From positions 34,170,598 through 34,234,597 of the forward strand of contig CM046858.1 of assembly GCA_025617745.1 (NCBI GenBank): a stretch of 64,000 nt of DNA, in the 5' to 3' direction. This stretch comes from Heliocidaris erythrogramma. Its lineage: Eukaryota; Echinodermata; Echinoidea; Camarodonta; Echinometridae. The first letter of the stretch is position 1; each line of letters starts with the position of its first letter. Made by a program: the position numbers and the translations under genes. Positions 1 to 64,000 of the stretch are shown here, in pieces. A model generated the notes under the pieces. That model did no database searches. It was not told the origin of the DNA and saw only the letters and a list, made by a program, of their open reading frames with translations.

Positions 1-601
1 AATCAGATATATGACAGCTCAAACTTTCTGTAACGTGAGTGACGTAACGCGGGTGACGTCCTTTTTCCATTATTTTAAAATTAATCACCTACTTCATGTC
101 AAAATCATATCACAGTAAACTTGAGAGTATTGCAAAATGAAACTATATGAAACTGATGTACAAACATCTTCAGAGTTGGCTCACATTTACCTCAAAATAT
201 CGGTAAATTTTACAGGGGGAATTGTCTGTAACATGCGTCACGCTTCTAAAATGATCCGCAAAATATCAAAGCTTGTTCAATCAGAATTAATTCTACACTT
301 TTTCATTAGGACGTATCAATGTTGTGTCATGAGAGGTATAATCAATGTCTCCGTTTTTAACCTTGTAGAAGGAGGGTCCTCTGACTGATTTCAAAAATGA
401 CAAAATGCAATGTGAATTTAGAGTAGTCCTTCTCAGGATGAAGCAAGAAAGAATACCTCTCTTTCTTTACTCAACTATTTCTGTCCCTTTTTAACCCAAC
501 AGTCCTTCTCACCACATAGTGATCCGTAAACCTAACCAGTGTAGACTATGATGTTATATTACTAGGCAAGGAAGATCCACATTGCATATGCAACTATGCA
601 A
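1..601. other. Unassigned non-coding stretch
   Basis: AT-rich sequence with only short, low-complexity open frames. I see no domain, splice-supported exon or terminal repeat. Confidence 0.4.
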
Positions 602-957
602 GAGTGTATTCCATACTTGATGACAGAGCCTAATTTCCAAGACAAAAGGCCGGTTAACAGCTGCACAAAAATCCAATAAATAGAATCCAAATGTGAAAGG
701 AATCTCCATACCACTGTGTCGTAAGCGTAGTAAAACGCGTTAATATTAATGATGGTTGCAAGAATGCATGAGTTGATCTCAAGAAAAAAAAATAGTACCA
801 CAACAAAAGGGAAAGTTGGAGTGTATTCCATACTTGATGACAGAGCCTAATTTCCAAGACAAAAGGCCGGTTAACAGCTGCACAAAGATCCAATAAATAG
901 AATCCAAATGTGAAAGGAATCTCCATACCATTGTGTCGTAAGCATAGTAAAACACGT
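602..957. repeat. Two direct copies of a ~138-bp segment
   Basis: The segment at 602-740 recurs at 819-957, an offset of 217 bp. The copies differ at only a few positions, for example the CGTAAGCGTAGTAAAACGCG region against CGTAAGCATAGTAAAACACG. About 80 bp of unrelated sequence separates them. Short open frames on the minus strand here are products of the duplication, not genes. Confidence 0.85.
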
Positions 958-1439
958 TGCACACAACATAGGGCCGGTGAAAATGGTCTTCATTTTGTAG
1001 AAGGTTCAGTAATCAATCCAAATCGAGAATCTCCATCTTCTCAGATAATCTTAACTCATCTAAAGTTCTACAGGTATCCATGCTGTTCCAGGAAACAAAT
1101 ACTTCAATTAGTTGTAAGAAATAACACCAAAAGTTCAGAATAAACGACAAAAAACAAAAGAACTTCGGGATCACACTGAGGAGCTGTCTTGACGCTCACT
1201 CGGCTCCCCCCCCCCCCCCTAGACTATACTGTTATATTACTAGGCAAGGAAGTTCCAGATTGCATATGCAATTAGGTATTTCTGCTTTTTTAATGAGCTA
1301 TGACCTTTGACGTACATATTCTGAAATCGAACTTAGGCTGTATTATGATACCATGTACCTTCATATCAAATTTCATTTGACTTACATACTCTGAAATTGA
1401 AATTAGGCTGCGTTAAAATTTAAAATTTTGATAGTTTAT

Positions 1440-1745
1440 AGTTCACACTGTGAAATATTTCCCACAGAGTGGCCACACTGTGAATAATACTGTTCGCACT
1501 GTGAAATGTATGTCGTAAGGTATTCACACTGTGAAAATCTGTTTATCACAGTGTGGAATATTTTTCACGGTTTGGCCACACTGTGAAATCATTTTCACAC
1601 TGTGAGCGGGTACATTCACACTGTGAAATCGATTTTTACAATGTGAACAATGTGTGGTTTTCCACATTGTGGCGGTGTCCACACTGTGAAAACACCTGTT
1701 CACAGTGTGGACTGTGTTTTCACACTGTGTTCACAGTGTGAATGA
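1440..1745. repeat. Cluster of CACTGTG palindromes
   Basis: Roughly 15 copies of a dyad-symmetric motif of the form TTCACACTGTGAA, or half variants such as CCACACTGTG and TTCACAGTGTGG, occur in about 300 bp. Spacing is irregular, about 10-35 bp, and the motif appears in both orientations. The inter-motif sequence is not conserved, so this is not a simple tandem satellite. A 62-codon open frame at 1553-1741 is a by-product. Confidence 0.8.
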
Positions 1746-2569
1746 GTGTGTTCTTTCCAGCAGGGATAGGACGAAATTGAATAGCATTTTGATCTTTCAA
1801 AAGTGTTAAATTGGACAGGAAATCCTGACAAAACAAGGAAATAGACTTCTTAAAACACCATACAAAAATCACGTGGGAAGATCAGCAGTGATTTGCATGT
1901 TTTAAGACTCAAATGAAATCTGTGGCAATGGAATATAAAAGTGAAATATAGAAACCATACTGGAAGACATGAACAACAATGTGTCGAAAATGATCCTCGA
2001 TAGTGTATTAATCAGAATGTAGCGGTATACTAATGTCTCAAAGTGGCATTTTCCGCCTTGTTTTCACCCTTTGTGAAAGTGTCCCTTTTTGTTGGTGCCC
2101 CCCCCCCCCCCACTTTTGAGGCCTATCCATTCTCCTTAGGATACGAAAGCACATTACTCATTATTAGCACCGTCTGCTCTTCACTACCGATCGATGAAGA
2201 ACTAAAAGAGTTTCCCTCTCTAGATATACTATGGACCTACTACCGTTCCGGTGCTCTATACATTAGACATTATCTGATGAGCTCTTATACAGTATAAGTC
2301 CATAACAATTGCATCTGCTCTTTGCCTGTGTCTAAGCATATTAACAAAAAACAAAACCCTTCCTTCAATGCATCTCTTTTTAACATACTTACACATACTC
2401 ACTATGATGGGTATGCATGTATCTGGATTTTCTACTACTATAAACCCAACAGGCTAAAATTAACTGCTCATATAAGCTTATTTTTATTTTGATGTTTTAG
2501 TGAAGTTTTTGTGTATTTATTTTTTGAACGCATATCTTGTCTCGTTTCTTTACTGCCATATACATATCT
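1746..2569. other. Unassigned non-coding stretch
   Basis: There is a poly-C run near 2100 and short open frames only. I recognise nothing else. Confidence 0.4.
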
Positions 2570-2862
2570 GTATATGTTTACATAATTACTTAATATGAAA
2601 TTAATTAAAGAGAATTACAACATATTATGCTATAATTCTCTTTAATTGGGGAACCTAGTTTTAACAAGCTGTTAGGTTCTCCCATGATACTGCTTTTCTA
2701 TTGACTAATGTAATATTCACCCGTGATTACATTGAAATAATTATTGTTATTATTCGATATTTGAACTATGTATACTTTCAATTGTAAAGTTCATGCAGAT
2801 TTTTGCAGTATTATGAAATAAATTCAAATTGGTTCAATTCATTCAATTCTATACTATAGTCT
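2570..2862 (+). repeat. Probable 3' end of a non-LTR element, with a 15-bp hairpin
   Basis: The stretch ends in AATAAATTCAAATTGGTTCAATTCATTCAATTC, cut here to its sense: an AATAAA-like signal followed by short A/T-rich tandem tail units, as in LINE or SINE 3' ends elsewhere in this window. It also holds a hairpin whose arms 2603-2617 and 2633-2647 pair perfectly over 15 bp with a 15-nt loop. The family is not identified. Confidence 0.4.
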
Positions 2863-4139
2863 TAACGGTCCTGTACTGCATGCACTGACATAATCCAGAA
2901 TCAGAAGATCGGTAGACATTTTACAAGTACTGCATGATCGATGCGCTGCATGCTACATCTAACATCTAACATCTAACATAATTATATCTCGTGTACTAAA
3001 GCAAAATTATGAAGAAAGTGGAAAGAAAACTGCATGAATGATGGAAAGAAAACTGCATGTCTCGAGGGAGCGAGACATTATCTCGTGGTAACGAGATAAT
3101 ATCTATAAAAAAAAATAAAAATAAGATTTTCCGCATGCCACTTCCCGGGCTCCGTACTAAAATATATTGTAAATAGCATGTAGTTATAGGTCCTCATAAA
3201 AGCAAAAAAAAAGATTCTACTATTTATTTATTTATTTATTTATTTTCCTGTATGGTACAACAGCTGATATAGTGTGAACTTCACATGGAAATGAAATCAA
3301 GACTAACATTTTAAAGTAAATATGATCACAATATATAGACATGAATAATAAATCGTATACAGTAATATAACGTATAATAACATACAGAGGTATGACGAAA
3401 TAAGCCCGAAGGCTTGAAGCATCGCCACACCTTTAAGCATAAAATTGTTATTTAACTATGAGTTGTGGGCACAGCAAACAAGAAACCTTACATTAAGAAA
3501 AGAAAAAAAAATACAGTAAACACAGGAACAGAATACAGACTGTATATACATGTACATTATTGGAAAGGAAAAGTGAAGAGAAAGAAGGGTGAGGAGGAAT
3601 GAGTCCCAATTACTAAGTAAAACATTTCGAGAAAAAAATACAATTTTTGTCATTTTGTGTGTTGGAGCAAAAAATGGGGAGGGGGTGTCTGCCACTACAT
3701 CACAGTGACATTACCGATTCTACCAGTTTTAAATTCCCATATGTTTCCAAAATTCATAAATTTCTTATTGCTTATCCGGTTTTGTGCTAACTTTCACCGT
3801 TCTGCTTCGCTGATTTTTCCCCTTTCTTTCAACTTGTCATAAAGGTTGGATTTCCCTTTAAAACTCTGCACTATGGAAGAAGATCTCTAAATCATACAGT
3901 TAGACAGAGATTACCATGTTTTCATCAGACAATGTAAACTCCCTGTTGGACCCTATTGCAGGGTCAGCAATTCAACTGAGGAAACAAATAGAGATACAGT
4001 TGTGACCCGTTGACTACTGAGTTCTTTAACTCTCATAGGCTTAATACAGGAGCAATCCCGTTCCCGTAGTCTATGGGTTAATGATCAGAAGAGTCTGTAC
4101 TTGACTGTGTAAATAGCAGTTTTATTTGTACCTAGATAA
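2863..4139. other. Unassigned stretch with small hairpins
   Basis: Around 3061-3105 there are two adjacent small inverted repeats: TCTCG...CGAGA, and TTATCTCG...CGAGATAA. A (TTTA)n-like run lies near 3220-3245. The remainder is unique-looking AT-rich DNA with no supportable gene. Confidence 0.45.
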
Positions 4140-4590
4140 TGCTGGTTGGTAAATATACATTTCAAGCGTTAAGCACTGCGAAGGATACGAAGGTCGAATC
4201 ATGTGAGATAATTTAGACTCATATCAAATTGATATTTTATATTAAAATGATATAATAATAGAAGTTTGATAACCTCTTCAAAACAGGTTATCAATGTTGT
4301 TAATGATTGATAGAATAGTCTATCTTTCTATCTATCTTTTAAATTGGTATACAAGGCAAAATGATTGTTGTTTTTTTTTCTCCACTGATAAACAACTTGG
4401 CACTAGTCACTGTGAGTAGTCCTGTGTTCAAACTTCAGAAGACAACGTTCCAAATATAGGCACTGTACTGAAAACCCACAAGAGTGATCCCCTCTACATG
4501 AACCTTATATATGTACTTCTACCTAAAAATAATAAAAGAAAGATAACAATAATCATGTCGATCGTGAATAGCAAATGTACCGTCGTACTG
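4140..4590. repeat. Copy 1 of a dispersed ~400-bp repeat
   Basis: Blocks such as GATACGAAGGTCGAATC, GAGATAATTTAG, TCAATGTTGTTAATGATTGAT and CTACATGAAC occur in the same order here and at 6480-6870, with many substitutions and small indels. This marks two diverged direct copies of one unidentified repeat. Confidence 0.7.
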
Positions 4591-4599
4591 GTTATTTGT

Positions 4600-4890
4600 T
4601 GTTATTCGGAAGGTTTATATATAATTCCGAAACTGAGGTTAATTTCTCAGAAGGTTCGTTACTGATCATAAGGTTCATTATTCCGAAGATTCGTAATTCA
4701 GGTAATGGAATAGGGTTTTATAATTTGGAAGGTTCGTAACTCCATAAGTGAAAAAAAAAAATAGGGTTCATGATTCCGAAATAAATTAGGGTTTATAGTT
4801 ACAGAAATGAAATAGGGTTCATAATTCCGAAAAAGGAAAAAGGGCTCTCAATTCTGGTTATGATATAGTGGTCGTTATTCTGAAAATGAT
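4600..4890. repeat. Degenerate ~30-bp tandem repeat
   Basis: The unit is roughly GGTTCATAATTCCGAA plus a variable spacer with AATAGG. About eight imperfect copies can be followed; later copies drift and carry A-runs. Confidence 0.65.
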
Positions 4891-5014
4891 AAGAGTTTGA
4901 TCTAGGAGAAGGGTGAAAAAAAAATGCGCCCTCCAACTATCAGAGGTCAAAGAAATAAAGAAATAAGTAAGAGGAAAGAGACAGAGAAGAAACTAAGAAA
5001 ATAATTGTATAAGA

Positions 5015-5651
5015 CAAGCCCGTAACTAGGATTTTTCCGGGGGGGGGGGGGGGGTGGGGGTTCAACATTGGAAAAAGTGGACCTTTCAGCGGAAGCGAAG
5101 CGACGGGTGGGAGGTCAGGGGGTGTGCCCCTCCAAGGGTACGGGCATGAACGTAGTCAGAATTATTTGACAGGGGGTGGGTCAAATGTGAAGCCCGAACA
5201 TATATTACCACTGTGTAGGATTCCAAATACTGATGAGCGAACAAGGCGAACGAGAGAAAAATAAACTTGTACTTTTAAATGACCCCCTCACCCCCCCCCC
5301 CCCCCCCGTTACAGGCCTGTCATGGACCTAATCCTAACGAATTTGAATTATTCTTTGATACGCTTTGAGAAAATCGATTGCAACGTGGCATAATGTACAA
5401 AATTCGAAAATGAATGGTGAAAGACAACACTGATTAATTATAGATTTGCAAGATTAGGAAATTACGGGACAAAATCGAAATAAAATGTATTCTATAATAT
5501 ATTTTATAACGTTATTTGCCCAATCCATCATCTCTCCTCTCGCTTTTTTTTTAATTTATCTTTTTTTTTACTTCAAGCGGACCTCTACTTAACACCGGGG
5601 GGGGGGGGGGGTCGTTCGAACCCCCCCCCCCCCCCCTTAGTTACGGGCCTG
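5015..5651. mobile_element. Putative non-autonomous hAT-like element
   Basis: The left end CAAGCCCGTAACTAGG and the reverse complement of the right end, CAGGCCCGTAACTAAGG, match over about 15 of 17 positions. The interior holds four long G or C runs (near 5040, 5290, 5598 and 5620). No convincing target-site duplication is seen: the flanks are GTATAAGA and GTGAGGCC. A second internal end-like motif lies near 5308-5320, so nested insertions are possible. Confidence 0.45.
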
Positions 5652-6479
5652 GTGAGGCCATTATGCGTGTTGCACATTGAACTCTGATAGAATTTTTGCA
5701 CCATCTTTTACGCGCACAATGAAACTACAAAATATCCAAGTGTTCTCTTGCACAAGATTGAGCTTAATATCTATTGATACTGGGATTTTGCCTCCAAGGC
5801 CACTTTTTAATCTAAATGAAAATCACAGAATATTTCAGAGTTATGATACGACTAGAGGACAACCTTGAACGTGGATACCCATAGAAAGGAATATCAAGTA
5901 GATGGAATGTCAGGACTGATTTTATTCTTTTAAGTTTCAGTATTTAGGACTTATCGTAAGAACGATAGTGTCAGTTTCATCCCAGTACAGACCGTCAGCC
6001 TATACGAGACCGATATTTACAAAAGGTTTACTAGACTGACAGCCTACGATTCCGATAAACAGAGAAATATATAAGGGTAGATAGAAAAATGTCGGTCTCA
6101 TCGGCTGTAGGTCTCGTGGGCTTTAGCCATAGCATCGGTTTAATAATCTAATTTTAATTTTTTTTACGCCTTCTGTTTTAGTCAAGTTAAATAAATAGAA
6201 GAGAAATTTAAACTATTACGTCACACAGAGTCACAGAATATTTTGTATATAATTTTTTTTTCCATTTCAAACACAAAATTCTAGATATTTTATTAAAAAC
6301 TGCATTCTTTCTCATACTTTTAAAAAATCAACATGGCATGTAGGATATGATGAGTACATTTTAATGTAACGTGGGAGAAAAGCCATATGATTATTTTTTG
6401 TATTAACATTGCTGGATTCCGTGTTTGCTGTAGATTCAAACAATTCCGCGCTTATAGAAAACAAATGAGATACAGAAGA
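5652..6479. other. Unassigned non-coding stretch
   Basis: Open frames here are short and lack motifs. I see no end structures or tandem repeats. Confidence 0.4.
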
Positions 6480-6870
6480 GTTTGTAATTGTGTAAAGTTC
6501 GGGCGTTAAGTACCGGGGAGGGTACGAAGGTCGAATCTTACGAGATAATTTAGGCGAATATAAAATGCTATTTAATACATGTAATAACAAACATTTTTAA
6601 TACCGGCTATAAATGTTGTCAATGATTGATGGAGTCGTCTGTTTATCTTGTTAATGGGTGTACCAAATGATGAAAAAGCTTTTGCACTGATATGGTAGTC
6701 TTGTGTTGAAAAGATCAAAAGGTATTTTGGCAAACTCCACACGAGTGATCTCCACTACATGAACTTTAAAAGTATTTACTAGAAATAAGCAAGGAAAGAT
6801 ATCAATAATTATCATGCAAATTGGGAATAGCAAATACATGTATAGTGCTTGTGCCTTATTTGTACTTAAT
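6480..6870. repeat. Copy 2 of a dispersed ~400-bp repeat
   Basis: This is the partner of 4140-4590, in direct orientation. It shares the blocks GTACGAAGGTCGAATC, GAGATAATTTAG, AATGATTGAT and CTACATGAAC in the same order. Confidence 0.7.
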
Positions 6871-7633
6871 CACAAGCATATCTTATTTACTTTCTGGCTG
6901 TGAGAAATATGGAAGAACATCATAGTAGAAATGTCCACTGAAAAAGATTGCTCCTCAATTGCCCTCATATTCAAAATATGCCACATTGTGTGTGGATTTA
7001 GGGGGTCGGAGCAATCCCGGCCCGTGCCCCCCCCCCCCCTTGAAAGAAAAGTAAGCACTGTGCCCCCCCCCACCTTTATTTTAGATTGTGCCCCCTCCTT
7101 TTAGAGCGGAAAACCTGCCCCTTCTTTTTCTTTTGCTTGTCAGAGAAATATGGAGAGAAACTGGACCCTATAACCCCCCCCCCCCCGCCCCCAAATGGGC
7201 GACTTTTGGAGGGCTGGCGAAATTTTTTTTGTCGCCACCCCAACCCCCAACAACCTCACTCATTTTCATGATTTTGATGATTCTAAAACCTGACAGTATA
7301 CACCAATTCTTATTTAGACATGATAACCCTTTCACAATTGTTTTGGGACAGTTACTTTCACAATGTAATTGCATGACCAGAACTCAAATTTATCTTTAAC
7401 AGCTTCATAAATTTTCATTCATAATTTCACATCATATTTCAAGTTCTGTTACCATCTTCTAAACATCTATTTTTCCAACATTGGACTTCTGTTAAGATGA
7501 ATGGGTAGGCCTATACTTAGGAAAGGCCAATACCCTAAGCTGAAATAGAAAGTGTAGTCTAATGAATGCGTCTTTTTTAATATTTTATATCTTCATATAA
7601 CTTTTTACAACGATTTGTCTTTATTTTCTTAAT
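6871..7633. other. G/C-run-rich repeat remnants
   Basis: Several poly-C tracts occur (7020-7040, 7063-7070, 7173-7190) beside phrases such as GTGCCCCCCCC, typical of degraded hAT-like MITEs in this window. Overlapping proline- and glycine-rich open frames on both strands come from these tracts. Confidence 0.4.
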
Positions 7634-7641
7634 GTTGAACG
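7634..7641 (+). other. Target-site duplication, left copy (GTTGAACG)
   Basis: GTTGAACG lies immediately before the element end CAGTGGCGTATCTA. The same eight bases follow the opposite end at 17383-17390. Confidence 0.85.
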
Positions 7642-8329
7642 CAGTGGCGTATCTACGGGGCAGAGGGGGCACGTGCCCCGGGCGGCAGTTGAAGGGGGCA
7701 AAAAAAAAACGCAAAAGAGAGAAAGAAAAGGGGAGAATACAAGAAATTTTATGGTCTTAGAGGGTTATTAGAGGGGTAAGAATTTGTGTTTTATAATTCT
7801 TGAAATGTGAAATTTTCTTTAAAAAAATCGGTCGCTTTGCTCCCTCGCATAATTTAGTTCAAGATCTAGCTATTTCGCGCCCCTAATAGGCGTTTTTAAA
7901 GTGTTAACCATTAAATGACTCTAGCTGCCCCCCCCCCCTCCCCCGCATAAGGCAGGAGCTTATTAAATTTTGCGCCCCCAAAATACATAAAAATGCATGA
8001 AAAGCACTTTCAAAATATAGAACATTCGAAAGAAATCATAAATTTGCCTTGCAATTGTCTTACTAAATTCCTCAAATATATTTCTTCATGGTTTTCATTT
8101 ATTTTGCGCTCCCAATAGGATTGTTCAAAATTTCAAAAAAATCTTTTGCTAGGTCGCTGTATTCCCTTGGATTTTTTTGTAAAGGTAAAATACATAAGAA
8201 ATTTCAATTTCAGGGGTGAAAAGGAAAACAACCCCGGGCATCAAAACTAATTTTCACCATCATTTCTAAATTAAAAACGCTCATTAATCTGGGTTTGGGC
8301 ATGGTGGGGTGGGGCGCAGATTTGATAGT

Positions 8330-8958
8330 TTGCCCCGGGCGGCGAATTTTTTTTTTCCCAAACAGGTTTACCTATTACAGCAAAATCCTGCCTCCTGATT
8401 GGTTCAAAGGTATACGCATCATGAATATTCATGAGCTGAGCTACAAAGGCCTAGTTCATGTATTACGCATGCGCGTGGACTAAACGGAGCTAGCTCGATC
8501 GAGCGAGCACGATGCATGGAGCACGTACGCGAACTCGCGAAGCCTAGCTAAGATTAGGGGGTCTACATCACACAAGCTAAGCTTGTTAGTAGATTCCTCC
8601 ACATATCCTTATGTCATCTTTCTATGTCATATCCATGTATTCTCTGTTTTTGCAGTGTTTGTAACTTATACATATTGTTTTAATTTCATTGTAAATGTGG
8701 AATCTGAATACGAAATCAAATCAAATCAAATCAAGATCTCGGAGCTGTGATGTGTGCATGTATCTCTATGGGTTCATCTCAAAGTTGTTTACGTTATTTG
8801 TTATAAGCAATGGCAGCGACTACAACTCTGTGCAATCTTGATTGCTCTAAAGAAGAGAATACCGATTTTTTCATCCCATAGGCGAATTTCTCAATACTAT
8901 ACAGCTTGTAAATGATCAGTTTTGACGGAATAAACCGTATTATGAGCAATAGGGCGGT
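8330..8958 (+). repeat. Left inverted-repeat arm of the composite element
   Basis: Shared with the reverse complement of 16878-17360: the blocks AAACAGGTTTACCTATTACA, AAAATCCTGCCTCCTGATTG, CATGAATATTCATGAGCTGA, CTACAAAGGCCTAGTTCATG, AGAGAATACCGATTT, CATAGGCGAATTT and AATAGGGCGGTTT occur in the same order. The arm is interrupted by a LINE tail at about 8555-8735. Confidence 0.85.
8555..8735 (+). mobile_element. LINE 3' end fragment with (ATCAA)n tail
   Basis: Starts near AGGGGGTCTACATCACACAA and ends with AATCTGAATACGAAATCAAA and ATCAAATCAA units. The same ~175 bp occurs at 25320-25497, so this is a short 5'-truncated retro-insertion. It interrupts the left inverted-repeat arm of the composite element. 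Confidence 0.75.
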
Positions 8959-8987
8959 TTACTTAGTATATGCACAGACGAATGTAT

Positions 8988-9480
8988 GACATTTGCTCCG
9001 GCGGCAATTGCTCCTGCGACAAATGCTCCTAAAAATACGACAATTGCTCCGCGATAATTGCTCCTGCGACAATTGCTCCGTCGACATTTGCTCCTGCGAT
9101 AATTGCTCCGACGACATTTGCTCCTGCGACAATTGCTCCGTCGACATTTGCTCCTGCGACAATTGCTCCGTCGACATTTGCTCCTGCGACAATTGCTCCG
9201 TCGACATTTGCTCCGATCGAGCGACAATTGCTCCGCGACAATTGCTCCGTCGACATTTGCTCCGATCGAGCGACAATTGCTCCGTCGATAAAATGAATAT
9301 ATGAGACAATTGCGACAATTGTTTCTGCAACAATTGTTTTGTCGACATTTGCTCCGATCGAGCGACAATTACCTACTCCGCGACAACTGCTCCGTCGATA
9401 ATAATGAATATATGCGACAATTGCTCCGCCGATAAAAATGAATATGCGACAATTGCTCCGCGACAATAAACTCAGTAAAT
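8988..9480 (-). repeat. Array of 30-bp CAATTGCTCC/CATTTGCTCC repeats, orientation A
   Basis: Alternating units GACAATTGCTCCTGCGA and GACATTTGCTCCGTCGA (about 15 bp each, 30-bp period) are repeated about 20 times, with interspersed GATCGAGC segments and AATGAATATATGCGAC spacers. It is the reverse complement of the array at 14270-15115. Open frames in up to five phases here are artefacts of the absence of stops in the unit. Confidence 0.9.
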
Positions 9481-9619
9481 AGAAATAAATATTTGCTCCT
9501 CGAATGGCGTGTAAAAAATATACCCCAAATTTTTAAAGAAGAAATAATAATGGAAAAGAGAAAGGAAAAAGAGGAATGACAATGAAGGGAAAACCTGAAC
9601 GTGGCTGTCAAGACAAACC

Positions 9620-9812
9620 CACAAGGGTTTTTATACAGCAACCAGGTTCCTATTTTTATTGTCAGTCTTTTTTATGTTTTAATAATTACATGCAATTTTA
9701 ATGACTATGCCCGTCTAAACACACTAAACTATATCATAATTTCTTGCATGTTAATGTTAATGATACTCTTTTATATATGAATCTGAATAAAGCTGAATTG
9801 AAAAGAATTTAA
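9620..9812 (+). mobile_element. Probable LINE/SINE 3' end fragment
   Basis: Contains AAGGGTTTTTATACAGCAAC near its start and ends ATGAATCTGAATAAAGCTGA followed by short AATTTA-like units. This resembles the GAATCTGAATA...tail ends of retroelements elsewhere in this window. It sits immediately upstream of the LINE. Confidence 0.4.
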
Positions 9813-10051
9813 TTTCATTTAATTTAAAGCGTTGCTCGCTTCGCTCGCTTGATTTCACTATCTTAACCTATGCCGGTTATATTTATATTATCAAGAAAGG
9901 GAATAGGTTTGCATCTTGTCTTTTATCCAATATTTATGCTTAATTCTTTAACTCATAAAGTGATAGTTATGTCTGCAAGGATTCGAGCAAGTTGACCTAA
10001 AATAGATGAATTTTCAGGACATTACCACCTTTTTGTGACTCCCTTTTTACT

Positions 10052-10627
10052 CAATCCTGTGAAGATATTCAACCTTCTCAACCAATTTTACCTCCTATCC
10101 CTGAAGTTAGAATACAGAATACTGTTGATGAAAGCGCTTTATATGAATCATTTAATGATACTTTTAATGGTAAAGGGTTGCATCTTGTTCATTTGAATGT
10201 TAGATCAATTCTGTTTAAAATACCTGAACTACGACTCCTTTTCTCCCAAAATAGAATCTCTGTAATTGCAATCACTGAAACGTGGTTAAACTCTTCCGTG
10301 AACGATGAAGAAGTTTGTATCGATGGATATTGTATTTTAAGACGAGACCGTGTAGGAGAACATGGTGGTGGAGTCTGTCTTTATATTAGAAATGATATTG
10401 CATTTAACGTACGAGAAGATCTTACACAAAATGATATTGAATCGTTATGGATTGACATTCTATTACCCCATACAAAACCCATTACTCTAGGTGTTGTGTA
10501 CAGACCCCCTACAGATCATTTTTTTATTGAATATCTCACTGACACCTTGGATAAATTAACAAAAGATGATGAGGTTATAATTTTAGGGGACATGAATATC
10601 TGCCTTTTGCAGCAGTCTTCATTATAA
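10052..10627 (+). CDS. LINE ORF2, N-terminal part: APE-type endonuclease
   Basis: The reading frame is open from about 10013 through the stop at 10625-10627 and lacks a clear ATG. Visible motifs of the apurinic-endonuclease-like fold are HLNVRSI, ITETWLN, HGGGVCLYIR, LGVVYRPP and LGDMN. The C-terminal endonuclease motifs (SLIDHVI and LSDH) lie in the next frame from 10646, so the ORF is split by a one-base shift. The shift falls at an A8 run (10626-10633), which could be a real mutation or a sequencing error. The enzyme nicks target DNA to prime reverse transcription. This is a retroelement protein, not a host gene. Confidence 0.85.
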   Translation, partial: QSCEDIQPSQPILPPIPEVRIQNTVDESALYESFNDTFNGKGLHLVHLNVRSILFKIPELRLLFSQNRISVIAITETWLNSSVNDEEVCIDGYCILRRDRVGEHGGGVCLYIRNDIAFNVREDLTQNDIESLWIDILLPHTKPITLGVVYRPPTDHFFIEYLTDTLDKLTKDDEVIILGDMNICLLQQSSL

Positions 10628-10645
10628 AAAAAATACAAGAATATT

Positions 10646-13039
10646 TTGAATTTAAATGGTTTGAGTCAAGTAATAACTAAACCCACTCGAACAACATCGG
10701 CCACTTCATCATTAATAGACCATGTAATCAGCAGTAGAGAAGAAAATATTTGTCAAAGTGGTGTTATTGAAATTGGCCTAAGTGATCATTTTTTAACCTA
10801 CTGCTCTAGGAAGCTAATAAGACCTGTATTCAAACAGCATAGAAATATAAATATTCGGTGTATGAGAAACTATTGTATAGATGATTTTAATAATGTTTTA
10901 TCTCGAGTCAACTGGTGTGACATATTAGAATGTAAAGAAGTAAATACTGCGTGGTCAATTTTCAAAAATATTTTCATGTCTATAGTTGATAAATGTGCTC
11001 CATTAAAACAAGTAAGAATTAAGCAAAGAACCGATAAGTGGATGAATGCTGAAATTATTTCGTTAATAAGACAAAGAAATATAGCTTTTAAAAAAATGAA
11101 AAAGGATTGTGGTAATTTAGAATTAGAAAAGAAATATAAACTTTTATGTAATTTGGTGCAAAGAAAAGTGAGACAGGCTAAAGATGAATACTTCCAAAAT
11201 CAAATTGATGAGCATAAACATGATTCTAAAAAGTTGTGGAAGAATCTGAAAGATTTAGGTTGTAAAAACAAACAAAAGAATGTTAAAGAGAATGTTATTA
11301 ATATCCAAGGGGAGTTATGTCATGATAATATGAGGATAGCGAACGAATTTAACAATTATTTCACAACTGTGGCAGAAAAATTAGCTAGTAATCTGCCAGA
11401 TAGCAACGCAAATGAATTTGGAACGGACAGTGTTAAATTACAAAAATTATACGACACTAAGGGTGTGTCGAAAGGTTGTTTTCTTTTTTCTCCTGTCAAA
11501 GAAAAGTTTGTTTTAGATGAATTAAATAAGTTGAAAATATCAAAAAGTACCGGGCTTGACTTGGTACCTGCCAGATTTTTGAAGGATGGAGCTAAATATT
11601 TGTATAAACCTTTAACTTACATTATTAACTTATCTATCTCAACTTCCACCTTCCCTGATGAAATGAAAATTGCAAAAGTAACACCCCTTTATAAAAAGAA
11701 AGATAAAACTAATGTTAGCAATTATAGACCGATTAGCGTCTTAAGTATAGTCTCGAAGGTCCTAGAGAAATGTGTGTATGCCCAATTAGAGAACTACTTT
11801 CAAGAAAACAAAATAATATACGAATTTCAGTCCGGTTTTAGAAATGGTTATTCCACTGAAACTTGTCTTATTCACCTGTTAGATTTTGTCAGGAACGAAA
11901 TTTCCCAAGGACGTTTTGTCGGGATGGTTCTTCTTGACTTGCAAAAAGCCTTCGATACCGTTAACCATAATATACTGTTAAGTAAATTAGAAGTAATGGG
12001 TTTAAATTCTGCATGTGTGCAATGGTTTAGGTCTTACTTGACCAATCGTCATCAAGTTGTCTTGTTGCAAAATGTACTCTCCGATTCTATGCCCATAAGA
12101 TGCGGAGTTCCCCAGGGGAGCATATTAGGTCCTATTCTTTTCATGTGCTACATTAATGATATGTGTGTTTGTGTCAACGACAGTAAATTACTTTTATATG
12201 TGGATGATAGTGTGTTACTATATTCTGGTACTGATCCTAAGCTGATTGGGGAAAAACTTAGCTTAGAATTATCAAACTGTGTTAATTGGATGACAGCAAA
12301 TAAGCTTAGCTTACATATTGGTAAAACCGAAAGTATTTTGTTTTGTTCGCGGGGTAGGCTGAAGTATACTGATGATTTCAATATAAGTTATAACAATCAA
12401 CTCATTAAGAGACAGGATTCTGTGAAGTATTTAGGACTAAATATAGCTAGTGATCTTTCTTGCTCAAGTTTGGTTGACAGTATTGTCAAAAAAGCTAATG
12501 CTCGTCTAAAATTCTTGTATCGTTATCAAAATTGCATGAACTTAAAATCAAGACGCATTTTAAGTTTTTCCTTAATACAATGTTTATTTGATTATGCTAA
12601 TGCGGCATGGTACTGTAGTCTAGTCAAGGTGGATCAAAACAAGTTAAAAATAATTCAAAATAAGATTGTAAGATTTATCAATCACTTACCACCAAGAACA
12701 CACATTGGGAAGAGTGAACTTGAAACAGCTGGTCTTCTTCATGTAAACCTTAGATCACAACAACTTTTAATTCACCATGTACATAAGATTTTTTACTCTA
12801 ATGCAGATCACTATATTTCAAATAATTTTACTCGCTCTTCAAGTGTTCATGGGCATGACACTAGAAATAGTCAATTTAATTTCGTAGTGCCTAAGCGGAA
12901 AGGTAAAATTGGAAATTCCTTTTATTTTAACGGTATTCTTTTCTGGAATTCCCTCCCAAATCATGTTAAGTCAGTTAAGAATTTTTTACATTTTAAAAGG
13001 GTATTGAAGCATCATCTGAAAAATGTGTCTACTCCTTAA
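10646..13039 (+). CDS. LINE ORF2, C-terminal part: endonuclease end plus reverse transcriptase
   Basis: About 797 codons. Residues 1-60 finish the endonuclease (SLIDHVI, then the catalytic LSDH). A Lys-rich linker follows. The RT domain (about residues 320-620) shows VSNYRPISVLS, QSGFRNGYST, the motif A LLDLQKAFD with its catalytic Asp, GVPQGSILGP, and the motif C YVDD active site, then NKLSLHIGKTE and YLGLNI. The C-terminal thumb and tail contain HDTRNS and FWNSLP, typical of CR1/L2/Jockey-group elements. All catalytic residues look present, so this copy is young. It reverse-transcribes its own RNA at nicked chromosomal DNA. The listed start is the first codon after the shift, not a true initiation site. 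Confidence 0.9.
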   Translation: MNLNGLSQVITKPTRTTSATSSLIDHVISSREENICQSGVIEIGLSDHFLTYCSRKLIRPVFKQHRNINIRCMRNYCIDDFNNVLSRVNWCDILECKEVNTAWSIFKNIFMSIVDKCAPLKQVRIKQRTDKWMNAEIISLIRQRNIAFKKMKKDCGNLELEKKYKLLCNLVQRKVRQAKDEYFQNQIDEHKHDSKKLWKNLKDLGCKNKQKNVKENVINIQGELCHDNMRIANEFNNYFTTVAEKLASNLPDSNANEFGTDSVKLQKLYDTKGVSKGCFLFSPVKEKFVLDELNKLKISKSTGLDLVPARFLKDGAKYLYKPLTYIINLSISTSTFPDEMKIAKVTPLYKKKDKTNVSNYRPISVLSIVSKVLEKCVYAQLENYFQENKIIYEFQSGFRNGYSTETCLIHLLDFVRNEISQGRFVGMVLLDLQKAFDTVNHNILLSKLEVMGLNSACVQWFRSYLTNRHQVVLLQNVLSDSMPIRCGVPQGSILGPILFMCYINDMCVCVNDSKLLLYVDDSVLLYSGTDPKLIGEKLSLELSNCVNWMTANKLSLHIGKTESILFCSRGRLKYTDDFNISYNNQLIKRQDSVKYLGLNIASDLSCSSLVDSIVKKANARLKFLYRYQNCMNLKSRRILSFSLIQCLFDYANAAWYCSLVKVDQNKLKIIQNKIVRFINHLPPRTHIGKSELETAGLLHVNLRSQQLLIHHVHKIFYSNADHYISNNFTRSSSVHGHDTRNSQFNFVVPKRKGKIGNSFYFNGILFWNSLPNHVKSVKNFLHFKRVLKHHLKNVSTP

Positions 13040-13449
13040 CTATATTTCTCCTCTCCTTTTTGTAGCTCAGATGGTTTTTTCCTATATTATATGACTTGTG
13101 TAACCAACGTTTATTATCGATAGTTTCATTATGATTTTCTGTATATAGTTTTTTCCGTTGAGTAAGTCTTGTTTTCACATTTATGTAATCTTCGCCTACT
13201 TTATAAAAATGTTATTATGTTTTATTTTGCTACTTTAGTACATTCTTATTACTTGTCGTACGTGTACGATAGTCTTGTAGCCGTACTAATGTGTTTTCTT
13301 AGTGTATTTTTTAATCAGTTATTTAGGTATAAGGACCCCATTGGAAATAAGCCATTTCGGCTTTCATGGGCTATCCTGTCATGGTACCTGGTTATGTTTG
13401 TATTGCAATATACCTGACGAATAAAATAAAATCAAATCAAATCAAATCA
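13040..13449 (+). other. LINE 3' untranslated region and tail
   Basis: AT-rich, no ORF; ends AATAAAATAAAATC then ATCAAATCAA units. A short palindromic stretch, AAATAAGCCATTTCGGCTTT, lies near 13347; stem-loops near the 3' end are commonly used for RT recognition, but here that role is inference. Confidence 0.6.
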
Positions 13450-14269
13450 CATGGCCGCCTGTGACCATTAGCCTATTCATATCATCACACCCTGATCATA
13501 CTCTCTGTGTGAACGGAAGATCCGATAAATGTACGTTACTAAAATCACGAGAAGGGATTGTAACAATACACTTAAACCTGTTCTTAGTATTTAAAAAAAA
13601 AAATCAAAATTTGCCCGCTTATAAAATCTAGAAACAAGACGTTTTCGATTAGCAATCATTTTTATTCCAGCAGCGGATGCCCGCATATCATAATATTTTT
13701 TGCTGCGCTCACTGAAAAGCTAGAGTGAAACTTATTGGGAAGGCAAACAAATTGGGCATGCAACGGGAGGCGGACGAATATATTTTAGAAAGGTTATAGG
13801 CCTGTGGTGTATTTTGATGACGAAATGATACTTTATCCCCAAGAGAGTGCGTTTTCCTTGCTCGCAATGTTTAGAAACAGTGTGGTTTTGGACAGCAAAC
13901 ATTTGCAACATCGAAGTATGTAATATTTGGCAGTGAGGTAACCAAATATATCATTTAAATATCTTATAAGTCCAGAGTGTATTTTGACAAAAAAACGAGA
14001 CTTCTTTTAAGGCAAGATATGGTAATTTTTGGCTCGCTCGCAAAATAAATAAAAGTATGTGTCTTGGGGTGTGTGGGTGAGGGGTGTGTATAGTCAAATT
14101 AATGTGAGCAAGAAATTTCGGCAAAATATTTTGTTCATTCCCCATCCCACTCCTCGAAACGGATTTACGCCAGTGTCATCGTACTCTCGTGGAATAAGCA
14201 GTTAGAGGTACGGTAGTAATTGTCTCGACATACATGTATTTCGAGATATTCGAGATATCTCAAGGCAAT
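13450..14269. other. Composite-element interior, no gene seen
   Basis: Unique-looking sequence between the LINE tail and the second repeat array. Open frames are short and motif-free. Confidence 0.4.
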
Positions 14270-15115
14270 GATATTGTCGCATATTCATTTTCTTCAACGG
14301 AGCTAATGTCGCGGAGGAATTGTCGCTCAAATGGAGCAAATGTTGGCGGAGCAATTGTCGATGAGCAAATGTCGCATATTCCTTTTTATCTACCATGTCT
14401 ACCGAGTTTATTGTCGCGGAGCAATTGTCGCATATTCATTTTTAACGACTGAACAATAATCATATTTTGGAGCAAATGTCGGCGGAGCAATTGTCGCAGG
14501 AGCAATTGTCGCATTTCTATCGACGGAGCATTTGTCGCTCGATCGGAGCAAATGTTGACGGAGCAATTGTCGCAGGAGCAATTGTCGCATATAAGCATTT
14601 CTGTCGACGGAGCCGTTGTCGCTCGATCGGAGCAAATGTCGACGGAGCAATTGTCGCATATTTGCATTTCTATCGACGGAGCAGTTGTCGCGGAGCAATT
14701 GTCGCTCGATCGGAGCAAATGTCGACGGAGCAATTGTCGCAGGAGCAAATGTCGACGGAGCAATTGTCGCAGGAGCAAATGTCGTCGGAGCAATTGTCGC
14801 AGGAGCAAATGTCGTCGGAGCAATTGTCGCATATTTGCATTTCTATCGACGGAGCAGTTGTCGCGGAGCAATTGTCGCTCGATCGGAGCAAATGTCGACG
14901 GAGCAATTGTCGCAGGAGCAAATGTCGACGGAGCAATTGTCGCAGGAGCAAATGTCGTCGGAGCAATTGTCGCAGGAGCAAATGTCGTCGGAGCAATTAT
15001 CGCAGGAGCAAATGTCGACGGAGCAATTGTCGCAGGAGCAATTATCGCGGAGCAATTGTCGTATTTTTAGGAGCATTTGTCGCAGGAGCAATTGCCGCCG
15101 GAGCAAATGTCGGTT
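14270..15115 (+). repeat. Array of 30-bp GGAGCAATTGTCG/GGAGCAAATGTCG repeats, orientation B
   Basis: About 40 half-units alternate GGAGCAATTGTCGCA and GGAGCAAATGTCGAC. Longer higher-order blocks begin with CATTTCTATCGACGGAGC and recur near 14512, 14665 and 14838. The block 14665-14830 is almost exactly repeated at 14838-15000, showing recent unequal exchange. Orientation is opposite to 8988-9480. Long open frames in several phases (up to 256 codons) are artefacts. Confidence 0.9.
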
Positions 15116-15334
15116 CCCCGCACAGACATTTAATTTTGCACACGGCCCGCAACCTCGGGCAAAGGAACTGTCGACGTCGACTGCTGGGGGCTGCTCTATT
15201 AGTCCCATCTATAGAAGTACGTGTAGAGTACCGATAGAGTGGGTCGCATCAAAGCTTATCTCATCAATACTTGAAAGAAAATCAATTCTACATCGCATCG
15301 CACACCGTAGATCTAAATCAAGGTTTAATTTCAC

Positions 15335-15879
15335 ATGAGAGAGTACGCCAAAAGAGGATTTTTCTCCACAGTTTCCGCAAAATGGGAGGAAAACATTGCT
15401 GTTAGTGTTATGGAACGTGCAACAGCGATTCACGATATTTTGGGAAAAGGCCCGAAATGCTGGCGGTGTTTTTCATCCCTTTCCCGAAACCAAAGACATA
15501 TTTGGACAAAATATGTACAACCTGGATGAAAATGTGTGGTCGAAAGGACTTTGGAATAGACCGAATCACCAAGGATACCTACTGTTCCAAGCATTTTGTG
15601 GGAGGAAACGGCCCGACAATCGAACATCCCCTCCCCCTTCCAGCTGCAGTCACCGAGCTTGAGCGCGCGACAAATTGCCACAAAACCTCTGCGGTCTCCG
15701 CCCGAAAGCGGTTGTTGGAAACTCCGCCTCTAGCTCTGCCTCCGAGTCCAAAGAGCCATCAGGCAGTTCAAATAGAAGAAATTCAAGACATGCATGATTT
15801 TCCCCCGAATATTCCCCCTGATGTTCCCCTGGATGTTCCTGTCTACAATTTTGTGGATCGTAGTAATAAATATGTATAA
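15335..15879 (+). pseudogene. Broken THAP-domain gene
   Basis: Segments of a THAP zinc-finger DNA-binding domain are spread over two or three frames. RFTIFWEKARN lies in one frame, then VFFIPFPKPKTYL in another, followed by WMKMCGRKDFGI, ITKDTYCSKHFVGGNGP and IEHP. The last parts match the THAP pattern (F-x-F-P, W, CSKHF, P). The frames alternate near 15440-15530, and the expected Cys-x-Cys start is not in line, so the copy is not functional as read. THAP domains occur in P-element-type transposases and in host regulators; here it lies within a transposon, next to a repeat array. The Pro-rich tail (residues after about 60) ends at a stop at 15877-15879. Confidence 0.65.
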
Positions 15880-15884
15880 ATCTA

Positions 15885-15970
15885 CCCCCCCCCCCCCTGA
15901 CAGAAGGAAGCAGGAGTTATTTTTCCTATTGCCCCATACTCCCTTCTGTCAAGTGGGGGAGGGGGGCAGT
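15885..15970. repeat. Small G/C-run inverted repeat
   Basis: CCCCCTGACAGAAGG at the left pairs with CCTTCTGTCAAGTGGGGG at the right, about 50 bp apart. It may be a very small MITE or a replication-slippage product. Confidence 0.5.
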
Positions 15971-16531
15971 ATATGAATTACAGGATCCATGCTTTATAAC
16001 TTTTCATAACTCTTTATTTTTACTGAAATTAGTTTGTATTTGAGGCAATAGATGAGCACAAAGTGTGAGTGAGTGGGGAGGGGTGTATAGCGTATAGGCC
16101 TACATACTTTATTTGTGTCTATCGCATGTACAAGTAGTTATTCATCATACTTTCTTATTTGTATCCTTTGTTATTACAGACATTAGTGGGACAATGTGGG
16201 AAACTGTCAACTTTCTTTCCATCAATACTGTAGGCCTACATGTATTACTTTGTTACACATATTTTGAAGCTACATACCGGTATATCATTTCTTATTGAGA
16301 GATGAAAAGTGTGATTACATGACATCATCACAGACATCCTCAAATGATTTATAACCTTTGAGTTTTTCCCGTCATAGTCTGTTCTGTTAATAATCAAATA
16401 CGGTAGTTGAAAATATGGAATAATCCAAACTCAGGAATGCCTGAGAAGTCTCTCGTATATCCTGTCAGTTTCGTTGAGTCCGGGCATCCGGCTCGCGAGA
16501 GTTTCTCCCGCAACGTACCGGCGGTATCTAC
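15971..16531. other. Composite-element interior, probable intron of the SAP gene
   Basis: There is no supportable coding exon. It lies downstream of the SAP exon on the minus strand and so may be its first intron. Confidence 0.3.
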
Positions 16532-16710
16532 CTGGGTGAGATCGGGGTCCACGGAAGATCCAAGTCACCGACAGCCGTCGCAAGTTTGACAAGTTTTTCC
16601 TTATTATACCCGCTCGTACTCACACCTCTTTGTCTCAAGAAGTCTGTCAAATCTCTGACTGTCCAATCCTTCACTGACTTCCTTGACGATGAACTCGAAG
16701 TCGATGCCAT
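16532..16710 (-). CDS. SAP-domain first exon, transposon-borne
   Basis: Reads from ATG at 16710 on the minus strand for 59 codons and then reaches a good 5' splice site (CCCAG|GTAGAT, intron starting at 16531). After a Ser-rich start, residues 15-50 form a SAP-type helix-turn-helix: WTVRDLTDFLRQRGV, then GYNKEKLVKLA. SAP modules bind DNA and are common at the N-terminus of proteins carried by animal DNA transposons. No downstream exon could be recognised. The exon faces the THAP remnant and lies just inside the right inverted-repeat arm. It could be a fragment of the element's transposase or an accessory protein; this is inference. Confidence 0.6.
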
Positions 16711-16794
16711 TGTAAGAAATTATGAAATAGTCACTATCGTCGATAACGGCTAGGGAGAGACGCGCATTGACTTTGCATGGGGATCGGGCAAAAT

Positions 16795-16805
16795 CCAAGA
16801 TGGCG
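16795..16805 (-). promoter_or_regulatory. YY1-like motif upstream of the SAP exon
   Basis: CCAAGATGGCG (plus strand) matches the core of the YY1-type AAGATGGCG element often found at transcription starts. It lies 85-95 bp upstream of the SAP ATG. Only the motif is seen; promoter function is inferred. Confidence 0.35.
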
Positions 16806-16877
16806 ATCGGTCAAAGCTTGCCCGAGTTAGTAACAGTAACTAGGAAGTAAGGGGTGGTGACGTCATCGCCCAAACCG

Positions 16878-17382
16878 CCCTATTTGACGCGATATGAATA
16901 TTCATGAGCTCAGCTGCAGGATTGGTGCCTATATAGTGCTTACCCTTCTCGTTGGGCTTCTCATCTAACGTCACGTTCTTGTAACATGGTCAGGCTATAG
17001 TATTGAGAAAATTCGCCTATGAGATGGGCCGATTTATAATTTCACAATATAATGTCCGTATAATGTAGCCTACTTACATAAAGGTTTTGAACTTTTGATG
17101 ATTTTTGAAGAAGAAATCGGTATTCTCTTCTTTTATGTCTTTGGATTTGGAGCGATAAAGATTGCACAGAGTTGCACACACATCACTAGGGCGCCTATGC
17201 TCGCTCGATGGAGCTCCGTACAAGCGTAATACATGAACTAGGCCTTTGTAGCTCAGCTCATGAATATTCATGATGTGTATACCTTTGAACCAATCAGGAG
17301 GCAGGATTTTACTGTAATAGGTAAACCTGTTTGGGAAAAAAAAATTCTCCCCCGGGCGCCAGAATACCTAGATACGCCACTG
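16878..17382 (-). repeat. Right inverted-repeat arm of the composite element
   Basis: The inverted counterpart of the left arm. It runs from the GGGCGGTTTGG-type block out to the terminal CGCCACTG. It contains a 65-codon open frame on the minus strand (17074-17271) whose first residues also occur in the left arm, so the frame is a shared repeat property. Confidence 0.85.
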
Positions 17383-17390
17383 GTTGAACG
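17383..17390 (+). other. Target-site duplication, right copy (GTTGAACG)
   Basis: Identical to 7634-7641 and directly abuts the right end CACTG. It sets the exact boundary of the insertion, 60 bp before the NLR start codon. Confidence 0.85.
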
Positions 17391-17419
17391 CCTCAATTTA
17401 TCGACTCCTTACTTTATGA

Positions 17420-17435
17420 TTATCTTTTTACTCAG
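17420..17435 (+). promoter_or_regulatory. Possible 3' splice site upstream of NLR exon 1
   Basis: TTATCTTTTTACTCAG is a good pyrimidine tract plus AG. From 17436 the frame stays open into the ATG at 17451 (codons TGT CTT GAT GTC ACC), so exon 1 could have an upstream partner exon. If it does, that exon would lie inside or beyond the transposon. Confidence 0.4.
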
Positions 17436-17450
17436 TGTCTTGATGTCACC

Positions 17451-18028
17451 ATGCCTGTATCTCTAGGCGACTGGCGTGTGAGGATCGGCACATTCCTGCG
17501 ACGGCAGAAGAAAGAATGTGACTACAACTACTTTCTGAGGAAACTTTTCAGTTTAATCAAAACATCCGCGAAAGCTCAATCACCCAAAGTTAATAACAAT
17601 GACTGTAATATTACACCCTTTACGGGGTCTCCGAGTGATGTTGGTAGTTCCGATGGTAGCAAAGCTCATCATATTGGGTCTTCATGCAATGACAACAGCT
17701 CCCATTGTGACCTAAACTCTCGCTCAGGACCTTCATGTGAGGACAATAATGCTAGAGGCGATGAGGATGTCCACATTAAACATGTTAAATTTCCATGTGA
17801 CGTTGACAGTCTTGGATTAGATACTCTCACTAAGAGTGGATCTCCATGTGATGCCAAAAGCCCCTATCGTAACGCTGCCCCTTCCTCTGATGGTTCTACA
17901 ACCACATACCCCGAGTCAAGAAAGACCTGTGATGACGATGACTCTCAAGACAATGACTGTCCAGACATGACAAACATGCTCCTATTGAGATCCGGTGACG
18001 TAGAACTCAATCCTGGTCCAAATGACAC
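17451..18028 (+). CDS. NLR gene exon 1: leader ending in a 2A peptide
   Basis: The frame opens at ATG 17451 (context TCACCATGC) and runs 192 codons plus two bases to a consensus donor, CAC|GTAAGT. Residues 1-45 are basic and hydrophobic (GDWRVRIGTFLRR, FLRKLFSLI). Residues 55-170 are rich in Ser, Asp, Asn and Cys with loose repeats of SPCD/SSCND type. Residues 173-190 are MTNMLLLRSGDVELNPGP, a full match to the 2A consensus D-V/I-E-x-N-P-G-P with the usual upstream Leu run. In 2A peptides the ribosome skips the Gly-Pro bond, here after residue 189. Sea urchin NLRs are reported to carry 2A signals right at the N-terminus, so an alternative start at Met173 (17967) or Met176 would restore that layout. 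A WRxRIG motif before a 2A also occurs, to my recollection, in non-LTR elements, so exon 1 may be retroelement-derived. Confidence 0.8.
17967..18020 (+). other. 2A ribosome-skipping signal (RSGDVELNPGP)
   Basis: An 18-codon block with a Leu-rich lead-in and the invariant NPGP (18009-18020). The skip would fall between GGT (18015-18017) and CCA. The short tail before the exon end (Asn-Asp) and the phase-matched join to the death domain place the skip just ahead of the first signalling domain. Confidence 0.85.
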
Positions 18029-18480
18029 GTAAGTCTTCAAACAAACGAACCATTCTGGAACACATGTATACCTTTTAGTATTTGCTTGGAAAACTATTTT
18101 CAGAATAAAGGGGATTACAGGGTTGATTGATAATAAAAAAAGTTATAGTCTTTACTGGTTCCTTTATCGTTATCAGGTTATTTTATGCATTTTTCATAGT
18201 ATGTGCTCTTCTTTTATGCGGTATTTCAAAGTTATGTAGTTTTCTAAACCAATCAGGTTCTTTTTGTTTGGCTCCAGAAATGATTCTGAAGAAAATAAAA
18301 AATTAGATTCCATAAACAGTATATCTCTATATACTCCATCAAGTGTTTTTGAATGTGTAACTAAGTTTTTGTAACATTGTCATTATCATTGTAACATTAT
18401 CATAGTGATGTTGTAACACACGTAAAGCAATGTACTATTATTATCATATCTATTATCATTATTCTCTTGTAATGATTTAG

Positions 18481-18743
18481 ACCTGGAAACCTGACCGAGT
18501 TAGAGCTCTATCTCTTTGCTGATGGTATGGATCCATCCGATTTTAGGAAGGTTGGACTAGCTTTAGGATTCTCTGAGGCTCAACTAAGTCGGTTTGAGAA
18601 GGACCAGGCAAGCTCCATGCAAACTACCTATCAGATGCTGTGTGAGTGGCGGAAGACAGTACGTGATAGCGAGGCAAGGGACATATTGGTCGACAAGTTA
18701 GAAAAAATTCGACTAATGAAGCTCGCTGATAGTTTGCGAAAAG
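18481..18743 (+). CDS. NLR gene exon 2: death domain
   Basis: The acceptor ATGATTTAG precedes 18481. Joining AC from exon 1 to A here gives Thr, then PGNLTELELYLFADGMD. The exon encodes a ~87-residue six-helix death-domain pattern: LTELELYLFADG, FRKVGLALGFSEAQL, RFEKDQ, YQMLCEWRKTV, DILVDKLEKIRLMKLADSL. The FRKVGLALGFSEAQL...W core is characteristic. Such domains recruit partner death domains in apoptosis and NF-kB signalling and are the commonest N-terminal module of sea urchin NLRs. The exon is read to end at AAAAG|GTACTA (donor 18744-18745) in phase 1, which fits the next exon exactly; reading through gives only five more codons and a stop at 18757. Confidence 0.85.
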
Positions 18744-18795
18744 GTACTACAATATAAACCCAACACTAACAAATTCACCCTCTGAACAAATCCTC

Positions 18796-21290
18796 ATAAT
18801 TTCTTAATTAAAGGAGTTTTTAATGTTTGCGTAGAGAGAAACATAGTTTCATTTTGTTTTCATATTTATTTTTGCCCCAATGGGCAATTTTATTTACAAT
18901 AAATGAAAAAGGTTTCACGTTTACAGAAGTCAAATCACATTATTCAAATAAATGTTTCAACATATTCCATTTCAAAACAAATTCTTTTCTTTTTCCCTAA
19001 CATATCATAGATATAACACTCATCTAAATAGTAATTTCTTAATACCTTTTTGTATTTTCTTAAAATCAGGCAAAGTCTTGTTCAGCCTCGAGAAGAATAA
19101 TTGTTGTTTTACTACAATAGTAATACAATTTGTATCCCAAAAGTATACTCTGTGGAGTTAACTTGAGAGTAAATATCGGAGAGGATATCCACATTTCTAC
19201 CTTACTCCAAATATTTCTACTAAAAAACAGAAATAAAAGAAGTGTTCAACTGTTTCCTTTTCAGTATTACAAAATGTACAGAACTCAGTACTGGTGATAT
19301 TCAATTTAAACAATATATTTAAAAACACAATTCTATTGAAAACTTTATATTGGAAATACTTTAGCCTAATGTCCATTGTGAATCTGAAAATCATCCTATT
19401 AAAATCCGGTATTTTAGTATGATCCAAAAGATTAAAAGAGTTTTTCCCCGATTTCGTTGCAATAGTTTTGACAGAATCTTTTTTTCCTATTAATAGTTTA
19501 TAGATACTTTTACATTCTTTTTTAATCACGCACTATGGAGAAAATATAAGGCATAACGAATGGTTCCCATATTCTATGACTTAAATTTTGTAAGTTTAGA
19601 TTAAACGCACATCTCAGAGCCTGACATATTGAAAAATACTGCAAAATAATTATCTTAAAATCAAATTTAGATTCACATTCAGTTAAAGTTATAATGTTTC
19701 CTGTTTGGTCTATTAAATCATTAATAAATCTAATACCCTTATCATGCCATTGTTTAAAATAAACAGGCTTTCCATCTATTTGTAATTTACTATTTTTCCA
19801 TAAAGGCTGTGCTAACAATTTATATTTTCAGACTTTTTAATTATTAAAAACAGCATAGAAAACATTTCTTTCCAAAACAGGTTTCTCATTCTTTCTGATA
19901 AGTTGTAAAAATAATCATCTCCATTATAATAACTGTCCTAAAAAAGATCCCAATAAACTTTCTACATCGTCACACTTTCTTAAAAGAAATCTTCTCAACC
20001 ATGTCAATTTCAAAGCTTTTTTAAAGGTGTTACTCGGAGATGTACAAACAAATCAAAATGCAATAAATGTGGTATCAACGGAAAGGGGAAGATGCCCTAA
20101 AACATTCCATCAACATTCGACATCCATATAGGTTTTCACAAATTAATACTATTCTGTTTCAAATGTGTGCCAAAATATTCGCATATTTTCGTCTCGCGAG
20201 CAGTTTCTTTTTCAACCTTGGAAATGTGACGTAATACTCGGGACACAGCTAGGTAGCTCACGATCATGTCAATACAACGCGCGCACATAACGTTCACGGT
20301 TCGAGGTAAGCTACTGAATTCTTCCAATCTTTGAAAATCTTGTCGACAAAATGTCTGATTTTGGCCCTGATTCAGATGTTAGAACCTGGAATCACACCAT
20401 CATTCCATCAATCACTGGGTGAATCACTCCAGCAGCCACACACACATATACGATTCATACAGCTACAGTACAGTCAAGTCGTATACCGTAAGCTAGCTGT
20501 CCCTAGAATGACGTCATTTTTCTAGTGCAAGAATTCTCGTTTTCGTGGCTCATCTGAGACCCTGTCAGGGGTCTTGAAAAAAAGTCCTGGTAATCTTTTT
20601 TGAACAAGCTTACATCTCTAAAATTTAATTTCATCGTATTCTTTGGGGGATTAGCTTTCCAAAAATGTATAATTTGTCCTATTTCTTATTTTATGGGACA
20701 TTTCTCCGGTTATCTGCTTTAAAATATTCTATAACTATCGATTTCAAACCCCCTTCTTCGTATGTACCAAGTATCTGTTCCCTATTAATTTTGTCTGGTT
20801 TCCAATTCCATATGAATTGAAAGAATTTAGTTTTGATATTTTTCATAAGTTGAGCAGATGGAATGGGTATTGATAGAAAAAGGTGATTAAATTGTGGTAA
20901 TAAAAGTGATTTAGCCACTGTACTCTACCTAATGGTGTAATATTTCTCTTCGAACATGATATCATTGGTCTCTTCAATTTATCAAAAATCCTATCGTAGT
21001 TGAAATCGGGAATCTTATCAATATTCACATGAAAGTCTGTACCAAGATAACGAAAATAAGTATCCTTTATAAAGTTCACTTCTACTTCAATGTCTAAGAT
21101 TGTCTTTTTCAGGTTACCCAGAAAAATAATCTGCGTTTTTTGTGAATTAAGTTTAAGTCCAGAAATTGGGCAAACACAGAAATCATCTCCAACGCATTTT
21201 GAAAAGACCTGTTAGAGCCAGAAATAAATAAAGCCGTATCATCGGCATATTGAAGTATTTTGAACATAGTTCCATGGTAGCTAGGTTTTG
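18796..21290 (-). mobile_element. L1/Tx1-like LINE fragment in NLR intron 2
   Basis: Minus-strand pieces of one retroelement in order: an RT segment with QYADDTALFISGS (about 21120-21275), LGRVQWLNHFYYHNLI and LLLPQFNHLFLS (20691-21079), then a C-terminal region (19197-19818) with GKPVYFKQWHDKGI and the zinc-binding-like FCTFCNTEKETVEHFFYFC. Frames shift several times. About 600 bp near 20040-20640 does not fit and may be an insertion. The 3' end near 18796 is repeated at 23219-23441. It is not functional. Confidence 0.75.
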
Positions 21291-21783
21291 TGTGACAATT
21301 CTAGATATAACCAACACTGTGTCATCAGCTTGAACAAAGCTCGCTCTTCAATGACCACTCTACGGAGTGACTCTATGACGTCAAAACACGACGAGCGAAC
21401 ACAGAAAGGGTCGCACATAACACACAACCCTATGAAAAAAATCCCGACTCTCTTCAAAACCTGTCTCTATACCTTAGCATTCAACACCGTTGGTGCAATT
21501 GGTTTTGAGTCGTGAAGTGACAGAGTGATTGCGACTTTTATGGAGAATAGTATATACGCGATGGATTGACCGTCGCTTTTAAAAATTTACTGCGCCGTTT
21601 TGTGACAATATTTGATATTTGAGATGTGGACAACAGGCTGAGTTAGCAATTGCAAGCAGTCGATTTCGCTTTGTGCATGGTGTTTGGTCGATCTAGCCAA
21701 GGAGTTGTCACTCTTTGATCTAGCAAACAATAAGGTGCTAAAGCGGACGATGTCTCGTCTTCATTCGTAAAGTTTCATTATGT
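21291..21783. other. Unassigned intronic stretch
   Basis: Open frames are short. It contains CGCTCTTCAATGACCACTC and related phrases that recur inverted near 24940-24970, so part may be an inverted-repeat element. No gene is supportable. Confidence 0.35.
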
Positions 21784-22700
21784 TTCTTTGTTTTCTTTCT
21801 GTCTACTTATCTTTCTGTCTATAATTATGTTATTCTTTGTTTTGATCCTTCTTATTTTATTTTGTGTTTATCCTTCTATCTTGTTCTCTTTCTATCTTTC
21901 CTTATGTTATTCTTTTTTTTTTATCCTTTTATCTTCTTCTCCTTCTATATTTCCTTATGATATTCTATGTTTTTCATTCTATGTTATGTTAGTCTTTGTT
22001 TTTATCCTTCTATCTTCTTCTCTCTCTCTGACTTTCCTGATGTTATTATTTGTTTTATCCTTTATATGTTATTCTTTTTTACCCTTTTATCTTCTTCTCT
22101 TTCTTTATTTCCTCATGATATTCTTTGTTTTTCATTTTATCTTCGTCTCTTGCTATCTTTCCTAATGTTATTCTTTGTTTTTATCCTTATATCTTCTTTT
22201 ATTTCTATCTTTCCTTACGTTATTATTTGATTTTCATTATATATTCTTCTCTTTCTATCTTTCCGTATGTTATTCTTTGTTTTATCCTTATTATGTTATT
22301 CTTATTTATCCTTCTATCTTCTTCTCCTTCTATCTTTTCCTTATGTTATTCTTTTTTCCCTTTTATCTTCTTCTCTTTCTATATTTCCTTATGATATTCT
22401 TTGTTTTTAATTCTATTTTCGCTTTTTCTATCTTTCCTTATGTTATTCTTTGTTTTTCCTAATATATGTTTCTCTTTCTATCTTTCATTATGCTATTCTT
22501 TGTTTTATCCTTCTATCTTCTTCTCTTTCTATCTTTCATAATGTTATTATTTGTTTTGTCTTATATATTCGTATCTATCTTTCCTTATGTTATTCTTTCT
22601 TTTTATCCGTATTATGTTATTCTTTGTTTTTATCCTTCTATCTTCTTCTCTTTCTATATTTCCTTATGTTATTCTTTGTGTTTCCTTCTGTTTTTCGCTA
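21784..22700. repeat. Degenerate pyrimidine-rich tandem repeat
   Basis: Units of about 50-60 bp with the sense TTCTATCTTTCCTTATG-TTATTCTTTG-TTTTTATCC are repeated about 17 times. One strand is strongly pyrimidine-biased. Hydrophobic Phe/Ser/Leu open frames in three phases are artefacts of the repeat. Confidence 0.85.
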
Positions 22701-23847
22701 TTCCCTTTTTTAAAGGTTGACTAAATTAGAGAGAAAATGGGTGCTCTTTCCATGTAGTTTTGCCTTCTAATCACAAATCTGCCAGTCGATTGTCCAAATT
22801 ATGTCTCGTTTTGGCGAAAAAGGGGAAAAGTAGAGGTTTTGCGACCGTTCCTTAAAACTCGTGAGCTGATTGGCTAACCCCCAAGTGACGTATGAAAAGT
22901 AAGAGGCACAAGATCTTCAGGCTGCAGCATATAATATTGTACACAGAATGCGGTATTTGACCCCTCTGTTCAACGGACAATTTATGAAAAAAAGGAAATT
23001 AATCAACATAATCTTAGGAGTGAATAATCATTAGCAATATATTTTCTACAAGATCAGAAAACGCTTTTGCCCAAATATACAGCTCTTGTTTTGTTTTTTA
23101 GCTTTTCTTTTGAACAATGTTCTCATCCATCTAAGCTTACCGAACGAAAGTTTTGCATTGGTCATAAACGCGTGCACAGCCCCCACAGCCGTTTTATGCG
23201 TCTGTATGTACAATGTCCTATAATTTCTTAATTAAAGGAGTTTTTAATGTTTGCGTAGAGAGAAACATAGTTTCATTTTTTTTTTTTCATATTTATTTTT
23301 GCCCCAATGGGCAATTTTATTTACAATAAATGAAAAAGGTTTCACGTTTACAGAAGTCAAATCACATTATTCAAATAAATGTTTCAACATATTCCATTTC
23401 AAAACAAATTCTTTTCTTTTTCCCTAACATATCATAGATATCTTCTTCTCTTTCTATATTTCCTTATGTTATTCTTTGTGTTTCCTTCTGTTTTTCGCTA
23501 TTCCCTTTTTTAAAGGTTGACTAAATTAGAGAGAAAATGGGTGCTCTTTCCATGTAGTTTTGCCTTCTAATCACAAATCTGCCAGTCGATTGTCCAAATT
23601 ATGTCTCGTTTTGGCGAAAAAGGGGGAAAAGTAGAGGTTTTGCGACCGTTCCTTAAAACTCGTGAGCTGATTGGCTAACCCCCAAGTGACGTATGAAAAG
23701 TAAGAGCACAAGATCTTCAGGCTGCAGCATATAATATTGTACACAGAATGCGGTATTTGACCCTCTGTTCAACGGACAATTTATGAAAAAAAGGAAATTA
23801 ATCAATATAATCTTAGGAGTGAATAATCATTAGCAATATATTTTCTA
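22642..23847. repeat. Local ~400-bp direct duplication (A-B-C-A')
   Basis: 22642-23052 (A) recurs at 23441-23847 (A') with only a few one-base indels. Between them are a unique block B and block C (23219-23441), which copies the LINE 3' end at 18796-19011. The A copy starts inside the pyrimidine-rich repeat, so A' begins with a piece of that repeat. Confidence 0.85.
23219..23441 (-). mobile_element. Copy of the L1/Tx1-like LINE 3' end
   Basis: Matches 18796-19011 almost base for base apart from a longer T-run. It is a severely 5'-truncated insertion, or part of a larger rearrangement, since its distal edge coincides exactly with the start of A'. Confidence 0.75.
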
Positions 23848-25319
23848 CATTTTTTCATGGACATTCAAACTTTGTGTGTCAGCTCATTGGGATCATACTT
23901 CACATCGCTCTTCTGGTATAACTCAATAACTCATTGCCTGATATTCAAAATCTACAGAAGGAAAGAAATATATCTATTCTAAAGGTATGAAAAGTTTCAA
24001 TCCAATCCAATGAGTACTTCATAGTGTATACTTTGGAGTTTTGACTCAACCTTTTGTGCGACAAACAATAGGACACAGATTAGGCGCTCTTAAATGGTCA
24101 CGCTTCTTTAGAGCCCGTTTTCTCTATTGTTTTGGTCATTACCCTGTCTGACACTCTAACATTCTCATTGTAATTTATAAGGGTTTGCTTAGTCTATAGA
24201 AGACAAGTTGTATATCATTTTAAAGCTTAGAATCTAGGCTTTCAAACTGTGCTGAAATTAAAAAAAAAAAATTCCGACTTATTGGTCGTTTTGTGGTGGA
24301 GGGTCACATAGGTTAACACATGAAAACAGGGGTTTGGAAATGATTTTAATTCCCCTAGTATTTATTTGAAATTATGAAAAATGTGATTTACATGAAATTT
24401 AAAGCTCTGAAAGGGTATAATTGAGACTCGATGAGTCCAATACCCCCCCCCCCCCATAAATCCCCGGGAATATGCATGCTTTTGACCAAAAATTTGTTTT
24501 TTGCCATACTACACGTGTATTCCAATATTTGTTATCGATAACCTAATGTGGGCGTGTACCGATCACGTGAGATCGACGACGTCCAATGAGATCGTGCGCT
24601 AGCAGACGAACCTGTAGCAGACGTACGTCCGCCCGAAGGCAAGCCCAACTCTACCCCTCTCCTCCGATCCCTGGTGCAATTAGAGTTGATTCCTATCTCT
24701 TTTGGGGCATAAGTTTGTATTTGAAGGGACAATATCAAGACTATGCTCTTTAATTACGGCTTTACCAAAAGCGATGTCCAGAAAAAGAAGAAAAAAATAA
24801 AAATACAAACATCTTGATTAAGACTATAAACCTTTCTCTCTGGGCCGATCGACATGTATCACAATATAATTATACGCGTGCTTTAATTCGGGACTGAGCA
24901 CTCTTCGTATTTAAACTCTTTGGTTTCGCCTCCTCGACCACTACGTAGAGTGATCATTGAAGAGCGAGGCTTGCTCAAGCTGGTCATGGTTGACTGGGCA
25001 CTAATGAAAGAGAAAAATGACATTTCAAAATTCACAATATTTTGTCAATACTTCAGTTCAACGAGAGAGAGCGTCAACTTAACGTTCAGGTGACAACAAA
25101 CTAAAACGTATAGGATGATTGTAATAGTTGTACGTGTATAATACTGATTTCCACTGGAAATCTCTTTTCTGTCTTCAATCTTATTTTGTAATGTTAGCTA
25201 AACTGTATATAATGTACATATATTCTGTTTAGTATTTTTGTCCCTCTCAAACAATTACTTTGATTAATTAAACGAAAATCATTTTTTAAACATATACTAT
25301 TATTGTATCATTATTCGCT
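23848..25319. other. Intron 2 stretch with a MITE-like end
   Basis: The segment near 24280-24314 (TCCGACTTATTGGTCGTTTT...GGAGGGTCACATA) resembles the inverted end of the mariner-like MITE at 47206-47813 (GCGACTTATTGTAGGTTTTG...GCGGGTCACATA). Its partner end is not found. A poly-C run lies at 24443-24456. No coding exon was recognised. Confidence 0.45.
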
Positions 25320-25497
25320 TAGGGGGTCTAGATCACACAAGCTAAGCTTTTTAGTAGATCCCTCCACATATCATTTTTTTCATCTTTCTATGTCATATCC
25401 ATTATTCTCTGTCTTTGTAGTGTTTGTAATTTGTACATTTGTTCATTGTAAATGTTGAATCTGAATTTTTTTTTTAGATCAAATCAACTCAAATCAA
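25320..25497 (+). mobile_element. LINE 3' end fragment, second copy
   Basis: The same short retro-insertion as 8555-8735: starts AGGGGGTCTAGATCACACAA, ends in ATCAAATCAACTCAAATCAA-type units. Confidence 0.75.
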
Positions 25498-25904
25498 TAT
25501 AGACAGTAGGAATTGTTATCTACCCTGGGTGGACTAAATGGCCACACATATTGCTCTGGGTTGACAATAGATTAACACATCTGTGACACCTGTGATACAA
25601 ATATATTTGCAGCAATGGAAATACCTACATGAAATTCTACCCGGGTAAACTCTCGTGTAGGCATTTCCATTCATGCATATATACATATATACACAAGTGT
25701 AAGGAGATAACGCGTATAATTGTTGTATATAATTATTCTAACATGTGCATGCATCTCAAAGCATTCGCTTGGATCCAGCTGAGGTATGTGGATCGTTATT
25801 GTTCAAAACTCTCTTGCCCCTGAAAAAGGAATTAGATAATAAGGTTGAAGATTTGTCAATCTGTCGGTCAATGAATCTAGTGTCGCCGAAACCACCGGCT
25901 CGTC

Positions 25905-25975
25905 TCCGTGGTCTAGTGGTTAAGGCATTGGCGTTCGAAGCCAGTGACCCGATACGGAGTCATTCTTCAACCTTT
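25905..25975 (+). repeat. tRNA-like relic
   Basis: CCGTGGTCTAGTGGTTAAGG is a good tRNA 5' half with an A-box, followed by an anticodon-arm-like TTGGCGTTCGAAGCCAG. The 3' half is degenerate: no proper B-box or acceptor pairing is seen. It is probably the head of a tRNA-derived SINE or a dead tRNA copy rather than a working gene. Confidence 0.5.
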
Positions 25976-26125
25976 GTAAAAATTTCAAAAAGGAGAACAG
26001 CCCTGGGAAATTGATTGAAGCTGCTCAAGCATTATTCTCTCATTTTTGTTTCTCACAATTATATATATAATTTAAATCTCTATCGATGTATCGAAATCAC
26101 TGCATATAGTTTATTTAGTTCATGT

Positions 26126-26132
26126 ATATTAT
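26126..26132 (+). other. Possible target-site duplication (ATATTAT)
   Basis: ATATTAT flanks the inverted-repeat element on the left and recurs on its right at 27451-27457. The site is AT-rich, so a chance match is possible. Confidence 0.55.
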
Positions 26133-27450
26133 AGGTTTTCCCGTCCAATTTCGCACTTAGTGCATGCAAGAGTATAAATAGTTCATTCAATTTCGTTATA
26201 GGGCATTCAAAAATTCAAACTAGTCATTCAAAATCGCCATAGGGCAGCCAAAAATTCGTAATGGGCAGTCAGATTCGCCATAGAGAAAGCAAAAGTGTAA
26301 AAATATCATTCAAATTCGCCATAGTGCATTAGAATTAGCACGGAAGAACACGTGACTGAAGATAGATCATTCAATTTCGCCCTAGGGTATTCATGTTCCT
26401 AACTAATGCATCCAATTTAGCTCTGTATTCACATGATTTGTAAACAGTAATACATATAAGAATAATTATAATTATGTACATTGTTTGTTAAACATTTAAA
26501 GATTAAATTCTTTAGGAATGTCCTTTGACTTCTTTCAACTCATATTTTGCTTGTCGAGTTTCTGCATTATTTATGTTTGAAAGGTCTGTTTGCGCAACAT
26601 TTAACACTTTATTGTTAACGTTCTAATTTCTATCTGCGAAATCTTTTTCAAACATTCTTTGCGCGTTCTCCCAGCGTTACATGGCCCGCTGTCTGGCCCG
26701 TGAAATCATCAATGGCTTAAAAAGAGATGATGAAAGTATTGATATGAGATAAAAACAGAAAAAGTAAATATGTTCACCATAATGAAAGAAGAAAATCCTG
26801 ATATCGTACACGTCCTATGATTTATGTCTCTAATCCTTGCATGTAATTGATGAGATGATGGAAAATAACACTAGACAATACACATTATGAAACAAAATTT
26901 ATAAAGATAAAAAGGCATATGAAATAACATATAAACATACAAAGTTTGCTTAAATTTACCAACTAGCCCAATAAGGAGCATGACAGTAAGCTGATACAGT
27001 TGCTTTTGTCCGCTTCTTGGGCCATGTGATGAATATGAAAAGAATGAACCCCCCCCCCCCCCCCCCAGCTTAAAACAAGAGTAAGCTCATAAAGTGAAAG
27101 AATGTGTAAACATGAAAAAGAAAGTGAGAAATAAAAAAAAATACATGTGCTAAATTGGATGCACAAATTGTATAACCGGATGCCCAGTGGCGAAATTGAA
27201 TGCTCTAACTTAGCTCGAGGGGGTTTCACGGGCGAACTTGGTTGCACTATGTATGAATTTGTATGACAATTGGCGAATGTGGTTGCCCTAAAGCAAATAC
27301 GAATGGCAATTGACCATCTTGGCTGCACTATAGCGAATTTGAACGGCGAACTGAATGACCTATTTACTTTTTCTCATGCACTATGGGCAAAACTGAATGG
27401 CCTATCTTTACTTTTGCATGCACTAAGTACGAAATTGGACGGGAAAACCT
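26133..27450. mobile_element. 1.3-kb inverted-repeat element ending beside the NACHT exon
   Basis: The terminal inverted repeats are AGGTTTTCCCGTCCAATTTC at the left and its perfect reverse complement at the right, both extending into loosely paired arms. Each arm is built from short repeats of the type ATTCAAATTCGCCATAGGGC. The same ends occur in the element at 51212-52246, defining a family. A poly-C run lies at 27050-27066. No transposase is encoded. Confidence 0.8.
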
Positions 27451-27479
27451 ATATTATTTTTTAAATGTTCTGATCACAG

Positions 27480-29164
27480 GTCAGATTGGTGAACACATAC
27501 CCTCACTGACGGAAGCGGAGATCAAACGGGTTGCTAAAGATGTCAAACGCTATTTATCCTTTGAGCTATGTCAGATACAGGCCGACCCGCTGAATAGTGA
27601 GCTTCTACTTCAATTTGAGCGTATCTTCACCAATCTAACGTTGATGGAAGAAGACAAGGGCACAAAACTCAAGACACCACTCCTCTACAATGACCTTCTC
27701 AAGACCAAAGTCAACGGATTCTATCCTAAACGCTTGTTAGTGGAAGGGGAAGGTGGTGTTGGGAAGACCACGCTTTGTGCCAAAATCGCTTGGGATTGGA
27801 TCCATGGAATAGGCTACCAAGATTTCAAACTGGTTCTTGTTATCTTACTCCGCAAGGCAAAGGACAAAACAGTTGGAGAGATAGTAAAGTCATATCTTTC
27901 TGACGATAATCCTGTCACGGCCAAACAACTAGACAAGTATATCCTTACAAATCCTGACGACGTCTTCCTTGTTTTGGATGGTCTAGATGAGTTTGCTGTT
28001 GATCTCAGTAGCATTCAGCAAATCGTCCACATCACTCTTAATCGGCTTTTCAAGTCAGGTAGTGTCCTAATCACATCGCGACAATGGAGATCAGATGAGA
28101 TTAGGAAGAATGCTGATCTCAGAAAGGTCTTTGCTTTCATTGTCGTAGAAGGCTTCTCTGCTGGAAACCTCGCTTCCTACATCACAAAGTTCTTTCAGCC
28201 AGACACAGCTTCCTCTGAAGAACTAAACCGATTCATATCTGGAAATGACGTGATCAGAGAAAACATGGCCCCCTATCCAATATACACAGCCATGCTGTGT
28301 ATCATGTGGAAAGAGTTTGATGGAGAGCGCCGACACGCAATGTGCAAGCTACAAACATTTTCCCAGCTTTTCGATGAGATGATTAACTTTCTAGTGGATC
28401 ATTATCTCTCGAAGCATGACACCTCATCAGCTGATACATCACTAAGTGAACGCCGTTTGGATGTTCTTCATCATCTTACTTGCATTGGTGAGATTGCATT
28501 TCAGGGCCTAAGAAAGAGGCAGCTGGTGTTCCCCGAAGAAGAATGTCAGAATTGTCGAGAGTCAGTAGATATGGGATGTAAAGTTGGAGTGCTCACTAGA
28601 GAAAAACGTATTCCTTCGCGGCGAGAAAGGAGAGAGAAATTCCGGTCGGCGGTCTCAATGGTGCAGTTTCCTCACAAACTTTTTCAGGAGTATCTATCAG
28701 GGATGTATCTTGCATCAATTTACCGCTCTAACCGTGATGAATATGCCAAGTTCTCAGCCGAAATCGTAGGGAGAAAAGAGGAATACCAATACCTACTGTA
28801 TTTCACCTCGGCTCAACAGAAGGAGGTTGGCTTGGATGTCGTATCACGTCTCATGACTCCGAGTACGCGTGCAGACGATTATCACTCCTATGACCGGTAT
28901 GACTCGCATGACATGTATGCCGCATATGACCGTTATGATGCCTCAGATGACTGGTATGACTCGTATGACCCGTATGCCTCGTATCACCCTTTAAATAACA
29001 ATGACTTTATCGTGGATGTAGCATACGAAAGCCAGGACCAAGCAGTGGCTAAATCAGTGGCGGACCATTTCTCGACCAAGTCCAGTAGGACACTGGAGAT
29101 CACGGAGAAGATGAAGGCACACACGGTATCAGCACATATCTTCGTCGTAGATCATCGTGAAGTG
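27480..29164 (+). CDS. NLR gene exon 3: NACHT ATPase and helical domains
   Basis: The acceptor is TGATCACAG at 27471-27479. Exon 2 leaves one G and this exon starts GT, so the codon is GGT and the phase matches. It encodes ~561 residues: a pre-NACHT helix (GEHIPSLTEAEIKRVAKDV), the Walker A loop EGEGGVGKTT (27743-27772), Walker B LVLDGLDEF (27968-27994), and sensor 1 GSVLITSRQW. Winged-helix and helical regions follow (LTCIGEIAFQGLRKRQLVF; VQFPHKLFQEYLSGMYLAS). NACHT ATPases oligomerise on nucleotide exchange to form signalling platforms. An unusual Tyr/Asp-rich repeat is encoded at 28873-28989. The exon ends GAAGTG|GTGAGC in phase 0. Codons upstream of 27480 are transposon and intron sequence and are not part of the protein. 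Confidence 0.9.
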
Positions 29165-29642
29165 GTGAGCATAACATAGCCTACATATCACAGCAACGTA
29201 CGTAGGCTCCTGTTCATGGAGGTTATTTAAATTTGTTACAAAGTATATAAACGAAATGAACGAAGGCATGAAATAAAAATGAGAAATTCGTTTCATAATG
29301 ATTTCATATGAAATTTTGGTTTGTTCATTTAGTTCCAAGCGAGTTTGATCTTCAGCTGTGAGCTTGTGTCTGATAAAGCAATAATTATCGTAACATTATT
29401 CTAGGTAACTTAATGATAACGGATGGACGATTTTTTTTAATATTCTGTTGTATTTGAAACCGGTAGAATCTTTATATTCATATCCTGGACATTACAATTA
29501 AAGAGTGGGATGAGAGAATGCCAATCACATGACAGGTTAAGAATAGGTAATGTTAATAAAGATGCATTGTTTGGTGCAATTTTAACCATTTACTGTTTCT
29601 ACGTTTAGATGGTAACCCTGTTTTAATATGTGTATACTGTAG

Positions 29643-29798
29643 GATAACCTGGTTATCATGAAGTCATGTGGAAGGACCGCTTCAGAAGACCTGGCTGAAT
29701 TCATGTGCACATCACCATCTCTAAGATCAGTGACGTTCGAAACAACTATGCATGATGTTTTCTATGCCGTGCTTGCTACTAAAGCAGTGCATTCCAAG
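29643..29798 (+). CDS. NLR gene exon 4: LRR-like exon
   Basis: The exon is bounded by TACTGTAG and TTCCAAG|GTCAGT, is 156 bp long, is open in phase 0 and joins exon 3 in frame. The 52 residues start DNLVIMKSCGRTASEDLAEF and continue CTSPSLRSVTFETTMHDVFY; the L-x-x-L/V-x-F-x-x-T spacing is LRR-like. No stop is reached, so further exons are expected. I found none between here and 64000; they may be too diverged to see, lie outside the window, or be lost. Confidence 0.65.
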
Positions 29799-30619
29799 GT
29801 CAGTATAAAACAACCGCGTAGCCAGGATTTAATTTTAGGGGGTACGGTTGTGAGCACGCGAAGCATGCCAAATTGGTGATGAGCACGCTTCGCATGCTCC
29901 CCAGGGTGGTGGGTGCACCTTTTCATTTATTTTCGACGCAATACTGAATTGTATGTAACAAGTGGGGGGGGGGGTGCACCAGCCAAAAAGGGGGCACCTA
30001 CAAGGGGTGACCATTTTTGTGACATTGGTATTACCCAACAGTCCAGTTAACATGATTAATAGATTTATCATCTTTTTCCATTTTGTTGTGGTTCTGGACA
30101 CTGCTTCAGCTTTCCCAATTAGCAGTTGTGTGTGATGGTCTAATGACTCATGTGCAAGCGAGCGAAGCGAGCGAGCAAAAGTTTTCAGAATTTTTTTCTA
30201 ATGCTGAATTAATTTGGTTGAGAATTATTCCTAGCGATATAATGGAATTGACAGCAGCAAATGAATTGGGGGAATGTCAAATTATCTTTTAATTAATACA
30301 TTATCCCTGTAGTTCTTCTTTAGGATTAAAGAATCGATATCAACATACATTATGCGATCTTCTTGATATCATTATATATGATAAGAGCAAGCGAGCGTAT
30401 CGAGCGAGTTTTTGGGAGATTTTCAGAAAATATTGCCCTTAATTGGTGTAAATTATGGGCACATTCGAGGGAGCGGAATAAGAAATCCTTTGCGGGGGGG
30501 GGGGGGGCGTAGGCATTATGCCCCTCTTGCCCCCAGCTTCACTGCCTTACATTTTAGTTATTATGTGTACATGCTACATAGTACTACATAAAGCCGTAGC
30601 GATCTTTGAAGTTAGTTAT
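29799..30619. repeat. Repeat remnants after NLR exon 4
   Basis: 29815-30000 resembles 32680-32950: both carry GACGCAATACTG-ATTGTATGTAACA followed by G-runs. AGCGAGCGAAGCGAGCGAGC-type self-complementary strings occur near 30156 and 30393. These are TE fragments; no exon was identified. Confidence 0.5.
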
Positions 30620-30900
30620 GGCTCTTTATCCGAAGAGGGAAGCGTGCTTATCAAAGATGGAATGGGGCACTTATAAGAAGTGAAAAAGCGCAATCATGAG
30701 AAAAGGAAATGGCACATATTGGATAGGAAAAGGGGAACTTATCAGATTTGAAAAGGGGCACTTATCAGAAGGGGAAAGTTGGCACTATTTAGAAGGGACA
30801 TCATCAAAAGAAAAGGGCACTTATTAGAGAGATAAGGAGGCAACTGCCAGATTTGAAAAGGGCACTTAGGCTTCTTACGGAAAGTTTTGTCACCGTTTTC
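30620..30900. repeat. GGGCACTTAT repeat block, copy 1
   Basis: About eight copies of a loose unit, GGGCACTTATCAGA plus an AAAAGG spacer, end at GGCTTCTTACGGAAAGTTTT. The block recurs inverted at 43830-44032. Confidence 0.65.
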
Positions 30901-32639
30901 ACCGCGGCCAAAGTTAAAAAGGCCGATTAGCGGGATTTTCTCCCGGATCTTGTCATATCCATCGGCGACTCTAAGAAGTCGCCGTTCAGCGGGATTAGCG
31001 CGAGCTTTTGTTAAGCGACCCGCCCTGTGATTCCTTCAATTTCGCCCACTTCCTGTTCTTTATTTTTATTCTGCCTTGAAGGAAGTTGCATATTTAGTGT
31101 TTTGAAAGAGCGCCACTTACGGTTTAAATGGTGACTCATTCTGCTTCATTTTGCTTCTTATTTTCTTTGGAAAAAGTACGAATGTATTGAAGTCTCCGTC
31201 AAAGTACCGTACGTATCAGTTGTCATAGTTTTCTGAGAAAAAAAATACCTAGGTTTGTGCCATGACAAAGTCGGCCCCTAACATTTAATTTTCCCACATC
31301 GAGCCCACCACAAAAATATATAGTAATGATAAACGACATAAAAATTAATACACGAATAAGTAAAGGACGGTGAATACATTCTTGCGCCGGACAACTATTC
31401 AAAATATTGCTTTATGTTCCAAACCCAAAAAAAAAATTAAAAAAAAATCAACTAATAACAATAAAAATCCAATCCCAAAATACATTGTTTAGTTTCCAAG
31501 CAATGCAATTATAAATTCACTTTCACATTTTAATAGTTGTATGTAGCCGTCATGGCTGCGGATAAAAAAAAATGAAATTGAAATATCAGAACGAAAAACT
31601 TAATGTTCTCGAGTTAAGACCGGATTTCTGAATATAAATACAACTTTACTTTTGCATGGGTCGCGGAACCAGAACTGGGGACGGGGCCTGGGGGCTGCAG
31701 CCCACCCCCTCCCCCCCCCCCCCCACCCTTTTTTGAGTAAACACGTTTCAAAGATTGTATGAATTAGCTTAATATATTATGATTAATGAGTGAAATCAAA
31801 TCAGCCCCACACACTTTCAAAAACGCCCCTGTGTTGAAAGAGTAGCCTTTCTTTCTTTTTTGGCTTTGCCCTATATTTTTAACGTTTTCGTTATATATGT
31901 CAACAACATCTATTGGGTAATTCGGAATAATATTAAGCACACTTTATTCGAGCGCATGAATTAAAAGAATATTACTTAGTGCTTTGGGTAATGTTGTTAC
32001 AAACCAGCATGATTGGGCAGTTATATAATGAGCGCTTTATTGAAATTAAAACATTATCGATGTGTTATGCGCAATGAAATCCCAGCTTAAATTTCGTGTT
32101 TAATATTACACAAGTAAGTTTTATTTTTTGAAATATCGATCTCGATCAGCCGTCTGGTCTTAAAAAGGAACTCCAAAATATGGGGAAAATGGGGAGAAAA
32201 GTGATTCGATAAGTCCGTTTGTTGTATTAAGAGGGATCGAGTAAAAGAGCGAGAGAGCGAGGTAATTTATTAAAATTATAAGAATTCCGGAACGATGACA
32301 AACTTTTGTGATTGCGCCTGTCCCCGGGTAAGGTTGTTGACTTTGATATGTACGTCGTTAACCTTCATAAGGATCTTTTTCATCACCATGTTTGGTGAGA
32401 TGCCCTGTCCCATAGGAAACTGTAAGTAACATTAAAAATACATGTAGATTGATGTAGAAGATGGATGGCATAAAGAGAGGGAGAGGGTGGAGTGATGTGG
32501 CAGAGAGACAAGGGGGACTGGGTGGCAGGGAAAGAAAGAGAGAGAGACTGTCAGGATGAAGGAGAAATTGACTCTGTCTCGGAGAAGTGACAGGAAGTCG
32601 TGAATGCTTTATAGGTCGATTCACATTTCACACCCCCCC
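30901..32639. other. Unassigned non-coding stretch
   Basis: Scattered inverted words and a poly-C run near 31712. No supportable gene. Confidence 0.35.
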
Positions 32640-33305
32640 CCCCTTGTCCCCCGCAATTTTGAGATAAAGATAACGGCTCGTAGAAAACAATTTTTAGGCG
32701 GAAAGTTATAGTTCGACACCCTGACTGCTTTTCAGTTATTTGGACGTAATACTGCACCGTATGTAACAGGGGTGGGTACAGGGAGGGGGAGTCCCCCCCC
32801 CCCCCCTTCCCGCGCGAAGCGCGAAAGCTCCGACGTTTTAGCATCTTTTTTTTTTAGGCGGAATATTAGTTCACCGCCCTGGCTGCTTTTCAGTTATTTG
32901 GGACGCAATACTGCATTGTATGTAACAGGGCTGGGTACGGGCCGTAAAGCCGTAATGATTATAATCTTTCTTCACTCCCCTATTTTTCTTTCTCTCTTGC
33001 GTTTGCGCCCCCTTCAAGTGTTTCCCAGTGCACGTGCTCCCCTCCCCCCCCCCCCAGACACACCACTGAGCGAAGAGACCGAGCAGGGGTGGGAGGGAGT
33101 ACCCCTCTCCTACATCAGGGAATCTGTCTATAAAACTTGCATTTTAAAGCATCCCAAAATGTTTTTAATGAAAAGAAGGAATGTACGGATCTACGCCAAT
33201 GGACGGAACCCCTTAATTGAGAAAACAATGCGAGTGAACTATTTTGTTGTAGTGGCTGAATAGGGAGGGGGCATGGCCCCCGGTGCCCCCTGTCTACGCC
33301 AGTGA
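32640..33305. repeat. Degraded hAT-like repeats with an internal duplication
   Basis: The segment TAGGCGGAAAGTTATAGTTC...ATGTAACAGGGGTGGGTAC (32693-32780) recurs at 32855-32945. Poly-C runs lie at 32630-32645, 32795-32810 and 33043-33055. Phrases such as CCCCCAGACACACCACTGAG mark element ends. Gly/Pro-rich open frames on both strands are artefacts. Confidence 0.55.
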
Positions 33306-34080
33306 TGATAGGGTTTCCCCGAAGGTATCAGAGGGTAGTGTTTTTATATAAAGTATGTACAATAATGGTGTGTGGTTGTGGTGGTGGGGACTGCATCCAC
33401 CCCAGTTCCTGTTCTGTGGCCCATGCGAACCATTTGTATCTGCAAGACATTGGAGAACTAGAAAGGCCGTCAAAGGCGGCGCTACAGAGTAGTTGCATTC
33501 TTTCCCTAAACGATTCTTTCCTGTCACTATATTTTATATTTTATATTTTTCTCCTTTTTTATCGCAATAAAGACTTCCAGATTTGGCATAATCTACTATT
33601 TAATACATGCATGTAAAATATTATGGTTACTTATTGTTATTATGTAATTTGGCACAATGATACTGGGTGTGAATATATTTGTTTGTGTATTTTACCTTGA
33701 TTATTGTGAAAAATGTTATTTTGAAAAAGGAAGTAATAAAATATTCTTAAAAACAAAAAAAGAACTCTCCGAACTGAAGTTTCTATAACCGATCATCACA
33801 AATCTAATCGATTCTTTTCTTAATCGATTCTTTCCTGTCACTATCCGAAATGAAGTTGGGGTCAAAACTTCAAGGTCACACAGAATTTGCAGGGGTCAAC
33901 CAATCATCACCAAAATCTAATCGATTCTTTCCTGTCACTATCCGAACATTCCATGAAAATTTGGTGCGAATCCGTTCACCCGTTCTCTTGTACACAAACA
34001 AACAAACAAAAAAACAAACAAACATACGGAGCCCTTTACATAACCCTGCCGATTTCATCGGCGTGGGTAATCACTAATAA
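33306..34080 (+). repeat. Dispersed retroelement-like repeat with CGATTCTTTCCTGTCACTAT words
   Basis: The word GATTCTTTCCTGTCACTAT occurs three times (33508, 33829 and 33924). The last leads into CATGAAAATTTGGTGCGAAT and a (CAAA)n tail at 33998-34022, a typical SINE-like ending. The family is not identified. Confidence 0.5.
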
Positions 34081-34766
34081 AAGATGATCATTTCCATTCA
34101 CATGTGTTGTTGTAAAGAAACTCCATATGCACATGCAGACCTCGATCCCTATACCGATATGCATCTTTTGAATGCAAACAAGGAGATAAACCTTTATCTT
34201 TTTACAGCAGAAACTGGGGAACTTCCCTCTCTTTATACCCCAGTGAAATCCCCTTTCTTATTTACACAATATACTAACTGAATGTTTGTTTGCAAAGTTT
34301 CAAATTGCAGAACATAAAATTGTATCAATTTGTCGCAAAATAACATTCAGATTTATTTTTATCAAAGGCATTCACTATGTTGCAAATTTGTTATATGATA
34401 TAAATGAAAAGTCTTTTTTTCGGGGTATATGGGGTATTGATATCTGAAAAGTGTTATTTTCGTTTCTGGTACTTAAAGGGATATTCAAATTCTCACTGAT
34501 ACTGACTCAGCCCCCTCATTTTCTGTTTTTATTCATTGAATGTGGAGTGGAATAAGAAAATTGTTGCTGTACAGAAGATTTTCTTCCCCTGAAATTGAAC
34601 GCCGCAGTTACATCTATAGAAAATGTGAATGCCTTATTTCACCTTTGGCTTGTAAATCTCTATTGTATAAGAAGATCAAGGGAAGCGAGCATTCGTGTAT
34701 TATATTGTTTCAATAGAGCCGGACACGCGTCCGTGATTTGACTCTTCGTCACAAACAATGCGGCAT
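34081..34766. other. Unassigned non-coding stretch
   Basis: AT-rich with no motif-bearing frames. It lies just upstream of the small TATA-driven ORF. Confidence 0.35.
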
Positions 34767-34774
34767 ATGCAAAT
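34767..34774 (+). promoter_or_regulatory. Octamer motif ATGCAAAT
   Basis: A perfect octamer, the POU/Oct factor site, 31 bp upstream of a TATA box in the same orientation. The arrangement is that of a compact promoter; function is inferred. Confidence 0.5.
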
Positions 34775-34804
34775 TTGACCTGGCTTTTGGATCCTTCCGT
34801 GGTT

Positions 34805-34812
34805 TATATAAA
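34805..34812 (+). promoter_or_regulatory. TATA box TATATAAA
   Basis: It lies about 35 bp upstream of an initiator-like TTTTCATC and of the ATG at 34845. The predicted 5' leader would therefore be very short, a few to about 15 nt. Confidence 0.5.
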
Positions 34813-34844
34813 GCAGGATATCTTTTGACAAGTAGCTTTTCATC

Positions 34845-34991
34845 ATGGATAGCATCGTTTCTTCAAATCAACAATCAAGCGAGAGCGAGGATTTCAACAT
34901 GGAGTCAAGCTGCAGCGACGACTGGCACTTGGAGCTGAGCGAATCCATGGACTCCGATGGGATGACGTCATGTCATTCGTTCTCATTGTAG
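34845..34991 (+). CDS. Small acidic Ser/Asp/Glu-rich ORF behind a TATA promoter
   Basis: 48 codons from ATG at 34845 (context CATCATGG) to TAG at 34989-34991. The protein is strongly acidic and Ser-rich (MDSIVSSNQQSSESEDFNME at its start; SCSDDWHLELSESMDSDG in the middle). It has no signal peptide or membrane segment. I do not recognise the family. Support comes from the TATA box, the octamer and the composition, which differs from the hydrophobic or repeat-derived open frames around it. No splice donor is needed, but the ORF could also be a first exon. It could still be a chance ORF. Confidence 0.4.
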   Translation: MDSIVSSNQQSSESEDFNMESSCSDDWHLELSESMDSDGMTSCHSFSL

Positions 34992-34999
34992 TACATGCA

Positions 35000-35344
35000 C
35001 ATAAGTCTACACCAATCCAAAATTATAACATGAAAAGAATTAATATGAACTGAATTATTAATTATTTATGATAAAGAGTGTCGGTACATTCATTCAAATC
35101 TTAGCCTATACAAAGAAAGTAACATGTCCATCATTATGTTCAAAATATGCATTTTGAAACATGAGCAGCCCCCCCCCCCCCCAAAAAAAAAAAGAGAAAG
35201 AATAACAATAAACGAATAAAAATAATAAAAAATAGAGAGAGAGAGATACCCCAAAAAAGAAAAAAAAAAGATAAAATAAATAAGCAAATTAAAAAAAAAT
35301 AAAACAAGATAATAGGAAACGAAGAAGCTTGACTGGGGAGGAAT
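35000..35344. other. A-rich low-complexity stretch
   Basis: Contains a poly-C run at 35168-35182 and long A/G-rich tracts at 35183-35310. No gene. Confidence 0.5.
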
Positions 35345-35461
35345 TTTTAATTTGTAAACAAATCTTTAGGCATTTTACTCCCAGTGTTAAAGATCGTATG
35401 CTCGATCTGTAATGAAAAACACTGGGAGTAAAATGCCTAAAGATTTGTTTACAAATTAAAA
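35345..35461. repeat. Perfect 44-bp inverted repeat (hairpin)
   Basis: Arms 35345-35388 and 35418-35461 are exact reverse complements over 44 bp. The 29-nt loop itself contains a 6-bp stem (AGATCG...CGATCT). No mismatch is present, so the structure is recent or kept by conversion. It may be the core of a small foldback element or a hairpin RNA source. Confidence 0.9.
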
Positions 35462-36189
35462 GATAATAGGAGTTTTCTCCGACCATAATTAGCATTAAAA
35501 GCCGGTTGAGAGGAGAATGAACTGGAGACAATAATGGATAGGGGTGGGGATGAAGACTATCCACCGGTGGTTATTGACGAAATGTTGGATTTCTGCTTTT
35601 GTTGGAGGTCATCTGATGAAAGTACATGTACCTTTCAAAACGTTGCAAGGGATCTGAGTATAGTCTTGCAGGGGGGGGGGGGGGTTGTCATATGTCCGAA
35701 AAGTCTTCGACAAGCAACAGCAAAAAGACAGAAAGAAAGAAATTGCTGGTGCCCTTTTGTAGCGAGCTCCAGCCATGGGGCGGTCCATCGTTATGTGTTC
35801 TTTATAAAGGCCGATTGATTGAAAAATAAAGTAAAAGAGAAAATGTAAAAATGAACCCTTTACAATGCTTTCTATAAACTACATGTATATGCTACGTACA
35901 TTGAGGAGATATTACGAGATTCTTTGAGAAAACAAATCCGAGGGAGCTGCCAAGCTTCATTTATTTTTGCATTTAAGGCCTTAAAAACACTTTCTATAAA
36001 ATATGCATTTTATTAATGATTTGGGTGCGTAATAATCCAGGACCACACATTTTCTCCACTTCATCATTCTTTCATTTCCATCCCCCTCCCCCCTTGAAAG
36101 TGCTGCCCTTGGCACGTGCCCCCTCTATCCGCCCCGTTACACCACTGGACCGTGCGAGACAGAAGAAAGGTTGATGTAGCAAAATCGGA
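35462..36189. other. Unassigned non-coding stretch
   Basis: A poly-G run at 35671-35684 and the end-like phrase CCGCCCCGTTACACCACTGG (36130-36149) suggest a decayed hAT-like insertion. Open frames crossing the G-run are artefacts. Confidence 0.4.
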
Positions 36190-36443
36190 TTATATGGATC
36201 TCGCTTTGAATTCTGAATTCTCATTGTAACTTCCTATATCTCACTTATTCACATGATTCATGTTTGCCTTTTTGTTTCGTAAATTTTAGTTTTTTTCTTC
36301 TTTTTTTCGTCGTTTATCCTAGGGCTATTCTTTTATTTATCCCCATATTTCTTCATTTATCATATATTTATTCCTTTATCTTATCCTTCCGTTTTGTCTC
36401 CCTTGATTTGTTTCATTTTTTCTTCGTCTACCACATTCTCTAT

Positions 36444-36760
36444 CAGGGCCAGCCGAACGTTTTTGAGATTGGTGGAGCCCAAATATGGGAACCATGCAGG
36501 AATGTTACTATTGTGCTACAAAAAAGGGGCCCAGTCTCCGCCGTCGTCGACATTCCCGACAAAATTTTTGTTGACAACCCCAAAAAAGTCCAATATCGTC
36601 GCCGTTGTCGAATTCCCGGCAAGCCCCCCCCCCAAAAAAAAAACACACATGGGGGGGGGGGGGGGGGGGGGGGGGTCCAAACTTTTTTAAAACACATTTT
36701 CTATGTCCCAGGCAAAAAATATCGGAGGTCCCCCCCCCCCCTCCGGTTCCGCCGTCCATA
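36444..36760. mobile_element. ~317-bp insertion in copy 1 only
   Basis: Copy 2 reads CTTTCTCTATTATCCTCAC without interruption; copy 1 has TCTAT, then 317 bp, then TCTAT. The insert starts CAGGGCCAGCCG, contains a very long G-run (36651-36675) and a C-run. The empty site in copy 2 supports a mobile origin with a possible 5-bp duplication. Ends do not form clear inverted repeats. Confidence 0.65.
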
Positions 36761-37061
36761 TCTATTATCCTCACAATTCTGTTTTTTTTTTAATGTATTC
36801 ATCTATCTTCCTAAGACGTTATTGCGACAATAACTCATAAACGTATTTGCATATCATATTTTCTATTTATTGTTTTATATGCACTTAAACAATTGGCCTT
36901 ATGCTGATTCAATCTGATTTAACAATGAATGAATAAAGTCGTTTACTTTCATTTCTTATTTTCCAGTCTTATCCTTCATATTTTCTTTCAAACAATATTT
37001 CATTAGTAGTCATTATTATATCATCATGATGTTACTGTTATAGGAATTTATTATTTTAGCG

Positions 37062-37137
37062 AGACTATACCACAGAACTCCTAAAGACGTCTTTAGTTCT
37101 GTGGACTTTACGCTTCGGAGAAGCGTATAGTCTTCTC
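37062..37137. repeat. Nested palindrome in duplication copy 1
   Basis: An outer pair GACTATAC/GTATAGTC encloses CCACAGAACT...AGTTCTGTGG, with the inner CTAAAGAC/GTCTTTAG, and a second small hairpin ACGCTTC...GAAGCGT. Copy 2 lacks this segment (near 40338), so it is an insertion of about 80 bp. Confidence 0.75.
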
Positions 37138-38160
37138 TTCTTCTACGCTTCTCCATTCTGTATTTTCCCATTTTGTCGCCTTTTCAAGTTATTCAATTTT
37201 GTTGATGTATATGGAAAATGATGATTAGTATAATAAATTAATATTGATAACTTTAGCAGCTTCGTAGTAAGAAAAGGACTACCATTTTCATAGCGCTAAT
37301 GTGTTTTTTTGCCAAAAAAACATAAGGAAAAACAAAACAAAACGATGTTTCTCTTATTATTTCAATCATCTTTACAGAATCGTTTCGTGTGGATTCCGTG
37401 TTATATTCTCATGTTGTTGTTTTTTGCCGTAGATTATAAGCTCTCATGAAGCGGTCGGAAGACTAATGAATTCACAGTTTAAACCTAATAAATCGGTTCG
37501 ACTTTCGCTAACTTCTAAAGTCTAAATAGAGGAAAATGTTCAATAATAAATCCTCCGTTATAAGTAGTACGCTGGTACAAGTATATATATATTCGGGATT
37601 ATTCTTTTCTACAGCTACCAACTTTGATCCGCCTTTGGAAAAGAAAGTAATCGATGAGTGTTTTATTATCTTAGATCCTCTTGCTGAGTTATATACATTT
37701 ACGACCACAAAACGGGGAAGTTTCAGCCCCCTGAATTGTCTGGATTGGACCTCCATTGACAAATTGGGGGATTATCGGCGTTGGCGACCTTTGTTCGTAT
37801 TTCCTTTGTTCTCATCTGCAATGAAAAGACAGGAAATCCATTCATGCTTTTGAAACCGTTAGAACCCAAGCTTGACCCAGTTTATCGTTTGTAAAGTACG
37901 GCGACTAATATAGTTCAAAAAAATGTGAATAACGCTACTCCTTTATACAGAAAACAATTCAGCAGAGGAAGCAATAATGAAAGTATGTATGATACTGATG
38001 ATGAGAAATCGTGAACTCCATAATAAACACAAGAATGTAAAACAAAAATATGTAGAAGAAACTTCCCCAGAAGATTTTCATCTATTTATTTCTAACCTTT
38101 TGCTTTTATTTCATTATGCATTTCACATTTAATTATTATTTTTTTTTTTTTTGCTTCATG

Positions 38161-39809
38161 AGTTTTGATCGTACTCTTTGTTTCTACTTTTCCTGTTGGT
38201 GTTTTTGTGTTCTTTTCTAAACGAATAGACGAGCACAGAAGACGTAATTGTTGTTGAAGAGGGTGAGAGAAATATAAAATAGAGTGCTCATAATGGAGAA
38301 CAAGAGACGGTAATAAAGAAGGTCAGAAATGAAGACAGAACAATTGATGGGAAAAGTGTAATTCCAGATAAAGATATTAAAATAATCGCGTAAATGGGAT
38401 GTTCCAAAATAGATTTATAATGAAGAAAAAGATGGAATCTTTATATAAAGCATATAGGTTTAGGTATGGTCTTACAAATAATCATGTTTTTTTTTGCTTT
38501 TGTTGCTGTTAATAATATTATTATCATCATCATCATCATTATCAACAACATCATCATTATCAATATCATATTCATCATATAATTACATCATTATAATTAC
38601 AATTGTTCTTGTTGTTCTTCATCTTGTTATTGAAAATAAAAGATTACATTGTAGACCCGTTTTGAAAGAAAAGAGATTGGCCTGTGTCAGATGAGGATGG
38701 ATGTAAAAACATATCTTTTGGGGGGAACTTCGGTTGGTATCCGAGTTATTTATCGCGCAAATTTCATTTGACTTTTCTATAATGTAATCTCCAGATGTAG
38801 CGCTCGGGTATTCTGATAGGAGAGGCAAGAATGAATATCGGGTAATATAGGGCTATACAGTACACAGGGCTCTCCTTTGTGATACTCTTTTCTTTCTTCC
38901 TTATATTCAGCTTTTTTTGTTCTTGTTCTTTATCTCCTAATTTTTGTTCTTTGCTTTCACTTGGGCCTATACTTGAAAAAAATTGTAGGAGTGGTCGCCC
39001 CCTAACCCACACCCCACTGTATCGCCGCCCCTGGTTACCTCTCATATATCAGTTATTCCGTTTTATTATGCATTTCATGGTTGTAACCGAGCAGAATTTT
39101 CGGTCTTCGGAATTCTCTATTTTTTTTTTTATTTGGGGGGGGGGGGGGGTGTATTTGCCAATATCCCATTTATGTTCTTATGAATGAAATCGAGAATAGC
39201 CCAATATGTTAGGAATTCAATCAATAAAACTCTAAATCTGAATCTGAATCTTTCTTGTTTCTGCTGATGTTACAGGCGCGAAGGCGATGTTTTACCCTCC
39301 TGTTGATCGATCGCTTATCCTTTTATGGCCCGATCCCCAGAAGCCCCCCCCCCCCCATGATGAATTTTTGCCGTAAGCGTCTGCCAAGCCACATGTATAT
39401 TTTGTCGGACAACTTACTGGAGAAATTTGTTTGATAGTTGATAAGAAATAGGCCTAAATGTGTTTATTGCCGTCGTTCTCTCATCCTTGTTCTCCCATTT
39501 TCTTGTTTCTCTCCATTCCGTTGTCTAAACGAATTGTTTTTGCGCCTTGTGTATTTTGCCCCCCCCCCCCCTCTCTCTCTCTCTCTTTAGACAGAGGGAC
39601 ACGGGGTTGGTGAAGTTATACGATATATCAATTCCACCCCAACTTTGTCTCCTCCTTGAAATTCATCTGTTCCATCCTAATTTCCTGCGTTGAGTACTGC
39701 CTGAATTCTTTTTCCGAGAGTAAATAAAAACCTTCTTTTTTCTTTATTGATTGTATTTCTTGTATTTCGCCCCCCTTCATTTTGACCCCCTTTGGCATTT
39801 GTGGTTTTT
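38161..39809. other. Spacer between the duplicated modules
   Basis: Contains an ATT/ATC microsatellite (about 38512-38600), G/C runs at 39136-39150, 39344-39357 and 39560-39570, and a short LINE-like end, AACTCTAAATCTGAATCTGAATC, cut to its sense, near 39228-39250. No supportable gene. Confidence 0.45.
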
Positions 39810-41720
39810 TTTTCATTTCTATCAATTCTGAATTCCCGTTGTAATTTCCTATTTCTCACTTATTCACATGATTCATGATTTTTTTTTTTAATTTTCATCA
39901 ATTTTTTTCTTTTTTTTCTTCATTAATTTATCCTATGGTTATTCCTTTTGTTTTTTTCTCCTCCATTTATCGTAGAGTTATTCCTTCATCTTTTCCTTCC
40001 ATTTCGTCATCCTTGATTTTTCCCCTTCTTTCTTCGTCCACCGCTTTCTCTATTATCCTCACAATTTGTTTTCTTCAATTTATTCATATATTTTCCGAAG
40101 AGAGTATTGCTACCATAACTCATAAAAGTATTTGCTGTAATATATCATTATTACCATATTTTCTATTTATTGTTTTATATGTATTCGAATAAATCGTGAA
40201 TGAATGAAGTCATTTACTTATATTTTTATTTTCCATTCTTATTTTTTACCCTCAAATACTATTTCATTAGTAGTCATTATTATATCATCATGATGGGTTA
40301 CTATTTATTTTGGGAAATGTGTTTTATTATTTTAGCGAGACTAATTTACACTTTTCCGATTCCTTCTGTATTTTCCATTTTTTTTTCGATTTTCAAGTTG
40401 TTCAACTTTGTTGATGTATTTATAGAATATTATAAGAAATTAATATTTATAACTTTAGCCGCCTCGTAATAAGAAAAGAACTACCATTTTCACAGTATTC
40501 ATGTGTTTGTCTGTTTTTCTTTTCTTTTTTTTAAATCGATGTTTCTCTGCATTATTATAATCATCTTTACAGAATCGTTTCGTGGGTATTCCGTCGTTAT
40601 CTATTCTCATTTTTGCCGCAAATTATAAGCTCTCAGCGGTCGGAAGACTGAAATCAGAGAGTTCAAAACGGACTTAATCAGTTCAATTTTCGCTAACGTC
40701 TAAAAAATATAAAATAGGGGAAAATGTTCAATAATAACTCCTCTGTTATGATTGGTACGCTGGTACAAGTATATATATATATATATAAATTTATTTATAT
40801 ATTCCGGATTATTCTTTTTTATAACCACCAACTCCGACCCGCCTTTGGAAAAGCAAGTAATCGATGATGGATTTATTTTGTTAAATGCCTTTGCTGAGTT
40901 ATATGACTTTCCCAAAACGGGGGGGGGGGGGGGGGCAGGCAATGTTATTACAACATGGACACCATGCCCATACATGAACTTACAAAATGGGCCCTAAAAA
41001 GAAATCAACTTTGGAACTCAGAATACCCGAAACAAGTAGTGTAATATATTCACCAACTTAATGTGAAGGGGATAATGTCAGGCTGTGAAAAGTAGAAAAG
41101 TATAACCCCCCCCCCCCCCCTGATTTTATTCCCATTTCACTGTATTATTATATCATGATGGGCACGTTCATCGCCGGTATTGAAAAAAACAACCCTTTTA
41201 ATGTGTTTTTGTGTACAGGCATGGTGCGCACCTTGTCATGGCAGTGCCCCCCCCCCCCGGAAATGGATGTGTAACGACAATTTATAGAACACTATACAAC
41301 ATGTAAAATGCCTGAATTGGAGCTCCATTGACAAAATCGGGGATTATCTGAACTGCTTCGTTCGTATTTTCTTTGTTCTCATCTGCAATGAAAAGACAGG
41401 AAATCTATTCATGCTTTTGAAACCGTTAGAACCTAAGCTGCGCTCAGTTTATCGTTTGTAATTTATGTCGACTGACTGAATATATTGAGTTCAATAAAAT
41501 GTGAATAATGTTACTTTTTTATACAGAAAAACAATTCAGCAGACGAAGCAATAATGAAAGTATGTGTGATGATGATGATGAGAAATCGTGAACTCCATAA
41601 TAAACCTATGAATGTAAAAGAAAAAAAGTAGAAGAAATGCCCTCAAAAGATTTTCATGTATTTATTTTTAACCTTTTGCTTTTACTTCATTATGCATTTG
41701 ATTTTTTTTGCCTCATGACT
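39810..41720. repeat. Large direct duplication, copy 2
   Basis: The partner of 36190-38160. It lacks the 317-bp insert and the nested palindrome, but carries its own insertion at about 40920-41310, with G- and C-runs, that copy 1 lacks. Confidence 0.85.
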
Positions 41721-42816
41721 CCTTCCCGCGATAAAAAACAGCTGCATGATTCCATTGCACGCGCGATGACGTCAAGAGTTCAAAGTTGAAAGTGTAATTA
41801 CGAATACAGTAGGCCTCGACCATACTACTACTTTCATTTGCTCAAACTTTACTCTGTCAGCTCCAACCCGTCAAAAAAAATCCGATCAATGATAAAATAA
41901 ACTTCCGTGGAAAATATATTTAAAAAATGAAAAAAAAAAAGTTTCTATATGGAAATCCGGTGGCAAAGCTGGAGAAAAAGAACCCGGCACGCGAGGCGAA
42001 GTGGTCGATCGATCTAATTTGCATAAACTATGCAAATAAGGCAGAGATCGAGGGTACACGTAATTCATATGGAAATGAATAGAGCGTGCGTGCACAACTA
42101 GCCTATTTTGATTGGGCGGTTCTCGGCAGTGAGCCTGAGCGTTGCTATGTGCGCTTTTCGATTCGAGTTCAAGAGGTTTTGAAACGGTTTTTCTACCCCA
42201 AATCGTTATCATTTCAAAGTCAAATGTCAAATGTATAATCATTCGAATCAGTAAGGATTTATGTTTATTCATGTAGTAATGAGTGAAGTAAATGGTGTAA
42301 AAGTGGGCTGGTCTCTTCGATTTTCTCAAACCGCATATCTCAAACTTGCTAAAACGTCGCAGCTTTCGCGCTTTTAACACTGGGAAAGGAACTTTTTTAA
42401 AGCTTCCCTTCTCCCTTTTCGTACATTTCTTTGTTTTTCCTTTTTTCTGTACTCTTCTCTTTCCTAAAACATTGTATATTTCTTTAGTTTCCCTTAATCT
42501 ATCCTCTTCTCTCTCTTTATGTATTTCTGTCTTCAATATTTCTGCGTAGGCAATGGAACGAATTTTTCCGCGATATGGCTAAACAGTTGTGTACAAAAAA
42601 ATGCGCGGCTGGGGCACGTGCCACCTCCCCCCCCCCCCCCCCCCCCCCCCCCGACCCCCCTCCTCCCGTAGATATGCCACTGAAACGAATAACATTTGTT
42701 ATCAAACACAAACAAATGTTCTTATAAGCTACTGTAAACGTTAAACTTGATTGGATTAGAGCAAATTTTTCATAATTAGAATAGATAAATATCTAAATAG
42801 TAAAATTCAACTTCAT
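41721..42816. other. Unassigned stretch with regulatory-looking motifs
   Basis: Holds the paired octamers (42017-42037), a ~30-bp C-run at 42627-42652 and the end-like phrase CCGTAGATATGCCACTG (42666-42682). The 216-codon minus-strand frame at 41886-42536 has no motif and spans composite repeat sequence, so I do not call it a gene. Confidence 0.4.
42017..42037. promoter_or_regulatory. Inverted pair of octamer sites
   Basis: ATTTGCAT at 42017-42024 and ATGCAAAT at 42030-42037, separated by AAACT, form a perfect 8-bp inverted pair. It could bind POU-class factors as a dimer. No gene start is evident next to it. Confidence 0.4.
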
Positions 42817-42992
42817 CTGGGGGTATTTCATAAAGCAGTTCGTAAGTTACGCACGACTTTACGCACGACTGGTGGTCAGTTCTTGTACTAAATGATTGAG
42901 AATCTGATTAGTATAGCACCCAAGAACATGTTCCAGTTGTTCGTAAAGTCATTCGTAACTTTACGAACAGCTTTTATTATGAAACACCCCAG
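42817..42992. mobile_element. 176-bp MITE with paired CGTAA-rich arms
   Basis: The left end CTGGGGGTATTTCATAAAGC and the right end, TTATGAAACACCCCAG, are inverted counterparts. Inside, repeated TTCGTAAGTTACG and TTTACGAAC words pair across the element, so the whole unit can fold. The type, ending in GGGTRTTTCATAA, is common in marine invertebrate genomes, to my knowledge. Confidence 0.7.
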
Positions 42993-43829
42993 GCATAGAT
43001 TAAGCCGTCAATAACAATAATGTCTCCGCCGTAATGCGAAAGCGTCATGAGCAGTATAAAACATTAGTACACAATGAAACGAACGCGCTGTACATGGCCA
43101 ACGATTACATTAATATTTTACAAAAATATATGAGCATCAAGGCAGAATAGTAAATATTTGGTCATAAATTTAGATAAGTAATTAATCAAATTAGATTTTC
43201 TAGTACCTATTTCTTCATAGCTTATTTAGTTTTGTGTAGCACGAGGGAATACCACCAAACGAAAAATACATTCACCCTCTTTTTGTTCGTACTATTTTAT
43301 GGTAAAAAGAAAGAAGAAACAAATAGTTAAGAAGAAGAAAGAATTCATGGCTGTTGTATTAGCGATTTCAATTAATTTGAAATAACTCTTTTAAAGCAGG
43401 GAATTACTCGACATACTATAAAATTATATTATTTTCTATTCATGGGTGTTGCACTGCCTCCTTTTGGACAATTAAGATTTCGGCATCTTTTGATAGCATA
43501 ACTATAACCATAAACACTAGAACTAGATATTTAACAGAAGTAAAATAATAAATATACCAGTTGACATGCATTCAGAGTCGTCGCTGTTCGCCGTATTTTT
43601 CATGTATTAATTTGGCTTCTAGCATATGCATAAACCAAACAGTAGAGGGGGTATTCAACAACCGCGATCTCAAAAACTATCCAACAATGTCAGTGCGGGC
43701 TATTACGGCGATCCACCTGCTAAACGAGATAAATAGAACTTCCGCCGCATCGCTCAGTCGGCGTGTTGAGAACAAAGCCGCTCCGCAGGCGCGCCGAATC
43801 AATCGGCGCCGCCGAGGGCCCGCCAATGT
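42993..43829. other. Unassigned non-coding stretch
   Basis: AT-rich with no repeat or motif of note. A GC-richer part at 43690-43830 belongs to the repeat that follows. Confidence 0.35.
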
Positions 43830-44032
43830 AAAACTTTTCGTAAGAAGCCTTATAAGGAGGGAAAAGGGCACTTATCGGAAGGGGAAAGGGCGCTTATTAG
43901 AAAGGAAAAGGGGCACTTTTAGTAGTAAAAAGGCCACTTATCACAGAGAAAGGGGGCATTTTTTTCAGATGTAAAAAGGGCACTTTTGGGGTACTTAAAA
44001 AGTGGCACAGTTCCCCCGGGCTCGCCGCCCCT
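43830..44032. repeat. GGGCACTTAT repeat block, copy 2
   Basis: Inverted relative to 30620-30900 at the TTTTCGTAAGAAGCC edge, and ends CTCGCCGCCCCTG, a hAT-like terminus. The last ~85 bp are inverted again at 44569-44650 (CAGGGGCGGCGCAACC...), marking ends of related elements. Confidence 0.65.
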
Positions 44033-44280
44033 GAGATAACTCATTTAAGTTTCCTCCCATGCATTATATATGGTACACAAATTATTTGTCGTCAATGACC
44101 CTTTTTAAATATTTCCTTTTTAACCTGCCAAACCGTTCACACATTATTCCATGTCCATTTACAGTCCATTGGTACCAGCCATGGGTCTTACAAACCTAAC
44201 GTCATTCCACTGGTTTAGCAATAAAAAGCTAGGACTTTGCTATTTTTGTAGATATGACTCTGCAGCGAATTGGTCGTACA

Positions 44281-44460
44281 GTACGAACTCCAACTCCATT
44301 TAGAACGTGACTAATACAGACAACTCCTTGGTAACATTGAGCAATCTTGTTGTAGAACCAAAGCCCCGTACAGTACGAACTCCAACTCCATTTAGAACGT
44401 GACTAATACAGACAACTCCTTGGTAACATTGAGCAATCTTGTTGTAGAACCAAAGCCCCC
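44281..44460. repeat. Exact 92-bp tandem duplication
   Basis: The unit beginning GTACGAACTCCAACTCCATT occurs at 44281 and 44373 with essentially no differences. It ends at TGTAGAACCAAAGCCCC, a phrase shared with the repeats at 48610, 54870 and 62165. Confidence 0.85.
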
Positions 44461-44814
44461 CCCCCCCAATCCCCCACCCGTCCACAACTTCAACAGTTAA
44501 TATCAATATTATCCCACGACGAGAGCAAGATGGTTTATACCTCTAACCACTAACACTCAGGGGCGGCGCAACCGGGGACCAGGGGCACAGTGCCCCCCCC
44601 ACTTTTTCATGTACCCCAAAAGTGCACGTTTTACATCTGAAACAATGCCCCATTTCTCTCTACGTTTGTCTAATTATGTGGTGCACTCGGTGTTGTTTCA
44701 CCCTATTTCAGGGGCGCAAATCTATTTTGAAATGCAGGGTGGGGGGGGGGGGCACCACATGATTTAACTTTTGTAAGATTTGGTTATTTTGGAAGTTGAT
44801 AAAAAGGAGCCCCG

Positions 44815-45009
44815 ACATTTGCTCCTACAACATTTGTACTACAGTCTATATCTCGAAAGGTCAGAGGTAATATTTTTCTTTTATGTTTGGTTCAGGACAA
44901 TGTAAAGATTATAAGATTAGGGTTAGGATTAGGGTTGGGTTTAGGTTTAGGTTTAGGATTAACATGGCAAAGTTAGACCAGAGCGATTGTCGCAGGAGGA
45001 AATGTCAAA
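44815..45009. mobile_element. Short element with telomere-like core
   Basis: The ends GACATTTGCTCC and GGAGGAAATGTC are near-perfect inverted repeats. Next to the right one is GAGCGATTGTCGCAGGAGG, the same unit as in the 30-bp arrays at 9.0 and 14.3-15.1 kb. The core (about 44908-44962) is made of TTAGGG, TTAGGA and TTTAGG units. Confidence 0.7.
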
Positions 45010-45795
45010 CACCCCAATAAAAAAAATTGTGGCCTTCGTAACCCCCCCCCCCCCACCCTTTAGATTGCCGTGGTCGACTTGTCTAACTCTATAAAACAAG
45101 CCAACGTAAATTCAACTTCAAAGCAGCTCTTCATAATCATCTTAGCAAGCAAAGATTCAAAATGAGTTCTTCTCTCTCTGCACTATTTCCATCTGTGCAC
45201 CACACACCTGTCTGATTGGAATGTGGGACGATATTATATTTGAAGAAGAAAAGTAGAGTTTTCTAATTATCTGCAATTACATCCATATCTGACATTCATA
45301 TTTATACATTCAGACACATACAAAGACTCACCGACCACCCCCTGCATGTGGTTTGTAATAAGATTAGGTTAACCTGGGAGATGGAAGAGAGATCTCTCTT
45401 CCATCTCCCTGGGTGAACGAAAAGGGTGTCTACAAGCCATAAAAGCAAGAAAACAAAATGCAAAAAACCAAGCGTTTGGTGTTGGTTGATTGATTGTATA
45501 CACATTTATTTCCTATCCATAATTAATAACGATATTTAAAAAGCAAAGGAAAATACAACATTTTGAAATGAAAATGGAAACCACTGGAAAACACAGCATT
45601 ATTTTGTAAGTTCCCTGGAATAAATATAATAACATATTTTTCATAAAATATAATTTTAAGGCGTCTGTATAAACAGAACACCATTATTAATTTTTTTAAA
45701 GATGTTTGAATTTTTAAAGATGTTTTAATAAAGAGATTACGGTACACGAAAGAACAAATAAAATAAGATAGGACACGACAAGACATGACAGAACA
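45010..45795. other. Unassigned stretch with a perfect palindrome
   Basis: Apart from the palindrome at 45376-45409 and a C-run at 45042-45054, I see nothing. Confidence 0.4.
45376..45409. repeat. Perfect 34-bp palindrome
   Basis: The left half GGGAGATGGAAGAGAGA is the exact reverse complement of the right half, with no spacer. It is flanked by GGTTAACCT on the left. Confidence 0.9.
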
Positions 45796-46128
45796 CAGTG
45801 GCGGATCCAGGGGGGCACTTCCGGCCCGGAAGTATCCGCCCTTTTGTCGATTGTGCCCCCTTTTTTTTTTACTTGTAAGAAAATTATGGGGGGAGGGAAC
45901 TAGGCCCCATACCCCTTCCCCCTGAGCGAATTTTGGAGGTCTGGCGGCAATTGTTTTTTGTCATCGCCCCCCACCCCCCCCCCCCCCCCCCGCCCCCCCC
46001 CCCCAGTGAGCGACGTTTTGAGAAGCTGGAAAGACCCCAAAAATACGGGTCTACCTTTTCCAAAAGTTGATAAACCTGCATTTGTGTGCCCCCCCCCCCC
46101 CTTATACTAAATCCTGGATCCGCCCCTG
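45796..46128. mobile_element. 333-bp hAT-like MITE
   Basis: CAGTGGCGGATCCAGG at the left and CCTGGATCCGCCCCTG at the right are inverted (15 of 16). The flanks ACAGAACA and ATAGGACA agree at six of eight positions, a possible decayed 8-bp duplication. The interior is dominated by C-runs. Confidence 0.75.
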
Positions 46129-46289
46129 ATAGGACATGACAAAAAGTACAACTAATAAGACCAAAACAAAAATTTAAAGGAGAGAGAGAGAAGGGGGTTT
46201 AACAGTGTGTGTGTGTGTGTAATTGGGTTTTTACAAACGTGTATAAATCAGATATGATTATTTACGTCTGGGACCGACCTTTAACGTCA

Positions 46290-46405
46290 CCATCCGAAAG
46301 ACGTGACTCAGTCTCGAACCTGGGTCCGCTGAATCAGTTTATAACTTCCACTGGTAGCTGGATTACAGGCGCACGCCACAACGCCCAGTGGAGATGTGGA
46401 AACCT
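46290..46405 (-). repeat. 7SL RNA-like sequence, probably a SINE head
   Basis: On the minus strand the sequence includes GGGCGTTGTGGCGTGCGCC, TGTAATCCAGCTACC and, downstream, GACCCAGGTTCGAGACTGAG. This is the order and spacing of the 7SL (SRP) RNA 5' Alu domain (GGCG-TGCCTGTA-TCC-AGCTAC ... CCCAGGAGTTCGAGAC). It then passes into CGTCTTTCGGATGGTGACGT, which is not 7SL. It is best read as a SINE-type chimera or a decayed SRP RNA copy rather than the gene. Confidence 0.5.
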
Positions 46406-46539
46406 CCCACATAGACAGGGTTCACCGGAGGCCATGCCCCCCCCCCCTTATTCAGCCACTAAAAAAAATCGATAAAAATGGATTGTTTGATCGTATCACA
46501 GCCATATCCCACCTTGTAATAGGTAGAGTTTTATTGTTA

Positions 46540-47160
46540 TTTTTATGCGTCCGCCCACCGAAGGTGGGTGCCGGAGGCATTATGTTTTCGGGTTGTCCGT
46601 GCGTCCGTCCGTGCGTCCGTCCGTCCGTCCCACTTCTCGTTACCGCGATATCTGAAGAATCATTTGAGGTAGGAACCTCAAACTTGGTACTAGTATGTAT
46701 CCCCATACGAAGATGAACTGATTAGATTTGGGGGTAAGTAGGTCAAAGGTCAGAGGTCACAGGGGTCAATATACATGAAATTACATGAAATTCTTGGTTT
46801 TTAGCACCGTTACCGCGATATCTCAAGAACTGTTTGAGGAAAGAACTTCAAACTTGGTACTAGTATGTATCCCTATACGAAGATGAACTGATTAGATTTT
46901 GGGGTAAGGAGGTCAAAGGTCAGAGGTCACAGAGGTCAATTTAAATGAAATTACATGAAATTCTTGGTTTTTAGCACCGTTACCGCGATATCTCAAGAAC
47001 TGTTTGAGGTAAGAACTTCAAACTTGGTACCAGTATGTATCCCCATAGAAAGAGGAACTGATTAGATTTTGGGGTAGGTAGGTCAAAGTTCAGAGGTCAC
47101 ATGACGTCATCGATCGCTGGACCGATTTTCCAAAAATTTTCGGGGCGTTCCCAGTTATTT
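46540..47160 (+). repeat. 170-bp tandem repeat with AGGTCA words
   Basis: After a (GTCC)n-like stretch, the unit starting TTACCGCGATATCT occurs at 46640, 46810 and 46980, an exact 170-bp period. Each unit contains AACTTGGTACTAGTATGTAT and AGGTCAAAG(G/T)TCAGAGGTCA. The repeats are about 93-95% alike by eye. Confidence 0.85.
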
Positions 47161-47205
47161 TTTTATTTTCAAGTTTACAGATTAATGAATGGAATTCAGG
47201 TAATA

Positions 47206-47813
47206 TGTGACCCGACGCCTCAAAACCTACAATAAGTCGCCAAAATTATTATTTTTGTTTTATACATTTTCTGAAAGTAGAGATTCTCAGCTTTCCAATG
47301 GTATATCACTTGCCTAGTTTACTCAATGATAACACCTTTAAATATCACATTTAAAATCAGTATGTAACCAGCAATCAATAACTCCTATTCAGAGAAAATG
47401 GCCATTTAAGTTCGGAACAAAAGAGTGCTAAACCTTCGCTCTCTGTGTGCGCCCAAGTAAAACTGGGTATTCAAATGGCCATAGCAACCGATATGAAGGG
47501 ATTATTAGATTAGGCTGAATTTTGGCAAGCTGCTCCAGGAGGACCTATTCATTACTCACTCCAAAAGTCAATTTAATACCTTCAGAGGTAAAGTAGTAAT
47601 TTGGCATTGAATGAAAGTATTACAAAAGCTCTCCAAACATTCATTAGCTGGACAGGTGAAAAAAGGAGTCATTTTAAAATGCCCCAAAAACATATTTCTA
47701 AGTCGAATTAGGACTCACAAACTTGAGACATGATAGAATGATAATGAAACTACCCATTTCTAACAAAAACAGATCCGTGCGACTTATTGTAGGTTTTGAG
47801 GCGGCGGGTCACA
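47206..47813. mobile_element. 608-bp mariner-like MITE
   Basis: The ends TGTGACCCGACGCCTCAAAA and its inverted partner (TTTTGAGGCGGCGGGTCACA) match with one difference over ~36 bp, including CCTACAATAAGTCGC. A TA dinucleotide flanks each side (47204-47205 and 47814-47815), as for Tc1/mariner insertions. No ORF of transposase type. Confidence 0.8.
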
Positions 47814-48707
47814 TATGGTTGACAGATCTGGATTCACAGTAGAAAAGTCTATTAAATGAAGTTCCTTTGTTACAATTCCATAAAAGGGAACCTTTAAGGC
47901 CCCTTCTATCAAATTGCACCAACATAACTCACAATATTTTACGCTTGATTAAGCCAAAGCAACTTTTGTGAAAGGGTGCAAAATCCATACTTGAAAATAT
48001 GTTTGTAAATGTTTTGACTGGTATCAGCAAAGTTGAGAGTCATGAAAACACTTAGAAATGTTATCTTCTGGTAACTGAAATACAATTTTATATTCTGATA
48101 ATGAAAAGACAATCATTGAAAGAACAGATTTTGTCCTGATATATCCCATCAGAACTTTATGGTTGAGTGAGCAAGCCAGGTAAAAATAAAAGACAAAGAG
48201 TAACATATTGAAGCACTGAACAAGTAGTGAATCGCTCACTCAAGCACAAGACGTTGATGGGATGTGTAAGGACATACCGAGAACAAAGCCTGATATTTCA
48301 TGAATTGTCTTTTAATGATCAGAATATGGATATTTCTAAGCCTTTTCATGACTCTCAGCTTGGCTGATACCAGACGGAGCCAATATCAATTCGTGTCAAG
48401 TCTGGATTTTGCACCCTTTCACAAAATTGGCGTGTGCTCACTTATACGTAGAATATTGTTCCATATTTTGGTGTCATTTGATAGAAGAGATCCTAAACTA
48501 TCGACAGGTATGAAAATTTCCTTTAAATGCTTTGAAACATTTATTTGGGGAGACATTTTCTCTAACAAAAATTAACCTTTTTATAATTCATTTATTCATG
48601 AGCAACCTAGTGGTAGAACCAAGCCCCCCCCCCCCCCCCCCCCCCGTCCACAACTTCAACAGTTAATATCAATATTATCCCCCAATGAGAGCTGCACGAT
48701 ACCTGTA

Positions 48708-49145
48708 GTCGGACCCAACTTCCAAAAACCGAGCACAGGTATATACTCCGAAAACGGCGTATGAATATAGAGCCCTCATCGTTCAGTGCGAGGCGGTGTG
48801 TACAAAAGGCATGGGGACAATCTTGCAAAGTCAACCTGCCAACGATATAATTATATATTCTTTAAAATAATGCTGTGTGTCAATTACCTTCAAAATCCGT
48901 GAATGATTTGCCATATGAAATGACTTTCAAATTACAAACATTTGAAAGAAATATATCCGCAGCATTATATTTGAAAATTATATTATCAACAGCAGGTCGA
49001 CATTGCAGGATTTTTCCCATGGCTTTTGTACACACTGTCTCGCAATGAACGACGAGGGCTCTATATTCATCTTGCTCTATACGCCGTTTTCGGAGTATAA
49101 ACCTGCGCTGGGTTTTCCGAAGTTGGGTCTGATTGACCTGTGTCA
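48708..49145. mobile_element. ~440-bp palindromic element
   Basis: Left and right arms of about 190 bp are inverted: ACTCCGAAAACGGCGTAT, GAATATAGAGCCCTC and GTGTGTACAAAAG occur in both, in opposite orientation. The second copy of the host module (near 62235) lacks it, so it is an insertion. No gene. Confidence 0.8.
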
Positions 49146-49633
49146 CTAGACATAACGCCCTTGTGGCTCCCAGCAGACGTCTTATGTTTTGAAAGCTTTA
49201 CGAAATCTCCTGTATGTCTTGTTCATGTTTTACCGACATTATGCTGCATCATAATATTTCCTATATTGCTCTGCTGTCATCCTCTGCTGTTAACCAAGCC
49301 AAAGTAAATTTAGTTATTCACCCAAAACTTAGTGAAAATAAATTTATTTCATCGCAGTATGGAAATAAGTTTATATTTATTTACTTATTAATTTATTGAA
49401 AACAAATTTATTGAGGATGAAACATGACCAGCAAAAGCTGTTTTACATCATGGCCCTGGTTAAGAGACATTATACAGCAATAAAAACTTTTTTATTACAA
49501 TAGAAAATACAAAATATCATATAGCACATCACAATAATGCATCAAATTTACTGGTAGCGTATTAACATGAAAACAAAAGTATGATATGATAAAGAAAAGT
49601 AAGAGGATGAGGACGGGAGAAAAGAGACAAGGT

Positions 49634-49637
<4 letters not shown>

Positions 49638-49690
<53 letters not shown>
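49638..49690. repeat. (GA)n microsatellite
   Basis: About 26 uninterrupted GA units; the matching site in copy 2 (62735-62758) is shorter. Confidence 0.9.
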
Positions 49691-49693
<3 letters not shown>

Positions 49694-49977
49694 AAGAACT
49701 AATATGCGCATTAGCGTGCGCCCTATCAAACTTTGATTATTGCTCTGTGGAGTTGCTAAAGTGTATTGGCCCAAAAAGTATACATGTGTCTTGAGGCTCC
49801 CGAAACATGGATGAAACATGGATGTTAAATGTTTATCTCTAAGTAATTTCATATAAAGCAGCATGCGGATCCAAGATTATATAAAAGTGGGGGTCTCACA
49901 GGCTTGAGTGTATCTTGGTGGAGGCAGGGGTGGGGCGGTTTTCCCCGTCATTGTGTAGCCACTATTTCCCGGGAATA

Positions 49978-50960
49978 AATCAAATCAAATTAAATCAAAT
50001 CAATTTATTAAACTAAAATCCGTAATTTTGGATTATCATCAACATACAAATACAAAGGAAGATTCAAAATAGGTTACAGATGATCAAAGGGGAATATAAA
50101 TCATTGAAAAATAACAAAGCAACCCAAGCTCCCCCAAACAACAACAACAACAAACAAACAAACAAACAAAAAAACAACCCATGAACAACAACACAAGAAG
50201 AGGCAAGTACAAGTTTATAATAAGGAAGATACGATACCGTATGTAGGCCTCGATCTGCCAAACTCTTCCTATAATTTACCAATTTTAATCAAGTATTATT
50301 TCTTTTTCTGTCACTGTATATATTACTGATGGAGTTGACACAAACTTGCTTATGTATATATCTCTACTCTGCATTATATATTTAAACTTGTTTAGTTCGT
50401 TGATATCTTTAAATGAAGATACTATGGTATATATGTTATGAAATAGTTTTTCTCTTTGTTCTTTGTATGATGGACATCGCATAATAAAATGAAATTCAGT
50501 TTCTAAGTCCGATTGGCAGGTGGGACATAAACATTTATTAACTTCTAAATTTTTGTGGCGTCCCTGTTCAATCATTATTTTACTATTGCTTATTCTTATT
50601 CCTAGATAGTTTTTAATATGTGACTTGTCTATATCTAATAAGTATTTTTCTAGGTTTTACGTAGGCCTATATTTCAGGTCCTTATATGTTTTGAGTTTTT
50701 ACAATATACGTCACTGTTTCCCTCGATAATTCTCTGCCAATGTCTTATATATATCTTTCTTGCAATTTTGAATCTTTTGCTCGGATTATGGACATGCCGA
50801 TGAAGGGGGGGGGGGGGGGGGGGGGTATAGGATGAAAAAGAAAATCTCGTTATAAAACCCTCCCCTTCCCTTTTTTTTTCTTTCTCAACAAGGGGCCTCC
50901 TTCCCGATGTGATGTTTTCCCTTCTCCCATGTCTACTCCTGTCAATTATTATTCTTGTCA
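49978..50960 (-). mobile_element. 5'-truncated LINE tail, minus strand
   Basis: The 3' end is marked by GATTT repeat units (AATCAAATCAAATTAAATCA on the plus strand at 49976-50005). Upstream on the minus strand, 50285-50575 encodes a C-terminal domain with CLCPTCQSDLETEFHFIMRC, a Cys-x2-Cys...His...Cys finger typical of LINE RT C-termini, preceded by RISNSKIMIEQGRHK. Frames further upstream are broken. Confidence 0.75.
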
Positions 50961-51211
50961 ATGAATGGAAGCTTACTTTTTCGTAAATAGATCAGTTGCA
51001 GTTGCGATAGCATGGAGGGGGTGGGGGGGGGGGGGGGCGGGGTGAGTGTCTCTCAATTAGAGCACTTTTCTGATCCCCGCTCGATAAATACATACCAAAA
51101 TCTGCGAGAGGAATATTGGAAAAGTTTATTTATTTTCATTTTCATTAATTTTTTTATTTTCTTTTCATTTATTTTATTTTATTTTATTTTATTTTTTATT
51201 ATTTTTATTAT

Positions 51212-52246
51212 AGGTTTTCCCGCCCATTTTCGTCACCTTTTCAATAAATTTCAAACAATGATCTTTTAATTTCGTCGCCGGCCCGCACGAATTTGCGAAT
51301 GCTTGTTTCAATTTCGTCTTTGATCATTCAATTTAAAAACATTACCATTCAATTTCGTCATTTGTCGCTGACTTTCGTCACTTTCGATTCAATTTCGTCG
51401 GTCACAGTAGTTGGGCGCAAAACAACAAGATCAAATTCGTCTTTTGGCATTCGTTTTCGTCAAACTTTCACGCAAAATCGTCCTCTATACTACACTGCAG
51501 CAAGATCCATCTACATTTGCTCATCATATCGTTTACTCACCACCTGCATGATCACAATTATGCCACTTTCATCGTAGATAAAACATATTTAAATACGCAA
51601 CAATCAATAAATCATATCATCTAACTTCACACAAATGAAATACTCTGACATAAACAACACAATACAACAAAATAAAGATAAAGAAAAGATGCAGTTGAAA
51701 CAATTTTTTTCGGGATATAGATAAAATTTTAAATAGATATATAGACAAATTTTCAATATTCATTGTTGAATGATAAGATTCTGTAAACATAAAATGCATC
51801 GATACATCCACTTGATGATGCAATCACAGATTGGAATGAAAAAAAGAATGCTTATCATGCTTACATTTAGCTAAACATCAATAATGGCTTGATGTATTTC
51901 AACCGATTATATGAATCACGTAAAACTTAAGAGAAAATGGTTAAAGGTTTTATGTATCCTCTATAGAGAGGAATAAAAAAACGAATTTGAACAGCAATAA
52001 AGTGAATTTGTTTGAAAAGACGACGAATTTGATCATTTTTACTCGCTTGCCAGTGGGGACGAAATCCAGTGACAACTGACGAATGTGAATGCTAAATTGT
52101 TGAATTTGGTTGACCAAAGACGAAATTAAATGACATTTGGACGAAATCGATCCTCGTGTTTGAGCGCGGTACGCTTTGCCAGACGAAATTGAATTAAAAG
52201 CTGATGAAATCGCTTGAATAGGTGACGAAAATGGGCGGGAAAACCT
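51212..52246. mobile_element. 1.0-kb inverted-repeat element, same family as 26133-27450
   Basis: The ends AGGTTTTCCCGCCCATTTTC and their exact inverse bound arms built from AATTTCGTC words. Flanks are TTATTAT and ATATTAT. It lies in an A/T homopolymer-rich setting. No transposase. Confidence 0.8.
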
Positions 52247-52510
52247 ATATTATTTTTTTATTTTATTTATTTATTTAATTATTTTTTATTTTTATATATT
52301 TATATATGTAATTTTTTTTTATTTATTTATTTTTTTTTTTTTTTTTGGGGGGGGGGGCCTTAACATGAGTCTTTTCTTTCTTTCTGTTTTCCTTTGCCAT
52401 TATCGTGCGTGCTGGTTGTGCTAATTAGAAAGAGAAGAGGGGAAAATATATCCCCGGTCTGCAGTCTAATTTGGGTGGATCGTTGTAAACCGGGGGATCT
52501 TCTTTTTTTT
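52247..52510. other. T-rich low-complexity stretch
   Basis: Long T/A runs and a G-run at 52347-52357. Nothing else. Confidence 0.5.
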
Positions 52511-52870
52511 GCTTGGACAAGGCCGGATAAGAAAATTAAATTTTTAATCATGTTAATATAAAATAATATTTGTAGAACTCTAAAAACTTTACAACTATTG
52601 TCATTAAAATTAAGCTACCAATATATAATTCTCAATAACTTTTTAATTCCTTAATTTAATTCCTTTTTTTTTTTGGTAACAGTGGAGGTATAGTCACTTC
52701 TAATCATGAACCAATTAATTTGACCGCCCAGTTTTTACACTGCTTGGACAGGGCCGGATAAGAAAATTAAATCTTTAATCATGTTAATATCAAGTAATAT
52801 TTGTAGAACTCTAAAAACTTTGCGACTATTGTCATTAAAATTAAGTTACCAATATATAATTCTCAATAGA
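52511..52870. repeat. Direct duplication of ~130 bp
   Basis: GCTTGGACAAGGCCGGATAA at 52511 recurs at 52742 (offset 231 bp), with the following 120 bp conserved. The same lead-in (CCGCCCAGTTT...TTGGACAAGGC) occurs near 59310 and 60920. Confidence 0.8.
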
Positions 52871-53540
52871 TTGTTTGATCGTATCGCAGCCATATCCCAC
52901 CTTGTAATAGGTATAAGGCTATGGAAGCATTGATAGAGACATGGTTATTCACTTGTGCATATCTAATGATATTAAAACTTATATAATAGATAGCCAAAGT
53001 CTTCCCGCTTCGATCTCTTTAATTCCGTATCCTTTGAACATTATAATATACGATGTCTGGTTGGGTACAGTAGAACTTGTATAATGCCAATATAGAAGAT
53101 ACAAAAACGTGTGGTTTTTTTATGCAATTGATTAGTCATTACGTATTAATCCCCCCAGAGGGTGCAGACTGTACTGTCAAAGGGCCCATTTGTGCAGGAC
53201 TCGGGTCCTTAATAATCGTTAAAAAGTGTTTAGTTTTCAGTAATTGTGTTAATCTAGCTTTATCGATAATTATTTTATCAGATTGTGACCTTTTTCCCGT
53301 GCTAATTAATCAAATAGGAGTAATTTCAAGATGTTTTAACTGGCTCACATTTTAAAATAAGGCTATCAGTAAAGTTTGTTGGGTTCCATTTTCATTTAGC
53401 TTAAGTCTTAAAGTAGATATTCAAAGAAAATCACAAATATGGCAATTAATGTATCACTAGAAACTGGGAAGCTTACAGATGGCAATCGTATAAGTTTTAT
53501 GTCAACTGCGTATCTGGTGATTATAAAAACAACACAAATA
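52871..53540. other. Unassigned stretch
   Basis: Begins with a 40-bp match to 46480-46522 (GATTGTTTGATCGTATC...CACCTTGTAATAGGTA). The rest is unassigned; the 92-codon frame at 53077-53355 has no motif. Confidence 0.4.
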
Positions 53541-54205
53541 AAAGCTCTTCTCAGCATCTGGAATATCCGAGGATTCGCCAGAAATATAGCGATGTTTTGA
53601 TGTCGTCACACTCGGGATCGATCCTGCTTAAGCAGACGACGTCCTATAATGAATGAACGTAATTGCAATGCAATTATTTATCAAATTATAAAGAGTTTGG
53701 TGTATTTAAACATGACCTTATTTCACACCATTATAAAGGGAAAGTGAACTGATTCTGATAGCTAAAACCGTTTGATTGTAAATACATAGGAGAAGGGTCA
53801 ATGATCAATGAAATAAACCCACTTTCAAATTGAAAAGCCCTCCGAATAATAGCAGGATGGTATTCGTTCCCTCTTGAAACGCCGAACATGCCCGGTGCAA
53901 GCAGCTGAAAATACAATGGCGTCTTATTTTGTTTACAAGTGACTGATTCCTTTATTTTTTTAACGCTGCATTTTTCATCAAAATAATACCATACACGAAG
54001 TTAAGAGTGAGGCAACAGACTAACATTAAGACTGACGCTAGTGAAGGAAGAGAAATAAGTGAAGAGGAGATGACAAAATAGGCTCTGAAAAATGTGTAAG
54101 ATGTTATGGGACATCGTCTGCTTAGACAGGACTGGTCCAGGGTGTGTCGTCACATATCTCAGCAGCGTTCGAGGAGCTCTTCAGCTGCTATATCGGGGGC
54201 TGTAT
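53541..54205. mobile_element. ~0.65-kb inverted-repeat element
   Basis: GTCGTCACACTCGGGATCG...CTTAAGCAGACGACGTCC (53600-53645) is inverted at 54100-54165 (GGGACATCGTCTGCTTAGAC...GTGTGTCGTCAC). Outer parts (AGCTCTTC...GATATAGC) pair weakly. Exact termini and target duplication are not clear. Confidence 0.55.
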
Positions 54206-54840
54206 TTTACCGTTTTATAATTGATAATAATCATTACTTCAAATGTTTCCAAGCGTTGAATTTGGATAACCTTCTTTAATTTATGCCATCTATGCAATAA
54301 TAAGTATTAAGCCAATATTTAAAATCATTAACGTTCTACTTTAAAGTGCCAAGGGGTTTAGCTCTCTTCAAAACTACCAAAATGTGATGAATGCTTACTT
54401 TTCAAATGTCTGCACCTCATTAACCATCTGTAATTTCACAGAATATTGCGTACAAAACTTGTAGGAAATGTATTACCACGTCTTATGATACCAAATTTAT
54501 TACTTTACCCAACTTTATGCATAAGAATTATTGAAAATTACATTTGAGTTCATTTGTTTACTATTATTTAATGTTGAAATACGGTAATATATTCTTTAAA
54601 ATCTGCAATTTTCTCTGAAAATTTATATTGTAGCATATAGTTATGATCATGTATTTAGAACGCTTGATTTATGCTCGAAATTTTGATATACATTGGCCAT
54701 CATATACCTTTCCTGTGGTCGACCAATTGGTGAATGAAAAACAAGTCTATCTGTCACATATAAGTGACATCGGCAGTGAAAGAGTTAATAAGGTCTCAGT
54801 CCCCACCTCAGTCCCCATCTAGAACAGAGACAAATAATAC
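54206..54840. other. Unassigned non-coding stretch
   Basis: AT-rich with no motif-bearing frames. Confidence 0.4.
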
Positions 54841-55398
54841 ATACAATTAATATTTTTATAGCTAACAATGAGCAGCCTAGTGGTAGAATCAAGCCCCCCT
54901 CCCCCGTCCACTAGTGAAAAATAAATGTATTTCACCGCCGTAAATTGCAGTATTGTCCGATATAACACTATATCAACAGTCCTAGAAGTAATGAAATATG
55001 GAAAAAAGTTGATATTCATTATACTTATTTATTTACTGAAACATATTTATTGAGGATGAAACATGACCCGCAAAAGCTGTTTTACATCTGGATCCTTATG
55101 AAGGGATTTTATACAGCATTTAAACATTTTCAATACAACAGAAAATACAAAATACCATATAATCAAGTTACAAAAATGCATCAGAATTTAATGTAGCATA
55201 TTGACATTGACAAATTATAATATGAAGACAAATAAGAGAAGGAGGATGGGAGCAAAGAGACAAAGTTCGAAGAGAGAGAAGATAAAAATACTAATAGCTC
55301 TTAAATGATGCGAATTAGCGTGCGCCCTATTAAAATTTGATATTTGCTCTTGTGCAGTTGTTAAAGTGTATCTGCCCCAAAGTATATATCATTTAGGC
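54841..55398. repeat. Third, partial copy of the 3-kb module
   Basis: Shares TAGTGGTAGAATCAAGCCCC, GAGGATGAAACATGACC, AGCGTGCGCCCTATTAAAAT and the following CCCCAAAGTATATA-type sequence with 48600-49800 and 62150-62890. It continues after the foldback insertion at 59039 (ATGGATTTCAAGTTCCATCT). Confidence 0.8.
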
Positions 55399-55407
55399 TT
55401 GTGAAAC
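55399..55407 (+). other. 9-bp target-site duplication, left (TTGTGAAAC)
   Basis: TTGTGAAAC directly abuts the element end AGGTCTGTGAAG and is repeated at 59030-59038. The other module copies have the single, uninterrupted site (CTCCCGAAACATGG at 49797; CTCGCGAAACATGG at 62884). Confidence 0.9.
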
Positions 55408-55514
55408 AGGTCTGTGAAGTTGTTTTGATATTCGTTATTCGATATTCGATATTCATTTGATATTCATTTGATATTCAAAATTGCCTAAAGTCGGATTTTT
55501 TTGGGGGGCACTAT

Positions 55515-56427
55515 GCCTGGCGCCCACGGTCCCCGATCTAATGCCATGATGACCTTGACCTTGACCCCTCAAGGTCACGGTCAAAAATGGCCCCAAAAAT
55601 GAATACTAGCTTTTTGACGAACTGAAAGTGGCTCAAAATCCAAAATTTTTTCACCCCTGCCTGGCGCCCACGGTCCCCGATCTAATGACATGATGACTTT
55701 GACATTGACCCTCAAGGTCACGGTCAAAAATGGCGCCAAAAATGAATACTAGCTTTTTGACGAACTGAAAGTGGCCCAAAATCCAAATTTTTTTCACCCC
55801 TGCCTGGCGCCCACGGTCCCCGATCTAATGACATGATGAACTTGACCTTGACCCCTCAAGGTCACGGTCAAAAATGGCGCCAAAAATGAATACTAGCTTT
55901 TTGACGAACTGAAAGTGGCCCAAAATCCAAATTTTTTTCACCCCTGCCTGGCGCCCACGGTCCCCGATCTAATGACATGATGACTTTGACATTGACCCCA
56001 AGGTCACGGTCAAAAATGGCGCCAAAAATGAATACTAGCTTTTTGACGAACTGAAAGTGGCCCAAAATCCAAATTTTTTTCACCCCTGCCTGGCGCCACG
56101 GTCCCCGATCTAATGACATGATGACTTTGACATTGACCCCTCAAGGTCACGGTCAAAAATGGCGCCAAAAATGAATACTAGCTTTTTGACGAACTGAAAG
56201 TGGCCCAAAATCCAAATTTTTTTCACCCCTGCCTGGCGCCCACGGTCCCCGATCTAATGCCATGATGACCTTGACCTTGACCCTCAAGGTCACGGTCAAA
56301 AATGGCGCCAAAAATGAATACTAGCTTTTTGACGAACCGAAAGTGGCCCAAAATCCAAAATTTTTTCACCCCTGCCTGGCGCCCACGGTCCCCGATCTAA
56401 TGACATGATGACCTTGACCTTGACCCC
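55515..56427. repeat. Left array of 144-bp units
   Basis: GCCTGGCGCC starts occur at 55515, 55659, 55802, 55946, 56088, 56231 and 56374 (spacings 142-144). Each unit has TGACCTTGACC-CAAGGTCACGGTCA and CTAGCTTTTTGACGAACTGA. Short minus-strand frames are by-products. Confidence 0.9.
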
Positions 56428-56439
56428 TGCAGCTTCTCC

Positions 56440-56727
56440 GACATCGACTCACAGATCAAATCCCATATCATCATAAGCTGCCTCGACCCAGCCCTACGCC
56501 GTCGAGCACTGAGGGACACGATATTAAACTTGAAGAGACTCCTGTCTCTCGCCAGGACATTCGAGGCGACTGAGCTCCAAGCTAAGCAGATGGACAGCAG
56601 TGGAAACCAGGTACATGCGGATTATCGCTCATGCCCTGCTCGAGGACAAATGTGCAGCCATTGCCAAAAGCTAAGTCACTTTGCTAGGATCTGTCGTTCA
56701 CGCCTCCCTGGACGACCACCTGCCTGA
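56440..56727 (+). pseudogene. Gypsy gag C-terminal part with zinc knuckle
   Basis: The frame is open from the array edge (FSDIDSQIKSHIIISCLDPA) to a stop at 56725-56727. It contains LLSLARTFEATELQA and a CCHC knuckle, CSHCQKLSHFARIC, as in Ty3/gypsy Gag, which binds RNA in the particle. The N-terminal capsid region is absent: the frame starts abruptly where the 144-bp array ends. A stop right after the knuckle separates it from a following Arg/Asp/Ser-rich region (56749-57000). It is not functional as read. Confidence 0.75.
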
Positions 56728-57085
56728 CGTCAGCAACGCAACATAGACGTGACCAACATCGCAAAAAAACATCGCTCCGCATCAAATGATCGCTCGCGTT
56801 CCTCCTATCATGAACGTGACTATCCCCGCAATCGCTCTGATTATCGCGACCGGGACTATCGTGATCGTGATCGTAATTCTTCACTGGAACGTTGCAGACG
56901 TTTCTCTCGAGAATCACGTTTCCATTCTGCCTACAAAGATAAGCCACACTCTAAGATTTACAACTTATCACGTGTCAGCTCGGTGTCAGCTCGCCGTCAT
57001 CGTCTGATAGTGACACCAACGTGTTTCACGTTCATGAATTAAGCAGTAAATATCGCCAACCCCAAGCTACCATCCGCGTTGGTGG

Positions 57086-57545
57086 TTGGTGGATACCGGC
57101 TCCCGCATCAATGTCCTGAGTGAAGCAGATTATCGCAAGCTCTCTGTCACCTCCAAGCTTCACCGATCCAACATCAAGCTGTTTGCTTACGGATCTCAAT
57201 CACCTCTTCCTATCTTGGGAAAATTTCGCTCGCTCGTCAACACCGTCGATGACTTAAAACTCATCAAAGTTCAGTTTTATGTTGTCGCCGGCAACTCATA
57301 TTCGACGTCGCTTCTCAGCTGTGAGACTGCAATAACCATAGGATTAGTGACTATGCACCAGTCAGTCAATAAACTTGATCATGTCTCCTATGATCAGGCT
57401 TCCCCCCGCACAAATAGTCACCATGATATCTTCGCTAAATATCCTACTCTAGTCGATGGCATCGGTAAACTAAAGGATCATCGAGTCGCCTTGCACATTG
57501 ATCCTAGCTTTCCCCCGTTGCGCAGTCGCCCCGCAGATTGCCTTT
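57086..57545 (+). pseudogene. Gypsy aspartic protease and linker
   Basis: The frame begins VDTGSRINVLSEADY, in which DTG is the retropepsin active site. ILGKFRSLVNT and a hydrophobic LLSCETAITIGLV follow, then the linker before RT (HDIFAKYPTLVDGIGKLKD, then HIDPSFPPLRSRP). The frame then shifts near 57535-57550 into the RT frame. Gag, protease and RT are thus in different frames with disruptions. Confidence 0.75.
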
Positions 57546-58209
57546 CCACTTTCCACGGAGAAAGGTGGAAAAGGAGCTCGATGTTCTCAAAAGAGCAGGC
57601 ATAATTGAAAAAGTGAAGGGTCCAACCCCGTGGATCTCGCCGATCGTTGTCACACCGAAGCCTAATAAGCCTGATCAAAAATCCAAGATTGACTTGAACA
57701 AGGGTTATCATCAGCTCGAACTCGACCCACAATCTCGAGCGATTACTGCTTTCGCAACCCATGTCGGAACATTTCGGTATAAGAGTTTTGGCATCACTAG
57801 TGCAGCTGAAATCTTTCAGGAGACTATCCGGCAGCTCTTGAGCGACATCGATGGTGTCCTAAACATTAGCGACGACATCTTGATCTATGTCCGATGCCAG
57901 TCTGAACATGACCGTGCACTTCATGCTGTCCTTCGTCGGCTCAGTGAAAACAATCTCGCTGTTAACAAGGCCAAGTGTGAGTTCAACTCTAGCCGCATTA
58001 ATTTCTTTGGCCACGTGTTATCGAAAGAAGGAATTTCGCCGGATCAAAGAAAAGTCCAAGCGATAGTCAAAATGAGCCCGCCTACGAATCCAAGCGAGGT
58101 CCGGAGCCTCCTCGGTATGATGAATTTCTGCGCGAGGTTCATTCCCGGCTACTCCACCATAACCGAACCGCTTCGCGAGTTGATCAAGCAGGATGCCGAA
58201 TGGTCATAG
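57546..58209 (+). pseudogene. Gypsy reverse transcriptase, internally deleted
   Basis: Carries EKELDVLKRAGIIEKV, TPWISPIVVTPKPNK, then jumps to IDLNKGYHQLELDPQSRAIT, with roughly 40 expected residues (including the R-x-C-x-D-x-R block) missing. Then come FRYKSFGITSAAEIFQE, the catalytic-type ISDDILIYV, and FFGHVLSKEGISPDQRKV and LLGMMNFCARFIP. It stops at 58207-58209 before the RNase H. The catalytic Asp residues are still present, but the deletion and truncation make it inactive. Confidence 0.85.
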
Positions 58210-58244
58210 ACTGCCGACCACGACGTCGCCCTCGACAAAAGCTA

Positions 58245-58915
58245 GAATTCATTTTTGGCGCCATTTTTGACCGTGACCTTGAGGGGTCAAGGTCAAGGTC
58301 ATCATGTCATTAGATCGGGGACCGTCGGCGCCAGGCAGGGGTGAAAAAATTTTGGATTTTGGGCCACTTTCGGTTCGTCAAAAAGCTAGTATTCATTTTT
58401 GGCGCCATTTTTGACCGTGACCTTGAGGGGTCAAGGTCAAGGTCATCATGTCATTAGATCGGGGACCGTGGGCGCCAGGCAGGGGTGAAAAAAAAATTGG
58501 ATTTTGGGCCACTTTCAGTTCGTCAAAAAGCTAGTATTCATTTTTGGCGCCATTTTTGACCGTGACCTTGAGGGGTCAAGGTCAAGGTCATCATGTCATT
58601 AGATCAGGGACCGTGGGCGCCAGGCAGGGGTGGAAAAAATGTTGGATTTTGGGCCACTTTCGGTTCGTCAAAAAGCTAGTATTCATTTTTGGCGCCATTT
58701 TTGACCGTGACCTTGAGGGGTCAAGGTCAAGGTCATCATGTCATTAGATCGGGGACCGTGGGCGCCAGGCAGGGGTGAAAAAATTTTGGATTTTGGGCCA
58801 CTTTCAGTTCGTCAAAAAGCTAGTATTCATTTTTGGCGCCATTTTTGACCGTGACCTTGAGGGGTCAAGGTCAAGGTCATCATGGCATTAGATCGGGGAC
58901 CGTGGGCGCCAGGTA
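58245..58915. repeat. Right array of 144-bp units
   Basis: Inverted relative to the left array; GGCGCCAGGCAGGGG words recur at ~144-bp steps (58326, 58471, 58616, 58761, and a truncated one at 58905). Confidence 0.9.
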
Positions 58916-59029
58916 TACGTCAAAAAAAAATCCGACTTTAGGCAATTTTGAATTTCAAATGAATATCAAATGAATATCAAATGAATATCGAATATCGAAT
59001 AACGAATATCAAAACAACTTCACAGACCT

Positions 59030-59038
59030 TTGTGAAAC
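59030..59038 (+). other. 9-bp target-site duplication, right (TTGTGAAAC)
   Basis: Identical to 55399-55407. The sequence continues ATGGATT as in the empty sites. The second tandem unit repeats it at 60644-60652. Confidence 0.9.
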
Positions 59039-59350
59039 ATGGATTTCAAGTTCCATCTGTAAGTAATTATTAAAATAAAAGTACCATGGGGATCCAAGAT
59101 TATATAAAAGTGGGGGCTCCACAGAGTATATCTTGGTTGAGGCAGGAATAGGGCAGTTTCCTCGTAATTGTGTAACCTCCTTTTCCGGGAATAAGAAACC
59201 AGCAATCGCATCGACTCTCTTGCTCAGATCATGGACCCTACCGATGAAAGGGGGGGGGGGGGGGGGGGGAGGGAAATATAGGATTAAAAAAAAAAACAGT
59301 TAATAACCGCCCAGTTTATTGCACCGTTTGGACAAGGCAGATAAAGAAAT

Positions 59351-59826
59351 CTCGAGCGATTACTGCTTTCGCAACCCATGTCGGAACATTTCGATATAAG
59401 AGTTTTGGCATCACTAGTGCAACTGAAATCTTTCAGGAGACTATCCGGCAGCTCTTGAGCGACATCGATGGTGTCCTAAACATTAGCGACGACATCTTGA
59501 TCTATGTCCGATGCCAGTCTGAACATGATCGTGCACTTCATGCTGTCCTTCGTCGGCTCAGTGAAAACAATCTCGCTCTTAACAAGGCCAAGTGTGAGTT
59601 CAACTCTAGCCGCATTAATTTCTTTGGCCACGTGTTATCGAAAGAAGGAATTTCGCCGGATCAAAGAAAAGTCCAAGCGATAGTCAAAATGAGCCCGCCT
59701 ACGAATCCAAGCGAGGTCCGGAGCCTCCTCGGTATGATGAATTTCTGCGCGAGGTTCATTCCCGGCTACTCCACCATAACCGAACCGCTTCGCGAGTTGA
59801 TCAAGCAGGATGCCGAATGGTCATAG
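59351..59826 (+). pseudogene. Duplicated gypsy RT 3' fragment
   Basis: The copy of 57734-58209 in the second tandem unit. It starts mid-domain at SRAITAFATHVGTF and keeps ISDDILIYV and the same stop. It has no start of its own. Confidence 0.85.
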
Positions 59827-59859
59827 ACTGCCGACCACGACGTCGCCTCGACAAAAGCT

Positions 59860-60643
59860 AGAATTCATTTTTGGCGCCATTTTTGACCGTGACCTTGAGG
59901 GGTCAAGGTCAAGGTCATCATGTCATTAGATCGGGGACCGTCGGCGCCAGGCAGGGGTGAAAAAATTTTGGATTTTGGGCCACTTTCGGTTCGTCAAAAA
60001 GCTAGTATTCATTTTTGGCGCCATTTTTGACCGTGACCTTGAGGGGTCAAGGTCAAGGTCATCATGTCATTAGATCGGGGACCGTGGGCGCCAGGCAGGG
60101 GTGAAAAAAAATTGGATTTTGGGCCACTTTCAGTTCGTCAAAAAGCTAGTATTCATTTTTGGCGCCATTTTTGACCGTGACCTTGAGGGGTCAAGGTCAA
60201 GGTCATCATGTCATTAGATCAGGGACCGTGGGCGCCAGGCAGGGGTGGAAAAATTTTGGATTTTGGGCCACTTTCGGTTCGTCAAAAAGCTAGTATTCAT
60301 TTTTGGCGCCATTTTTGACCGTGACCTTGAGGGGTCAAGGTCAAGGTCATCATGTCATTAGATCGGGGACCGTCGGCGCCAGGCAGGGGTGAAAAATTTT
60401 TGGATTTTGGGCCACTTTCAGTTCGTCAAAAAGCTAGTATTCATTTTTGGCGCCATTTTTGACCGTGACCTTGAGGGGTCAAGGTCAAGGTCATCATGGC
60501 ATTAGATCGGGGACCGTGGGCGCCAGGTATACGTCAAAAAAAAATCCGACTTTAGGCAATTTTGAATATCAAATGAATATCAAATGAATATCAAATGAAT
60601 ATCGAATATCGAATAACGAATATCAAAACAACTTCACAGACCT
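59860..60643. repeat. Duplicated right array and foldback end
   Basis: The second-unit copy of the 144-bp array (about 4.6 units) ending in GATATTC-type repeats and CTTCACAGACCT. Confidence 0.9.
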
Positions 60644-60960
60644 TTGTGAAACATGGATTTCAAGTTCCATCTGTAAGTAATTATTAAAATAAAAGTACCA
60701 TGGGGATCCAAGATAATATAAAAGTGGGGGCTCCACAGAGTATATCTTGGTTGAGGCAGGAATAGGGCAGTTTCCTCGTAATTGTGTAACCTCCTTTTCC
60801 CGGGAATAAGAAACCAGCAATCGCATCGACTCTCTTGCTCAGATCATGGACCCTACCGATGAAAGGGGGGGGGGGGGGGGGAGGGAAATATAGGATTAAA
60901 AAAAAAAACAGTTAATAACCGCCCAGTTTATTGCACCGCTTGGACAAGGCAGATAAAGAA

Positions 60961-61232
60961 AGTTAACCTTATTATATGAAATAATATTTATAGAACTATA
61001 AAAACTTTCTCCAAAGTGTAATGTTTTTTTATACGGACTGTATAGTTACAGCCTATTCATTGGTCCTCCAGTCAACTGGTGCCATCCATGTGTCTTACAA
61101 CGCTAACGTCATTGCCTTTGTTTTCATAGCAATTGCTAGCGTTTTGCTAGTTTTGTAGTTAAGGCCCATTGTTCCTGCAGTTCATTGCTCTTACAGCGAA
61201 TTGGTCCTACAAGCATCACTCCAACCCATCTA
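60961..61232. other. Module flank
   Basis: Resumes the AATAATATTTATAGAACT-type sequence seen at 52560-52600 after the tandem duplication, then CTTACAGCGAATTGGTCCTACA, cut to its sense, related to 44260-44280. No gene. Confidence 0.4.
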
Positions 61233-62125
61233 CAGTGCGTGCCAAAAAAAAAAGGTGGAAGACAGTTGAAATAACGTCCCCAAATATATATTTCAGAATA
61301 TTTTCCGCAAAAATCCATTCTTGTAGATAGCTTAGGGTATCTCCTATACAACAACACAAAATGGACTATAGTTATTACGCTTGAGAGATCAAAAACCAAT
61401 TTTGCGAAAGATTAAATATTTTCAGGAAATATTCATACCTGTGGATAGCTTAAGGTCTATCAAATTGCACCAGCATATCTCACAATATTTTACGCTTGAT
61501 TAAGCCAAAGCAACTTTTGTGAAAGGTTGCAAAATCCATACTTAAATTTTTTTGTTAATGTTCTGACAGGTATCAGCAAAGTTGAGAGTCATGAAAACAC
61601 TGATAATTAAAAGACAATTTTATATTCTGATAATGAAAAGACAATCATTGAAAGAACAGATTGTGTCCTGATATATCCTATCAAAACTTTATGGTTGAAT
61701 GAGCAAGCCAGGTGAAACTAAAAGACTCACTAATAGTAACATTTTGAAGCACTCAACAAAGTAGTGAATTGCTCACTCAAGCACAATGTTGATGTGATGG
61801 GTAAGGACATATAGAGAACAAAGTCTGATATTTCATGAATTGTCTTTTAATGATTAGAATATGGATAGTTCTAAGCCTTTTTATGACTCTCAGCTTGGCT
61901 GATACCAGCCGGAGCCAATCAATTCTTGTCAAGTCTGGATTTTGCACCCTTTCACAAAATTGGCGTGTGCTCACTTAAGCGTAGAATATTGTTCGATATT
62001 TTGGTGTCATTTGATAGAAGAGATCCTAAACTATCGACAGGTATGAACATTTCCTTTAAATGCTTTGAAACATTTATTTGGTGAGACTTTTTCCAACCAA
62101 ATTTTTTTTTTTCTGCGACGCACTG
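61233..62125. mobile_element. 893-bp mariner-like element
   Basis: Ends CAGTGCGTGCCAAAAAAAAA and TTTTTTTTCTGCGACGCACTG are inverted, each next to a TA (61231-61232 and 62126-62127). The interior from 61450 matches 47885-48560, so copy 1 of the 3-kb module carries the inner part of the same element. No intact transposase is seen. Confidence 0.65.
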
Positions 62126-64000
62126 TAGAACGGAGATTCATAATACATTTATTCATGAACAACCTAGTGGTAGAACCAAGCACCACCCCCGTCCACAACT
62201 TTCAACAGTTAATATCAATATTATCCCCAAATGAGAGCTGCATGATACATGCAAAATGACCCGTTTCACTTTAAAACGTTTCCTGTATGTCTTGTTCATG
62301 TTTTACCGACATTATGCTGCATCATAATATTTCCTGTATTGCTCTGCTGTCATCCTCTGCTGTTAGCCAAGCCAGTGAAAATTGATTTATTTCGTCGCAG
62401 TACATTTATGTATTGTCCTCTAAAACGCCTCAACAATCCTATATAGAAGCAATCAAATATGGAAATAGGTTTATATTTATTTACTTATTAATTATTGAAA
62501 CATATTTATTGAGGATGAAACATGACCAGCAAAAGCTATTTTACCTCATGGCACTGGTTAAGGGACATTATAGAGCATTAAAAACTTTTTTGAATACAAC
62601 AGAAAATACAAAATATCATATAGCACATTACAATAATGCATCACATTTACTGTAGCGTATTAACATGAAAACAAAACTATGATATGATAAAGAAAAGTAA
62701 GAGGATGAGGATGAGACAAAAGTGACAAGGTTGGAAGAGAGAGAGAGAGAGAGAGAAGAAAGAACTAATAATAAACACAAATAGGACAATATGCGAATTA
62801 GCGTGCGCCCTATTAAAATTTGATTATTGCTTTGTGGAGTTGCTAAAGTGTATTTGCCCTACAAGTATACATGTGTCTTGAGGCTCGCGAAACATGGATG
62901 ATAAATGTTTATCTGTAAGAAATTTCATATAAGCAGCATGCGGATCCAAGATTTTATAAAAATGGGGGTCTAACAGGCTTGAGTATATCTTGGTGGAGGC
63001 AGGGGTGGGGCGGTTTCCCCCCGTCATTGTGTGACCACTTTTCCAGGGAATAAATCAAATCAAATCAAATCAAATCCAATCAATTTATTGAACTAAAAAT
63101 CCATATTTGTTTATTATCATCAAGACAAAGGAAGATTCAATATAGGATATAGATGATCAAAGCAGAATATTAATCATGAAAAATAACAAAGCAACCCAAC
63201 CCACCCCCAAACAACTACAAACAAACAAACAAATAAAAACAACCCTGAACAACAACACAAGAAGAGGCAAGGACAATGTTATAATAAGGAGGATACGATA
63301 TATATGTCGGTCTCTGCCAAACTCTTCTATAATTTACCAATTTTGATAGTGTATTATTTCTTTTTCTGTCACACTATATATTACTGAATGATGGAGTTGA
63401 CACAAATCTTGCTGATGTCATAGTCGCTACTCTGCATTATATATTTAATCATGTCTAGTTCGCTCATATCTTTAAATGATATTATGGTTATGAAATAATT
63501 TATCTCTTTGTTCTTTGTATGATGGACATCGCATAATAGAATGAAATTCAGTTTCTTAGTCCGACTTAGTCCGATTAGCAGGTGGGATATTATCGTTTAT
63601 TAACTTCTAAATGTTGGGGCGTCCCTGTTCAATCATTAATTTACTATTGCTTATTCGTATTCAGAGGTTTTAATATGTGACTTGTTTATATTTATTAATA
63701 AGCATTCTTCTAGTTTTTACGTATATTTCAGGTCCTCATAAGTTTGCTACAATATACGTCACGTCACTGTTTTCGTCGATAATTCTCTGCCAATTTCTTA
63801 TATATCTTTCGTGCAATTTCAAATCTTTTGCTCATATTATGGGCCCTACCGATAAAAGGGGGAGGGAGGTGTGGGATGAAAAAGAATCTCTCGTCATACA
63901 ACTCCCCCCTTTTTTTTCAGCAAGGGGCCGGGCGACACCCCCCCCCCCCTATGTCTACTCCTTTAAATTATTATTCTTGTCAATGAATGGAAGCTTACTT
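62126..64000. repeat. 3-kb module, copy 2 (continues past window)
   Basis: The partner of 48580-50990 without the palindromic insertion; includes the (GA)n tract at 62735-62758, ATCAAATCAA tail units at 63054-63078 and a decayed minus-strand LINE C-terminus (63340-63620). It also ends at the same GAATGGAAGCTTACTT phrase as 50962-50977. Confidence 0.85.

Follow-up and report, generated by a model that had tools for sequence, protein, structure and literature searches.

The element at positions 55408-59029 of the window (the whole 64,000-nucleotide stretch of the Heliocidaris erythrogramma genome analysed here) is a foldback element with inverted ends AGGTCTGTGAAG and arms built of ~144-bp units, and it belongs to a family in which at least 23 foldback loci (the union of several searches) carry one Ty3/gypsy lineage. 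The account in which we place considerable confidence is that this apparently non-autonomous family, probably moved by a Mutator-type transposase acting in trans, captured a gypsy coding region once and then amplified it. The initial annotation had proposed that the window copy itself captured a gag-protease-RT fragment; instead, an ancestor most likely captured a nearly whole gag-pol ORF, which the family went on to amplify.

The window element and its family

The inverted ends, the ~144-bp subrepeat arms and the 9-bp target duplication described in the initial annotation are all real: the terminal repeats match over their first 69 bases, the arms consist of tandem units of 143-145 bp, and the two copies of the duplication match exactly. 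The window contains AGGTCTGTGAAG at one place and its complement at two (59018 and 60632), against a chance expectation of ~0.008, and the 25 inverted pairs listed show complementarity of 85-99%. The features discussed below are as follows:

49701..49978, + strand: paralogous site without the element, ~11 bp extra at the target (flank alignment)
55399..55407, + strand: left copy of the 9-bp target duplication TTGTGAAAC, identical to 59030-59038
55408..55513, + strand: left terminal domain of the inverted repeat, starting with AGGTCTGTGAAG (15-mer end, 321 exact in the genome)
55514..56428, + strand: left arm, ~6.4 tandem units of ~143 bp (TRF, 96% matches)
56429..58236, + strand: gypsy cargo with broken frames and an internal deletion (comparison with the L048 cargo; RVT_1 match)
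56431..56724, + strand: gag piece with CCHC-like knuckle CSHCQKLSHFARIC (reading frame; knuckle recognised by eye)
57050..57601, + strand: protease piece with a DTGS motif recognised by eye, plus linker (open frame, 184 aa)
57508..58206, + strand: reverse transcriptase piece, 233 aa (RVT_1, E 1.1e-15)
58207..58209, + strand: TAG stop, also present at five further foldback loci; the LTR relative has TGG here
58237..58913, - strand: right arm, inverted, ~4.7 tandem units of ~145 bp (repeat analysis)
58914..59029, - strand: right terminal domain of the inverted repeat, ending in CTTCACAGACCT
59030..59038, + strand: right copy of the 9-bp target duplication, matching the left copy
57731..59349, + strand: tandem duplication copy 1 (3' part of the cargo, right arm, right end and ~320 bp of flank)
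59348..60961, + strand: tandem duplication copy 2, including a separate right end at 60632-60643
62788..63053, + strand: empty paralogous site, GGCTCGCGAAACATGGAT without insert (flank alignment)

When the flanks of the element were joined and aligned to the window, both empty sites that had been claimed were recovered: the site at 62.9 kb lacks any insert, and the one at 49.8 kb has no more than ~11 additional bp, which look like a local repeat. A duplication overlooked by the initial annotation is also present, as 57731-59349 recurs at 59348-60961, the two copies being 99% identical (1620 columns, of which 10 are substitutions and 7 gaps), suggesting that the right half of the window copy was duplicated at a later stage.

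A genome-wide search for further AGGTCTGTGAAG-ended elements returned 321 exact 15-mer ends, 62 opposed pairs of which lie within 20 kb, and the 27-mer end with up to two mismatches gave 408 ends versus 0 for its control (among the controls of the exact end patterns, the A-prefixed one gave 1 match and the other three 0). The 20 fetched regions show long inverted repeats made of tandem subrepeats around middle domains that are unrelated between members, both being foldback features; the cargo was gypsy in five, something else in eight and absent in five, with L042 and L047 left unclassed. Of the 26 elements tested, 15 are flanked by an exact 9-bp duplication, 3 by one with a single mismatch and 8 by none, so that copies seem to recombine with each other often; the duplicated sequences have nothing in common with one another. 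Among the eight gypsy-bearing elements, four have exact duplications (four different sequences), one has a single mismatch and three have none (L035, C10 and C1), while exact 9-bp duplications also flank the gypsy-free members L031, L036, L037, L039, L044 and L049. No exact end was found within 12 kb of two (C2:38.25M and C2:33.43M) of the 11 foldback loci with this RT, and these two were classed as foldback from the arm-gag junction alone.

The “MULE-like” label given by the initial annotation is suggested by the 9-bp duplication, a size typical of MULEs, and by the arm structure; a transposase-bearing relative did not turn up among 31 MULE domains compared with the exact ends. The MULE transposase domain (PF10551, whole-genome search) was found at 31 places, none of which falls inside a pair of exact ends, the nearest being 25.4 kb from an exact end, and this comparison used exact ends, those with mismatches having been only partly placed. 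The non-coding cargo of L040, translated in six frames with X at stops, yielded no transposase, its lone match being Spo7_2_N (0.0021, under the cut-off), and a Crypton-like piece seen in L050 gave a QRICH1 match under its cut-off. The family appears to be non-autonomous, with a Mutator-type transposase probably acting in trans.

Edges and source of the gypsy cargo

As content, the frame-broken gag-protease-RT cargo was described correctly. Neither the gag piece (Pfam, at 0.001) nor the protease piece gave a Pfam match in the window, L048 having an Asp_protease_2 match under the curated cut-off. The sharp edges of the window cargo, however, are not those of the capture. This cargo matches parts of the longer cargo of L048, between positions ~342 and ~2286, but lacks ~110 bp of RT, and its edges meet the arms at phases 56 and 101, as opposed to 38 and 50 in longer copies, a difference that had been overlooked. 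Capture by the window copy itself was rejected because its longer relatives have other edges; most likely, this copy is a shortened deletion derivative whose cargo edges stem from later deletions. Such internal deletions are common among the family elements, copies of which would have decayed through stop codons and frameshifts as well.

The longest cargo starts at the polyprotein ATG and ends two residues short of the stop codon, and it contains no LTR, primer site or leader. In L038, L043 and L048, the three fetched copies that keep both edges, the ATG on one side and the 3' edge on the other directly adjoin arm units, and the arm phases there (38 and 50) are identical in all three, which makes a single capture likely. 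Among the best candidates scored, the arm is joined to gag at 15 places; the 3' edge query found the cargo joined to the arm fully at 11 places and partly at 2. An assembly error that had put arms and cargo together, in favour of which the 57731-59349/59348-60961 repeat could be read as two haplotypes laid end to end, deserves practically no credence, as several contigs carry these junctions, at 15 places for the 5' edge and 11 for the 3' edge, and clean 9-bp duplications flank four of the gypsy-bearing elements.

LTR-bearing relatives of the cargo lineage, i.e., the “parent” elements that the initial annotation had suggested looking for, do exist in the same genome (at C1, C14 and C4, with a leader-only copy at C5), and a source of the cargo is accordingly present outside the foldback family, as is the case for Pack-MULEs and Pack-TIRs. 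In four LTR-side relatives, the match to the cargo begins right at the ATG or at most 4 bases inside it, and the relative at C4, flanked by two LTRs, has an ORF extending two residues beyond the foldback edge before its stop. Cargo edges and LTR gypsy copies share 88-98% identity over 43-141 bp; many related gypsy copies have open frames of ~1290-1400 codons, and among the best candidates scored there are four gag-bearing LTR-side copies, one of which has RT.

The presence of such same-lineage LTR relatives, along with the frequency of internal deletions, would also fit a nested insertion, in which a complete LTR gypsy element entered a foldback element and both of its LTRs were later deleted. 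This seems unlikely, as two separate deletions would be required, each halting at an end of the ORF and joining it to an arm, and the same edges are seen in the three fetched copies retaining both. Moreover, a gypsy segment with LTRs inside a foldback element, named by the initial annotation as the case speaking against capture, was not seen: the 12 long LTR places (from all 14 candidates scored, coordinates compared by eye) all lie more than 200 kb from all 321 exact ends.

Under the preferred reading, capture by an ancestral foldback element, the gap between the arms of one ancestor would have been filled by the Ty3/gypsy coding region, beginning at the start codon and ending two residues short of the stop. 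The likely route is a template switch during repair or replication, at microhomologies of only 3 bp (ATG at the 5' and AAG at the 3' edge). That the edges fall at both ends of the ORF goes beyond what random capture predicts, and was counted against this explanation, as was the shortness of the microhomologies.

The cargo as a probable passenger

The chimera would then have spread through ordinary transposition with 9-bp target duplications. A TAG nonsense codon is common to six foldback loci at different sites, the LTR copy at C4 and four other foldback loci having TGG there; the stop arose after capture. Since this stop is present at six loci and the gypsy-free members show the same 9-bp duplications, the cargo most likely travels as a passenger. 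Compared with L048, the cargo copies show 30 synonymous and 75 non-synonymous changes over 12 comparisons, totals that omit the WIN2 row and come from few copies, with L048 reused in every comparison. The counts vary by region (leaning towards synonymous in the protease-RT of L034 and the gag of L038 and L043, and towards non-synonymous in RNase H); the differences look roughly neutral, and no strong signal of post-capture selection was found in this weak test of 12 comparisons.

Gypsy integrases produce duplications of 4-6 bp. Mobilisation by the gypsy integrase was rejected as the main reading, as the duplications here measure 9 bp whether or not gypsy is present and the stop-bearing lineage spread; the gypsy proteins probably have no role in mobility. 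A founder that expressed the captured gag-pol ORF from its arms and spread with the help of it, the ORF since being lost from most surviving copies, would account for cargo edges at the ORF start and nearly at its end, for the size of the C10 cargo (~4.1 kb from edge-match coordinates, near the frames of related gypsy copies) and for the ancestral Trp codon kept at four foldback loci. The spread of the TAG-bearing lineage, the identical duplications of gypsy-free elements, the roughly neutral differences and the shorter duplications made by gypsy integrases nevertheless make it improbable. Just as improbable is a class I/class II hybrid in the full sense, i.e., a founder DNA transposon that expressed gag-pol and made particles and enzymes, either using them itself or supplying them to its LTR relatives.

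Comparison with known systems

What is seen here is a Pack-MULE-like capture in an animal, the cargo of which is a nearly whole retrotransposon ORF, and a DNA transposon thus seems able to capture and amplify the nearly complete coding part of a retrotransposon with ORF-precise edges. Among the best candidates scored, foldback copies, at 23 loci or more, outnumber those of the source lineage, with its four gag-bearing LTR-side copies, and such elements would be missed by TE annotation that seeks LTRs or by capture censuses that drop TE cargo. The datable edges and the post-capture stop codon, in turn, allow capture, amplification and decay to be ordered.

No foldback element or MULE with a gypsy gag-pol ORF was found in one open-licence library by word matches in titles and the starts of abstracts. 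Pack-type capture is less rare in animals than the initial annotation had it, PMC8277862 reporting 370 Pack-TIRs in 100 animal genomes. In the account given there, cargo is defined as non-TE sequence, no Pack-MULE is recorded in the reference genomes, and a multicopy family of fly populations with distinct 9-10 bp duplications, Ssk-FB4, is named a Pack-MULE. The present family resembles Ssk-FB4 and the animal Pack-TIRs in being a DNA transposon with DNA copied from elsewhere and microhomology at the edges, but its cargo consists of almost the entire ORF of a different transposon and hence falls outside that non-TE definition.

Tm1, a Mutator/Foldback family of root-knot nematodes, is similar, as described in PMC3169594, in its composite inverted repeats, which differ in how many tandem units they contain, in its 9-bp duplications and in having several classes of inner sequence; its units, however, are 13-15 bp rather than ~144 bp, and one of its classes encodes a MULE-like transposase, whereas no transposase was found here and a retrotransposon ORF makes up one of the cargo classes. 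The Tetris foldback element of Drosophila virilis is also similar (PMC4079207), with arms of ~220-bp tandem units, 8-10 bp duplications, no transposase found and a Mutator affiliation suggested from duplication size, but as described there it is without retrotransposon coding cargo. Ginger elements (PMC2836005) likewise have inverted repeats, flanking a gypsy-like integrase, with no reverse transcriptase named in that description; the inverted repeats of Ginger1 are 40-270 bp long and its duplications are CCGG/CCGT, in contrast to the 9-bp duplications and gag-pol cargo of the family described here.

Anatomy of the window element and its neighbours

By its anatomy, the window element is a foldback element; the elements delimited in the window are as follows:

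55408–59029, foldback element with inverted ends beginning with AGGTCTGTGAAG
56429–58236, gypsy gag-protease-RT cargo of that element, frames broken
8972–15127, second foldback-like element with 15-bp tandem-repeat arms

The inverted ends, subrepeat arms and 9-bp duplication proposed in the initial annotation are borne out, as, inside the AGGTCTGTGAAG ends, the arms are built of 143–145-bp tandem units (~6.4 left, ~4.7 right; 85–99% complementarity across the 25 inverted pairs listed) and the target duplication, TTGTGAAAC, is exact. The joined flanks align with both of the empty paralogous sites claimed in the window; the one at 62.9 kb indeed lacks the insert, the other, at 49.8 kb, carrying only ~11 bp extra. 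The frame-broken gypsy cargo was also recognized correctly, with Pfam support coming from the RT piece (RVT_1, 1.1e-15) and no Pfam matches at 0.001 for the gag and protease pieces. What had been overlooked is that 57731–59349, comprising the 3′ part of the cargo, the right arm, the right end and flank, recurs at 59348–60961 (10 substitutions and 7 gap columns in 1620 columns), so that 57731–60961 could have arisen by a recent tandem duplication or else represent two haplotypes placed end to end. Spotted by eye in the arm units (55514–56428 and 58237–58913) were TCAAGGTCA motifs, which we take to resemble nuclear-receptor half sites, and a TGGCGCC, presumably resembling a retroviral primer site.

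The arms of the second foldback-like element (8988–9253 and 14846–15111) are 99% complementary, and the 8-mer GCACAGAC, present on the + strand of the window solely at 8972 and 15120, just beyond these arms, looks like an 8-bp target duplication. The element resembles the sea-urchin TU elements, and between its arms lies a LINE in which endonuclease and RT domains are recognizable (10010–13039). Elsewhere in the window, an ORF at 17388–18029 without Pfam matches has DVELNPGP (presumably a 2A-peptide motif) near its end, and a 606-aa ORF at 27359–29176 contains a NACHT domain (E 7.7e-21); taken together, these two ORFs may point to a genome of echinoderm type.

The foldback family and its mobility

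Across the 1.06-Gb genome containing the window, a 27-base end pattern with at most two mismatches was found at 408 places (0 for the reversed control), and exact 15-mer ends, counted by preceding base, at 62 + 100 + 72 + 87 = 321 places (controls: 0 in three of the four patterns, 1 in the A-prefixed one), the latter forming 62 opposed pairs less than 20 kb apart, the shortest spanning 274 bp, the longest 15.7 kb and the median pair 2.86 kb. From 40 scored hits, 33 regions were defined, and structure was examined in 20: five have arms only, 13 have inner cargo, and the arm/cargo class of two (L042, L047) was left unassigned. The other elements with these ends that the initial annotation proposed to look for thus exist, and gypsy makes up six of the 14 cargoes compared (the window, L034, L035, L038, L043 and L048), the other eight sharing one different, seemingly non-coding sequence; a six-frame scan of L040, the sole one of the eight scanned, gave no convincing domain. 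The inner sequence of L050 (2068–7469) holds a Crypton-like ORF piece with a QRICH1 match below the curated cut-off, a match that we assume to link it to Crypton.

The 9-bp duplication is exact in 15 of the 26 elements tested, has one mismatch in three and is absent in eight. Four of the eight gypsy-bearing elements have exact duplications of four different sequences (the window, L038, and the elements at 66.66 and 29.11 Mb of contig C2), L043 has one mismatch, and L035, C10:27.92M and L048 (on C1) have none. Because gypsy-free elements, be they arms-only (L036, L039, L044) or with the other cargo (L031, L037, L049), also make exact 9-bp duplications, the mobility machinery is independent of the gypsy cargo. 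The same duplication, GTTTGAGCG, surrounds L031 1001–5326, L037 1001–3956 (reverse complement) and C6:42273484–42280728, and these three may therefore sit in one host repeat or duplicated segment. As for the transposase-bearing relative also sought, the genome has 31 MULE domains, all of them located outside the exact end pairs, the closest approach of one to an end being 25.4 kb.

Edges, source and decay of the gypsy cargo

The arm phase, i.e., the position in the ~144-bp unit at which the arm stops and the cargo starts, is identical in L038, L043 and L048 (38 on the gag side, 50 on the other), and L035, truncated on the gag side, likewise has phase 50 at its other edge; because these arms break at the same phases, the sequences point to the gypsy ORF having been captured once. 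A 5′ edge query from L048, the longer reference cargo, finds arm and gag joined at at least 15 places among the best 39 of 263 candidates; at four more the match starts no earlier than the ATG, at its first base or as many as four bases in, and at another four (two in L034), foldback elements judging by ends or arms, deeper in gag. The 3′ edge query (best 39 of 328 candidates) finds cargo plus arm in full at at least 11 places and in part at two, and cargo without arm at C4. Since the C4 ORF terminates in FSVRS-stop and the foldback cargo stops at the V codon plus one base, followed by the arm, the captured stretch is the gag-pol ORF minus two residues and the stop. The ~4.1-kb C10 cargo (from edge coordinates) is consistent with the ~1290–1400-codon open frames of many related gypsy copies. 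Microhomology at both edges is short (ATG, and AAG following one mismatch).

The four ATG-start places are LTR-side relatives: C1, C14 and C4 have a ~200-bp LTR with a CATTACA end, then TTGGCGACGA, C5 has the leader alone, and the ATG is present in C1 and C5, ACG in C14 and deleted in C4. Foldback cargoes are 88–98% identical to LTR-side copies at the 5′ edge (43–141-bp stretches) and 96–97% at the 3′ edge (140 bp), edge identity among foldback copies being 97–98%. The C4 copy has two LTRs ~92% alike, a purine tract, ~2.5 kb beyond the stop without a long open frame on the same strand (open frames only examined), a possible 5-bp duplication made of G only, and, for 12 kb around, no suitably oriented exact foldback end.

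Among the best 132 of 5469 candidates, the RT search at ≥93% identity gave, besides one 37-aa window fragment, 12 matches: one is the C4 LTR copy, and the rest belong to 10 foldback loci, since the window contributes two. A drop to 56% separates these from the family that follows. A codon pattern search added an eleventh RT-bearing foldback locus, C2:29.11M; nine of the 11 have a correctly oriented exact end at most 12 kb away, and C2:38.25M and C2:33.43M have no exact end within that distance. The union of searches, gag-only and edge-only loci included, gives at least 23 foldback loci carrying this lineage. In line with the cargo having been described as LTR-free, a comparison by eye shows all 12 long LTR places (11 loci; all 14 candidates scored) to be more than 200 kb away from every one of the 321 exact ends.

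Near the RT end, one codon reads TGG in four foldback loci as well as in the C4 LTR copy, TAG at six foldback loci (seven places, the window counting twice) and AAG, which a single change separates from TAG, in L048; a post-capture stop is therefore present at several sites. One internal deletion (in L048 cargo coordinates, ~811–2555) is common to L035, L038 and L043, the window and L034 carrying different ones; at ~3637–4602 of L048, its cargo is interrupted by 965 bp of inserted sequence that has inverted ends (TCCCTGATAGCAGAAAGTG) and is absent from L035, L038 and L043. Twelve non-independent comparisons, each including L048, gave 30 synonymous and 75 non-synonymous changes, an overall pattern that looks roughly neutral, with L034 protease-RT and the gag of L038 and L043 leaning synonymous and RNase H the opposite way.

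Probable capture and spread, and known systems

The family displays foldback anatomy, common cargo edges, duplications and a shared stop, and the best supported reading is that, trans-mobilised by a Mutator-type transposase, it captured the gypsy ORF in a single event, the ORF being spread afterwards as a passenger. The ORF would have entered a foldback through gap repair or fork switching, and a transposase acting in trans would move the foldback, cargo included. Tan et al. (PMC8277862) propose gap filling for single-copy Pack-TIRs and fork switching, then transposition, for multicopy ones, the median microhomology being 2 bp. Both cargo edges falling at reading-frame ends remains odd: two random breaks so near start and stop would have a chance of ~1 in 100,000 by a rough, post hoc estimate given the ~5.9 kb separating the two C4 LTRs. 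ORF-precise edges could also come about if selection decided which of the captures were amplified. A founder that expressed the captured gag-pol ORF would fit this coincidence, at low probability.

For the passenger-carrying foldback family favoured here, the MULE-like label holds as regards duplication size and arm structure, both as in Tm1 (Mutator/Foldback; PMC3169594) and Tetris (Mutator/Foldback-like; PMC4079207), whereas MULE membership per se is not established, because a transposase tied to these ends was not found. Ginger was rejected, the duplications being 9 bp and not CCGG or CCGT. Among the titles and abstract openings listed by word match in one open-licence library, none describes a foldback/MULE with a gypsy gag-pol ORF. 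As for the Pack-MULE style of capture initially suggested, the definition of animal Pack-TIRs in PMC8277862 requires non-TE cargo and so leaves out an element with gypsy gag-pol, but the foldback family works like a Pack-MULE.
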